Positions 1-64,000 of a DNA stretch of 64,000 bases are shown here, piece after piece; the stretch's first letter is position 1, and each line of letters opens with the position of its first letter. Where the stretch lies: contig OX419757.1 in NCBI GenBank assembly GCA_948567375.1, positions 15,700,974 through 15,764,973 on the forward strand, given 5' to 3'. The notes below the pieces were generated by a model, which saw only the letters and a list, made by a program, of their open reading frames with translations, did no database searches and was not told the origin of the DNA. The position numbers and the translations under genes are program-made. This stretch comes from Lunularia cruciata. Taxonomy: Eukaryota; Streptophyta; Marchantiopsida; Lunulariales; Lunulariaceae.

Positions 1-153
1 TTCAGTGATTCCCATTCGAATGTTGAAATTGGGTGTCATCAGAAGTGTTGTGTTTGATCTCATGGAGCCAATATTTGTCTGCGATTAATTCAAGTCAAAG
101 AAACTCCTGTATTGTGAGCTTTACTGAGCTGGGTTCAATAAATCTCAGCGACC

Positions 154-3100
154 ATGAGGGGACGAAACCCGACCTCTTTTGTCTCGCGTTCGTTTTCATT
201 GTCTCGTCATCTCCACACCAGCTTTCAGGAGAATGGAACTGGGTTTTCAGGCCATGCCCTAATTAGTTTCCCCCTGGGGTCATTACGTCAAGCAACTCCT
301 GATCTTTCTTCTCTTTCTCCAGCACATCATAATCAAGTTTCCAGTTCTTCTCAGAGGACGATTTCGTCGCTCTTGTCCACTAGATGGTTGGATTCCCTTG
401 TCCGATCTCCTCTGTTTCTCCCTTCGCGTTTGGATCGTTCCACCAGCTGTGTTAGAGTTCATAGTAGAGGATTTTCAGCAGCAAGAAGGTCCAGTGAGAA
501 CCGCCCAAATCAGTGCTGGGCGTGCGAGCATGAAATATCGGGTGGGAGTGGTTTATTTTGTCCCTCGTGTAATGCCATACAGGCTTTGGATTTATCAGTG
601 GACCATTTCACAGTATTTGGAATGTAAGTCCTACAATATCTCCAATTTCAGTAGTCGATAATTTCCGTATTCGATAATTTGCTGCTGAGAATCATGCTAC
701 TAGTTGGCTTAGTTATCAATTTGCATAGCTGTGCATAGGTTTATATTCTACTAGTATCTAAGATCAATTTCCCTGAGGGAGTCATTTCAGTTCGCAGAGG
801 TAACTGAGTGGCAAACCGCAATCTGTTGTTTATTTGAAAATCTTCATCATCAGACAACGGAGTTTTGAAATGGACACGAAGTTACTGGAGCAGAAGTACA
901 AGAGTTTGCAGAAGAAACTCCATCCAGATCTCATGAGCTCAAAGTCCCAGGTAAGTAAGACTGCTAATTGCGCTCATCCTTGTAGTGATAGTAAACGTGG
1001 GGCATCTTTCAGAGTCATTGTTGAAGGCTTGAACAGGAAGAATATATGAAAGGATGTACTGTCCTAGTCATAATGCCACAATTGCCTACTTTCAAGTTCC
1101 AACCCATGCACAATCCTTTCGAGCTCAGTTTGGGTCCTGGTGCAATTCAGCAAGTTTAGCGGAAAGTCTTGTCCTTGATGCGGTTTGTGCAGGTGACAGG
1201 ATCCTTGGTACCAAGACTCAATAATATAAATAATGTATTTGTTAACCTTGCCTGTAGATCTATGTTTGGGGCAGGAGTGGTGTGAAGGAGTTGTCTCCGA
1301 GGGAATGACCCTCATTGCGTGTCATTTACCACCCCTCACCTTCAGAAGAATTGGATTTGAAACTTTCTAGAGCTGGGCCATGCCGGACTATCCGAAGTCA
1401 TGGTTTGGATATCTTGGCCATTCGTATGGTTATTCAAGACTAACATGTTGCGGTCTCCATCGGATCTGCAAACAGAAAGAGCAAGGATACTCTGCGGACC
1501 AGTCGTCACATGTGATTCAAGCATACTTTACTTTGCTAAGACCATTGTCAAGAGCTCGATACCTGGTACTCACTTGAAGTCCAACCTCTCTACGTGTATG
1601 GTCTCCATAAGTAGGTCATTATCAGAAATAGTCAATCCTGTTTCCTATTCTGCTTTGAAAGTAAAATATATATGGTTGGTTTGTGGTTAAGGATTCTTCA
1701 AAAAGCAAGCACAGCTTGACCATTGATCAGGGTGAAACGTAGCACTTAAAGCAGAAAAGGTGTACAGAGTAGCTTTTAGAAATCTGAGTTCATCCGATTA
1801 AGATGTCTGTTGTAAGAATCTGGTGAATATTATACAACATCTCTGACAGTTCACCGTGGGATTTTCCTGCGTTCTTGTTTCATTCCCTCAATATTTCTAT
1901 GTTGAAAGTGATAGATGAAGTGATTCAACACGTGAGAAAAGATCTATTCTGACGTTTCCAGCTCCACCTTGTCTTCAATAGAAGCTATAGAGTATCTCGC
2001 TATTCTCCTTTTCTTAGCTGGTGTTCAATCTTTTAGTTGCTTGATTTCTGGAACGCTCATAATTTGCAGCTGGGACTTCATGGATTCAAAGTTGACGAAG
2101 AGGGAACAATTGATGATCCTGCTCTTCTTATGGAGGTGAGATTTAACATTTGTTCTCATATGTCCATTATCTTTATCTAGCCGTTGTGGTGGTAGTAGAC
2201 ATAGGCTTTGGTTAAGGGGATTTGCCTTTCAGAAGCTTGCACTTCCAGGTCCAGGGACACTAGAGGTCTTCTGGGCACTACACTTGAATCGCTCAGACAA
2301 CGAGTGCCGGAAGAGGATGTTTTAAGTACATAGTAGCTGGTGTCTGACCCTCCTGGGTCTCTTAGGTGGGACTCGACATATCTTGTGTTCGGTTCGCGGA
2401 GTGTAGTAGTCACGAACGGATTTGTGTTTACAACGGGTTCTGTATTTCATTACGCAGTATGTGGGACTCGCTCTTATCTTTGGTTGTAGTGTTTCATATC
2501 ATCATGTGCTGCCGAGGACTTTTGAGTTTCACCTAATAATGGATAGAGTTGACAGTAATCCAGATGAGTTTGTATGTTATAAACTCTTAAGCTCATCGTG
2601 AGCACCACCGTTGCAGATCATGGAAATCCGGGAGTCTCTAGAGGACGCTTCTAATACCAAGGAACTTCGTAACCTACAAGCTCAAGTATAGTTCTCAACC
2701 TTCTACTTTCTGTAGTGGGTCATTTTTGAATTAGGATTATATGAACCAGCCATTGATTGTCAGCTGTCCCCAATGGAGTTTGATTTGTCGTGGACTTCAA
2801 CTACAGATATCTTCACTGCAAACTTAAAGCTTGAATATGAGCTACACTTATGAATCTACTGCATTTTCTAGTCACTTATAGTGAGGTGGAAGGTGTTATT
2901 GGGTGTTTAAAGGTATGAAAACTCGCAAGGGCTTGTATAGTTTATACTAGCCTTCAGCTAGCACTGACCTGCTGCGAGGTGGATATGTGAGGTTAGCTTT
3001 ACACGGCGCTGGCCAACTCTTACGAGTTTGTTTTCTGTGCAGAATAATGTGCGGATCCAAGACACAGAAAAAGTCCTAGTACATGCGTTTGGGTCTGGAG

Positions 3101-3180
3101 ATCTTAAGAAAGCTGTCTCCTGGGTCCAGCGCCTAGCATATTACAACAAGGTCGATGAGGAGATTATCCGGAAGCTGTAG
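154..3180 (+). CDS. HSCB: HscB-type mitochondrial J-domain co-chaperone (6 exons)
   Basis: The product should help the mitochondrial Hsp70 transfer Fe-S clusters from the scaffold protein. Exons inferred from GT/AG sites and frame: 154-623, 854-950, 1476-1565, 2070-2135, 2617-2685, 3043-3180; together 930 nt, 309 aa plus TAG. Residues 1-110 are rich in Ser and Arg, almost without acidic residues at the N-terminus, which fits a mitochondrial transit peptide. A four-cysteine zinc motif follows (CWAC at 121-124, CPSC at 136-139), as in eukaryotic HscB. The J domain runs from about 151 to 225 with HPD at 180-182; the family signature LLRPLSRA lies in exon 3. The rest is the C-terminal HscB three-helix domain, ending in exon 6. 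The ATG at 154 was chosen because it gives the transit peptide in frame with the zinc motif. All splice joints are in frame and I see no lesion. Family assignment is strong; exact splice sites are inferred. Confidence 0.9.
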
Positions 3181-3412
3181 AAGCTTGTTTATTGTTGTGT
3201 ATAACCTTGTTCTCTGGATGTTGCCAGTAGATAAATACTCACATCGATATGCCGATGAGCTCTGCTCCTCATCTGAGCAAACCTCAGTCGAAGCGGGCAA
3301 ACTGGGGGAGTTCCCCTTAGAGATGGGGAAGGAATAAGCATGTCCTGACTAATGTGTACCGAAGGACTCAGAACGTGTCACGTGAAGCAAGTTAAGCTTC
3401 TAATGGTCTATC

Positions 3413-3418
3413 AATAAA
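3413..3418 (+). terminator. Candidate polyadenylation signal of HSCB
   Basis: AATAAA lies about 230 bases after the HSCB stop codon, in an AT-rich stretch. It is a plausible poly(A) signal for the gene; plant signals are loose, so this is only a candidate. Confidence 0.4.
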
Positions 3419-3450
3419 TCTTTTATGCCGACTATATTGTGGTAGAAGTT

Positions 3451-4995
3451 ACTTACATTTATGCTGTTAATTTTATGAGCAGCTTATATCTTTTGATTGT
3501 ATCAAGGCAATGTACTCCCGTTCATATCACTAGCTACGAAGCGGGTACTCTCAAGGTCGTCTAGATCAAGCAGCATCAAAACGGGACACTACGTTGTGTT
3601 GAAAGGCCAGGTGGTCTACAAACAAATATGCAAAGCTGGTTTAAGCTCTCTGAAAGTTGGGCACTACTGCTTTGAGAATAAGAAAAGTAAAGGTTAAGCA
3701 TTGCACGTTCCGTTTCGGTCTTTTAAGTTACTTTACTTTGACAAACCTGTAGTAGAATGTTGCCTGCGTTGTTCTAACCCTTAAATACACGGTGACGTTC
3801 TGTTTCAGTAAACTCAGCCTTGCATTAACTAGTGACTTGCGTATGCTCTCGTAAGGGATATAACCGATTATATAAGAGATTATAACCGCTAAGGACTTGT
3901 TGCGCGTGTCCTGGGGCTCGTGGAGCTTCACCTGCTTCAATTCTGGTATTGTTCGGAGCTTCACTCAACCACAAGAATGTTAATCACAAGTTGCTAGCTA
4001 TGTTTTCTCGAGGTCTGTTGTACACATCATGGGTTAGCTCACATTCGCTCCGGAGGCGAGAGGTATAGTTCCAAAACCATGGCTCTCTAAAAGGCACGGT
4101 ATGGAAACCACGACCACCCTCGTCCTACATACGTAGATGTGAAGGCGAAAGCGCTGAGGTAAAGGCATACTCCTGACTCTTGATGAGGCCTAGAATTGTC
4201 CCGGAAGATTCTCAATTGTCACCAAAAGCTGAGTTACGCCTACGGATATAGGTTGGTCCACTTGCCGCATGGTCACGGAAGACATGAAAATTTGTGTTCT
4301 GGAACTTCTAGGATGTGGGTCCCAAATCCAGATTTTGTATGACAAGAAGCTGCCGTTTTAATTGTCTCAGAGAAGATGTTACAGCTTCCTGACGCTGTTT
4401 CACACAACAGAAGAACACTCTAGAATGCCTTACTAAAGATGTCACAGCTTCACAAAACGGACAGGTTCACTCTTTACCAGCTGCCTGAATAAACTACTTT
4501 TGTCATATTGCAGCTCGTGGAACAGAGTAGAAACCATTGGGTGATGAAATGAGTACGGGTATGAGTAACTTCAATCTACAGTAGTAGCAAGTATTTCTAA
4601 TTTATCCTGCGATTCAAGGGAGTACTCCGAACCACAGTAATTTGATATCTTTTGAAGCGGAGAAAAGAATGCAACCTGTTCTTGGTACAAAAGGTACTGT
4701 AGTCAAAGTGGTCTTGACCAAAACTGCTCATTACCTCTCCCTCACTTTATCTTTCTAGCGATGACAGACCACACTTGGTGAAAGTCGATGGCAATCGTGG
4801 ATTCGGATCCGTGTATGTTGGTAAGAGTGCGTAATCTTATAAGAAAGTCATTGTTCTGCATTCCAGTTTTCCGCTGGATAGGAGGTGGCCTGGGAAACTG
4901 TGAAGTGGTGGCTCAGTAGTCAGCTTCCCAGTTTTTCCGATTGAGAAGGTATTCACTCCTATAAGCTTCTACCTGGAAGTTCATTTCTGACCCAA
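3451..4995. other. Non-coding interval, possible kinase-loop remnant
   Basis: No convincing gene. Short ORFs here lack recognisable domains and splice logic. Near 4785-4832 a short plus-strand stretch reads like the glycine-rich loop of a receptor-like kinase (GxxGFGSVYVG) followed by GTAAG, but no other kinase motif could be linked to it, so it may be chance or a very worn pseudogene. Confidence 0.3.
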
Positions 4996-5002
4996 AAAGG
5001 GA

Positions 5003-5031
5003 ACTGTAAAGTGCAAAATGCACTTTACAGT
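5003..5031. repeat. Perfect 13-bp hairpin with 3-nt loop
   Basis: ACTGTAAAGTGCA is followed after AAA by its exact reverse complement. No coding context; the element could be a cruciform-forming relic of a transposon end or chance. Confidence 0.75.
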
Positions 5032-5125
5032 CTGAATATATCTCAACAGATCCTAAGTCGATACATCAATTGGAAGTGATAACCAGTTGGTATAAAGACT
5101 ATAATAGCAGCTCTCATTATGTAAG

Positions 5126-5228
5126 TGACAGGAGGCTCGCGTGTGATAACAAGAAGGATGGGGAAGATTCCAAGTCATACAAGGAAAAGATATAGTGTAA
5201 AATGGGGTTAAGTTCCAATAGTATTGGT
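5126..5228 (+). repeat. Short dispersed repeat, copy 1
   Basis: Related sequence recurs at 18200-18312, 18818-18950 and 39699-39825. Shared blocks in the same order are an AAGGATGGG-like block, a tract near TACAAGGAAAAGA, and TAAAATGGGGCTAAGCCCC or a variant. This copy is diverged (GGTTAAGTTCC). No protein is encoded; it may be the end of a non-autonomous element. Confidence 0.5.
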
Positions 5229-5231
5229 AGG

Positions 5232-6513
5232 AAGAATCTGCCCTATCGTACTTAAGATTTCTGAGATATGTCAATCGTATAGTCTACATCCAAATAGTAT
5301 AATTGTTCTCTGGATTCACCGGCCAATGTTATCTGGAGAGCGTTGGCGGGTGCTCTGCATGAAAATAAACGAACTTTGTATTCAAAGAGACACGTGCCTT
5401 TGTCAAGCCTACGGTACATGGTAGTATGGAGAAGATCTTTATCGGGTACAGATCAGTACAAAAGTGTCAAATGCAAAGTCATCCAATTTGACTCAGGGTC
5501 AAACTGGATGGCCTTTGGATCATGAAGGGCTGGATCAAGGCGTGCTAAAAGTCCTAGTAGACAAGAATCCAGCTTCATCTTTAATGATGCTAGGAGTTCG
5601 ATCATGGAAAGCACATCTGCGATATCATCGGATGTTTCGAACGAATATTCTTGAAAGGAATAGAGTACTCGAGTGTTAACTTTGGTTGTAGCAGATGATC
5701 TTAAAACTTGATCGTGCAGTACTTTATCCGAGTAAATTGAATGTCCGGTACATTCTAGCAATCGCTGCTTTGGAAATGCTGCTCTCGATCGCCCATTATT
5801 CTTTGGATCCTTACCTTACCTGGCCTCTTCAATGGTTAAATCTTAGGATTGCCGGAGTCTGCAAGTTGTTTTAAACGGAAAGCCAAAAGCGCAATTAATA
5901 CATCCTGAACGAAAAATACAAGGAATACAAGGCACCAAGAAGTGCAAAGGAGGGTCACGAGCGCGATGCCCAAAGAAGATAGTCTTATCTAAATAAGGAG
6001 AAAGAAGCAAAGTAATTTATTTTTGAACTGTATGATATAGATGTATGGTTATTTGTAGATGGAGGAGGAGAGTCTAGATGTACTAAAATGCAAAAGAAGA
6101 CTAAAATGCGATGCAGCCTAAAACAAAAACAAAGTAATTTAATATCAAACTTTGTGATGTAGATCCTCGGATATTTGGTAAATAGAGGAGTAGAATCCAA
6201 GATTTGTTGGGTACATCTAGGACTTTCTTATTTTGTTGCCTGTTTATGAGACCTAATGCTTGAGAGTATTGTAAAGTGATTGGGATTTTTTCTAAAATAG
6301 GAGATGAGCATGGTTGGAGAGACAAGCAAAGCTCTTCTCCTTTGGAGAAACCTTCTTGCTCCCTCTCACATGAGATCATTGAACTGGTAGTAAAGATGAC
6401 CAAAAGTCTATATAACCAAAGGTATAACAGTGTAAGAGGATAGCCATTATACTAATGGTCCTCCTTCCCCTTGGTGTGATGATTAATATTGTTCTTTGTC
6501 ACTCTATTTGTAG
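5232..6513. other. Non-coding interval
   Basis: Only short overlapping ORFs on both strands, with no recognised domain. From about 5980 the sequence becomes AT-rich with runs of GGAGGA. The right boundary is the TGTCGCAT start of the family-1 LTR. Confidence 0.4.
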
Positions 6514-6951
6514 TGTCGCATCTAGATTACTCGGACACTAGAGTTCCAGTGATAATAGTTAGAGTTATTTCACCAGTTTCTCAAAGATTACTTTCCGACG
6601 GTCAGATTTTGTTTTTGGGGTATTGACTTCACGGTGGGGCCCACCGTCACTTTGCACCATTTGCACCGTCAAGTTTGCCGTCAACGGGACGGTTAGGGTT
6701 TCAAACCTAGCTCGAGTCCAAGGGTATACTTTCGAAGTGCAACTCTAGAGAGCTTTCTTCTCTGATGTTGAGCCTTCGAGTTCTTGGCTATGGTGGACAA
6801 AGACCGGCGAGCGTCACTTGGATTCTCTTAGCTAGAGTGGGTGTGGCTTGACTGTAATCAGTGCACAATTGTTGGCAATTTATAGAGTGACAAATCAAGT
6901 ACTGATCTGAGTTGAGTGTATTTGAGAGTTGTAAACAATCTGATTATATCA
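6514..6951 (+). repeat. Probable 5' LTR of family-1 copy A
   Basis: Starts TGTCGCAT and ends in CA; matches 48895-49332 of copy B, both 438 bases as I delimit them. The right end is inferred only from a TG...CA fit and the beginning of leader sequence, because no 3' LTR is available for comparison. No clear tRNA-complementary PBS follows. Confidence 0.5.
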
Positions 6952-8290
6952 TGGAACTGAAATTAGAGGAAAATTGGGTGCAAGAACTTTGAGTGTTGGT
7001 GGTATCTCCAAGCTCAGTGGATCGTTGGTAGCTCGATTGAAGTTCAATTTTTCCCTGGTGTGCAGAAGCTCGTTGCTTGATGCAGATTTGGCAGTAAGGC
7101 AGACGGTGTGCGGAAGCGCTGACCAATTTTTGAGCAAAGAAGAAGCAATTTTTGAGCAATGGTTGTGATTTTGAGCTCAAGAGGTGAAGGTAGTACAATT
7201 TATTGCAAGTTTGGCTCAAAAAGTAAAACTGAAGGTGGAGTTTGGAAGCTATTCACATGAATTTGTGATTTGGAGAAACCCATGTTTTCAATTTGGCTTG
7301 AGTGAAGAGTTAACGGTGGATTTGGCAATCAGCCAAATTTAGGGTTTATGTCAGATTTTGCTAGAGTTTATGTCAGATTTGGATGAGTTTCTCTAGTTGG
7401 CCAGATTTGGAGCAGTTTTGCTAGTTTGGAGGAGTTTTGCCAAATTTTGGAGGAGGTTTAAAGTGGCAAGAAGAAAGGACTCATTTGGGCTTTGAGGCAT
7501 AGGGCTATGGGCTATGATAGGCTACAAAGGCCAACAAGCCAACTTGTTGGCATGAGGCTAGCTAGTTTAGAGTAGATCTTGGTCATTGGTTGGCAAAATC
7601 TGCCCATAGTGCTAGATTGTGTGCAACAGGGTTTGACCCCTAGATCTCTTGTTTCTAGATTGGTGCCCTAGCCAGTTGGTCCACGCTCACTTGTTGTCCT
7701 AGGGATTGTGCCATTATTATCTATACACTTGTAGCTTTGGCTAGGAGAGGCAATTTGATCCCATTCTTGGTGATCTTGGTAACTTAGGACTTAGATATTA
7801 ACTTCTCTTATGTCAAATGCCAAATGGTGGCAAAGTCAATCCCGTGTTGTTTTATGAGATGAAGGGTTTTTGTTTAGATTTCTTGTGATTGGACTTCCTC
7901 CATTCTCTACTTCCTATTTGTGTACCACGTTTGTGTGAGGTGCCTTGACTTTTGAGCATTGGTGCTCTAGTGTGCTCTTGGTAGTGAGGCTGGAGTGATG
8001 ACTAGTCAGACTACCTTTGTTTCTCACCGGTGAGGCAAGAAGTGATGACCTATAGACCATGAGAGTATGTGTTGTGATGGCAGGTTACAAGTTGCCCTTT
8101 CCCCTAGTGTAATTATCTCGGTTATAGTTACATTAGTGGGTGGTGCTTAGTTGGTATTGGCAGTTGGTGAGGTACTTACGGTTGTGACTTGCGGTTGCAA
8201 TTTGTGGTTCCAGTTTGCAATTGCAGTTGTGGTTACTTTGTCACGATGGAGTTTGTTGGGGATTCTAGAGTAGTTAGCCCTATAGTATGC
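6952..8290 (+). other. Family-1 copy A untranslated leader
   Basis: About 1.3 kb between the LTR-like segment and recognisable gag. It matches 49333-50690 in copy B. It contains repeated GATTTGGAGGAGTTTTGC-like phrases around 7320-7450 and no long ORF. Confidence 0.5.
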
Positions 8291-9250
8291 AATGGGTTTA
8301 CTCGGAGTGACACTCGATATTAGCCTGTATCTCAAGTCCCAGTGAGGGAGGAGATTGACTCTAAGGTGGAGTTTGACACAAGAGCTGATTCAATTGAGAG
8401 TGCACTTAGTGTGTCCGCACCATTTTTGTAGGATATGGACAAGATTTATGGGGCCTCCAAAGGCCCTAGGCGTTACTCTGGTACAATGGGTACATTGAGT
8501 TGGATGACTTCATCCAAGAGTTTGATAGTTGGTGTGATCTGCAACAGATGCGGAACCCGACTTTGTTTACACCCTTCATGGCATGGAAGGGGTTGTTTCA
8601 GCATCTAAAGGATCCGCCAATGGATGACTACCATGAGTTCAAGAGAGCTCATTTGGAGGAGATTGAGTTATGGAGACAGTAGTGGTCTCCGAAGAGAGTG
8701 TACTTAGGGCAATGGACCTGATACCTCGGGTGCATCAAAACCAACATAGAGGCAGTGTGAGCATTGCCATAGATTTGGTCACACTAGTGACGGGTGCTTT
8801 GACTTACACCCAGAGTTACGGAGTGGTAGGGCTGCTATGCAGGTAGTAGAGGAGCTCCAGTTCAAGGAGGACGAGGTGGTAGAGGATCTACACCTAGTAG
8901 AGGTGCAGTACCTGCCCTTACTTCTAATACAACTATGACTACTTGGATTGAGCAGTTGGAGTAGAGATTGGCTAGTATGGCCATTGCTCAGAGGAGATCA
9001 GAGTCGAGTCCTAAGGCTTCCACCTCATATGTTGGTGATAAAGATGCTTTGGACTTCATGTGCGGAGTAGCTAAGGTAGATGCACCTGCAACAGTGATTA
9101 GGAGTGTAGTACATGCTTTAGAGCCTAGAGGAGCATCAATGGAGTTGGACCCATAGAGAGGAGAGGTTGGGAGATAGGTCAGACTTCTCCAATCTTTCAC
9201 GCTATCTGAGGTATTGCAGACGACATCCATGCTTCCTAGGCATCCCAATG
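8290..9250 (+). pseudogene. Family-1 gag remnant with CCHC zinc knuckle (copy A)
   Basis: Fragments in several frames match the longer copy-B gag: KIYGASKGPR near 8440, the PMDDYHEF block near 8620, a canonical CCHC knuckle (CEHCHRFGH...C) near 8757-8800, then a Gly/Arg tract. The middle of gag is missing: sequence jumps from GGTCTCC at 8690 to AGAGAGTGTACT, skipping about 700 bases present in copy B (51101-51806). Several stops interrupt the frame. Confidence 0.7.
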
Positions 9251-9575
9251 CAGGTGTGGTAGGTGCTGATGGAGTGCATGATGGACTACTTGCTAGTCAG
9301 CTACCTGCTACTACACAAACTAAGTCCAACATGATGTTGGGGGCGGCTCAGCTGATTATGCAGTGCCTTTTGTTTTCAGCTAGTGACATGTTTACATTGG
9401 AGTTGACCCAACCCCAATGTTTTGGTTGGCTACCACACTTTATGGGAGTAGGGATTATGCGGTTCTTATTACTAGAGCAGAAGTGGTTGGTAGTGGAGCT
9501 GACTTAGTTGAGGAGCATGGGATCCATTCAGCAACCAATGGTTTATGGTAGGTAGTAGCGGCTAGACTAGAGGAG

Positions 9576-10085
9576 TTGCCAACTAGACCGGCCTTTGAAA
9601 GAGCGCGATTCACACCTGGTGTTGTCCTATTGGATAACCAAAGGGGGATTTTTGGCTTGGTGGAACCGTCAAGGAAGGTCTATACACCACAGAGAGTCTT
9701 GTTAGACTCTAGTGCACAGCCCCTTATGTTGGAGAAGGCTGTAGTTGTCGGTCTGGAGTTATGGAAGACCAATGTGGAGAGATGTACATTTCAAATCCAG
9801 ATATCTCTAGGTGGTGGTTTGACATAGTACATCACACGTGGGGAGCTTGTTGTCCAGGTTCAGCTTGGTCATCCGAATGATGGCTCGGTGGTGAGAGCTC
9901 AGGCTATTGCGACAATAGCTGAGTCATACAATGTGCTAGTTGGAGGAGTAGTGTTATACCCCATTGGTTTCAGCATTGACTATTGGGAGAAGATAGCCTC
10001 CTGTAGACCAAGTTGGCAGTTTGGTGAAAGATGGGTATGTCACCTACCAATACGCTTAAGTAGTGGCAGTCTCGGCTCACTATAG
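9576..10085 (+). pseudogene. Family-1 retropepsin region (copy A)
   Basis: The active-site region reads LLDSSAQPLML where retropepsins have D-S/T-G-A; the Gly is replaced here (copy B has DFGA). A downstream YNVLVGG...LYPIGF block corresponds to the second half of the protease domain. Frame is broken by a stop near 9825. It would have processed the polyprotein. Confidence 0.65.
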
Positions 10086-10407
10086 TCCGGGACCATGGCA
10101 ACATCAGTTTTAGCTTTTAGTGGTGCAGTTACTTGTTGGAGGGGAATGCCCATGTAGAGAATACTCTAGTACCAAAGGAGATCACTCAGATTTGGAGTAC
10201 AAGCAAGATTGTTCCATCCACCTTTGATGTTTGATTGTGGAGTTTAGAGGAGGCATTGCAAGAACATGCAGATCAGTTGGTGCAATAGGCTTGGAGTGGA
10301 ACCTTTGTACCATCGGCAGATGAGTGTGAGGATGAGCCTTCAAAGTTGATTACTTTGACACCTCTGGATACCACATTCATTGCTTGGCAGTATTTAGTAG
10401 GATATGT

Positions 10408-11366
10408 CTATTGGAGTTGTCCGGTGGGATTAGCACCGGACTAGCTATGGTATTATAGGCAGGTATACGAGTACAAATGTACTTGTATGTAGTGAGAGAT
10501 AAGACTGCTAGGTAAGTCTCTTTACATCATGCGGCACACTTGGCCTATTGGTATCCAGAGTTATTTTTGATATCAGCAATCAAAGGTTACCAGAAGGCCC
10601 TACAAGCAAATATTTCCCTATTGGGAGCGCATGATCTGAAGAGACATGGGCCTATTCACTTGATGATTTTTGAATGGCCATGTCAGAGATATACACATGC
10701 TGGCCGAGGTTTGGGTCTTCAAGATCCTTGTTCAGGTGTGTTCTGGGAGATGTTATGGATACTACAACATCTCCAGGTTCATCAATCTGTTTTGTCAACT
10801 TACCTTTTGGAGAGCGTTCCTTTGATGGGTGATTCTTGCACCATAGTGGTGGCGAGTACACATCAGGTCCATTCTTGGATGGGACCTATTTTATTGTTAG
10901 ATGTAGCAAGACTGGGATCACATGCTCATTGTCTTCATCTTTGGTGGACAAACCTCTTACCTAGAGAGGTTTTATAGCGTGCTTATGATGAGATTCATCG
11001 ACTTAACCACATCCTTGTTGATGGTATCTTGGATGTTGGACGTCAGTCTCAGATAGTGGTCGTGGCTGATAGGTCACCTATGGTAGTGGTGAACCTAGTT
11101 GGACAACCTAGAGCCGTATTTCTCACACTCATGAGTTTCCCAAGCTCTCATGCTTTTCAAGAAGGAGGACCTAGACTTGTTTGGGACTCATAGTTATAGC
11201 AGTTGGTGGAGCCCAATGCTGATGAGAGAGAGAGTGGGTGATGGGTTTTTGCACCGGTATTACCGTTGTTCTAGTAGTGTCAGAGGCATCCAAGCATCAG
11301 GTGTTAGGTCAAGCTATGGACTTGAACTGTTTGACCTGGACTATGAGCCTTGGTTTGGCAAAGCAG
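10408..11366 (+). pseudogene. C5-cytosine DNA methyltransferase domain inside a gypsy element (copy A)
   Basis: Enzymes with this fold methylate cytosine C5 using S-adenosylmethionine. Visible motifs in order: motif I (SAM-binding, ELSGGISTGLA, near 10411); a 145-codon open stretch from 10540 with motif IV (EWPCQRYTHAG, catalytic Pro-Cys, near 10672), motif VI (ESVPL where ENV is usual, near 10815) and a motif VIII-like segment (LGSHAH...WWTNL near 10912); and motif IX/X-like GQAMDLNCLTW near 11313 in another frame. It lies between the protease and RT of the same element and the same domain lies in copy B at the same place, so it is part of the element and not a chance neighbour. Stops and frameshifts make this copy inactive. 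The family is known from some charophyte and dinoflagellate retrotransposons. Confidence 0.85.
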
Positions 11367-11739
11367 CGTAGGATGTGCTTGATAGGCATCACCACTTGGA
11401 TACTTGTGAGCTCTGTGCCGGTCGAGACAATTCAAGCACATGCTGGGAGTGATGGACCAAGTGGACATGGTATTCTTGGGACATAGCCAATTGCTACTAG
11501 GGAGAGTGGTCTACTTGGAGTCTATCCAGGTGAGCGTGCGCTACTTGGATTACACCCTTGGTCCACTTGGGATGCAGCTAGAGGATGTGTGGAGCTTGCA
11601 GCCAGAGTGGAGGGAATTTTTTACACAGAGGTTGGGACCTCTAGTGGTCAAGGGCATGATACTATTGCTCCCAAGGGCCTAGTGTAGCAGCCAGTCAGTA
11701 TGTCTTCCACTCCTATGATAGTTATACAGGATACTTGGG

Positions 11740-12780
11740 AGCCAGATCTTGGACCCAAGCTTACTAGAGAGGAAAGATAGAGGTTTGGAGATTCTTGAGG
11801 AGTCACACGAGTTGTTTTGCCTTCAGTATGAAGGATTTGGGTGCTCTGAAGGGACATAGTATACGGATTGAGCTGACTAGCAATACACTAGTTTTCCGAC
11901 GTCTTTATTGAGATAGTGATATGGAGAGGACATTGATTTAGAGCCGGAGTAGTGACCTTTTTGAGACTGGTTTGGTGGAGATCTCACATGGAGAGTATGC
12001 ATCAGCGACAGTGATTCCAGCCAAGAAGGATATGCATGGCAACACACAAATAGGCGGATGTGTGGAGTTACCATCCTATCAACCGACAGACCAGGGTTGA
12101 TCGGTATGCCATGCCTACACCAGAGGATATTTTTTATGCGATTGGGCATGCAAAGGTCTTCAGTACTTTGGATCCTTGAGTGGAATATCATCAATTGCTG
12201 ATCAGAGAAGAGGAGAAGTCCAAGACAACATTCTGGGCTATTGATCTTCATGGCAAGGATGTGTTATATTAGTGAAGGTTCTTACCGTTTGGGGTAAAGA
12301 ACGCTCCTGCTGAGTTCTAGAGGGTCATGGATAGGATCCTAGCTAGATTGGATTTTGCTCAATGCTATATTGATGACATTTTGCTCTATAGCATTACTAT
12401 GGAGGAGCATGAGAGATAGTTGTTGGAGGTGTTTGAGAGGTTGAGATCTCATGGACTCAAATTACATCCTAGGAAGTGTAGGTTCTTCCATGAGCAAGTT
12501 GAGTATTTGGGTCACACTATCTACCCCAAAGGACTTGGTTTTTAGCAGACCAAGGTGGAGGTTATTGCACGTATTCCTTGGCCTGCGGATGTGAGCAAAG
12601 TGTGAGCATTTCTTGGGTTGGCAAACTTCTATTGCCGCTATGTTAGAGGATTTAGTGCCATTGCCAAGGCCTTGACAAAGCTGACCAAGCTTACATTGGA
12701 GTGGTGTTAGAAAGATGAGCAAGAGAGAGCTTTTGTAGAGCTCAAGGAGAGGTTGACATCTACTCCTATTTTTGAGGAGA
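11740..12780 (+). pseudogene. Family-1 reverse transcriptase remnant (copy A)
   Basis: Fragments in shifting frames include LVEISHGEYASATV near 11970, the catalytic YIDD box at about 12368 followed by ILLYS, then LRSHGLKLHP and a YLGHTIYP block near 12500, and FLGLANFYCRYVRGFS near 12610. Frameshifts are densest around 12060-12330. Copy B holds a better preserved 5' half. Confidence 0.8.
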
Positions 12781-13170
12781 CCGATCAAAGGACGACCATT
12801 TCAAGTTCATACAAATTGGAGTATGTTGGGGCTTGGAGCGGCGCTCACCCAACATGATGATGAGAAGGAGGAGTTTATGGTGGCCTATGCTAGTTGCTCC
12901 AACAATTCAGCGGAGGCAAAGTATAGTTCATATGAGGGAGAGTGCTTGGCAGTAGTTTGGGCATAGCACATTTCTGATGTTATCTATTTGGTAACCCTTC
13001 ACTCTCATCACTGATCATCAGTCGCTGAAGTGGTTGATGGAGTTCAACAAGCTTTCAGGGAAGCTTGCATGAAAGGCTCTGATTTTATAGGAGTATGATT
13101 TCACTGTTGTTCATAGACTTGGAGTGGTGAACCGTGATGTAGATGGGTTGAGTAGAAACCCATGTCCCAG
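12772..13170 (+). pseudogene. Family-1 RNase H remnant (copy A)
   Basis: FQVHTNWSMLGLGAALTQ matches the start of gypsy RNase H, but the first catalytic Asp is replaced by Asn. A second Glu block (EGECLAVVWA) follows, then a stop and frameshifts. The copy-B equivalent is deleted. Confidence 0.7.
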
Positions 13171-13269
13171 CTAGCAAGATCAGACCGGAGCACGTTGGCA
13201 TGTTGAGATAGATGAGGAGATGGTGCCAAGTTGGCATGCATCTGCCTTTCTCTATATATTTTTTAGGCT

Positions 13270-14460
13270 TTGGTGGTATCTCTCTCAGTGCATACAAGAG
13301 GAGTTATTGAGGTCATAGATCTAGAGAGTGAAGATATTGGTACAGTTCAGCGAGACATTCATGATGATGTCTTAGTGATGGACTATCTTTGCATTGGTGT
13401 TGTGAGTGGCACAATTGGGGCCAGGGAGAGAGACTATATTCTTCAGCAAGCCAGACGGTTCAGATTGGAGGGCAAACACCTTTTGTGTGTATGGGAGGAT
13501 GGTAGAGTGCAAGTAGTACCACTTCCATCTCAAAGATCACAATCGGTCCGTCATGCTCATGAGGAGCTAGGACATTTTGGAGTAAAGCGTACATATAGCT
13601 TACTCTAGAGTCATTATTGGTGGTGCGGTATGCAGACCAAGGTACAACAGTTTGTTGCCAAATGTGTGGTTTGTGACCGAGTTAGAGCATCATTCAATGC
13701 TTCTACACCACAGTTACACCTATTACCTATCATGGGATTGGGTTACCTTTGGAGTTTGGACTTTGCTGGACCTTTACCGTTGATTGTGAGACATCATTGG
13801 CATGTTTTGGTGATGGTGGAGCACTTCTCCAAGTGGATTGAGTTGGTGGCACTTCCTAACAAGTCTAGTGAAGGGACAACTTACTCATTCCTAGATCAAG
13901 TTCTTAGTCATTTTGGTGCACAAATTGAGGTTTTGACTGATCGGGGTATAGAGTTCTTGGGGGAGTTTCAGGTCTTGTGTGACAAGGCTTTGATTGATCA
14001 TCATACTACTTCCCGAGATCACCCTAAGGCAGATGACTTAGCAGAGAGAGTGGTTTAGATGGTGAAGAGAGGATTATAAAAGTATGGTTTGTAGAGAGGC
14101 CACTTGGGAGATTGGGATCTCCAATTACCTTGGTTGGCCATGGGCTATCAGTTCAGCCGGCAAGCTTCCTTAGCATCCTTCTCTCCATACTTTCTACTCT
14201 ATGGATGAGATCCAAATTTACCTATAGCCATTTGTCAAGATGCTACTATAGTCTTGGACTAAGATGATCCAGATGTATGGGTGAGCGTATGTTCTCAATG
14301 GGTAGAGACCTTTTGGAGAGTGATGCCGATGGCCTTTGAGAACTTGGCAATTGATCAGCATAAAGATACTTTACGCTATGCTACCATTTGAGGAGGAGGT
14401 TATAGACACTCGATTTGTCAATTTCATCCAGGTGACTATGTATATCTATAGCAGATAGCA
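13270..14460 (+). pseudogene. Family-1 integrase remnant (copy A)
   Basis: The zinc-binding region has HAHEELGHFG near 13549 and CVVC near 13660. Core residues are visible: Asp in SLDFAGP near 13760, Asp in LTDRG near 13939, Glu in LAERVV near 14040. Stops at 13606 and 14056 and frame changes after 14060 interrupt it. The segment 13270-14058 is nearly open in one frame, the best preserved pol region of this copy apart from the methyltransferase. Confidence 0.85.
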
Positions 14461-14463
14461 CCA

Positions 14464-14802
14464 ATGACACTTGATGTTTCGACAAGCTGCACTATCTTGA
14501 GAGTGCGTGAGGTTTTGCCATGTGGAGTTTTTGTGTTGGAAGGACGTGATGGTGTTTTTTGGAAGGATCATGTGCACAATTATACACCATGCCACCTCCC
14601 AAACATTGATGGTATTATGTACCTAAGCTTGGCACTTGTACGTGCAGACTCGAGGTGTATGTTATGTGGCTCTTCTGGTGGAGCTACTACTATGTTAGTG
14701 TGTGATAGCTGTTCAAGAGGATGGCATATGGCATGTATGACTCCTCGTCTCACGGTGGTTCCTAAGGGTAGTGGTTATGTCCTAGATGTACTTGACCTAT
14801 AG
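14464..14802 (+). pseudogene. Integrase C-terminal tail with PHD finger (copy A)
   Basis: An integrase tail segment (LRVREVLP...GVFVLEGRDG) is followed by a C4HC3 zinc finger of PHD type. In frame: CMLC at 14656, CDSC after 11 intervening residues, then four residues, His, two residues, Cys, then TPRL and VPKG spacing typical of PHD fingers. The last ligand pair (W-x-CP-x-C) is present at 14772-14789 but one base out of frame, so the finger looks complete before a single-base loss. PHD fingers read histone H3 tails; here one sits where chromoviruses keep a chromodomain. Copy B ends before this point in the window, so it cannot confirm the module. Confidence 0.8.
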
Positions 14803-14950
14803 CTAGTTCATTCTTTATGTGGTATAGATTGCAGATAGAAAACTAATGATGGGGCTCCATAGCACCCGGCCTCATGATCTTTGCCTATCATAGGGTATAC
14901 CATATACTTGGAGTAGATGGCAATGTGGAATTAGAGGGACCTAACTGCCA

Positions 14951-16089
14951 GCTAGGGGAGTGATTATGGCACTTTAGAGTCTATGTATGACTTATGCATG
15001 AGTTTTGCTTTTATAGTGTATGATGTTGACAACAATGTATGTTGCGTAGCGATGTATATACACACAACATCTTGTCTGAAAACCTGCTCATGTCAATAAC
15101 TTTGCTTGTAAGGAGTTAGTAACCACCACTTTAATTAGGGTATGGAGTCCATCTATGAATGTAAGTATAGTTGCTCTCACATGTTGAGGAGGGATTTTAG
15201 GCAGATCAAACTACAACTCAATCTCTACTTAGGAACATATAGATCATAGGATATGTGCTACTATATCTTGGATGGTATCATGGCCCCCAATGATAGGTTC
15301 ACTTATAATATATCATAAAATATGTATATCATAGGTGTCATATGGAGATATACAAGCTCATTGGTCTTTAACCCTAGAAGCATTGGATGTGATAACCCAA
15401 ATACAAAGAGAATGTCATAGTAAAATCCTTGGTAAAGTGAAAGTACTCAATCAAAGAGAAGGTATGGAGCTAATATTTGGAGCCTTTCCCTACACAAGAA
15501 ATAATTGTAGTTATAACAAAAAAGGTCCATGAGTGAAGATGTTAATAAGGGTGTGAAAGTGCATATGCTCACTAATCTTGAATCTTCCTAGAGTTTACAA
15601 ATACAAAGTCAATAAATGAGGAGTGTTATGCATACAAAGCTTGGAAATAGGTTGTGAGCCAAACAAAGAAATGATTTGGAAATCCTACATCCCTAAATGG
15701 ATTATCTTAATAGCTGCCAAAAGAAAGAGATACTATAGTTTAGAACCTATCTATTAGTAGAGGATTACTAGAACCCATGCTCCTAAATAAATTACTAGCA
15801 AAATAGTTTCCTACCATATGAGACCATATCCTCCTTGAGCTATGAGTAGAGCTATTTATAGCTCTACTCATAGCTACTCATAAATATAGGGAATATTTAT
15901 GATCTTAATTGAGTGGAGAAGAAATAACATAGGACATTATCAAATGTATGTAGATGAGATAGGTATACATTTATGAAAGGATAAGTCTTTGCCCAATAAA
16001 AGTCTTCAAGGACATAACATCTTTTCATAATAAAATAAACCACATGTGTTTGCATCAGCTATTTTCTCTACAGCAATGAGGTTTCACAC
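14951..16089. other. Non-coding AT-rich interval
   Basis: After the family-1 element there is AT-rich sequence with no recognised gene or repeat, except the inverted repeat at 15838-15875. No second family-1 LTR is evident. Confidence 0.4.
15838..15875. repeat. Perfect 18-bp inverted repeat, 2-nt loop
   Basis: AGCTATGAGTAGAGCTAT is followed by TT and its exact reverse complement. It could fold as a cruciform or transcript hairpin. No flanking gene suggests a role. Confidence 0.8.
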
Positions 16090-16510
16090 AGGTTCGATCC
16101 ACCCATATGCATTACTCACTTGTGAGTGTGGTTCTACACTAGATGCAGCAGCGGTCCATATGACACAGTGTCCTTTTGGATGATAGAGGATAGCTACCCA
16201 TGATGCTATTAGGGACATAGTGTTTGCTATGGCCCGAGAGAGTGGATAGTTGACTTGGATGGAGCTTTCATATGCTTTGCAGTCAACATGTGTCAGGGTA
16301 GCTTTATATTTGGTCTGAGATGATCAAATGATAGTAGCGGATGTCATGGTTATAACCCATACATGAAATACAATTTTGGAGGGAATGATTATCCATCCCC
16401 TTGGATGGGTGATGAGTGCAACGGCAACGGCAGGTCGCAAGGTCCCCAAGTATAGGGGCATGGGCGAGGTCCCTCTTTGTTCACCATGTATTCCCCTTAT
16501 CCCGAGCTTA
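16090..16510 (+). pseudogene. LINE 3' ORF fragment
   Basis: Reads, with stops, as the C-terminal part of a LINE polyprotein: LDAAAVHMTQCPFG near 16140, THDAIRDIVFAMARESG-like near 16195, a DDQMIVADVMV block near 16318, and VPKYRGMG near 16440. The same protein segment is found in minus orientation at 19100-19545. It is a 5'-truncated insertion. Confidence 0.7.
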
Positions 16511-18199
16511 ATTCTTCGAGTCACATCTCTGAACTTAGAAACTTTCACAATGGCTTAGAAAGGCTTAGAATGGAATGGCTTTCTCCAGTCAGTCAAACGG
16601 AAAGGAACAGTATCTTCTAGATCTTCCATGGGCGAAGGCGATTCTTGTCCTGAGCAAAGCGAAGAGACCAATTGAAAGAGACACTCGTTCGTCGTACCGC
16701 CGCGTACTTTCTTCGTACGACAATTTAGCTTTCGTTTTAATCCTCGTGATAGTTGTCAGCCCCGAGTGAAGGGAAGTTTTCTTTATTCATTGCAGCTATC
16801 ATAGAAATAAGACGATTATGAACAGTTACCAGTAAAGTCCTGATCAGATACCGAACTTGCTCAGGGTCTCCAGAGATGGACTGTCAAAACGTTTAAGGTA
16901 TAGTCAATCCAAAAGTCCTCGATCACGGAAATGCCAGTTTATTCCCAAACAAAGATGACCGGCCATGTTCTCAGAGATAGAACCCCATATATATGTTAGT
17001 TTTCCCGACCCGTATTTGGCAGTTCGACTTTGCCGACCCCAAGTTGGCGAAAAGACTTAGCCGACACCCTTGAAGCCTTGAAGTGGCGCACCAGCTCTAT
17101 GTGACAAATGGATTTCACAGTTTTGAGGAGCAACAACTTCGGTTGCCAGCACGAGCTCACTCCATGCCAACTCAGGGTGCCACGTTGGACCACGTGGCAC
17201 CTGGGGTCATGTTAAATTGAGTGCCAAACATCGGGGCGGTTAAATCTTTCTCCCATGTTCTATATGAAATTGTTCTATCTATAGTATAGTAGGTGATACA
17301 AGAACATAGTCTAGTTGTTCCTGACATTAGATGTCAAGTACGACTCGTGCTCCACGTCAAGCTAAAAGGGGCACTGTTGAGTCTTTCTGCCAACTTGGGG
17401 TGCCGTTGAGTCTAGGTGCCACATTTGTTGTACTGTGAAGTCAATCAATGGAGTGCCTTCGCACTCCAATGTTGGCGCACTTCTTCCTAATCTTTGACAC
17501 TGGATCTCCGGTAGCAATTAATCTCCAAGTCTAACAGTCAAGCAAAATGCGAGCCCTTTAGCAATTGCCAGACCGATTTGATATCCCAGCGCTCGTTCTT
17601 CAGGAGACCACTGCAGAAGATTCATTCGAAAGTTTCGTAGAACATACTGCGGAAACCAAAATTTCTAACTCATGAATTTTCTCGAGCTCGACGTGTTATT
17701 ACTAGATCTATTGTTTTCAACGAGGATAAGTTTCCACAGCACAGAAGTGGGGAGTAAAGTTGGGTGTACAGACTTGAATCGGTTAATACAAAACAAACAT
17801 AAATTTCATTACCCTGCAGCCTTTACTGTCCTTGTTGAAAAATTGGCAGGCAGGTGAACGAACAGCTTGATCTTCTTTTCGTCTTTATCCTGACTGATGA
17901 GATGAATTAAGGTTTTGTTTAATATAGGTGCACCAAACTAGACAAAAGCAAAGACATATATCTGAATGTACTAACCTGATCCTCTTTCTATCTTCTCCTA
18001 GATGGAAAATATTTTCACACATAGGCAGTGGGACCTATCTTGGGACGTACGAGAGCAAGATTCTGTCTACTAGCTTCAACCAGTTGATACCCACATATGT
18101 AGCACCTGATACTCGAATGGAACAAATCCGCTGGAGTACAGTGTAAGGAATATGTATCCTTCCCTCGTGGAGAGCGGTAGTTGGAACAGATACAACTTT
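16511..18199. other. Non-coding interval
   Basis: No recognised gene. An inverted repeat lies at 17176-17201. A GC-richer patch around 16640-16760 did not match any organelle gene I know. Several short ORFs lack domains. Confidence 0.35.
17176..17201. repeat. 10-bp inverted repeat, 6-nt loop
   Basis: GGTGCCACGT, six bases, then ACGTGGCACC. Within a stretch where GTGCCA recurs several times (17170-17430). Purpose unknown. Confidence 0.6.
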
Positions 18200-18312
18200 C
18201 CCCAATGAACACTAAAAATGCAACCGCTTGTGATGACAAGAAGCATGGGAAAACCAATCAAGCCGTACAAGGAAAAGACATAGAGGGTAAAATGAGGCTA
18301 AACTCCACTAAA
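18200..18312 (+). repeat. Short dispersed repeat, copy 2
   Basis: Shares AAGCATGGG, CCGTACAAGGAAAAGACATAG and GGTAAAATGAGGCTAAACTCC-like blocks with the copies at 5126, 18818 and 39699. No ORF. Confidence 0.5.
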
Positions 18313-18817
18313 CTAAAGAGGAATCAATGAACAAATCACGTATCATTCAACAGCTAGCTAATGCTGACTTCTCGATGACTAGAAGAAACCCGACTCAGAG
18401 GAGGACCTCGAATGATACATTGTGGCTTTCTGCTGCAGCTGCAGCAGACGGGTTGTAGAGTAGCGGATCTCGAGAGAAACGAAGTCTGAGCTGAAAGGCT
18501 CACTCACGAAAAATGGCAACAAGGAGTTTGCTGCAAAGGCTCCGGATAAGGTCCTCGAGTCCAGGACGGCACATGGGGTGCGTGCGTGCGAGAGGGCCGG
18601 CCCTCCTTCGAACATGTCAAACAGCCATGCAATTTCGGTCACGCGATCGGCAAGATTGCTGGTCAGTGGGGCCACATTTTATCCTGGTTACGTGCGACCA
18701 GAGGGCAGCAGTAACTGATCGTTAGTCATTCAATTAATGGGTGCCGACCTCCTCTCCAATTTTGCACGCTCGAACGCCACAGTACAGTTTGACATAGTTG
18801 GAATGAAGAAATCAACG

Positions 18818-18950
18818 GGCGCGTTTAGAGATAAAAGGCGACCACGTAGAACACATGAAGGATGGGATGAGCCCATCAAACCGCAAGGGGGAAACAAAAG
18901 AGGTAAAATGGGGCTAGGCCCCAATAGTATTGATATGAAATATCGGCCGA
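18818..18950 (+). repeat. Short dispersed repeat, copy 3
   Basis: Carries AAGGCGACCACGTAGAA, GAAGGATGGGATG-GCCCATCAA and GTAAAATGGGGCTAGGCCCC blocks. Closest to the copy at 39699-39825. Confidence 0.6.
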
Positions 18951-19616
18951 CTGAACCTAAAATATCTAAGTTATGGAAGTAGGAAAGTCTACAAACCAGA
19001 GGAAAGTCTACAAAACCATGGGGTTCTTTGCCTTCTCAATATGCTACAAAGTATGAGAGTGAGAGTGATACCCCTTGACAATGATAACATGATAAGCTTG
19101 CATACACTCTCTAACAAATGTACAACACTATGTCCATAGCTCCATATAACTCCAAGGCTAGAGGAACAAAGAGGTGATCTCGATGCATACCTCTATACTT
19201 GGAAACCATGCGTGTTGTTGCTCCGCTCGCCGCCCATCTATGAAGATGAGTAATCACTCCCTCCAAAACTGCATCATGTGGAAGGTCTATAACCACAACA
19301 TTCTCCACTATCACCTGATCATCTCGGACCAAGTATAAGGCTGCTCTAACAAGTGTCATTTGCAAAGAATACGAACCCTCCCTCCAAGCAAGTGGATTAT
19401 CATGCCATAGCAAACACAATATCCCCGATGGCGTCATGGGTAGCTATCCTTTGTCCTCCAAAAGGACATCGTGTCATATGGACGGCTGTTGCATCTAATG
19501 TAGAACTACACTCACAAGTGAGTAACAAAGATGCAGATGGCAGACCTAGCGAGATCTATGAGCTGGCCTGTCTCTGACTCATGATAAACCTCTGATGGCT
19601 ATTATGGTAGCGCATC

Positions 19617-20350
19617 TGTTATACCAAGAGCTAGCCACATGATCTAGATGTGAAATTTGGTTTGGTAACATCTAGAATGATGTTATACATGATGGTCAAA
19701 ATAGATGAGATAAAAGTATCACCAAAAGAGTACTTCTACTAATAGTGCAGAAACCAAAATAGACTTGAGAACCTTAGAACCAATAGCTAGACATATGATT
19801 TAAAGGTGAGAATTGGCTTGGGAACATTTGGAAAGATGTTACACATGATGGACTAAATAGATCAGAAAGAGATATCACCAAAAGGGGACTTCTACTAACT
19901 GAGTAGAACCAAAATATGCCTGAAATCTTTGAAGGCAATTTTGGAGGCCTAAACGGATGAATTAGGCCTCAAAAATGTGCAGATTCCCCACCCCATTGAA
20001 GGAAAGGCTGGCCTTCCCTTGCCTAGCTTTGTCTTGTCAAGAGCTTTCCAACGGTACCTTACGTGATTTTGAGATTCCTACAGGAAGATTCCCTAAAAGA
20101 TTCCTTCCGGTCAAAGCTTGTTTGACCAACCAGATAGGACCTAGACCAGACATGTCACCCATCCAAGTAAGTAATCCAAGGGTGGAGCTTGTTGACATGT
20201 CACCTATCTGTGTCCCTAATCCTAGGGTGGAGCTTCCTTGGAGGAGATCCTCTTTGTCTATATAATAAAGAGAAGGTGCTCTATTGTGGCATCGATTGTT
20301 TGAGTGTGCAATTTGTGTTTTCTCTCTTCTCTTGTCCTCGGAGTATTACA
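19617..20350 (+). repeat. Family-2 5' LTR
   Basis: TG...CA ends, 734 bp; repeated at 25479-26231 with small insertions and substitutions. Contains a TATA-like CTATATAATAAAG at 20258-20270, a plausible promoter, and an AATAAAG overlapping it. Confidence 0.9.
20259..20267 (+). promoter_or_regulatory. TATA-like box in family-2 5' LTR
   Basis: TATATAATA lies about 90 bases before the LTR end, where plant LTR promoters usually lie. The 3' LTR has the same box near 26130. Confidence 0.55.
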
Positions 20351-20351
20351 A

Positions 20352-20363
20352 TGGTATCAGAGC
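20352..20363 (+). other. Primer-binding site, initiator-tRNA-Met type
   Basis: TGGTATCAGAGC begins one base after the LTR end. It is the usual plant LTR-retrotransposon PBS complementary to the 3' end of initiator tRNA-Met. Confidence 0.93.
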
Positions 20364-20490
20364 GAGTGTTTTAGTCCAAGAGAGTGGATCACCCCTCTTG
20401 GAATAGCACGAACTACTGAAATTGAGTAATTTGAGGTAGAGAACATAGAGAAATTGCGAGACTTAGGAAGGACTTTAGAGAGCAGATGGG

Positions 20491-20712
20491 ATGGATGCGC
20501 CGGGAGGACAATTTCCCGCACCTAGCTTTCCATTTTCAAATCCATTCCACATCAAGGTTATGTACATCCAGCGTGAGCAGATGAGGGTATCGCTAGTTTA
20601 TCACTTTGGTGCAGAATTCATGGACAGAGTGATGAACTCACCAAACCCGGTGATTTTACCTATGGTGATATATGACAGAGAGTGGGATTTGACAATCTAC
20701 ATTCTATTATGA
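20491..20712 (+). CDS. Family-2 upstream ORF a (unknown small protein)
   Basis: A 73-codon ORF between PBS and gag. From about residue 20 it reads HIKVMYIQREQMRVSL, then FGAEF, ILPMVIYD and TIYILL. The same layout (M-R-x-x-L, x3-4, F/L-G-x-E, P-x-V-x-Y-D, Y-I-L) is found in ORF b directly downstream and in the family-3 leader ORF at 61114-61284. Not recognised as any known domain. It may be an accessory protein or the N-terminus of a larger gag that has decayed. Confidence 0.55.
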   Translation: MDAPGGQFPAPSFPFSNPFHIKVMYIQREQMRVSLVYHFGAEFMDRVMNSPNPVILPMVIYDREWDLTIYILL

Positions 20713-20716
20713 TGTA

Positions 20717-20920
20717 ATGGATATGAATGTTCCAAATCCTCTCCCGTTCAATACTCAAGTAGAAATCCGTTATGTAGTGAGACCGAAAGTGATGTTTAGA
20801 GATTTTGTGGTTAGGAATTTTGGTGAGGAGTATTATCAACGAGTGATAGCGTCAGAGGTTCCAATGGTAGTTCTGATAGTTTGTGCGCTTTCCAGAGTGA
20901 TCATATTGACTCTATATTGA
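20717..20920 (+). CDS. Family-2 upstream ORF b (paralogue of ORF a)
   Basis: A 67-codon ORF starting four bases after ORF a ends. Like ORF a it starts MD and has a Pro-rich opening, then VEIRYVVRPKVMFRDF, then VVRNFGEE and a hydrophobic end LTLY. It looks like a tandem duplicate of ORF a within the leader. Function unknown; the C-terminal P-x-V-x-YD block is worn here. Confidence 0.5.
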   Translation: MDMNVPNPLPFNTQVEIRYVVRPKVMFRDFVVRNFGEEYYQRVIASEVPMVVLIVCALSRVIILTLY

Positions 20921-20953
20921 AGTAGACATTAGCAGTTGAGTGTTGCAGGAACC

Positions 20954-22039
20954 ATGGATCCGCAATTGCAAGAGTTGGTGCAAGGAATGCAATGCATGTT
21001 GAATGAATTTTGAGAGATTAAGATGACCATGGAGACATTACAAAGTCAAGTGCAGATCCTCAAAAACGATCAAGCCATGCAAGCAGAAGAGCCGTCTCAA
21101 AACCCAGTACCTGCGACTAAAGTACTTGGAGAGGCATCTGTGCCTACAAACCCTATCAACGATGAAGCCACATTGCTACTCCGGATGAAGAAGACCTGCA
21201 ACATTGAGCCTTACAAGAGGTAGCGTTCAATGGGAGTAGTGGAAAATTGGATCTTGAGAATGAATCAATATTTCCGATTATTCTCAACAGAGATCACAGA
21301 GCATGTTGCAGGCTTGTTTGCATGTGGGTACTTGACCGATAAAGCCCTCACATGGTATGATGCTTGGGAACAATCCATGCTGGCAGAGAGAAGGGAGGTC
21401 ACATGGACAGCAATGCAAGGACTGCTGAAGAATTTCCAATCGGTGGATTCTGTGCAGATGGCTCGAACCCAACTATGGGGATTGAGACAAAAGAATAGCG
21501 TACAAGAGTATGTGGAGGCATTTTTGGATCTACAAGTCGCAATTACAAACATGAGTCCAGCAGAGGCTCTCAACAATTTCAAACGAGGGTTGAAAGAGCG
21601 GATTTGCCAAGAAGTCATGGTGCAAAACCCTCGCACGGTATTTGAAGCCATTGCTTGTGCGCAGAGAATAGCAGGAGCATTAGGTGGAGGTGAAGGAGTA
21701 GTTCCAACTCAACATTATCGGGCAGAAATGCCACACACGGGTGGAACAGTACCGATGGAATTAGGCAACCTTTGATTCCGGGATCGAGGAGCACGACCGC
21801 TTCAAGGGGAGCGGGTGCGGGTAGAAGAACAAAGAGATGGAGTCCCACGAGGAGAAGGGACTCGAGGAGAACAACGCCGTTGTTACAATTGTGGCCGTAT
21901 TGGGCATATATCTACCAACTGTCACACTTGTTTCCCTATAGGCCCTCGGTCTTCGTACAGGCAATCTTTGAACAACATGGAGAGGCACATTGAAGAGGAG
22001 GAGGTGGAAATCACTTTGGAAAATGAAGATCGCCAATAA
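20954..22039 (+). pseudogene. Family-2 gag
   Basis: Starts MDPQLQELVQGM; one frame to 22039 with in-frame stops at 21011 (TGA), 21221 (TAG), 21773 (TGA) and 22037 (TAA). The capsid-like core (LTWYDAWE; SVQEYVEAFLDL; NFKRGLKERI) is intact in 21230-21775. A CCHC knuckle (CYNCGRIGHISTNC) lies near 21892. A frame change between 22040 and 22105 separates it from pol. Confidence 0.9.
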
Positions 22040-22104
22040 ATGTACATTGTGGCCTTACTGGCTCAATAAGGAAGCAGAGAAGCGAGGGAAGGAAGAAGAA
22101 TAAG

Positions 22105-22674
22105 GTGCAAAGATCCCAAAAGGCAACCTCACAATTGATTGTCTTGAATGGAATCCTAGAAGGTAATCCAGTGAGAGTATTAATAGATCTGAGAGCAACA
22201 GAGAATTTCTTGTCTCGCTTTGTTGCAATAAGATTGGGAATGGATCTAGAGAGAGATAGAAGTGAAGAAGTAGAGTTACCAAATGGGCAAACAAAGAGGA
22301 GTGAATCACTACCTAGACGGGTAACCCTCTCTGTAGGAGAATATTGGGAAGCAATTGAGTGGCAAGTGATACAATTAGCTCGTTATGATGCAATTTTAGG
22401 CATGCCATGGATGGAGCAGTACAACCCTATGGTGGATTGGAGGAAGAAAGTAGTGAGAACCTACCAATGGTCAATCATTGGGGTTAAAGAAAAATCACAT
22501 AGGCAGAAACTGCCTCTGTATGTCGTAGGGACGGCAACTGTCTATAAGACCAATAGATGTTTTATGGGTCTAATAAGAGAAGTCCAGAGTACACAACTTG
22601 ATGGAAAAATTCTTGAGAAATTGAAGGATGTGGTGGATGAGTTTCAAGATGTCTTTCACGATGATCTACCCTAA
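22105..22674 (+). pseudogene. Family-2 aspartic protease region
   Basis: VRVLIDLRATENFLS is the retropepsin active-site segment, with DLRAT in place of D-S-G-A-T, so the catalytic triad has lost its Ser/Thr and Gly. AILGMPWMEQYNP is the second protease block. Ends with TAA at 22672, just before the RT. Confidence 0.85.
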
Positions 22675-23490
22675 GGATTACCACCAAAAAGGCAAGTAGA
22701 TCACAAAATAGAGACACTCTTGGTGAAAACACCTCCTTGTAAGGCCCCATATTGCCTATCACCTCATGAGTTGGAGGAGTGTAAGACTCAAATTGAGGAG
22801 ATGCTGCAGAAAGGGTTCATCCAACCTAGCGTATCACCATATGGGGCCCCTGTCTTGTTTGTGAAGAAGAAGGATGGTACAATGCGCATGTGCATTGACT
22901 ATCAGGGTCTCAATCAACAAACAATGAAGAACAAATACCCCTTACCCTGCATAGATGACCTGTTTGATCAACTCCATGGAGCGAGATACTTCACCAAACA
23001 GGACTTGTGGAGCGGTTATAATCAAATCCGAATTGCAAAGAAGGATGTGTACAAAACCGCCTTTCGCACTAGGTATGGCCACTTTGAGTATCTTGTGATG
23101 CCTTTTGGCCTCACCAATGCACCTACCACGTTCATGAGTCTAATGAATGACATATTTCATCCATACTTGGATAAGTCTGTTATCGTCTTCTTGGATGATA
23201 TCTTAATATATAGTAGCATGATGACAAAAGACAAACAACACCTACAAGAGGTCCTCCAGATTCTAAGACAGAATCAGTTGTACGCCAAAATCTCAAAGTG
23301 TGAGTTTTGCAAGTCTAACGTAGACTACTTAGGGCATAGAGTAAGTGCAGAGGGCATTCAAGTATTGACAGATAAAATAGAGGTCATTCAAAAATGGACT
23401 GCCCCAGAAAATCAGACTCAACTTAAGAGCTTCTTGGGGTTGACGGGATTCTATCATAGATTTGTCAAGGACTTCTCCAAGGTTGCATAA
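22675..23490 (+). pseudogene. Family-2 reverse transcriptase
   Basis: Well preserved RT from LPPKRQVDH through FLDDIL. Catalytic residues visible: Asp in [11 protein letters not shown] (near 23002) and FLDD (near 23191). Followed by the connection region ([24 protein letters not shown]). In one frame with the protease, separated by a TAA; ends with TAA at 23488. Confidence 0.93.
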
Positions 23491-24000
23491 CCTTTAATGG
23501 CACTACTTGGCAAGGAAAAGAAGTGGACATGGGGAACCGCACAAGAGTTGGCCTTTCAAGAATTGAAGGCCGCCTTGCTACATGCACCAATCTTGAAGTG
23601 GTATGACCCAAAACGCCCAATCAAGTTGGCTACTGATGCATCAGGCATAGCAATAAGAGCAGTCCTACAACAAGAGTGGCATGACGGATGGCATCCAATT
23701 GCATATTTCTCTCGCAAGTTGTTACCGGTAGAGCGCAACTACCACACCACAGAACAAGAAGAGCTGGCCATCGTTCTAGCAACCAAGCATTGGAAGCACT
23801 ACCTGGGCGAGAAGGCATTTGTAGTAGAGACAGACCACAAACCTCTAGTCTACCTTGAGACACAGAAGGACCTATCTTGTCGCCAAATTTGGTGGGCAGA
23901 GTGGCGACAACGCTTCAACATGACAATCACCTACGTGGAAGGTAAGAAGCAACTTGCAGATGCATTCACCCGCATGCCAATGGCCAACAACTTGGTGGTA
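23491..24000 (+). pseudogene. Family-2 RNase H
   Basis: LATDASGIAIRAVL has the first catalytic Asp, TEQEELAIVLA the Glu, ETDHKPLVYL the next Asp and LADAFTRMP the final Asp block. Same frame as RT. Confidence 0.9.
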
Positions 24001-25263
24001 GAGGTTAAGATTAACCCTGAATTATGGCAAGAGATTCTGGCTGCTACAAAAATTGATCCACAGATTGTAGAAGCACAATCATCCAAAGGTGTCACCAGCA
24101 CCCAAGGACTCACCTTTCGGGATGGCAGATTATGGATCCCAAATATTCCAGAATTACACACCACCATTCTAGCGAAATGTCATGATTTGGCCATTGCAGC
24201 TCATGTCGGAGTGGACAAGACCTTGGATGCAGTCAAGCACCATTACTATTGGCCCAAGATGAGCAACAACGTGATGGACTATGTGCGTAGCTGCCTACTT
24301 TGTCAACAGAACAAAGCTTCTAATCAAGCTCCTGTAGGGCTCCTTCAACCTCTCCCGACTCCAACCTAACGTTGGGAACAAGTGAGTATGGATCTCGTCT
24401 GTGAATTACCCAAGACCACCTCAAGGTTTGACTCCATTGTGGTCTTTGTGGACCGGCTCAGCAAAATGATTCATGTACGCCCTACCACCAAGGAGGTGAC
24501 CGCTCCATAACTAGCTCAATTGTACTTAGATGCAGTCTTTGCTCACCATGGCTTGTCTAGAGTGATCATCATCGATAGAGGCACCCAATTCACCAGTTTG
24601 TTTTGGCGAACACTCTTTGGGTTCTTCAAAATCAAGTTGGCCATGTCCACAGCTTACCACCTACAAACAGATGGCCAAACAGAGCGGGCAAATCGCACGA
24701 TTGAAGACATGTTACGCGGCTTCACCTTAGAAGAGCAAGAGAGGTGGGACACCTTACTCCCGTTGGTGGAATTCGCTTACAACAATTCAGTGAATGCCTC
24801 CACCCAGGTCACTCCGTTCTTCCTCATGTATGGTGAGCATCCCTTCACACCTTCTAGCTTGATGAAGATCCGTCCAGTGGCTACCAAGCTCGATGAAGTC
24901 AACACATGTGTTTCTAGAATCCAACAAGGTGTGGAGAGCGCCAAGCACAGATTACAGATTGCGCAAAATCGACAAAAGTAGTATGCTGATGCACAACGTA
25001 GGCACATGGAGTTCAATGTTGGGGATCAAGTGTGGCTATTGACAACCAACCTCACATTAGTTGGACCTTGTAAGCTCAGACCTCGTTTTATTGGGCCTTT
25101 CTCAATTCTTCATTGCATCGGCGCGGTGGCCTATCACCTTGAGCTCCCACCACACATGAAGATCCATCCAGTGTTCCATGTCTCCTTACTACGTAGATAT
25201 GCTCCCCGATCAGGCCAGGGTCATTCCACAATAGGACATTCGACCTTGTCTGACACTCATTGA
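24001..25263 (+). pseudogene. Family-2 integrase with GPY/F module
   Basis: Zinc-binding H-H-C-C (HVGVDKTL; CLLCQQ) near 24204-24310. Core triad: Asp in VSMDLV near 24390, Asp in IIDRGTQF near 24571, Glu in DGQTERAN near 24682. A KLRPRFIGPFSIL segment near 25072 is the GPY/F module. Stops at 24367, 24508, 24979 and 25261 are each one C-to-T change away from sense codons. Confidence 0.92.
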
Positions 25264-25465
25264 TGGCACATAGGAATATGAAGTGGAGCGGATTCTCCAA
25301 AAATGCATGCGTGGTACTCGCCATCCACGGGTGGACTATCTAGTACAATGGAAAGGTTACCCCCTCTATGAAGCCACCTGGGAGCCTGCTGCCAATTTGG
25401 CACATGCACTTGTGTTGGTGCAAGCATTTGAGCAACAATTGCACAACAAGGACGTTGCGTCTTAA
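25262..25465 (+). pseudogene. Family-2 chromodomain
   Basis: EVERILQ...HPRVDYLVQWKGYPLYEATWEP is a chromodomain, with the aromatic cage positions occupied by Tyr and Trp. It is in a different frame from the integrase body. Such domains direct integration of chromoviruses to particular chromatin. Stop at 25463-25465. Confidence 0.92.
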
Positions 25466-25478
25466 AAGGAGGGAGGTC
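25465..25478 (+). other. Polypurine tract of family 2
   Basis: AAAAGGAGGGAGGTC directly before the 3' LTR TG; a typical plus-strand primer site. Confidence 0.8.
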
Positions 25479-26231
25479 TGTAATACCAAGAGCTAGGCAC
25501 ATGATCTAGATGTGAAATTCGGTTTGGTAACATCTAGAATGATGTTATACATGATGGTCAAAATAGATAAGATAGAAGTATCACCAAAAGAGTACTTCTA
25601 CTAATAGGGCAGAAACCGAAATAGACTTGAGAACCTTAGAACCAATAGCTAGACATATGATTTAAAGGTGAGAATTGGTTTGGGAACATTTGGAAGGATT
25701 TTACACATGATGGAATAAACAGATCAGAAAGAGGTATCACCAAAAGGAGACTTCTACTAATAGAGTAGAACCAAAATATGCCTGAAATCTTTGAAGGCAA
25801 TTTTGGAGGCCTAAACGGATGAATTAGGCCTCAAAAATATGCTGATTTCCCCCCTCCCCCACTGGAAGAAAGTCTGGCCTTCCCTTCCCCTGCTTTGTCT
25901 TGTCGAGAGCTTTCCAATGGTACCTTACTCATGTGATTCTGAGATTCCTACAGGAAGATTCCCTAAAAGATTCCCTCTGATCAAAGCTTGTTTGACCAAC
26001 CAGATAGGACCTAGACCAGACATGTCACCCATCCAAGTAAGTAATCCAAGGGTGGAGCTTGTTGACATGTCACCTATCTGTGTCTCTAATCGTAGGGTAG
26101 AGCTTCCTTGGAGGAGATCATCTTTGTCTATATAATAAAGAGAAGGTGCTCCATTGGGGCATCGAGTGTGTGTGCATTGTTTGAGTGTGCAATCTGTGTT
26201 TTCTCTCTTCTCTTGTCCTCGGAGTATTACA
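25479..26231 (+). repeat. Family-2 3' LTR
   Basis: TG...CA, 753 bp, near-identical in most of its length to 19617-20350 but longer through small insertions (for example near 25927 and 26163). The divergence indicates an insertion that is not recent. Confidence 0.9.
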
Positions 26232-27648
26232 ACATCATGGACTAAGAAAGCAAAGAACTCCAACTCCATACTCCTCCAAGGCTAACACTCCAAGACTCAG
26301 TACATTGCTCACTAGAGAACTCAATGAGAGAGAGATAATTGCAAATGAAAAGATGATGAGTACCTCCTCACCCCTAGTTTATATACTTGTGAAATAGTTA
26401 TGCACCAAATTTACTACTTGAGTAACTCAAGTTCCTAGGCTAAAATTCAAATAAAGTCAAAAAGCTAAAGGAATATCCATACTCATAGGAATATTCTCCT
26501 AAGCATGTGGTCTTATCTTGATCCAACTACCAAGTCAAGGATTCCTTCACATTTGCTTTCCTTGGATTATAGAAGAATCGGAAACAAAAAGGCTTGTGGG
26601 TCCAAGAGTTCTCAACTCTTTCCTCAAAGCCAAACACCTAAGAATAATATCAAGTCAATATACTAGAATCTAAAATAGTGGTGCTCATCTTTTCCACTTC
26701 TCTAAAGTAAGATCCCCTCTATCTTAGCTATAACTAACTTTAGCTAATCATGATTAATGTAGAACCATCCTTTATCTCTATATAAATAATATCTTTCAAT
26801 CACTTATAATACCAAACTAAATATCACAGTAGCACATACATGCACAAATCTGTGTTACAGAACCTCATCATTGTAGAGAAGGTGGCTAGTGCAAGTCAAA
26901 ATGCCTAAACACATGATCAAGCTGGGATCCAAAGCATACATCCTTTTTGGAGCAAGAGAGAAGACAATCTCTAGTGGTCCAAGGAATGGACAAGTCAATT
27001 AAGAGAGAATGTAGCATATGTTGACATTGTTGCGCCATCAAGGAAGATTGCAAACCTTTAGTCCAATTTGACGGTATTGAAGCAAAGGATAGAAAGTCCT
27101 GCCATGCTTGTGGGGATAGACCATCTCTTGTCTACCACAATAATATTTGGAGAGAAAAGGATCCCTCTTCCACCTCTATCACATATATCCCCAAAATTGG
27201 CCTATCAACAACCACAAAAGGGGAGGAAAGTAGGGGTGTCAAGAGAGCCCAACTACCTAAAAATGCTATAGATGCCATTTCCTCCATAGCCAATAGACCT
27301 AACCCTCCGTACAAGATCAGTAGAAATGTCTATCTACATGCCAAATCCATCATCACATACTCAAATGTCCCTTGTTTGATGATATTACCAAAGACTCCCA
27401 TAATCCTCTTATCAAAAGCTCTCAAATAGGATAGGAAAGTCAAGGAAGGGGGCACTATGTGGAGAAGGTAAGTTGACTGATGTGCAATACCAGAGGAGAG
27501 TATACCAAATACCACCTACAAATCTCCTAGTAGAGGAAGGTCATCCACATGAAGAATATCCTTTGCAAGGACAACGTCTCAGAAGCACGTGACAAAATCC
27601 TTGAATCCTTCTAGCACTCCAAGAATACGTAGTTCATCTATAGATATG

Positions 27649-28161
27649 TGTAATACCATTAGCTGGACATATTATCTAGAGGTGAAAATTGGCTTGGTAA
27701 TATCTTGAGGGATGTTGTATATGATAGTCTGAGTAGATCAAATAGAGATGTCACCAAAAGAGTATTTCCACTAATAGAGCAAAAGCCAAAAGCACCTTGA
27801 AAAATTTAGAGCCAATTTCAGAGCCTTAAATGGATGAATTATACTTCAAAAAAATTTATTCCTCTCCTTTAGTGCTACATCCATGATGTTTTGAGCTTCC
27901 TACATGCAGATTCTCTTTTTTCAAACTTGTTTGACCAACCAAATAGGACAAGGATTGACATATCATCAATCCATGTAATTAATCTAAGGGTGGAGCTTGT
28001 TGACATGTCACCAATCATGTGTCTGATCCAAAGGTATAGCTCTCTTTGAGTGGATCCTCTTTGCTATATAATAAAGACATGTGCTCCTTTGGGGCATTTG
28101 GAGTATTGAGAGATGAAGTTGTGTGTTTCTCTTGTGTTTCTCCTATCCTTAGAACATTACA
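27649..28161 (+). mobile_element. Solo family-2 LTR inside the LINE
   Basis: Starts TGTAATACCATTAGCTGG and ends ACATTACA, matching the family-2 LTRs with deletions (513 bp instead of about 740). Flanks ATATG (27644-27648) and ATGTG (28162-28166) agree at four of five positions, a probable target-site duplication. LINE sequence continues on both sides. Confidence 0.85.
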
Positions 28162-30070
28162 ATGTGACACACCCCTCTGGAAGCTCAAGGTGGGGAGTGA
28201 TACCTAAAGGGGACCAGGCTTTGCACTTTGACACCTTGACTCTCAAGCCTAAAAAATATAGTTTGGTAGTCAAGTGATCAAAGGCTTACCTAATCTGATC
28301 TACTAGGCTCACAATATGTGTATAGTCTGCCAAGGAAGGAAATACATAACCTAGCATGGCCAAACACACATGAACCATGGAAAACAAAGTTCCCCTTAAA
28401 GGATCTCCCCATTGTGTATTGACATCTAACTTCAAGATGGTGACTCCCTCTTGTGACTACCCATGCTAGTAGTAAAGGGAAGCATGAGAGCCATAGAACA
28501 ACCACACAAAAGGAATGAGACTTGCCAAGGATCCATTGGCCTCCCTTAGCTTGCTAAAGATAGATGCTTGAGACATGCTATTAAAAGCATTCTCAACATT
28601 CACCTCTAGGACAACCCACTTTGGATGGATATCTTAGAGTTCCTTGATGCCCACAGATGTAGCCTCACAACCTCTAGGTGTAACTACTCCAAATTGATAT
28701 GGACTAAGGTGCTCTTGGAAGTGAGATCAATATTTAGGGACAATGGTGTAGCTAACCAAATACAAAAATATCTCTTCAATAGAAATTGTTCTAATGCTCC
28801 TTGTGTCCTTCTCCATCATAAGAAGTTGACTAGCTCCTAACACCCAACTAGCTAACATAAGAATATCTTCCCTTGCTATTGGTGTCACCACTTGAAACAA
28901 CTCGGTAAATCCACTAGAAGGATCATCTGCCTGAAGGTAATCTCTAAGATTCTCATATACCATCCTTGACAAGCCTCATGAGGAAGGCAAGGGATAGTGC
29001 ACAATGCTAGTGCAAAAAGTGACCTATGAAGACATAAAAAGCTACTCAAACTGATAATATAAGACCTCTAATGGTACTCCTTTTCTTGCCATAGGATGTA
29101 GTGAGCATAGGGAAGCAATAGTCTCATTAATAGGACTAGCCATTGACAAATGGTGTAGCTCATGCTTCTCTACTAAACTCTCCTGCCTGACCCAATATCT
29201 TACACCAACATAATTGAGTGGACTTTATGATATCTTGTGTTAGAATCTATCTCCTAAAATATGTAGCCCAAAACCGATTCCTCCTATAGGGCAGCCCAAT
29301 CCCCCACTCAAAATCAATAAAATCTAGTAGCCATCTCTCTATGCTCCGCACATCCTCCACTAGCATAACAACGGCACATCAAGGGAGTCAAAAGAATAAG
29401 AACCATGCTAACTCATCAAAAGGATCACATGTCAGACAATCAAGTAGTAGGTGAAAAGCCTATCTAGCCTCATCATGGATTCTATGGGGTAGCTTATGGA
29501 ATAGACATGGACATGGAAAACTAGTCTCACATAGCCCTAAGATACAACTCCATGAGATGCTAACCACTCCCACGACTCAATTGGTGTCCTTTGAATGATT
29601 AACAAACGGATAGAGGAAGTGTCGGTAATCCTGAGTGTCATTGCTGCCAATGTGAGCATCTCAAGTGGTCCAAGTGTATCCTTCACACATGGATCTTTAT
29701 GCCTTGCCAAGTAAAGCATTAATGACACACTGGGCATGGTGTATCTTGTGCCGCTTTGGGCAGCTCCACATAGAGAAGTGTAGTCATGGCTAGCAAAGAA
29801 TAACAATTGTAACACATGATATTCCTTTCCATATCTCCCCATATGAGCAAAACCACAATCCCTCACATTCCAACTCACATGAGTGAATGTTATCTCTCCA
29901 AACCCTAAAAACTAAAAAATCTCATAACTTTCAATTTCTATCTCAAACTTTTCAAATTAAGTTCCCATGGAACTCAAGCGTGAGTACTAAGATTCCTAAC
30001 CTCTAACTTTCAATGTGAAATAATCACTCTAAACCCTGAAAATCTAAAAGTCCGTATAACTTTCTACTCA

Positions 30071-33000
30071 ATTCTCCATAGCCTTCAATCTTGTTATCAA
30101 TGGAACCAAAATTGAAAAACAAATAGAATTGACTATTGACTCATGTGATGTATGCGGGTAAGCTTTTCAAAACTTGATAGTATCTTGTCACTCATTGTCT
30201 CTTTCTCTCTCTCCCTCTCATTCATAAACAAGCTTGTTTAAGGACTTGAGTTTTGAGTTTCAAACAACAAACATCTCATCTTAGGATGGGTATAGAAGGG
30301 TAAAATAGAGAGACTTATTTTCTCATCAAATTTATTTATTTTATAGAGCTCTTTGGTTAAATTTAAGGATTCAATAGAATTATAAAGATCATTAATGCCT
30401 TTGTATCTATTTTTGGATTGGAAATTCTTTTGGCCTCCAAAATCTCTCTCTACAATATTGTTTCTCTTCTGCATGCCATCATAAGGAATAAATGTACAAT
30501 TATTTTTGATTTGTCTAATGATGTCTTCAATTTAAATATTCTAATTATAAATTTTGCCCTAAATACAAGAAAAGAGTCATAAGCAACGAGATGATTAATT
30601 TCTATTCCATAAATAAGTCTTTCTACAAAGACACCCAAATAGAGCCTGGAAGCCAACTTGTCTACAATAACTAATGATAGGAAGGTGAGAGAAGCCTCTT
30701 AGAAACTCCATGTAATAGGTACTCTCATTGATCAAGAACTTGCTTAACGCTTTGTGTAAAATAAACATTATTTGATGCAAATTTAATAAAAATTTATTTA
30801 TATTTTGTTTAAATAAAAAGAGTTATTTTTCCTCATATCTCATTCCTTATAAAAATCTATATTTTTATGGACCTATTTATTATAGTAAGCTTGTCAAGCA
30901 AAGATCAAAGGTGGTGGCTCTTTGTATTAGTTAGCACCATAAATCTGATAACTCTATTAAGATTTTTGGAAATATATAGTTGCATGTTTTGAGAGTTCTC
31001 CAAAATAATTTATTTAAAAATAGAATTCTTAAAATGTCCTATGCATCACAAGTTCATGCACACTTTTCATGGAAATGGAGCATTTTGGAGAATATTTATT
31101 TTGAATGGAGTCTTTTGGAGAATTCTCCTTCATTTCTTTGAGCCAAAAATTATATTTAAATATATATTTTATAATTTTCTACCTCATCCTAAGCATTTAA
31201 CTTCTTACAAGTCTCTTGAATTAGCTCTTTTTCCTCCATACTTGTCTCTTGGATGCTAACTTCTTCCTAGAGATATATGGTAGATTTACTACCTCTTCAA
31301 ATTCCACAAAACATCCCAAAACCATCTTGAAATATCCTCTCATCACTAATCTAAAGGCTACACATCTTAGTTATATGGTACACTCTTTTCTAATCTACTC
31401 TAAAAGTTGAGGAAACCACTTCAACATGTTCATATAAGAAGCATAATATGCATGATTGAGTTACTTTCAAGCAAAATTAGGTCATTTTAAGATGTAGATA
31501 ATTTCATGTATTTTTAGGCACATGCTACATGCCTTTATACAATAAATTAGGTTGTCTTAGCAAATTTTAGGTAATTCTACATGGTGTATGCACCATGTAG
31601 TTTCAAGAATATTAAGGAAATTTAAAGCAATTTCCAAGTAATTTTAGGTAGAGTTGTGTAGATTGAGACATGTTACCAAAAAAAGAGGCAGTTTTAGGTA
31701 TGTTGAGGAATGCACTACAAAACTTTAGGTGTGGACATCATAACTCAACATAAACAAAATTTGAGTTATGGCTCTTCCATCTTCATAAAAGAACATCCTA
31801 TAGTGTTTAGAAGCCGAGTGACTCTTGCATAGAAAGTTAGGATGGATCCATTTGGGACCTGATTCTAGAGAGAGATCCATGGCTTCAAATTACTAAATAA
31901 TTGGGATATAATTTAGTATTTAATTTTACATTAGACCAAATTGTATATCCTTATAAATCCCACTACAAATAAATTTATGAAAAAAGATTGAAGAAATAAT
32001 AGAAAGTAAAATTACATGAGAGTGGATTGAAAGCTTCTCAAAATGTAGAAAGGACTTACTAGATTGATAGTCAAATATAGTCTTGATCTAGTTTAGAAGG
32101 TGCTCATAAGGAAATTAAATATGTACACTTTTGCTCAAAATTTAGGACAAGAATGATTTGTAGCTGCATGCCTCAACATGTAGCTTACATGTTTATTATA
32201 GACCTCTTTATGGATTATATATGACTGAAAAGAGCACTAAATTGTCTTCAAATTAAAAACCAAGTCTTATGGTAAACCAATTTCTATTCTTATTCTTTAG
32301 TTAAAAATAGATTAAAAATAACAACATACTTTTCCTTCCAAAAATTTCTTCTCTTTCATATTCCAAGAATGCATGAAAATAGTTTTTTCAAATTAGAGAA
32401 TTCTAATCTTTTAATGTTGGAACTATATTTTTTCTCTACTTCTTGAAAGCAATACTACAAGGAATGGACTTTGTCAAAATCTTGTAAACTTCTATAATGG
32501 AATTTGTCAAAATCCTAAAAACTTCTATAAAAACAAGAACCATTCTCAAAAGGTGATTTAGTTCTTGGTTTTTATGAGAAACTTTTATGTGTATTTGGTT
32601 TTGAGAATAAATTTTGGAAATATAAAGCATGGCCACAATTAGGCTTGTAATTAAGATTAGGAATTAGGTCTACTCATTCTCTCAAAATACATTCTACAAC
32701 CATAGTTTACAATACTATCTAAAACTTACAATGTCTTAAGGTTTGCTTCTTCTTTCAAGTTGTACTTATTTTATATTCTTTATTGTTTGAATTGTACTTG
32801 TGCATCATCCTTGTAAGTTACAAAGGAATAAAAGTGTGCTTTTTTTGTTTTTCTTCCTTTATATTATATCTATCTTTGCTCGTCTTGTGATACTTTGCTA
32901 AGTAATTTTATGGTGATACATCATGCTTGCACATATTTCTACAAGCCTTTCTTTTCCTTAACCTTACATTCTGATATATTGTCCTTTTTCCTCTAGATAT

Positions 33001-33085
33001 TAGTTTTTTTCTGTTTCTCAAGAAACATTCTAACATCTTTGGATTAGAAAGGGATCTTATGCAGACTGAATCCAAGGAAAATATC
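30071..33085. other. AT-rich non-coding interval
   Basis: About 3 kb of strongly AT-rich sequence without domains. It has many short overlapping ORFs on both strands and recurrent TTTTAGGTA phrases around 31480-31730. Probably worn repeats; nothing identifiable. Confidence 0.35.
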
Positions 33086-33089
33086 AATA

Positions 33090-33720
33090 GTATAACACCC
33101 TAGAGTGCACATTAGTCATTACGAATACTTTTGTGGTATTGAGTTAATTATAGTTAGCTAATTTTAGTAACAAAAAAGTTAGATGTATTTCTAACTAAGT
33201 TAGGATTGCTAAATAAGAACAAAGATCTCTTTTTTTATTGTTGAATACTCAATGTGATCCCTAGTGAATTTTAAATTCAATTATGGTAGAGTGTGAACTC
33301 TTACAAGAATTTTATCTTAGAGTGGCACCTTATAAAGGGACTTTAGAACTAGAGTGGGACCTCTATTTTGTACATTTTATGGTCAAATAAACTTGACCAA
33401 TTTAGATGACTCTTAGTAATGGAGGTATTTCAAGTTATGTAGATTTAACTTGACCTTAGAATATATAATAATCGTTACTCATGAGAAGGTACTACATTCC
33501 TAGTAATATACTTGGAAGCTTATAAATAGAGGGAGAGAGGTGAGGGAAAAACCATGTGATCTAAGATTAATTAGCTAAGATAGTTTAAGTAAATTATTGA
33601 TTTTACCAAGTTACCATTGCATTTATTATGGTAAATTTTGTGAGTATATAAGGCAAGCTTAGGAGAGGAAAGGATCCAAATTTGGAGCACCAAGTGATTG
33701 AGAGGGATGTGGCTTTGAGA
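33090..33720 (+). repeat. Possible solo LTR or LTR-like segment
   Basis: Begins with AACACCCTAGAGTGCAC, resembling the opening TGTAACACCC of family-3 LTRs on their sense strand, and holds a TATA-like CTTATAAATAGAGGGAGAG near 33518. No matching partner was found in the window. Low certainty. Confidence 0.3.
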
Positions 33721-34006
33721 TTACTATCTACCTTTGCTAATTAAAAGTGAAATCTTTTACTTGAAGGTGCCATTATTATGGTGACTGATCTTGAAGGAAT
33801 CCTTAACTCTAGAGGAGTGTGAGCAAATGACATTCTATCTTGATATTAACAAAGTCTTCTACTATGTGCAATTTGAGAAGAGCTTTGAATAAGAGAGTGA
33901 ATGGTTGATATTTGAACTAGAGATTTGGAATGTAAGTGGAAGATTTCTTTAGAGTTATTATAAGGTGGTTTCATCTTATAAGTACAAAGGCTTTGAGTTT
34001 TCTCAT

Positions 34007-35090
34007 GACTATTGTTGGTCTACTTGTGTGAAGATGAGAATCATTGAAAGGTTTAGAGCTTTGTATTCACTCATGAATCGCTCTAGACTTGCTCACCTTA
34101 CAACATGGGTGTTGAAGAAGGTGTTGTTCAGATATCTTGTGTAGCCGATGGTTCTTTATGGCGCTCAGATTTGGGGTCCATGTACTAAGAAGACATAGTG
34201 GAAAAAGGTGGAGAAATTTCAAAAACTGTTTTTGTGTGATGAACTTGGGGTGAAGACTCAAACTCCTTATGTATTGCTGCTTGCTGAAACAGGGATTTTG
34301 CCTCTTGAGGCTGAAGCATTGTTCTTAGCTCTCACATATGCTACTAAGATGAGGTCCATGGAGCATGAGAGATTTCCCTACCAAGCTTTTTGTGCCACTC
34401 TATCTATTGGTTGGTATATAAATCTGATTGCATGGGCCACAACGTGGAATGTTTTTGAGCGACATTGGAGATTGGAGCCTATTGCACTACAAGAATTGAT
34501 CAAGTAGCAGTTCTTACTTTGCTTATGGCAGAAACTTGGTACCAAGATGGTGTTCTATCAGCAGTTTGTAAATCATATGTTGGTATATTGTGAGCAAGAT
34601 TATCTCTTGGCTAGGATTTCTACTTCACTTAGACATGTTATTGCTCAATATAGAACTAGTTCTCATAGACTAGAAGTAGAACAAGGACGTTGGCAGCAGA
34701 TAGAGCACTCCATGCAACTTTGCAAATTGTGTATTATGAGAAAAGTTGAGGACGAGCACCATGTGTTTGTTGATTGCACTTGTTACATGCAGATCAGATT
34801 TAGACATCAGATTACTTGTAGTGATTTCTCTGCTCTCTTACACGTTGAAGGTTTAGCATTAGGGAAGTATATGATCAAGATTAGTTTACATCAGACCAAT
34901 TTGTTACAAATTGGTTGTATGCACTATTGTTACAAATTGGTTGTATGCACTATTGTTACAAATTGGTCATATGCCCTAGGCTCACATTTCATGTATTTTG
35001 TATTGTGTTTTAAGCCTTTTGACTCTTTGGGTCTTCCGGGCTTTACATTTCATTGTCATTGTTCATTTCAAATTTTCTCTTCTTTCTAGC
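34007..35090 (+). pseudogene. L1-like LINE 3' ORF fragment
   Basis: Two open stretches (34208-34507 and 34547-35089). The first follows VLYGAQIWGP, typical of LINE sequence after the RT, and includes WKKVEKFQKLFLCDELGVKTQTPY-like sequence around 34200-34265. The second has SSHRLEVEQGRW, CKLC and VEDEHHVFVDC, the C-terminal Cys-His zinc region of L1-type LINEs. Stops at 34142, 34195 and 34505 break it. It belongs to a different LINE type from that at 18960-30070. Confidence 0.75.
34901..34974 (+). repeat. 26-bp tandem repeat, about 2.8 copies
   Basis: Unit TTGTTACAAATTGGTTGTAT plus GCACTA, at 34901, 34927 and a partial at 34953. It follows the LINE ORF fragment and may belong to its 3' region. 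Confidence 0.85.
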
Positions 35091-37885
35091 ACATGGTGCA
35101 GATAAAAATTATCACAAGAGATATCTCTTAGTTGAAAGATAACCCTAGAACTATTTCTATTTGCAATATTGTTACACATGTGTGTATGTATGCTTTGTTG
35201 AAATGTCTAGTTTGGTATTTTGAGTAGTTAAAAATATTTTTATTTAGAGTTAAACTAAACTTCTAAATAAAATATGGTTTGCAAAATTTTCATAAAAAAG
35301 AAAATTATAATATTAATTTAGAGGATCTTGCAAGAGTGAGAATTACTGAATTTGTGTATTTACTTGGTATTATTCTAAGATATTTTGCTTTGAGGAAAGA
35401 GTTGAGATTTCTTAGGTTCATATGCATTTTTGGTATGGATTTTTCTATAATTCAAGGATAGCCTATTATATGAAGGAATTCTAGAGTAAGTTGTTGGGTT
35501 AAGATAAGAACACATGCTTGTGTGCATTATTCCTATGAGTTTGCTATTCTCTTAGGGTTTTGAGTTTAGATTACTTTGAGTTTAGATTACTTTAGTTTGT
35601 AATAATAAATATATAAGTAAGTGAGAAAGAGATATTCATCATCTTTTAATTGTAAATATTTCTCTATCCTTGAGGTTTTTGGGAGTAATATTTTAAGTCT
35701 TGGAGATGCCTTAGTATTCTAGCCAATCATGGAATTTGGTTCCTTGTCTTCTAAGTCCGTGGTGTATTGCCTTATCAACCATCATAAGTTCATCTTGAAT
35801 GAGAGACAAGCTGGCTCAAAGTACTGATTGATACATGTGTCATTTATTTTGTCTGAGAAATGGAGGAAAATGGATAAGGCACATGTTGCCAAAATGGAAG
35901 TAACAAGAAATTAGTTAGAGGAGGAAGACAACCCTACACCCTTGTGGTTCTTAAGAAGCTTATGACTATAATCTTTGGTACAATGAGGAAGAGTGTGGCT
36001 GTAAAGGTGCTACAAAGTGCCCAAAGAATGTGTCATTTCCTAGCCTTATCAAGAAGGGTAAGAAAGTTGAGGATCAAACTAGCTAAGGCTTCTTTTTTCA
36101 AGGACAAGGATGACTGTCCAAGTTTATGTAGTCTATCTATAAGCAAAGAAAGATAAGAGTGGTGTGGCCTATTTATGTTTTCAAATCAGATCTAGCTCCA
36201 AGACACTTCAACAAGTTGAATGAAGTTGAACCATATCTGAATAAATAAAAAAAGAACAAAAGTTGTGTAAAGCCAAAGAACAAATGTCTTGCACATCAAA
36301 CACAATCATCATGAAATTCAATTTGAGGTTCAATTTCCAAGGAAAATTAATTGGATGCCTTTTCAAATGAAGCCTCAACAAAGGGTTTCTTGATCTTTGG
36401 GTGGAGCAGATGATGAATGTAAACTTCAACTCTCATAACATATTTGTAGTTGTAGTGGATCTAAAGTTGAGGTTTAAGTCAAATGAGGAGTTTTACTTAG
36501 TTACACTCAACAAATATGTATGTATTATATTTTAAGAGGAAAAATATGTATAGTGGCGACAAGTAGCATATGCTAAAAATATATTGTAACTGAAAATTTT
36601 TATTGCACAAGTATTAGCAATGGATGTTTACTTAGATCAATGATTTCATCTAAAATGAGCTATATCTTTCTAGATATAGCTCACATTAGCAATACCAATT
36701 TTTTTGAAGAGTGTGAATAAAAGACAAAGGTCTTGAAGAAGGGATTGGTGATATATAAATTGAGAAGTTATTTTTGAGCTTTACATCACTTCACTTGCTT
36801 TGTTTAAGTTCACTTTCACTTTCACTTTCCTATTATTTTATATAAATTATCGTTGGTATGTTATGTGTGTAAGAGTACAAGGATGTGAAGGATAAGTTGC
36901 AACATAATATGCCTTATCTCAAAAGAGAAAAGCTAATAATAAAGCTTAAGCAAAGAACATGAAGGCACTACCATTTAAGCTATGTCTTGTCTCTATTCCC
37001 CTAATTTTTATTCTTTGGTGTGAGAATACCAAGGATTTGCATTGGATAGCAATATTACATATTTCTCCATTAAAAGAAGAGATCTTTAGGTTTTAGATGG
37101 GTATCAATTATGTAGAACTTCATCTTTGACTATAAGAAATAGTGGAAATTAAAGGACTTTATAATGTCAAGGAAGTACAACTTTGTGATTACTTATATTC
37201 CTTGTGGCTTCAATATCAAGGAATGCAAACCTAATGATAATAAGCCCTTAATAAAATAATATGTTCTTGATACGGTCTCTAGTTTCACTTGAGCACAACA
37301 CTTACTTAATGGACTATAGTAATATTCCATTTGTCACATGGTTTAATATTGGGGATGAGGTGCTTCAATACTCATGAACTGATATGTATTACATGATTTT
37401 GTAAGCTATTATTTAATTTATATTTATATTAGCTAAGGATAACCCAGATTTTTGTTATATTAGAGGATTTCAAATCAATCTGTCAATAATCAAATTGACA
37501 TGATTATTTCATGATAAGTTATTGGAATACGGAGTGATGAGACCCCTGACTAACTATATCATAGTGCATGATTACAAAAATGGTTAACAATTTTCTAATC
37601 CATGGATTGTCTTTCAATGGTAATCCGAAAGTTGAAGCATACAAGCGATGACTTGCCTTTGTATGCATAGTAAACATCATAGATCTTAATATAGTTTTTT
37701 AATCTCAATGCAATCAAGGATTGAAAACTTGATTTTAGGTTTTGGTAACGTGGGAATATATTTGATTGTGTTGAGCTTAGGATAAATGGTTGAGTAGAGC
37801 TTAGTAAGCATTTCAGTACTTACATTCGATACAAGCTGGTGACAACTAAGAGCTTGCTTTCATTGGCAACAAAAGTGATCTTTGT
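35091..37885. other. AT-rich non-coding interval
   Basis: No gene recognised. There is an inverted repeat at 36656-36683 (TGAGCTATATCT, four bases, exact complement). ORFs of 60-73 codons here show no domain. Confidence 0.35.
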
Positions 37886-37923
37886 GATCCTGGACTTGAA
37901 CCAGAGACCTCGCCCGTGAAGTA
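37886..37923 (-). pseudogene. trnI-GAU: Plastid trnI-GAU 3' exon fragment (nuclear plastid DNA)
   Basis: On the minus strand this reads TACTTCACGGGCGAGG followed by TCTCTGGTTCAAGTCCAGGA, the end of the plastid trnI-GAU intron and its 3' exon. The acceptor end then diverges. It lies 350 bases from other plastid pieces in the opposite orientation. Confidence 0.75.
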
Positions 37924-38270
37924 GGAAAGAAAATTATTCGATGGTATACTTTAGGTGTTTATTTATAGCATCTAGCCAGCCAGGTAACCATATGCTTCGA
38001 CCAGCATTAAAAGTTGAAATAGATGTGGTAAGGCTGCAGGTATTTCGTTTATGTAGCTATTGGTCAAAAAGCTTCTTCTGTTGCTCAACAAAATATCAAG
38101 CAGCTGATTTAAGTGAATCATCTGCTAAATAATTGATTTGAATAATATTTAAATACCAATAAAAAAATTTGTAAGAAGTTATTTTTCCAAAAGATGTTTT
38201 TTTTAGAATTGACATTCATTTTTACAATAAAAAATTCACTTAATAATTTGAATAAAATTTATTTATTTTT

Positions 38271-38360
38271 GAGTCGGGATTGACGGGGCTCCGACCATTC
38301 CAGGGGCAAGACAATTAGTTAATCATCGACATATTTTAATAAATGATAATACAGTTGATA
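38271..38360 (+). pseudogene. rps4: Plastid rps4 fragment (nuclear plastid DNA)
   Basis: In frame from 38297 it reads [19 protein letters not shown] then TVDI, the RNA-binding S4-type segment of plastid ribosomal protein S4. About 30 codons only, ending abruptly at the junction with ndhH sequence. Confidence 0.8.
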
Positions 38361-38579
38361 TTTATTCAATATCTACCTTATGTAACACGATGGGATTATT
38401 TAGCTACAATGTTTACTGAAGCAATAACGGTAAATGCACCAGAAAAATTAACTAATATTCAAATCCCTAAACGAGCAAGTTATATACGAGTTATTGTGCT
38501 CGAATTAAGTCGCATTGCATCTCATTTGTTGTGGCTTGGACCTTTTGTGGCTGATGTTGGTGCACAAACTCCTTTTTTT
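38361..38579 (+). pseudogene. ndhH: Plastid ndhH fragment (nuclear plastid DNA)
   Basis: About 72 codons of the NDH complex 49-kDa subunit: [51 protein letters not shown] and GAQTPFF. No stop inside, so the transfer may be fairly recent. It starts directly where the rps4 piece stops, in another frame, and ends directly before the tRNA piece. It matches plastid ndhH better than mitochondrial nad7. It cannot make a working subunit. Confidence 0.9.
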
Positions 38580-38583
38580 CAAA

Positions 38584-38650
38584 GGGTTTGTAGCTCAGTG
38601 GATTAGAGCTCATGGTTCCGAATCATGAAGTCAAGGGTTCGATCCTAAAT
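38584..38650 (+). pseudogene. trnR-CCG: Plastid trnR-CCG-like tRNA remnant
   Basis: Acceptor 5' strand GGGTTTG, D arm GCTC/GAGC, anticodon arm CATGG-TTCCGAA-TCATG with anticodon CCG, and a GGTTCGATC T-loop region. The T stem and 3' acceptor strand do not pair, so the 3' end is lost and the tRNA is not functional. trnR-CCG is a plastid gene of bryophytes, lycophytes and some gymnosperms. Confidence 0.75.
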
Positions 38651-39108
38651 ATCAATTAAAAAAATCCGGAATTTGGATTCGACAAGGAGCCAAAACGTGA
38701 GGACCACATGCAAGATGCAAATTGATAGCTTTACATTACGTAAGTAACAAGTGCAAAGATATTGACTGCCTGGGTTAAAAATTTAAAACCAAGGACCTCA
38801 ATATCTTTGCACCTGCCTTGCATCTCTTGGTCTACCTCCAAGGTTGTGTACCCCTAAGCACTTACCTCGAATGGTGATGAAGAGGGTATGGAAGCAAAAG
38901 AGAATTACAAGAAAATGCAAAAACCACAACGATCTAATCTGCTGCAGTTTAAATTAGTTTCTCTTATAGATAGCCGGCTTCATGCAAAAGCCAGTCCATT
39001 TCCATTGTGAGTAAAGTATAATGGGACTTTTATTTCATTTGATATGTTTATTAATAAGTTTGAAAATACGTTTCTTTATGCAGAAAGGTAATAGATTTTT
39101 ATGAATGA

Positions 39109-39360
39109 TCCTTGATATAGTGTATACAAATATTATTTATTTTTACTTATATATAATATTTTTATATATCATTAATTTTTAATAAAAAAATCTCTCTTAC
39201 AAGTGTGATTTACTGTGATTGATATATATATATATATATATATATGAGTAAATGAGTGCGTGAGGGGCTCCTTGTCATAAAGAGCACTCTCCCCATTATT
39301 AACCGAGCAGCCCCGCCCTGGCCCTAGTTTAAGGGCCATCCACAGTGGATCCAGGTGATA
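39109..39360 (+). repeat. Tandem duplication, unit 1
   Basis: About 250 bp starting near TTGATATAGTGTATACAAATA and ending GGATCCAGGTGATA; repeated at 39370-39606. It contains a (TA)n tract of 12 units. Confidence 0.92.
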
Positions 39361-39369
39361 ATTGAATGA

Positions 39370-39606
39370 TGATTGATATATTGTATACAAATATTATTTA
39401 TTTTTACTTATATATAATATTTTTATATATCCTTAATTTTTTATAAAAATCTCTCTTAAAAGTGTGATTTACTGTGATTGATATATATATATATGAGTGA
39501 GTGAGTGAGGGGCTCCTTGTCATAAAGAGCACTCTCCCCATTATTAACCGAGCAGCACCCGCCCTGGCCCTAGTTTAAGGGCCATCCACAGTGGATCCAG
39601 GTGATA
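39370..39606 (+). repeat. Tandem duplication, unit 2
   Basis: Second copy of 39109-39360 with a shorter (TA)n tract and a few substitutions (for example GCAGCACCC for GCAGCCCC). Confidence 0.92.
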
Positions 39607-39698
39607 ACCAAAATAGCAACAAAGAATCCAAGATTATACAAAGTGAGTTGAAATGAAATAATATAGAGTGAATTTGGCACGGTGAAATCACGTGATAC

Positions 39699-39825
39699 GG
39701 GAATTTCATATCCATAGTAGAAGGACGACCGCGTAGAAAAAAGATTGAAGGATGGGAAGGCCCCATCAAGGCGTACAAGGGAGAGATGAAAAAGGTAAAA
39801 TGGGGCTAAGCCCCAAATCCATATT
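39699..39825 (+). repeat. Short dispersed repeat, copy 4
   Basis: Carries AAGGACGACCGCGTAGAA, GAAGGATGGGAAG-GCCCCATCAA, GCGTACAAGG and GTAAAATGGGGCTAAGCCCC. Together with copies at 5126, 18200 and 18818 it defines the family. Confidence 0.6.
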
Positions 39826-41311
39826 CGGCAGAAATGAAACCTCGTTCTCGAGTCTCAACAGCACTGTTCCTTTTCCCGATCACGAGAACTATTCCAAGCG
39901 CTCGTTAAACACCACCAACTTTTAAAGGAGCCGGACTTGTAACTGCAAGTACATGATCAGTTTCAGCTCATAAACTTCAAGTTGAACGTGAAGAAAAATC
40001 CTACTATCTGGGAAACCAATAGTTGGGTTGTGAGATTGGAGGCTGACTTCGTTCTACTTTCCACTCTTAGAGACTGAGTGAAACAACCGGATACATCCGT
40101 AATCTTTGCAATTATCTTTTCCATCAACGTGGGGATAGTATTCTTTAAATGTCTGAAGATTTGGTGGTAAGCAGTTTGGAGTGTACTGTGTACAGTGAAT
40201 CTAAAGTAAGAAGCACAGTGAGAAAAGAACATGTCGTGCTGATGATATGCACAAACGGATTAATTTATCCTCTCCAGATGAAGCTTGCTCGAATCAGGGC
40301 TTGTCGTTTTCATCTCACATGTTGAGACTAATCCAGCGATCCTCGGTAAGAGACTAAGTGAATGACGGTTATCATGCTACGTTGATACGCAATCACGCAG
40401 CAAGTGACACCGGTCAGAACACTTGCTAAACTGCTTAGGGACTTTCTTCCTGACAGGGGCAATCACTACTTGAGTGAATGACTCTCCACTAATCCAAATC
40501 CAGGTTGAAATTATGGGATAATGAGCTTGGACTGGAGATGTGATCTGCTCGGCAGTCGAATGCGTACTTACCACCTGACTGACTGATTGCATCCCCAGCA
40601 TGATGTAGACAGATTCCCCACGATACCCATTTTTCCTGGGTAGCCCAGCCCAGCCGTCCTTACAGTATATCATCTCACCCGGTGCTATTCAACGCTTTAT
40701 ACGACAGTAACGAAGAACTAGCCGCTGGTCGAGATACTGTACAGTCAGGCTGGTCGCTCGAGATACGCAAAATTACAGAATGTGGAAGGAGATACTGGAA
40801 ATTACATGACATGATCACTTGATTTAGAGGTGATGTATGCACGCAAAACGATCTAGCTGGCGAGAGCAAGACAGAGAGAGAGGGGAGAGAGCAGAGGTTG
40901 GATCTAGTCGTTTATAAACGTGAGAGGTAAATTCTGTACATTTCAGTGGGCCTCATCTTTACTACCTCAAAAAGTCTGATCACCTGGTTTCGTCTACACC
41001 GGGTAAGACGAGAAAAACAAATGCACAACCAAACAAAAGGTAAGCGCCACGATGGTTGGAGTCTTTGTTCAGCATCGATGGTGGGGGCATGCATAGATAT
41101 TATTAGCATGTTTGCTTGACTTCAGAGCTCGGGTTGTATGTGATCATCAGGTCCTACAGGTAAAGCGTGATCAATTGCGAGTCATTCCGAGAGACCTCAG
41201 TTCACAGTAAAAGGGTCGGAAAACCCTGGATCATTGTGTCTGTTTGGCTAGTTGAGTTTGAATTGCAAGCTTACAGCGATTCTACAAGCCAAACCTCTTG
41301 TTTGAACTGAG
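39826..41311. other. Intergenic region upstream of the PfpI-like gene
   Basis: GC-moderate sequence with no recognised gene. It should contain the promoter and 5' UTR of the gene at 41312, but no clear TATA box was pinned down. Minus-strand ORFs of 60-98 codons lack domains. Confidence 0.35.
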
Positions 41312-42513
41312 ATGGGGCGTAAGTTGCAAGTAGCTATTGTTTTATTCGACGGTGTAGCTGTACTCGATGCAACTGCACCATACGAGTGCCTTCAACTTCT
41401 GCCCAATATCGAGGTAGTGTTCGTTGCGCATACGATCGGCGCTTACAAGGACGCTTCGGGATTTCTGTCACTTAATTCCACACACACATTCGAACAAGTT
41501 TCTCAACCAGACATTGTGATACAACCGGGTGGCTTTGGAATCAAACAGCTCCTGAAAGATCAACTTATCTTGGACTGGCATTCACAGGTTTCTATCCATC
41601 CACTCCCTAATGATTTTTGAAAGAATCTGTGCTTCTGTTTGTAAAGTTATCAAGCAAGGTTAGCAATCCACTTCTTGCTGGGATGTGGATTGACGAATCT
41701 TCGAGAAACAATTTGCTGTAACTATGACAGCTTTTGATGGGACACAGAATCCAGAGCTCACCCTAAACTTTGTCATCTTCTGAATTGTGCCAAGGTATTG
41801 GACACATGTCTGTACACAACTTCGGTGGGAACAGGATCTTTGCTACTAGCAGAGGCAGGGATACTGACTGGATTAACTGCTACCACTCACTGGGCCGCCT
41901 ACGATGCACTGGAGAAGCAGAACGTGAAGCTGGTCAAAGAACGCATTGTGCAAGACGTAAGCACTCCAACCCACGATACTTCCTCGCTAGCTGCCGGATA
42001 TTCTTCGCTTGGTGACTGCCTCGAATCTATAGCTCTAAGGATATTTCTTTTTGAACTTTGGTTATGACTGTTACAATTTATTCCATTTCTAATCTCTCTA
42101 TCTGCTATCTGACATTCCTGTAAAACGCGGTACGTTAGATTACCCTCCACCGATCACCATCTGTGCGTGATTTTCTATGGTCTGCCTCGTATTGGCAGCA
42201 AACAGTCTCCATTGTTTGGAACAAAAGCAGTGTTCTTGTCAAGTGAAGAAAATTTTCATAGTTGGAGAGATGAAAAATATGTCTGCAGGGAAAAGTTATA
42301 ACAGCATCGGGACCTACTGCTGCAATTGAGCTGGGATTGAAGCTCGCATCAGTTGCCACCAACGACGACTTCGCCAAGAGCGTGGAGCTCATCGTCGAGT
42401 ACGACCCGCAACCGTGCTACAACACCGGATCCGTAGCCAAGGCCGGAAGTGAAGTGACTGGGAAAGCAGCGACACTGCTTTACGCTAACGAGCTACGATT
42501 CTCCACCCACTAG
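41312..42513 (+). CDS. DJ-1/PfpI family protein, isonitrile-hydratase-like (3 exons)
   Basis: Exons 41312-41587, 41795-41956 and 42289-42513 join in frame to 663 nt (220 aa plus TAG), with GT/AG introns. Exon 1 has the N-terminal Rossmann-like strand and VLFDGVAVLDATAPYE, with the Asp conserved in isonitrile hydratases, then DIVIQPGGFG. Exon 2 has the nucleophile-elbow segment TTSVGTGSLLLAEAGIL and TATTHWAAYDAL. Exon 3 has VITASGPTAAIELGL and the EYDPQPCYNTGS segment near the C-terminus. In isonitrile hydratases the elbow is SVCTG; here Gly replaces the Cys (residue 104), so the usual chemistry is doubtful. The length fits the family. No frame lesion is seen, so the gene may have a non-catalytic or altered role. 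Cellular location is unclear; no signal peptide is evident. Confidence 0.85.
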
Positions 42514-45500
42514 GAGTAGCCCTGCAGCATGAGATCAAGTTATGCTTCGACAAGATCACTCCAGAAACTATGGCTTGAACGGTGCAGCAGACCCTTTGAT
42601 TTCAAGGTCCACCCAAATCTCGAGAGAAACTGAGGTAGTGCTCGAAGTTTGACAATCGTATGTACTCTCATACCTCACTTGATCGTAGATCACGAGTGCC
42701 AAATTTATCAATGGCTGGAACAGAACTTAGAGATTCTGGAGGATGTCCAGCGGTGAGGGTCGGGTGTTTCAATCTATCAACCAGGGTATACATAGCCTCA
42801 AGCAGTGCTGGATCTAAGTACCGACGATCTACAGTAACTGGTCTAACTGGTCTAACTTTCCTATGACATACACGGTTTGACCCCAGAAGTACAAATGAGT
42901 TGAAGAGATGATCCGTACAGGTGAACGAGAGGTAGCACATGGTATATACAACTCCAGCTTAGGCAATTGGTTGAGAGGTTCTGATTCTATTTTTCCCGCA
43001 TCTTTCGATACATAACCCGCTTGCAGCCTGCTTGGATCCGAAGCTCATCATCTGTTGGATTGCATTTGTATTAATAAACTAAAGATGTGCTCTCATCCTG
43101 TACCGACGGCCAAGGGCCTGTTTCTGTTGAAGTTCATCTGTATGTTTGTGTTAAAGTTCATGTGTGAACCTAGCATCTTGCAAGCAACCAGGTCGCCCTT
43201 GTCTTCGTGTGTTTGATGCATTTTTTACTTGGAGTGCCAAGCAGTAGAAATGGCTCTCTAATCATAAGAGACATATAATTCATGTGGATCTACAAGGATT
43301 TGCAGGGACTGCGTCACTGACACTTGCAGGATCTATTGCCTTTGTACAAATTATTTATTCTGATACTCACGGTCCGTTCATAAAGCCAAAGCAGCTAACC
43401 ATACAGAGTCTTGTTGACTAACACATGATGACTGTGTCACTTGAAGGACGATCATGTAATTCATTCATGTCTGTTGCAACCATTCAGTATGTTTCAGGTC
43501 TGTCCTAGCTGGAATAGTTCTCCTCTTCTGAGGTCGTGAAGAGAAGCATCTGGAACACAAAATAGGAGGATGAGAATTTTTAGGGTTAGTTGGATAGTGT
43601 TCACTTCTACTATTCCAATTTCTGGTAGGTATTGCAGATTTTTTTGCAGGTCGCCTTCATCTAATTGACTTTACCTCCAACGTAACCCTCCGCAATTCTA
43701 ACATTTTCAAAATGAACTGCTGGGGTGGGCACCGCTGATACTCCCAACGGAGAGTCTTCCAATAATAACATGCTTCACGGAAAGGGATTCAGTAATCTGG
43801 TCCAACTCAGAAGCACATACCTGCATGTGGAAAGGCAGCTGCAAGCCAAGCTGAGCCATATCCTAACGTCCTTCTGTTGTTACCCAATACATTTACATAC
43901 AATGGTACTGTAAAGAAGGTCCTCTTTCTTCCACCAAGGTTGCGTGTAGTAGATATTTTCCCAACGACATGAACTGTCGATAGACAAGTTCCGAAGCCCG
44001 ACACGGAACCTGCAATGGTACACGTAATATTCTAATCTAGCATACTAGATACCGTAGTCAAAACGCCAACTTGAAGTTGAGTCAAATCTTTTAACTTCAA
44101 CTCCAAACGATTTCCTCACGTCAGAGTACATTTTCCCGTTGGATACACTGCACATGACTGGCAGGAGAGGAGCACTAAGGGATTATGGTTCATACCATGC
44201 TGTATGTTGTGTTGCGTATATCTCTTGTACTCGAATAGTCGTCGAATAAAGTATTACAGCAAAGGTAACGAGACACAAATATAAACTTGTCCTAGGGGAA
44301 CAATTCCCCTTCAATCACTTCAGTTTTTTCTTGAATTCATTTTCTTCAGATCCAATGAACATGACCATGAACAACCGGTTTGAACACTAGATGCTGCACC
44401 ACCCCACTTGACCCAACAGTTGATGAACCAACTGTACAAGATTAATTGCGTCAGCAGGTGTCATTCCTCTGATGAGCAACTGCCTCTTGGACAGAATGTC
44501 CTCACTCCGTCCGTGTCTTACACTAACTTTGCAAATCGTGTTAGCGGACCGGATGATGCATCGAGTAGGACATTTGTCGCGCACTGTACAAGCACTTCTC
44601 GAACCGTACCTACCAATAGTTTCCCGATTATGTCACAGAATAGTATTTGGCCTCTGCACTTTGGACCGGATCGAACTAAATGCAAGGCATATGCCCTGCA
44701 TTTAGTTCTAGCATTTTGTTCATGCTAGGCTGTGGGCACAAACTGGAAAGTAAAGACCATAGATAGAGTTGCTACTATCCATAAGTAAACTCCTCTGAAG
44801 CGGAGAGATTTTGCTCTTTTGGCGGAACGTAGGACTGTGGCCAGTCGTACTATACACTGTAAGCATGTGGCCTACCCAGATACGTACTAAAGTTCTATGC
44901 CATTTATGAATTGCATCGGAGCTATGATGCATGATGGATCACACCTATTTGTGATGATGGTAGACGATTTCTCATGAGTACCTGTTCTTGACTCGACCAT
45001 TACCTGCTGTGGTAGTGTGAGACACGCATTAGGACTGGGTACTGAAGATGACCAGACAAGCAACTTTTTAGAAGATAGCGAGATAATCCTCGTTTCCTTC
45101 CCCAATGCGCTGTTCCGAAGCCAGAACCAAAATCTAGGAATTTAGGTTGGTTGACCACCATCATTGTCAATCAGATACTTGGCTGGTAATTAAAGTTGGA
45201 AATTTTGGTACCTCAGTTAGGACGCGCCATGCAGCAGAGTGAGAAAGTCGAGTTTCTTGTACTAGTCCATTGTCGGAAATTAGAAAGTAGCCGAACTCGG
45301 CTTTCTAGAGGGATAACCAACCAGTTATGAAACCAGTGATACCTACAAAGTTCACCTTTACAAAAATCCGGAGACAATGTTCGTGTGTCGTTAGGAGGAA
45401 ACCGAGAAACACATTGAAAAGTTAAATTTGTTGATTTCCTCATATGAGTGGTCGGAATGCCGTAGAAATGTGCCAGTAGACAGGTCAACACCAGTCCATT

Positions 45501-46259
45501 GACTGGACATGGCGTCGGTTTAAAGCTGGCTGCTCTAGTGAGAGCTTGATATACGCGTCTGCCGACACCCCTCTTGCTAGAAGTGACAAAAGGGTAACGC
45601 CTCTTGGCAGAAGCGATCATAAACCTAATCACAGCCCCATTCGGTGGAAACTGATCACAAGATATACCTGCTATACAATCAGTTATGCAGAAAACATATG
45701 CAGGATTCAAATGCACGAGCAGAAAGTTTCACAAGACTACAAGTGAATTGTTCTGGCAATTCGAGGATGGTTACACGTATGGGCAGCACGCCAAAGACTT
45801 CGGGCCAATTTAGGTGAGGGGGCAGATAGGAGTTGCATCCGATCCTCAGACAGACTACATAGTCCCCGTTCCTGCAGAGTGCTCACTACTAAGGAAAGAT
45901 ATCCTACACACACAACGCAGGCAGAGGCGAAAGCAATGCCAAGGGTGGCTTCTTAGAAACAATTGAGGTTTCAAAATTATGAATGAGATAGAGATGAGCA
46001 GAGATCGATCTTTGTAGGACATGAGAAGAGAGCTCAGCATGTCTGCCGTGCCGACAGCAAACCCTAAAATCTTATGGCACAGGCAAGAAGATCTGTGAGT
46101 TTCGATAACTACGAAACTGTAATGTACTTCTACTGTGATATACTTCTACGTAAACTGATATTTTCACTGTGCGGGAGTTCTACTTCTACTGTGCGGGAGC
46201 TACGGGAGAGGAGAGGGAGTGACTCGAGAAGACATTTATAATTCCGGAGGGCTCTCTAG
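42514..46259. other. Long intergenic interval
   Basis: No convincing gene in 3.7 kb. ORFs up to 167 codons (minus strand, 45213-45716) show no domain, biased usage or splice pattern. It contains the palindrome at 44674-44707. Base composition resembles the two host-gene regions more than the AT-rich repeats, so an unrecognised gene or a non-coding RNA cannot be excluded. Confidence 0.35.
44674..44707. repeat. 34-bp near-perfect palindrome
   Basis: AACTAAATGCA and TGCATTTAGTT arms enclose GGCATATGCC; only one base pair mismatches. Adjacent GA/TC extend it to 36-38 bases. No spacer. Confidence 0.85.
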
Positions 46260-46390
46260 CATATAACACTCGATTAGTGAATAGTCGATTCTCTTCGGTT
46301 TTCAATAGCACTCTAGTGAAAAGTAGATTCTAATTATTATTTTGTTTCAAATAACACTCGAGTGAGTAGTAGATTCTGTTCATTTTTCAA
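46260..46390 (+). repeat. Degenerate ~50-bp tandem repeat, about 3 copies
   Basis: Phrases of the type ATAACACTCGA...AGTGA..AGT-GATTCT...TTTTCAA recur near 46262, 46306 and 46350. They lie just upstream of LINE sequence. Confidence 0.5.
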
Positions 46391-46419
46391 TTTCGGGTCC
46401 ATGGGTACCTAGATTGAAG

Positions 46420-47460
46420 ACTATGGAGAAGAGAGTTGAAAGTTATGAGAATTTTTAGTTTTTTTTAGGGTATAGAGTGATCATTACATATTGAGGGTGA
46501 TGGGTCGGGAATTTTCATTTTAAATTTCTTGGTTTTCATGGTTAAATACCATGGGAATTTAGTTTGGAAATTTTGGAGATGGAAATTGAAAGTTAGTAGA
46601 GTTTATATATTTTAGAGTTTGGAGAATTTATTTTCATGCGTGTGTTGGGATGTGAGGGGTTGTGGTTTTGTAGATACGTGCAGATATGGAGAGGAACATC
46701 ATGTGTTACTATCATTATTTTTGTGTTAGCCATGGCTACACCTTCCCATGTGGGATCGCCTAGAGCGACTCGGGATACACCATGTTCGGTGTGTCACCGA
46801 CGCTTGACCTTGCAAGGGGTAAAGACCCATGTGGGAAGGATACACAAGGACTATGATTGGACCACTTGGGATACCCTTGTGAGACAAGCGATCACATCGA
46901 CAACAGTGACACTCGGGATTACACGAGTTTCTTTTATCCCTTCTTTGATTGTTCTAGGGAGACCGATCGAGTCATGGGAGTGGTTAGCTTCTCAGGCAGG
47001 TTGCATTTAAGGGTTATTTGAGACTAGTTTTCCATGTCCATGTATATTCCATAGGCTACCCCGCACACTCCATGATGAGGCTAGAAAGGCTTTTTGCCTG
47101 CTACTTGATCGTTTGGCATGTGATCCCTTGGACGAGTTAGCATGGTTCCTATTCCTCTTACTCCCTTGATGGTGTCTTCACTATGCTAGAGGGGGACGTG
47201 CGGGGCATAGAGAGGTGGCTGCTAGATTTCATTGATTCTGAGCGGGGTATTGGGCTGCCCTTTAGGAGGAGTCTGTTAGGGCTACACAATTTAGGAGACA
47301 TGCATAGCCATAGGATACCATAGATTCCACTCAATTACGTGTAGGACATTGGGTCAAGCAAGAGAGTTTAGTAGAGCGGCACGAGCGCTACACTCTTTGT
47401 CTATGGTGTGTCCTACTTATGAGATTATCTCTTCTCTACGCTCGCTATATCTCATAGCAA
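46420..47460 (+). pseudogene. LINE 5' fragment with C2H2 zinc finger
   Basis: Same LINE family as the minus-strand copy ending near 30070. After a UTR-like stretch it reads, in frame from about 46735, through CSVCHRRLTLQGVKTHVGRI, a C2H2 finger typical of the N-terminus of some LINEs, then IESWEWLAS shared with 29540-29570. After a stop at 47008 homology continues as FLFLLLP...GGRAGHREVAARF to about 47290. It is truncated before the RT. Confidence 0.65.
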
Positions 47461-47481
47461 TAGAAGGCCTGTGAGTTGGCC

Positions 47482-48164
47482 TGTGAGTTGGCTTGTCTCT
47501 CACTCAAGATGAACCTCTGATGGTTATTATGGTAGCGCACTATGGACTAAGCAAGGAATCCCAACTCCTTCATACTCCTCCAAGGCTAACACTCCAAGAC
47601 TCAAGACATTGCACATTGGAGAACTCAATGAAGAGAGATAGTTCCAAATGAAAGGATGATGAGTACCTCCTCATCCCTTGTTTACATACTTGTGAAATAG
47701 TTACACACCAAAGTTAGTAATTACCATAGTAACTCAAGTTACTAGACTAAAAGTCAAGTAAAGTCAAAAGTAGAAAGGAATATCCACTCACATGGTCATA
47801 TTCCACTAGCATGTGATCTTATCTTGACCCAACCACTAAGTCAAGGATTTCTTCACATGGGCTATCCTTGGACTATAAAAGAATCCAAAAAAAATGCTTG
47901 CAGGCCCAAGAGTTCTCAACTCTTTCCTCAAAGCCAAACACCTAGGAATAATACCAAGTCAACACACTAGAATCCAAAATAGTGGTGCTCATCTTTTCCA
48001 CTTTCTCTAAAGTGAGGTCTCTTCTATCTTAGCTATGACCAACTTTAGCTAATCATGATTAATGTAGAACCATCCTTTATCTTTATATACATAATATCTC
48101 TCAAGTACTTTTAATACCAAGCTAAATATCACAATACCACACACATGCACAAATGGGTGTTACA
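47482..48164 (-). repeat. Family-3 LTR (older copy)
   Basis: TGTGAGTTGG...GTTACA, 683 bp, matching 61326-62017 with many substitutions. A short CTGTGAGTTGGC duplication lies at its left edge (47470-47492). Internal family-3 sequence follows on the right. Confidence 0.85.
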
Positions 48165-48871
48165 TTTACCCCTGCTCAAGTTTTCACTTTGTCCTCAAAG
48201 TGAAGGTCTCTCTACCTTCTATGATATATCTTCAACTTATCATGGTTAATCCGATCAAAGTTTCTTCCTCCAAACTCCTTGAGATCATAAGTGTAATTGC
48301 CCTACACCTTCTCCACTATGAAAGGTCCAAAGTACTTAGGCAAAAACTTCTTTTGCACTCTCTTGAATTGAATAGAATCAAACAACATTACCCAATCACC
48401 TTCTTTGAAAGGCTCCACCTTCTTCTTGCCTTGCCTCTTGTCATAGCTCTCCTTTTTTTTTCCTGTGGGCCTGCTCCACTCAAACCATAGCAACTGCTCT
48501 TGCTTCTTCCAACTCCATGAGTTGTTCCTTCCTTGACTTCCCTACATTAGCTCCTTGTGCTTTCTTCAATCTCCTATGAATGCTTTGGAAGGTAGGAAGA
48601 TCAAAGTGAATAGGTAAGGTACACTCAATACCATATACCAATTGAAATGGAGAATATCCGATGGAAGTCTTCATGGTTGTCTTATACTCCTACAAAACTG
48701 CATGAATCCTCTTGTCCCAATGATGTTTAGCCCACTCCATTTCTGCATCTTTGGCCAATATTATGCACAAGGTCTGATTGCTTCTCTTTGCCAAGCCATT
48801 GGAATTTGGCTTATAGGATATAATTACTCTATGTATGATAGAGAAATGTTGTAGCATGGTTGTAATAATTG
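48165..48871 (-). pseudogene. Family-3 pol 3' fragment (older copy)
   Basis: Minus-strand sequence homologous to the last ~220 codons of the intact family-3 polyprotein (FLPKYFGPFIVEKV, KTSIGYSPFQLVYGIE, NSNGLAKRSNQTLC). Stops and frame breaks are present. In the integrase triad Glu position this copy has Lys (LAKRS versus LAERT). Homology stops at about 48871, close to the start of family-1 copy B. Confidence 0.85.
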
Positions 48872-48894
48872 TCACGCCATTTAGATTTAGATAG

Positions 48895-49332
48895 TGTCGC
48901 ATTTAGATTGCTTGGACACTGGAGTTGCAGTGATAGTAGTGAGAGTTATTTTAGCAATTCCTCAAAGACTACTTTTTGATGGTTAGATTCTGTGTTTGGG
49001 GTACTGACTTCACGGTGGAGCCCACCATCACTTTGCACCGTTTGCACCGTCGAGTATGCCGTCAATGGGACCGTTAGGGTTTAGACCTAGCTTGAGTCCA
49101 AGGAGTATACTTTCAAAGTGCAGTTCCAAAGAGCTCACTTCTTTGATGTTGAGCCTTCGAGTTCTTGGCTATGGTGGACAGAGGCCGGCGAGTGTCACTT
49201 GGATTCTCTATGCTTGAGTGGGTGTGGCTTGATTGTAATCAGTGCCCAATTGTTGGCAGTTTATAGAGTGACATATCATGTATTGATTTGAGTTGAGTTG
49301 AGTTGAGAGTGATAAGCAATCTGATTACATCA
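48895..49332 (+). repeat. Probable 5' LTR of family-1 copy B
   Basis: Starts TGTCGCATTTAG, ends ...ATTACATCA; homologous to 6514-6951. Delimited by comparison and TG...CA ends only. Confidence 0.5.
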
Positions 49333-50690
49333 GAAAAGTGAGGTCAGGGGGAAATTGAGTGCAAGAACTTTAAGTGTTGGTGGTATCTCCAAGCTTGGTG
49401 GATCGTTGGTAGCTCAATTCAAGTTCGGTGTTTCTCTAGTGTGCAGAAGCTCGTTCAATTGATGCAGATTTGGTAGTAAGGCAGACGGTGTGTGGAACCG
49501 CTGGCCAAATTTTGAGCAAAGAAGGAGCAAATTTTGAGCGGTGGTTGTGATTTTGAGCTTAGGAGGTGAAGGCATGACCAATTTGCTACGAGTTGGGCTC
49601 AAAAAGTCAAATTGAAGGTGGAGTTGAGAAGCTATTCTCATGAATTTGTGATTTGGAGAAACCCATGTTGTCAATTTGGCTCAAGCAGAAAGTTAGCGGG
49701 GGATTTGGCGGATAGCCAACTTTAGGGTTAATGTCAAATTTTGACCAGATTTGGAGGAGTTTTTCTATTTGCCAAATTTGGAGGAGTTTTGCTAGTTTGG
49801 AGGACTTTCTTAGATTTGGAGAAGTTTTGCCAATTTTGGAAGAGGTTCGAAGTGGCAAGAAGAAAGACCTCATTTTGCTAAATTTTGGCGTTTAGAGGCT
49901 TTGAGGCATAGGGCTAAGAGAGGCTACAAAGGCCTAGAAGGGCCAGCCTGCTGGCGTGAGGCTAGCTAGTTTAGAGTAGATCTTGGTCATTGGTTGGCAA
50001 AATCTGCCTTTCCTGCTAGATTGTGCGCTACAGGGTTTGACCCCTAGATCTCTTGTTCCTAGACTGGTGCCCTAGCCAACTTGTCCACCCTCACTTGTTG
50101 TCCTAGTGACTGTGCCACTATTATCTATACACATGTAGCTTTGGCTACAAGAGGCAGTTTGATCTCATTCTTGGTGATCTTGGTAGCTTAGGATTTAGAT
50201 ATGAACTTCTCTTATGTCAAATGCCAAATGGTGGTAGAGTCAGTCTTGTGTTGTGTTATGAGATGGAGGGTTTTTGTTTAGATTTCTTGTGATTTGACCC
50301 CTTCCATTCTCTACTTCCTATTTGTGCACCACGTTTGTGTGAGGTGCCGTGACTTTTGAGCATTGGTGCTCTAGTGTGCTCTCGGTAGTGAGGTTGGAGT
50401 GATGACCAATTAGACTACCTTTGTTTCTCTCCGGTGAGGCAAGAAGTGATGACCTGCAGACCGTGAGAGTGTGTGACTTGATGGCAGGTTATAGGTTGCC
50501 TTTCCCCTAGTGTAGTTATCTTGGTTAGAGTTACATTAGTGGGTGGTGCTTAGTTGCTATTGGCACTTTGTGGTGTTTGCACTCGGTGGTGTTGGCACTT
50601 GGTGGGGTACTTGCGGTTGCGATTTGTGGTTGCAGTTGTGGTTACTTTGTCACGACGGAGTTTGTTGAAGATTCTAGAGGAGTTAGCACT
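49333..50690 (+). other. Family-1 copy B leader
   Basis: Homologous to 6952-8290. No long ORF until the gag region. The same GGAGGAGTTTTGC-type phrases appear near 49750-49830. Confidence 0.5.
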
Positions 50691-52350
50691 ACAATACACA
50701 ATAGGTTTACTCGGAGTGGTGCTTGGTATCAGCTTGTATCTCAGGTCCTAGTGAGGGAGGAGATTGCCTCTAAGTTGGAGTTTGACACAGGAGATGATTT
50801 AGTTGAGAGTGCACTTGGTGTGTCCGCACCATTGTTGTGGGACATGGACAAGATTTATGGGGCCTCCAAAGGCCCTAGGCATTACTCTGGTACAGTGGGT
50901 ACCATTGAGTTGGATGACTTCATCTAGGAGTTCAATAGTTGGTGTGATTTGCAACAGATGCGGAACTCAACTTTGTTCACACCCTTCATGGCATAGAAGG
51001 GGTTGTTTCAGCATTTAGAGGGTCCGCCGATGGATGACTATCATGAGTTCAGGAGAGTTCGTTTGGAGGAGATTGAGTTATGGAGACAGTATTGGTCTCC
51101 ACACTATGTCTCCATCACTTCAAGCTCGGTGGCCAGGAGTAGATTGGCTGTACCTACGAGTTCTAGCTCAAGTAGTGTTGGTGGAGCTAGTGGAGGTGCA
51201 CTAGCTAGAGATAGTGCTACTACAAGTGGAGGTACCATTACATGACGTGGTGTGGTACCGGGGTTTAACCCCATGGTGGAGTTCTTCCTATGTTTGAGGT
51301 AGAACTACCAAGGAGTGCGGACTGACAAGCTGAACTCTTGCAAGAGTTCAAGCAAAAGGCTGGAGAGAGCCTACGCGAGGCATACACTTGCATGAGGCGG
51401 CTGATCAATTTCACTCAGGGAGTTACTAAGGCCCAAGCAGTCCAGTTTTGCTATGGGATACTGGACAGGGAGTTGCAATGTAGAGTTCGTGATGCTACGT
51501 TGTTATAGGCTACTTTGCCTACTTTGGCAGTGGTCTTTGGTTTGGCTGAGCGTATTGAGCTCTACATGGTGGAGGAGAGGATGGTGACATCTGGATTTGG
51601 TACGGAGACCTCATCCACTGCTGTGACTTCTTCTAAAGTGTAGCGTGCACCACGCCTAGTTGGTTTTTGAGGACAAGGTGGACAGCTCATATCCTATAGA
51701 TCGAGTGGAGGGCCCAGTGGACTTAGAGCCTTACCTTCATTTTTGGGTCAATAGCAACCAATTAGTGGTGGTGTTGCTTGTTGGACTTGTGGTGGACCTC
51801 ACCATCAGAGAGAGTGTACTCAGGGTAGTGGACTTGATACCTCGGGTGCATCACAACCACACAAAGACAATGTGAGCACTGCCATAGATTTGGTCACACA
51901 AGTGACCGGTGTTTTGACCTACACCCGGAATTGCAGAGTGGTAGGGCTGCTATGGCAGGTAGTAGAGGAGCTCCAATTCATGGAGGACAAGGTGGTAGAG
52001 GTGGTGGTAGAGGATCTACACCTAGTAGGGGTGCAGTACCTGCCCTTACTTCTGACACAGCTATGGCTACTTGGATTGAGCAATTGGAGTAGAGATTGGC
52101 TAGTATGGCTATTGCTCAGAGGAGATCAGTTTCAGGTGCGGAGGCTTCTACCTCATATGCTGGTGATAAAGATGCTTTAGACTTCATGTGCGGAGCAACA
52201 TAGGTGGATGCATCTGCAGCAGTGATTAGGAGTGCAGTACATCCTCTAGAGCCTAGAGGAGCATTAGTGGAGTTGGACCCACAAAGAGGAGAGGTTGGGA
52301 GACAGGTCAGAATTTCCTAGTCTTTCACGCTATTTGAGGCATTGTAGACA
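50691..52350 (+). pseudogene. Family-1 gag (copy B)
   Basis: Open from about 50691 to 50924 (LVREEIASKLEFD; MDKIYGASKGPRHY), then stops. The DDYHEFRR block (51030), a capsid-like EAYTCMRRLINFTQG segment (51380), and two zinc knuckles follow: CWTCGGPHHQREC near 51772 and canonical CEHCHRFGHTSDRC near 51876. A Gly/Arg-rich tail (GGQGGRGGGRG) lies near 51985-52015. This copy supplies the 700 bp missing from copy A. Confidence 0.8.
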
Positions 52351-52356
52351 ACATCC

Positions 52357-53544
52357 ATGGTTCCTAGACATCCTAGTGCAGGTGTGGTAGGTAATGAAGG
52401 AGTGCATGATGGACTACTTGCTAGTCAGTCACCTACTACTACACAGATTGAGTCTAGCATGATGTTGGAGGCGGCTCAGTTGATTATGCGGCATCCTTTG
52501 TTTTTGGCCAGTGACATGTTTACATTGGGAGTTGACCCAGCCCCAGTGTTCCAGTTTGCTGCCACGTTGTGTGAGAGTAGGGATGGTGCAGTTCCTACTA
52601 CTAGAGCAGGGGTGGTTGGTAGTGGAGCTGACTTGGTTGAGGAGCATGGGATCCGTTCAGCGACCAGTGGTTTGTGGCATGTAGCAAAGGCTAGACTAGA
52701 GGAGTTGCAAGCTAGACCAGCCTTTGATAGAGCGCGGTTTACACCTGGTGTTGTCCTATTGGATAACCAGAGGGGGATTTCTTGTTTGGTGGGACCTTCA
52801 GGGAAGGTCTATATACCACAAAGAGTCTTGTTAGACTTTGGTGCACAGCCTCTTATGTTAGGGAAGGCTGCAGTTGTCGATCTGGAGTTACGGAAGACCA
52901 ATGTAGAGAGGTGTCCATTTCATATCCAAACATCTCTAGGTGGTGGTTCAACATAGTACATCACATGTGGGGAGCTTGTTGTCCAGGTTCAGCCTGGTTA
53001 TCCGATTGATAGCTCAGTGGTGAGAGCTCAGGCTTTTGCGACAATAGCTGAGTCATATGATGTGCTAGTTGGGGGAGCAATGTTATACCACATGGGTTTC
53101 AACATTGACTATTGGGAGGAGACAACCTCTTATAGACCTGGTTGGCAGTCTGGTGAGGGACGGGCATGTCGCCTACCAGTACGCTTCAGTAGTGGCAGTC
53201 TTGGCTCACTACAGTCCGGGACCATGGCAGCATCAGTTTTAGCTTTCAATGGTGCAGTTACTTGGCCTGGTGACTTTTTAGAGGGTAATGCCCATGCAGA
53301 GGATACTCCAGTTCCAGAGGAGATCACTCGGCTTTGGAGTACAAGTGGGATTTTTCTATCCACCTTGGATGTTCCATTCTGGAGTTCAGAGGAGGCATTG
53401 CAGCAGCATGCAGATCAGTTGGTGCAGCAAGCTTGGAGTGGAGCCTTTGTACAATCAGGAGATGAGTGTGAGGATGAGCCTCCAAAGGCAATTTCTTTGA
53501 CACCTCTGGATACCACACTCATTGCTTGGCAGTATCAAGTAGAG
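52357..53544 (+). pseudogene. Family-1 protease region (copy B)
   Basis: Open 199-codon stretch 52357-52956 with RVLLDFGAQPLMLG, the retropepsin active site with Phe in place of Ser/Thr. A second open stretch from 53017 has ESYDVLVGGAMLYHMGF and continues without break into DNMT motif I. The continuity shows that protease and DNMT were one polyprotein. Confidence 0.75.
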
Positions 53545-53833
53545 GGGATATGCCCATTGGAGTTCTTTGGTGGGATCAACACTAGACTAGCTGCGGTATT
53601 ATAGGCGGGTATACGAGTACAGAGGTACTTGTATGTAGAGAGAGATGAGATTGCTAGGCGAGTCTCTCTACATCATGTTGCACACTTGGCCTATTGATAT
53701 CCTAAGTTATTACCAATGTCAGCAGTCAAAGGTTACCAGAAGGCCCTACCAGCAGACATCTTACTAGGGGCGCATGACCTAGAGAGACATGGGTCTATTC
53801 ACTTGGTGATTTTTGGATGGCCATGTTAGGGAC

Positions 53834-54188
53834 TGTGAGCCGGCCTGTCTCTCACTCAGGATGAACCTCTGATGGCTATTATGGTAGCGCACCATGGACT
53901 AAGAAGGCAAGGAACCCCAACTCCATCATACTCCTCCAAGGCTAACACTCCAAGACTCAAGACATTGCTCACTAGAGAACTCAATGAGAGAGAGATAGTT
54001 GCAAATGAAAGGATGATGAGTACCTCCTCACTCCTTGTTTATATACTTGTGAAATAGTTACGTACCAAAGTTACTAATTACCGTAGTAACTCAAGTTACT
54101 AGACTAAAAGTCAAGTAAAGTCAAAAAGTAGAAAGGAATATCCATTCACATGGGCATATTCCCCTAAGCATGTGGTCTTATCTTGACC
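53834..54188 (-). repeat. Extra partial LTR copy (355-bp tandem duplication)
   Basis: Repeats the first 355 bases (plus-strand order) of the adjoining LTR at 54189. At several sites it agrees with the other LTR at 61326 where the adjoining copy does not (AAGGAACC, GCAAATGAAAGGATG, CGTACC). Confidence 0.93.
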
Positions 54189-54880
54189 TGTGAGCCGGCC
54201 TGTCTCTCACTCAGGATGAACCTCTGATGGCTATTATGGTAGCGCACCATGGACTAAGAAGGCAAAGAACCCCAACTCCATCATACTCCTCCAAGGCTAA
54301 CACTCCAAGACTCAAGACATTGCTCACTAGAGAACTCAATGAGAGAGAGATAGTTGCAGATGAAAGGATCATGAGTACCTCCTCACTCCTTGTTTATATA
54401 CTTGTGAAATAGTTACGTATCAAAGTTACTAATTACCGTAGTAACTCAAGTTACTAGACTAAAAGTCAAGTAAAGTCAAAAAGTAGAAAGGAATATCCAT
54501 TCACATGGGCATATTCCCCTAAGCATGTGGTCTTATCTTGACCCAACCACTAAAGCAAGGATTCCTTCACATGGGCTATCCTTGGACTAAAGAAGAATCC
54601 AAAACAAAAAGGCTTGCGGGCCCAAGAGTTCTCAACTCTTTCCCCAAAGCCAAACACCTAGGAATAATACCAAGTCAACACACTAAAATCCAAAATAGTG
54701 GTGCTCATCTTTTCTACTTCCTCTAAAGTAAGGTCCCATCTATCTTAGCTATGACTAACTTTAGCTAACCATGACTAATATAGAACCATCCTTTATCTCT
54801 ATATAAATAATATCTCTTAAGTACTTGTAATACCAAGCTAAATATCACAATACCACACACATGCACAAATGGGTGTTACA
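54189..54880 (-). repeat. Family-3 3' LTR
   Basis: 692 bp, TG...CA on either strand; partner of 61326-62017. Confidence 0.95.
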
Positions 54881-54892
54881 TTTACCCCCGGA
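54881..54892 (-). other. Polypurine tract of family 3
   Basis: On the minus strand TCCGGGGGTAAA directly before the 3' LTR. Confidence 0.7.
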
Positions 54893-54928
54893 CTAAGTTT
54901 TCACTTTGTCCTCAAAGTGAAGGTCTCT

Positions 54929-57900
54929 CTACCTTCTATGGTACATCTTCAACTTATCATGGTTAATCCTATCAAAGTGTCTTCCTCCCAACTCCTTGAG
55001 ATCATAAGTGTAATTTCCCCACACCTTCTCTACTATGAAAGGTCCAAAGTACTTAGGCAAAAACTTCTTTTGTACTCTCTTGAATCGAATGGAATCAAAC
55101 AACATTACCCAATCACCTTCTTTGAAAGGCTCCACCTTCTTCTTGCCTTGCCTCTTGTCATAGCTCTCCTTTTGTTTCCTTTGGGCTTGCTCCACTCGAA
55201 CCATAGCAACTGCTCTTGCCTCTTCCAACTCCATGAGTTGATCCTTCCTTGACTTCTCTGCATCACTTCCTTGTGCTTTCTTCAATCTCCTATGAATGCT
55301 TTGGAAGGTAGGAAGATCAAAGTGAATAGGTAAGGTAGACTCAATACCATACACCAATTGGAATGGAGAATATCCAGTGGAAGTCTTCATGGTTGTCCTA
55401 TACTCCCACAAAACTGCATGAATCCTCTTGTCCCAATGATGTTTAGCCCCCTCCATTTCTGCATCTTTGGCCAACATCATGCACAAGGTCTGATTGGTTC
55501 TCTCTGCCAAGCCATTGGAATTTGGCTTATAGGATGTAGTTACTCTATGTGTGATAGAGAAATGTCGTAGCATGGCTGTAGTAATGCTTCCTGTAAACTC
55601 TCCTCCTCTATCAGAAACCAACTCCAAAGGGCATCCAAACCTAGTGATAATGCGTTCATAAAGAAATCTACCCACTTCATCTTCATTCTTGTCCCTCAAT
55701 GGTCTAGCCTCAACCCACTTGGTAAGGTAATCAGTAACTACCACAATGTACCGATTGTTCCTTGGGGTTCTATTGAGAGGTCCTACAAAATCAATTCCCC
55801 ACTTCTCAAAGGGTCCTAGCAATGGAATTGATCTAAGTGGTGGAGTGGATGTAGACTTTCTAGCAAAAGCTTGACAAACATGACAAGTTTTGCAATAATC
55901 AAGACAATCCTTGAAAATCCCTCTCCAATGGTAACCTGCATCTAGAATCTTGAAAGCAGTCACCTTTCCTGCAAAGTGTCCTCCACATACTAAACCTTCA
56001 TGAAACTCCTTTATGAGTAGGATAGACTCTTCCTTACCCACTGCTCTTCGAAGTAGACCATCTGCTCCTTGGTGAAAAAGAATATCATCCACCATTGTGT
56101 AAGGTCTAGATCTTGCTGCAAGGGCCTTCCTCTCCCTAGCATGCATCCCTTCTGGATAGTTACCTCTTGTCACAAAATCCACAATCTCCTTGTACTCCAT
56201 TGGAACCTCTTGAGTGACTGAGATTGTCATGAGCTCCTCATCCGGGAAGGAATCATCTACTGGCTCATCTCCATCATGATCATAGGCTCTAGATAACAAA
56301 TCAGCATTTGCATGTTTCTTTCCTGGCCTATCCTCAATTGTGTAGTCATACTCAGACAAGAGAATCATCCACCTTGCTAGTCTCCCTTCAACATTAGGCT
56401 TGTTGAAGATGTACTTCAAAGCCTTGTGATCCGTGACAATTGTGGCTTTCCCTCCAATCAAGTAGTGTCTAAACTTCTTGAGACCAAAGATCACTGCCAA
56501 CCCTTCTCTCTCTGTGACAGAGTAGTTCTTCTCTGCTGAAACCATCTGCCTACTAGCATAAGCTATTGGATGATCATGCCCATCTTGGTCTAATTGACTA
56601 AGAGTGCATCCTATAGCTACATTAGAAGCATCAGTGTAGAGGATGAAAGGCTTACTCCAATCAGGTTTAGCAAGAATTGGAGCTACAACAAGGGATTGCT
56701 TGAGCTCCTCAAAAGCTTTGAGAGCCTCCTTGTCTTCCAAAATCACCATGTAATCTACACCCTTCTTCATGTAGATGGTCAATGCATAAGCCTTGTTGGA
56801 AAATGAGAAGATGAACCTCCTATAGTACCCAACCATTCCCAAGAATTGGCGTAACTTTGTCAAGCTTGAAGGGAATGGAAGGTCTGAGATTTTCCTCACC
56901 TTCTCAGGATCAACTGCTATTCCATCCTTGGAGATGATGTGCCCCAAAAGTAGACCTTCTTCACATCCAAAAATGCACTTCTCTGGGTTGAGTGATGCAT
57001 TTGCCTCATCCAAGCGTTGCAAGACTTTGATTAGGTGCTCAAAGTGCTCCTCCTTGCTCCCATAGACACAAAAGTCATCAATGAAATCTCTCACAAATTT
57101 CCCAATGAAAGGTTCAAATACCTTGTTCATGAACCGTTGGAATGTGGCTGGAGCATTGCAAAGCCCAAAAGGCATGACCTTGAAAGCGTAAGTTCCCCAA
57201 GGTGTGGTGAATGTGGTGAGTTGTTGATGCTCTGGTGCAATCTTTATTTGGTTATATCCACTATAACCATCTCCAAAATTGTACCTCTCATGACCTGCAA
57301 CCTCCTCCAAGATCTCATCAATGAATGGCAATGGGTAGTAGTCCTTCTTGGTAACAGCATTGAGCTTCTTGTAATCCACACATACCCGAAGCTTGCCATT
57401 CTTTTTCTTCACAATGACAATTGGAGACACCCATTCTGAATTCTCCACCTCAAAGATAAATCCAGCCTCCTTGAGCTTATCAATCTCCTCCTTCACAACC
57501 AAAGATATTGGTGGGCTAATGTGACGTTGCTTTTGGCGGATTGGTCTTGCATGTGACTCCACCTCTATCTTGTGCTCCTCCAAGGTGACTTCCTTCAAAT
57601 CCTTGTAACTAAAAGCAAACACATGGATGAACTTGCGGAAAATCTCCTCAAATCTCACCTTCTCCTCCTTGGTAACATTTGGGCCATACTTGAGGGTAGA
57701 TAACCTTCTCTCTACCTCCTCAAGTGTCAATGGTGATTTATCTGGGTCCTTCAAAACCTCTGGCTTAGGTGCAAAATCCATAGCACACAAGGGATACACA
57801 TCTGAATCAGATTCAGATTCATCCTCCTCCGTGGAAGTCTCCTCTTCCATGCTTGTGTCCACACCTGAAGCTCCTTCTTCAGAATCTGATTCCCAATAAT

Positions 57901-59755
57901 TAGAAGATGGGGTATCTGAATGTGAAGTGTTGGTGGTGTTAGTCACAGGAACAGTGACTCTATGGTTTGATGGCCCAATCCTCAAGTACCCTTTGTGCCA
58001 TCGATCAGTTGTGCGTGCTGCTCTCAACCATGGCCTCCCAAGAAGTAAGTCATAGCTTGAATCCTTCAAGACTTGGAAAGTCATGAGATTTTGAACTCCC
58101 ATAACTGAAACTACCACCTTATCCATCACTCCTACTGGTCGAACTTGTTGCTTGTTTGCCATGCTCACCACAAATGTTGAAGCTCTTGAGGGTATCATAC
58201 CCAACTTCTTCATCAACCTTTCTGACATGGCATTCACTGCTGATCCTCCATCAACCAATGCATCCTTGATGTTGTGACCATTCACTCTCACATCAATCTT
58301 GGAGGCATATTCACAAGCTTCCCATGGTGCTGGCTTGGCATCCACCACCCCCATTGATATTGGAACTTTTGCCTTCTTCTTCTTCTTGCTCCTTGTAGAA
58401 CTCAAACCACCTCTAAGCTCCTTTCTCAAGGTAGGGTTCAAAGCAATTAATTGGCCCACTGTGATGTTAGCCTTGTGACTACCAACATCCTCCAACACAT
58501 TGTAGTTCCATTGTTGCTTGGAGATCAAGAAGTCCTCCATCCCCAACTTCTTCCTTGGAGTCTTTGTTGTTGATGGTGTTGAGGTGCGAGTGCTCCTAGT
58601 AGACATAGGAGTATCCTTGCTTGAAGTAAATCCTTGAGAAGAGTGAACATCCTCTGCAAAACGAGCTCTCTTCTTCTCTTGTGCCAAAAGCTCCAAATTA
58701 GGACCCTTGGAGTTTGAGCACTCTCCCTTCTCATACTTGCTCTCAACCACATCTATGGATGCTATCCCCTTACCTTTGTTGGGATTAGGAGCCACTTGGG
58801 TTTCACTACCTCCCTCTTTCCCTCTATTGGCTCCCTCATAACCCCTTCCTCCATGGTAAGTGGAATTTGGGCAATTCCTTTGGATATGGCCTCTTCCCCC
58901 ACAACCAAAACAATTTCTATCATTGAAATTGTTGGCTGGTTGGCCTCCTCTATATGGATGGTTTCCATAACTCCTAGGCCCTCTCCCTACATTCTGATCC
59001 ACCTCTCTCTTCTCCCATAATTGCACCACATTGATCTTGAGATCCGCAAGTTGTTCTGTGATGGTTTGGAGTGGATCTTTTGGTGGAGGTGCAAGAACTG
59101 GAGCAACTACTACTTGTGGTGCAACCCTTGTCACCAAAGTATCAGAAGTTCCACCATACTTGTAGCCTTGAGGAGGATGCACAACCTCCTTCACCACCAA
59201 ATCACTTTCATCCCCTTCCAAACTCTCCTCCATACGAATTGCGATCTTGATAGCTTCAACCTTGGAAGAAGGTTTCTCATATCTCACCTTGCTTCTAATT
59301 TGTGGTCTCAATCCTCCCACAAAATTCTTGGTGAGCATGGCCCCTATGCCAATCATTGTAGTCTCCACATCATCCCCACCCTTCCTCAACACTATGCGAA
59401 ATCTGGACTCCAATTTTTCCACTCTTTCCACATAGACCCTCACTTTCTCTCCATCTCCTTGCTTGAGAAATGTAACCTCACTCATCAATCTCTCATAACT
59501 CTCATCAGGAAGAAAGTTCTCAATGAGTGCTGAAGTCAAAGTCTCCCAAGACTCCTCTTCCCCCTCTCTCCTCTCTCTCTTTTGGTATTCTGACTCATAC
59601 CATGTAAGTGCTGCATCCTCAAAGAAATCTGGTAATAATGAGGCCCACTCATTCTTCCTCCTCTCATTGTTTCCTATGCAAGCTCTCTTGAAGTCTCTCA
59701 CAAAGGCCTCCACATCTTCTCCATCCTTGCCAAAGAAAACCGGAAGTTTCCCCAT
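54929..59755 (-). CDS. Family-3 Gag-Pol polyprotein, intact (1608 aa)
   Basis: One open frame encodes the whole replication machinery. Residues 1-200: retrotransposon gag core (DAALTWYESE; KVRVYVERVEKLESRF). CCHC zinc knuckle 282-295 (CFGCGGRGHIQRNC). Protease with Asp502 in LVDGGSAVN, a D-G-G-S form seen in the Tat group instead of D-S/T-G. An acidic linker, 620-655. RT about 730-930: Asp829 in FGDGYSGYNQI and FIDD at 891-894. RNase H with Asp1042, Glu1084, Asp1109. Integrase with H1252/H1260/C1291/C1294, then Asp1322, Asp1382 and Glu1418 (D,D-35-E), and a GPF segment near 1571. It ends soon after with no chromodomain or PHD. All catalytic residues expected are present, so it could be active. 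Start at the ATG after the leader, 200 bases past the zinc-knuckle ORF. Confidence 0.95.
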   Translation of the reverse strand: MGKLPVFFGKDGEDVEAFVRDFKRACIGNNERRKNEWASLLPDFFEDAALTWYESEYQKRERREGEEESWETLTSALIENFLPDESYERLMSEVTFLKQGDGEKVRVYVERVEKLESRFRIVLRKGGDDVETTMIGIGAMLTKNFVGGLRPQIRSKVRYEKPSSKVEAIKIAIRMEESLEGDESDLVVKEVVHPPQGYKYGGTSDTLVTRVAPQVVVAPVLAPPPKDPLQTITEQLADLKINVVQLWEKREVDQNVGRGPRSYGNHPYRGGQPANNFNDRNCFGCGGRGHIQRNCPNSTYHGGRGYEGANRGKEGGSETQVAPNPNKGKGIASIDVVESKYEKGECSNSKGPNLELLAQEKKRARFAEDVHSSQGFTSSKDTPMSTRSTRTSTPSTTKTPRKKLGMEDFLISKQQWNYNVLEDVGSHKANITVGQLIALNPTLRKELRGGLSSTRSKKKKKAKVPISMGVVDAKPAPWEACEYASKIDVRVNGHNIKDALVDGGSAVNAMSERLMKKLGMIPSRASTFVVSMANKQQVRPVGVMDKVVVSVMGVQNLMTFQVLKDSSYDLLLGRPWLRAARTTDRWHKGYLRIGPSNHRVTVPVTNTTNTSHSDTPSSNYWESDSEEGASGVDTSMEEETSTEEDESESDSDVYPLCAMDFAPKPEVLKDPDKSPLTLEEVERRLSTLKYGPNVTKEEKVRFEEIFRKFIHVFAFSYKDLKEVTLEEHKIEVESHARPIRQKQRHISPPISLVVKEEIDKLKEAGFIFEVENSEWVSPIVIVKKKNGKLRVCVDYKKLNAVTKKDYYPLPFIDEILEEVAGHERYNFGDGYSGYNQIKIAPEHQQLTTFTTPWGTYAFKVMPFGLCNAPATFQRFMNKVFEPFIGKFVRDFIDDFCVYGSKEEHFEHLIKVLQRLDEANASLNPEKCIFGCEEGLLLGHIISKDGIAVDPEKVRKISDLPFPSSLTKLRQFLGMVGYYRRFIFSFSNKAYALTIYMKKGVDYMVILEDKEALKAFEELKQSLVVAPILAKPDWSKPFILYTDASNVAIGCTLSQLDQDGHDHPIAYASRQMVSAEKNYSVTEREGLAVIFGLKKFRHYLIGGKATIVTDHKALKYIFNKPNVEGRLARWMILLSEYDYTIEDRPGKKHANADLLSRAYDHDGDEPVDDSFPDEELMTISVTQEVPMEYKEIVDFVTRGNYPEGMHARERKALAARSRPYTMVDDILFHQGADGLLRRAVGKEESILLIKEFHEGLVCGGHFAGKVTAFKILDAGYHWRGIFKDCLDYCKTCHVCQAFARKSTSTPPLRSIPLLGPFEKWGIDFVGPLNRTPRNNRYIVVVTDYLTKWVEARPLRDKNEDEVGRFLYERIITRFGCPLELVSDRGGEFTGSITTAMLRHFSITHRVTTSYKPNSNGLAERTNQTLCMMLAKDAEMEGAKHHWDKRIHAVLWEYRTTMKTSTGYSPFQLVYGIESTLPIHFDLPTFQSIHRRLKKAQGSDAEKSRKDQLMELEEARAVAMVRVEQAQRKQKESYDKRQGKKKVEPFKEGDWVMLFDSIRFKRVQKKFLPKYFGPFIVEKVWGNYTYDLKELGGRHFDRINHDKLKMYHRR

Positions 59756-59990
59756 CTTAACCCCTCACTATCTTTCTTTTCTCTTAATTTTTTTTTTCTC
59801 TTTTCTTTTCTCTCACTCTATTACTAATAGAGTATATACATGACTAACACCATCTGAGAATAATCCACTCTAGGGAACACAAAAGGTTCAGGTTGCTCCA
59901 AGATTTCTATAGCAACATCAAATCCTAGAGTGCATATTAATCTAACTCTCATGGATAGTTTATCCATAAGTTGAAAGATTATCTCCATCA

Positions 59991-60488
59991 CTAATCTTGA
60001 GAACTAGCTGATGAAGGTGGTAGTATTTCTGTAGCTGTACTAAGACTCTCTCCAAGATCCTTCACCAAAGTTTCCAAAAGTGCTTTTACTCCACTACACT
60101 CATGTCCTTTTGGAAGTCCTTCAACTCCACAAACCTCACACAACTCCTTGGTCTTAGATCTTCTCCCTCCCAATCTTGGTGAAGAAGGTCCAACATGCAA
60201 ACCCAAGTCAAGTAAGCCTCTCCTTTCCCTCAATCTCTTGCTCTCAAAGGTTAATGGACATGAACTTGCCTTATGTCCCTTCTCTCCACATAGAAAGCAC
60301 TTAGACTCACTCTTTCCTCCAAGTGGTGTAGGTTTTTGGATCCTCTCAACACTCTCTTCAAATTCTATTGTAAACTCTCTTTTCCTCAAATCCACCCCTA
60401 CAATCACCTCAAACCCTTGGGGAACCTTGCATAATCTCAATTTCCACTCTTGATGACCCTCCATGTTCCCAAAGATGAATCTAAACAC
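59991..60488 (-). CDS. Family-3 leader ORF with zinc knuckle (165 aa)
   Basis: An uninterrupted ORF between 5' LTR and gag-pol, same strand. Residues 1-65 read like a small RNA-binding-type domain of DUF4283 flavour (MFRFIFGNMEGHQEWKLRL) and 66-85 hold a CCHC knuckle (CFLCGEKGHKASSC). A second Cys/His cluster follows (CEVCGVEGLPKGHEC). It is additional to the knuckle in gag. A 62-codon ORF (60625-60437) overlaps its start in another frame and may be its original 5' part. Possible roles: nucleic-acid binding or packaging; unknown. Openness in a young element suggests it is, or was, translated. Confidence 0.6.
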   Translation of the reverse strand: MFRFIFGNMEGHQEWKLRLCKVPQGFEVIVGVDLRKREFTIEFEESVERIQKPTPLGGKSESKCFLCGEKGHKASSCPLTFESKRLRERRGLLDLGLHVGPSSPRLGGRRSKTKELCEVCGVEGLPKGHECSGVKALLETLVKDLGESLSTATEILPPSSASSQD

Positions 60489-60625
60489 TCAAACATGCTT
60501 TTTGTTGATCTCAAACTTCTCATGCATGAGATCTCCACTCTGCAGAATTGACCCTTCCTCACAATGTCACTCAAATCTCCCAACGAATATGTCACAGTCC
60601 TCTGAAATTTTCCACACTTGATCAC
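60437..60625 (-). CDS. Family-3 leader ORF, 62 aa, overlapping the zinc-knuckle ORF
   Basis: Reads MIKCGKFQRTVTYSLGDL then VRKGQFCRVEISCMRSLRS, ending at 60437 inside the next ORF. No recognised domain. It could be the N-terminal part of the 165-aa ORF displaced by a frameshift, or an independent upstream ORF. Confidence 0.35.
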   Translation of the reverse strand: MIKCGKFQRTVTYSLGDLSDIVRKGQFCRVEISCMRSLRSTKSMFECLDSSLGTWRVIKSGN

Positions 60626-61113
60626 AACTCTAGGGCGTCCCTCCCTGCAAAATTTTAGATATTTTCATCAAGCCATTTGGCCTAGACACCTTTCTATTCA
60701 GCACCCATATTTCAGATTTGGTCTGAAAACCACCCCCCTCACTTCAAAAACTCATACCGCACTGCGCAAAAATGATCTCTCTCTAATTTTTGTGGCACCA
60801 GGTAGGATACAATGCACTGAATTTTCTTAGAAAATTTTTAGGACAATTCACTAAAAATTGAAGAAATGGCAGACTCTGTACAATTTTCCAGAGAGCATGC
60901 AGTTGCGGGAGCACTTTACCCTATCAACTTTCAAAAATTCTAGCCCAGTGCGCATAGAAGCTCTCTCAATAATTTCAAGTGTGCTAACTGAAAGATAACC
61001 CAAGCTATCATGTGTAGAAATCTCAAGTCCAGATCTCAAACTTGAGATTTTGCCCAAAATCACCTTAATCCCCAAAATCTGCAATCCACCTCACACAATC
61101 TCTCCAATTCCTC

Positions 61114-61284
61114 TCATGTGTACAAGATGTACAAAATCACCTCAAAGACATCATAATGAACTACAGGGTATACAAATGGATCTTGGTTCTCTAACATAAG
61201 TTCAGCCCTCTCCTCTCCTAATGTTCTCTCCAAGTGAGCTCTCATAGCCTCCTTCTGCCTAATGTAGAATTGGATGCGGAACAT
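61114..61284 (-). CDS. Family-3 first leader ORF (56 aa), homologue of family-2 upstream ORFs
   Basis: Starts 19 bases past the PBS, reads MFRIQFYIRQKEAMRAHLER, then LGEERAELML, DPFVYPVVHYD and LYILYT. Matches family-2 ORF a at MR-x-x-L, G-x-E, M near the middle, P-x3-P-x-V-x-YD and YIL. An in-frame earlier Met at 61345-61347 lies inside the LTR, so the Met at 61284 is preferred. Function unknown. Confidence 0.55.
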   Translation of the reverse strand: MFRIQFYIRQKEAMRAHLERTLGEERAELMLENQDPFVYPVVHYDVFEVILYILYT

Positions 61285-61302
61285 TATCTTGCCTTCTAGA
61301 GA

Positions 61303-61321
61303 GGTCCCGGCAACGGAACCA
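61303..61321 (-). other. Primer-binding site of family 3
   Basis: On the minus strand TGGTTCCGTTGCCGGGACC starts four bases after the 5' LTR. It resembles the TGGCGCCGTTGCCGGGG type of Athila-like elements (tRNA-Asp primer) but differs at three positions near the 5' end and one at the 3' side. The priming tRNA is therefore uncertain. Confidence 0.7.
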
Positions 61322-61325
61322 AAAA

Positions 61326-62017
61326 TGTGAGCCGGCCTGTCTCTCACTTAGGATGAACCTCTGATGGCTATTATGGTAGCGCACCATGGACTAAGAAGGC
61401 AAGGAACCCCAACTCCATCATACTCCTCCAAGGCTAACACTCCAAGACTCAAGACATTGCTCACTAGAGAACTCAATGAGAGAGAGATAGTTGCAAATGA
61501 AAGGATGATGAGTACCTCCTCACTCCTTGTTTATATACTTGTGAAATAGTTACGTACCAAAGTTACTAATTACCGTAATAACTCAAGTTACTAGACTAAA
61601 AGTCAAGTAAAGTCAAAAAGTAGAAAGGAATATCCATTCACATGGGCATATTCCCCTAAGCATGTGGTCTTATCTTGACCCAACCACTAAAGCAAGGATT
61701 CCTTCACATGGGCTATCCTTGGACTAAAGAAGAATCCAAAACAAAAAGGCTTGCGGGCCCAAGAGTTCTCAACTCTTTCCCCAAAGCCAAACACCTAGGA
61801 ATAATACCAAGTCAACACACTAAAATCCAAAATAGTGGTGCTCATCTTTTCTACTTCCTCTAAAGTAAGGTCCCATCTATCTTAGCTATGACTAACTTTA
61901 GCTAACCATGACTAATATAGAACCATCCTTTATCTCTATATAAATAATATCTCTTAAGTACTTGTAATACCAAGCTAAATATCACAATACCACACACATG
62001 CACAAATGGGTGTTACA
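61326..62017 (-). repeat. Family-3 5' LTR
   Basis: 692 bp, starts TGTAACACCC on the minus strand. A TATATAA on the minus strand at 61531-61537 is a candidate TATA box. Confidence 0.95.
61531..61537 (-). promoter_or_regulatory. TATA-like box in family-3 5' LTR
   Basis: Minus-strand AAGTATATAAACAAGG lies about 200 bases before the LTR end and is unchanged in the other LTR copies. Confidence 0.5.
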
Positions 62018-62690
62018 GGACATATACATGCTGGTAGAGGATTGGGTCTTCAGGATCCTCATTTTGGTGTATTTTGGGAGATGTTACGGATACTACAACA
62101 TCTCCAAGTTCATCAGTCTGTTTCTCCAGCTTACCTTTTGGAGAATGTTCTTTTGATGGGTGATTAACGCACCAGAGTGGTGGCAATTACACATCAGCTC
62201 TATTCTTGGATGAGACCTATTGTATTGTTAGATGCAGCCAGAGTGGGATCACGGGCTCATTGTCTTTGTCTCTAGTGGACAAACCTCTTACCCAGAGAGG
62301 TTCTATAGTGCGCTTATGATGGGATTCAACAACTTGACCACATCCTTGTTGATGACATCTTGGATGTTGGACGTCAGTCTCAGACAGTGGTAGTGGCTGA
62401 TAGGTCCCCTATGGCGGTGGTGAACCTAGTTGGACAGCTTAGAGCTGCATTTCCCACACTCATGAGTTTCCCAAGCTCTCATGCTTTTTGAGAGGGAGGA
62501 CCTAGACTTGTTTGGGACTCACAATTACAACTATTAGTGGAGCCTAACATTGATGAGAGAGCGGGTGATAGGTTTTCACACCGGTATTACCGTTGTTCCA
62601 GCAATGTCAGAGGCATCCTGGCATCAAGTGTTAGGTCAGGCTATGGACTTGAACTGTTTGACCTGGATTATGAGCCTTGGCTTGGCAGAG

Positions 62691-63110
62691 CAGCGTAGGA
62701 TGCGCTTGATAAGCATCACCACTTGGACACTTGTGAGCCCTATGCCTATCGAGACGATTCAGGCACATGTCTGGGGCGATGGAGCAAGTGGACATGGTAT
62801 TCTTGGGACACATCCAGTAGCTACTAAGGAGAGTGGTCTACTTGGACTCCATCCAGGTGAGCATGGGCTACTTGGATTACACCCTTGGTCCACATAGGAT
62901 GCAACTAGAGGACGTGTGGAGTTTGCAGCCAGAGTGGAGGGAGTTTTTCACACATAGGTTGGGACCTCTAGTGGGTGGGGGCATGACACTATTGCTCCCA
63001 AGGGCCTAGTGTAGCAGCCAATCAATATGTCCTCCACTCCTACTACAATTACAGAGGATACTGGGAGCCAGATCTTGGACCCAAGCTTACTGGAGACGAA
63101 AGAAGTTACA
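62691..63110 (+). other. Family-1 linker between DNMT and RT (copy B)
   Basis: Low-complexity protein-coding remnant (GLLGLHPGEHGLLGLHP) followed by a Thr/Glu-rich stretch; corresponds to 11367-11740 in copy A. No catalytic domain. Confidence 0.5.
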
Positions 63111-63164
63111 GAGGATACTTGGGAGCCAGATCTTGGACCCAAGCTTACTAGAGAGGAAAGACGG
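63051..63164 (+). repeat. 57-bp tandem duplication in family-1 copy B
   Basis: ACAGAGGATACT...GAGCCAGATCTTGGACCCAA occurs at 63051 and again at 63108. Copy A has the unit once (near 11723). Multiple of three, so the frame is kept. Confidence 0.9.
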
Positions 63165-63966
63165 AGTGTTTGGAGGTTCTTGAGGAGCCACACGAGTTTT
63201 TTTGCCTTCAGTATGAAGGATTTGGGTGCTCTAAAGGAACCTCGTATACGGATTGAGTTGACTAGCAATACACCAATTTTCTGACGTCCTTATCGCTATA
63301 GTGACATGGAGAGGACATTGATTCAGAGCAGGAGTAGTGGCTTTTTTGAGGTTGGTTTGGTGGAGATTTCACATGGAGAGTATGCATCAGCAACAGTGAT
63401 GCCAGCCAAGAAGGATATGCATGGCAACTACACAGATAGGCAAATGTGTAGAGATTACCATCCTATCAACCAATAGACCAGGGCTGATTGGTAAGCCATG
63501 CTTACAACGGAGGAGATTTTTGATGCGATTGGGCATGCAAAGGTCTTCAGTACTTTGGATCTTCAAGCGAGATATCATCAGTTGCCAATCAGGGAGGAGG
63601 ATAAGTCGAAGACATCATTTTGGGCTATTGATTCTCATGGCAAGGATGTGTTATATTAGTGGTTTACCATTTGGTTTAAGGAACGCTCTTGCTGAGTTCC
63701 AAAGGGTCATGGATAGGATCTTAGCTGGATTGGATTTTGCTCCGTGCTATATTGATGACATTTTGGTCTATAGTACTACTGTGGAGGAGCATGAGAGACA
63801 ACTGTTGGAGATGTTTGAGAGGTTGAGATCTCATGGACTCAAATTACATCTTGGGAAGTGTAGGTTCTTCCACGAGCATGTTAAGTATTTGGATCACACT
63901 ATCTACCCCGGAGGACTTGGTGTTCAGCAGACCAAGGTGGAGGCTATTGCATGTATTCCTTGGCCT
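63111..63966 (+). pseudogene. Family-1 reverse transcriptase (copy B, 5' part)
   Basis: Open near the start (WEPDLGPKLTREERRSVWRF, MKDLGALKE), then DMERTLIQSRS, HGEYASATVMPAKKD, FSTLDLQARYHQLP with the catalytic Asp, and YIDDILVYS near 63751. Frameshifts around 63650-63720. Truncated near 63966 by the internal deletion. Confidence 0.85.
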
Positions 63967-64000
63967 ACAATTTCACGGTTGTTCATAGACCTGGAGTGGT

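Follow-up and report, generated by a model that had tools for sequence, protein, structure and literature searches.

The window, that is, the whole stretch of 64,000 nucleotides that was analysed (C6:15700974-15764973), lies within the 565.8-Mb Lunularia cruciata genome of 74 contigs. It holds two copies of one retrotransposon family, here termed copy A and copy B. The features are given below, where L031 to L036 denote 10-kb stretches fetched from the same genome.

6497 to 6947, + strand: 5' LTR of copy A, about 450 bp (alignment with the LTRs of L032, L033, L035 and L036)
8756 to 8797, + strand: gag zinc knuckle CX2CX4HX4C of copy A (motif scan; also in L034, L035 and L036)
9699 to 9716, + strand: protease active-site block LLDSSA of copy A (motif scan)
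10405 to 11342, + strand: predicted DNMT3-type C5 cytosine methyltransferase domain of copy A, decayed (motifs, homologues)
11685 to 11687, + strand: in-frame TAG of copy A, followed by CAG CCA (UAG CAR YYA context)
12048 to 12524, + strand: reverse transcriptase of copy A, approximate (offset from L036, RVT_1 E 1.7e-32)
12366 to 12380, + strand: YIDDI of the copy A reverse transcriptase (motif scan)
12717 to 13100, + strand: RNase H of copy A, approximate (offset from L035, RT_RNaseH E 2.3e-36)
13744 to 14025, + strand: integrase core of copy A (PF00665, E 1.4e-11)
14656 to 14763, + strand: C-terminal PHD finger of copy A (PF00628, E 3.4e-8; in L036, E 1.7e-11)
15072, + strand: end of the internal region of copy A (alignment with L033, L035 and L036)
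48892 to 53832, + strand: 5' part of copy B with LTR, gag, protease and the start of the DNMT (about 53545-53832; 85% identity to copy A, translation)
53833 to 62018, - strand: nested gypsy element (control family F2), interrupting copy B inside the DNMT
62019 to 62690, + strand: remainder of the copy B DNMT (87% identity to copy A, translation)
63012 to 63014, + strand: in-frame TAG CAG CCA of copy B

Self-comparison revealed no 3' LTR of copy A in the window. The nested element has LTRs that are 99.1% identical and an additional partial LTR copy at 53833-54188. Its gag-PR-RT-RH-IN frame of 1611 aa (54929-59764) is open, and a 165-aa ORF that encodes a CCHC knuckle lies apart from it, upstream (59991-60488). 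Elsewhere in the window, two exon-like ORFs (41306-42067, + strand) belong to a host gene of the DJ-1/PfpI family; their scores lie narrowly on either side of the Pfam cut-off, one below it and one above. Two inverted copies of a repeat of about 1.1 kb, sharing 75% identity, occupy 29079-30142 and 46360-47467; the single ORF of this repeat that was scanned (29540-29911) is without a Pfam match.

The methyltransferase domain and its polyprotein

The methyltransferase motifs of copy A follow one another in a single frame from 10405 to about 11240: GGIS at 10423, WPCQ at 10675-10686, LESVPL at 10807-10824 and then GPILLLDVARLGSHAHCLHLWWTNLLP. GQAMDLNCLTW, at 11307, lies beyond a frameshift. The order is thus the canonical I, IV, VI, VIII, X. 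As the original prediction had proposed, the domain stands between the protease and the reverse transcriptase (RT) in both copies with its motifs in order, copy B being split by the nested gypsy element. It was also claimed that the protease of copy B reads open into motif I. The stretch running into motif I is indeed open, but one stop lies between it and the protease motif.

The enzyme of copy A is dead as judged from its sequence, with stops, a frameshift and altered residues in motif I (Phe), motif II (Glu), motif III (Asp), motif VI (Asn) and motif VIII (both Arg). Its domain scores 13.8 bits against PF00145, under the curated cut-off of 22. P0001 (the read of copy A, with X at stops; 12.6) and P0002 (20.2) also fall below 22 bits. 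In a set of eight sequences, three pass the cut-off, P0003 (42.7), P0006 (36.2) and P0004 (23.4), and P0007 (20.5) falls below it. In two further sets the cut-off is passed by four of five proteins (P0039, P0046, P0053, P0059) and by four of seven (P0017, P0028, P0030, P0033), while the genomic copy L036 reaches 27.0 bits. A precomputed PF00145 annotation is present on 26 of the 45 proteins found with the DNMT of L036. Checked copy by copy, the family assignment thus holds in relatives and in the host genome.

The low score of copy A would suit a fragment of a host gene, or an open frame that arose by chance within a single retrotransposon. This explanation is refuted by the other copies and has practically no probability left. 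A 153-aa intact piece of the DNMT gave 9750 first-look candidates in the host genome, 150 of which were scored, and all 150 match with 76-100% identity, copy A included; moreover, the domain sits between gag-PR and RT in both L035 and L036. A search with P0001 returned 15 homologues (best E 4.5e-97). These homologues and the 150 of 150 genomic matches put the motif pattern of copy A beyond chance.

The search for less decayed copies that had been suggested was fruitful. L036 has a single open frame of 1433 aa from gag through the end of the DNMT, which places the methyltransferase inside the gypsy polyprotein, and L035 has an open ORF2 of 1029 aa in phase with ORF1. Among the matches listed, at least 10 genomic places have a frame of 1428-1431 aa that is open. 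The Pfam order on the genomic copies is gag (weak, below cut-off), DNA_methylase, RVT_1, RNase H, H2C2, rve and PHD. By motif scan, the protease block LLDSGA is found in L034 and L036, and no such active-site block in L035. Domains and motifs of L035 and L036 together bear out the predicted order gag-PR-DNMT-RT-RH-IN-PHD. With its LTR pair and with RT-RNaseH ahead of the integrase, the element is of the Ty3/Gypsy type.

Among C5 methyltransferases, DNMT3 is the nearest class to the element domain in fold and sequence, and by these measures the enzyme is of the DNMT3 type. Its identity to the catalytic domain of mammalian DNMT3A/DNMT3B is about 25%. Pfam scans found neither ADD nor PWWP beside the DNMT; a PHD finger is present at the far end of the polyprotein. 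The plant DRM enzymes belong to the same DNMT3 superfamily, but their motifs are permuted (VI-X before I-IV), unlike those of the element; the DRM of the host is L039. An origin from DRM was considered and ruled out, the motif order of the element being canonical. A phmmer comparison of copy A with the PDB yielded nothing of use, and single-sequence folding of P0003 gave a pLDDT of 34.

Abundance, age and the conserved stop codon

Pairs of LTRs of about 450 bp are found in four of the six fetched stretches L031-L036, with BLAST identities of 82.2% (L032), 95.8% (L033), 96.0% (L035) and 97.3% (L036). L032 is an older copy with a large deletion and was left out of the dating. With gaps excluded, the K2P distances are 0.044 for L033, 0.021 for L035 and 0.007 for L036, the LTRs of the last two being clipped by the end of the fetched stretch. 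At an angiosperm rate of 7e-9 substitutions per site and year, these values correspond to about 3.1, 1.5 and 0.5 million years, respectively. Judged from its LTRs, the family has thus been mobile in recent times.

In the genome, 996 sites match exactly a 27-bp pattern taken from the end of ORF1 (control, 0), and 10 of the 30 loci L001-L030 contain this pattern. These counts therefore lead to some 3000 copies, a rough guess from a biased sample, which at 9.5-9.8 kb each would be about 5% of the genome. The host genome thus probably holds thousands of copies. A 580-Mb assembly of L. cruciata is described, in the text available, as inflated by Ty3/Gypsy elements (PMC9985172).

Just past the DNMT, ORF1 ends at a stop codon, and ORF2 resumes in the same frame beyond it. 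Neither this stop nor the large size of the family was part of the original prediction. In 30 loci (L001 being copy A), the site holds TAG in 27 and TAA in two and is unalignable in one. Some stop is thus present in 29 of 30, and the exact TAG CAR YYA in 20 of 30. All of L031-L036 carry TAG CAR YYA, two of them (L031 and L032, the same places as L002 and L016) being longer stretches of places already counted, so that L001-L036 represent 34 places. The CAR YYA context is described as essential for readthrough of the UAG of tobacco mosaic virus (PMC2754532, in the passage available). Hence RT-RNaseH-IN-PHD is probably made by readthrough, and, because the in-frame stop falls just past it, the DNMT would sit in the Gag-protease product. 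RNA folding around and 3' of the stop is nothing unusual (z 0.3-0.6).

Genome-wide, the 996 YAG sites are 994 TAG and two CAG. This ratio is no proof of constraint after insertion, because a T to C change is rare anyway; it is the state of the source elements. In the relatives, the proteins P0004, P0006, P0013 (Calypogeia), P0017 (Marchantia), P0019 and P0026 (Marchantia) end 93-99 aa past motif X, and P0028, P0032 and P0033 of a sister group end 137-147 aa past it. P0003, P0009, P0010 and P0024, which end 18-35 aa past motif X, were taken as incomplete and excluded from this count. Since proteins of relatives also end shortly past motif X, the placement of a stop after the DNMT seems to be old. 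The annotated models P0020, P0023, P0025, P0027 and P0038 extend into RT, RNase H or IN and miss the stretch of the stop region, which may be due to gene-model splicing or deletion.

Relatives and the origin of the domain

A search with the DNMT part of the L036 ORF1 scored 7985 proteins, of which 45 were matches. Marchantia, Calypogeia and Sphagnum all have relatives, with identities of up to 70% in Marchantia polymorpha and 48% in Sphagnum fallax. Two main domain orders are seen: the DNMT lies upstream of RT in the liverwort type and Sphagnum, while RT-RNaseH-DNMT-H2C2-IN-PHD in one frame is found, for example, in P0039, P0046, P0053 and P0059. In the sister-group proteins P0028, P0030 and P0033, Pfam places an aspartyl protease upstream of the DNMT. 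P0061 has the order DNMT-RT-RNaseH-IN, and its position in the DNMT tree, on a long branch, is unsure.

The main DNMT tree was built from 39 of 61 proteins together with P0038, P0013, three copies from the host genome and a partial DNMT3A, and it separates the two architectures (96/95 and 92/86). In the RT tree, the 23 DNMT-bearing rows form a group to which two further gypsy families from the window do not belong (100/98, with two outgroups and an unsettled bootstrap). P0038 of Sphagnum fallax nests within the liverwort-type elements, beside P0004 (100/99); horizontal transfer, contamination or loss elsewhere could account for this placement.

A DNMT3A search found a host DNMT3 gene, L037 (C7, about 31.99 Mb), with canonical motif order, at least two exons and DNMT3A as its best PDB match; it ruled out the idea that the element is the only canonical DNMT3 of the genome. 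This gene could have been the source of a recent capture of the domain from the host, and BLASTP ranks it first among three outside sequences for 13 of the 44 element sequences compared. Such a capture is nevertheless very improbable: 29 of the 44 match a partial human DNMT3A better than the other two outside sequences (two match DRM best), the relatives span liverworts, Sphagnum and further contigs, and an unrooted tree separates the 23 element DNMTs, as one group (100/100), from the host DNMT3, DRM (L039) and human DNMT3A. This tree holds 19 chosen proteins, four host-genome copies and three outside sequences, the DNMT3A row being partial. Taken together, the trees and the BLASTP pattern suggest one old acquisition of the DNMT and then its relocation within the polyprotein.

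The closest known case is KnitGypsy-Dnmt3 of Klebsormidium nitens (PMC5890265; de Mendoza et al. 2018). As described in the text available, it is likewise of the Gypsy type, with a non-rearranged DNMT3 inside the polyprotein and under purifying selection. It differs from the liverwort element, in a comparison made from the text description alone, in its algal host, in having fewer copies than in Symbiodinium, in a DNMT described within the Pol ORF and in its DIRS-like repeats (PMC5890265). The liverwort element has probably thousands of copies, ordinary LTRs, a plant host, a DNMT in ORF1 before the conserved stop and a C-terminal PHD. SymbioDIRS-Dnmt3 and SymbioLINE-Dnmt of Symbiodinium are also retrotransposon-borne DNMTs, but they belong to unrelated retrotransposon classes in a dinoflagellate host; the SymbioDIRS enzymes methylate CG in yeast (PMC5890265). 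An in-frame stop inside a plant gypsy polyprotein is known from rice RIRE2, a readthrough candidate (PMC2754532, in the passage available). Unlike gypsy gag-pol stops such as that of RIRE2, the stop of the liverwort element follows gag-PR-DNMT. The placement of a DNMT before a conserved leaky-type stop appears to be new.

In the text available, the 2018 paper mentions neither Marchantia nor mosses and names bryophytes once, for sequences clustering with multi-exonic Dnmt3 (PMC5890265). A later paper refers, in the part available, to the 2018 work for DNMT3s carried by retrotransposons in streptophytes and in dinoflagellates (PMC12344493). Five Marchantia DNMTs, found from Arabidopsis genes, are described in the available text of another study as a MET, two CMT and two DRM, with DNMT3 not among them (PMC5784723). 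No report of a land-plant DNMT-bearing retrotransposon was present among the matches listed (titles and abstract starts, with subscription journals mostly uncovered). As far as the literature searched shows, these are the first land-plant members of the DNMT-bearing retrotransposons, and the proposed extension of the 2018 finding to land plants is supported by the liverwort family and its relatives.

Selection, host methylation and a possible role

The DNMT stretch is open in six copies of L001-L036, and its pooled dN/dS is 0.378. A simulation of neutral decay, started from one copy with the mutation spectrum of copy A and with stops forbidden, gave a mean of 0.78 (1-99%: 0.51-1.25), and none of 300 runs was as low as observed. 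The choice of open copies biases dN/dS somewhat low, and the simulation likewise forbids stops. For RT/RNaseH in three copies, the value is 0.168 against 0.72 simulated, again with none of 300 runs as low. By this measure the element DNMT is under purifying selection, though it is constrained less tightly (0.38) than RT/RNaseH (0.17). Indels between copies broke the comparison for gag-PR, which was left out.

What is it that selection has kept? The domain could have lost catalysis and been kept for nucleic-acid binding or particle assembly. This would suit the 15 of 39 family proteins in which motif IV reads EC, with Glu replacing the Pro before the catalytic Cys, and also the enzyme of K. nitens, which had no activity in a yeast test called inconclusive by its authors (PMC5890265, in the text available). 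In these 15 proteins the methyltransferase is otherwise conserved, and across the 39 (22 of 61 were dropped for too little domain coverage) the catalytic Cys, the Glu and Asn of ENV and both Arg of motif VIII are nearly invariant. Binding alone would not need these residues, and we regard a non-catalytic domain as improbable.

The reading that we prefer, with a probability of about 0.72, is that a bryophyte Ty3/Gypsy family has long carried a DNMT3, makes it at the Gag level, obtains the full polyprotein by readthrough and uses the enzyme to methylate its copy or the target chromatin. The part of this explanation seen directly comprises LTRs of about 450 bp, an ORF1 of gag-protease-DNMT, the UAG CAR YYA stop and an in-frame ORF2 of RT-RNaseH-integrase-PHD. 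Most ribosomes would stop past the DNMT, which would yield enzyme at the Gag level for packaging into the particle; the minority reading through would give the full polyprotein. Within the particle or the nucleus, the DNMT would probably methylate the new DNA copy or the chromatin of the target site, and the PHD finger may help to choose that site. Copy protection, quiet co-existence and copy-number control are candidate benefits.

C to T decay at CG and CHG sites is expected from 5-methylcytosine. C to T and G to A dominate the changes in the lineage of copy A, where C to T changes affect 96 of 316 CG sites (30%), 137 of 571 CHG sites (24%) and 123 of 2011 CHH sites (6%). This concentration would fit a form of self-restraint, in which the DNMT methylates the new DNA of the element and instant silencing limits copy number and harm to the host; slowed retrotransposition is raised as one possibility in the discussion of de Mendoza and colleagues (PMC5890265, in the text available). 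However, a control gypsy element without a DNMT decays similarly (CG 9 of 23, 39%; CHG 10 of 50, 20%; CHH 51 of 1028, 5%), in a small sample of unpolarised direction. Because of this similarity, the decay points to host methylation and not to the enzyme of the element; the old copies were probably methylated, like other elements. With probably thousands of copies and an LTR divergence down to 0.007, any such restraint would be poor, and we hold this explanation to be rather unlikely.

Host DNA methylation is a main brake on plant transposons. Why, then, would a transposon keep its own DNMT3 under selection, and what would it gain from writing its silencing mark? A wider form of the preferred reading, which we put forward tentatively and at less than even odds, is that a DNMT3 became a fixed component of the particle of an old gypsy lineage, either early in the history of land plants or before it. 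Delivery at the Gag level through a leaky stop, and two positions of the domain (upstream of RT or before the integrase), would be parts of this picture. A reader (PHD) and a writer would together methylate the copy or the target at integration, maybe helping the family to fill the liverwort genome. Retrotransposon DNMTs are known from algae and said to be missing from land plants; the bryophytes are an exception. Relatives of the element exist in the genetic model Marchantia polymorpha, and the question is thus open to experiment, while the conserved stop predicts a measurable amount of enzyme per particle.
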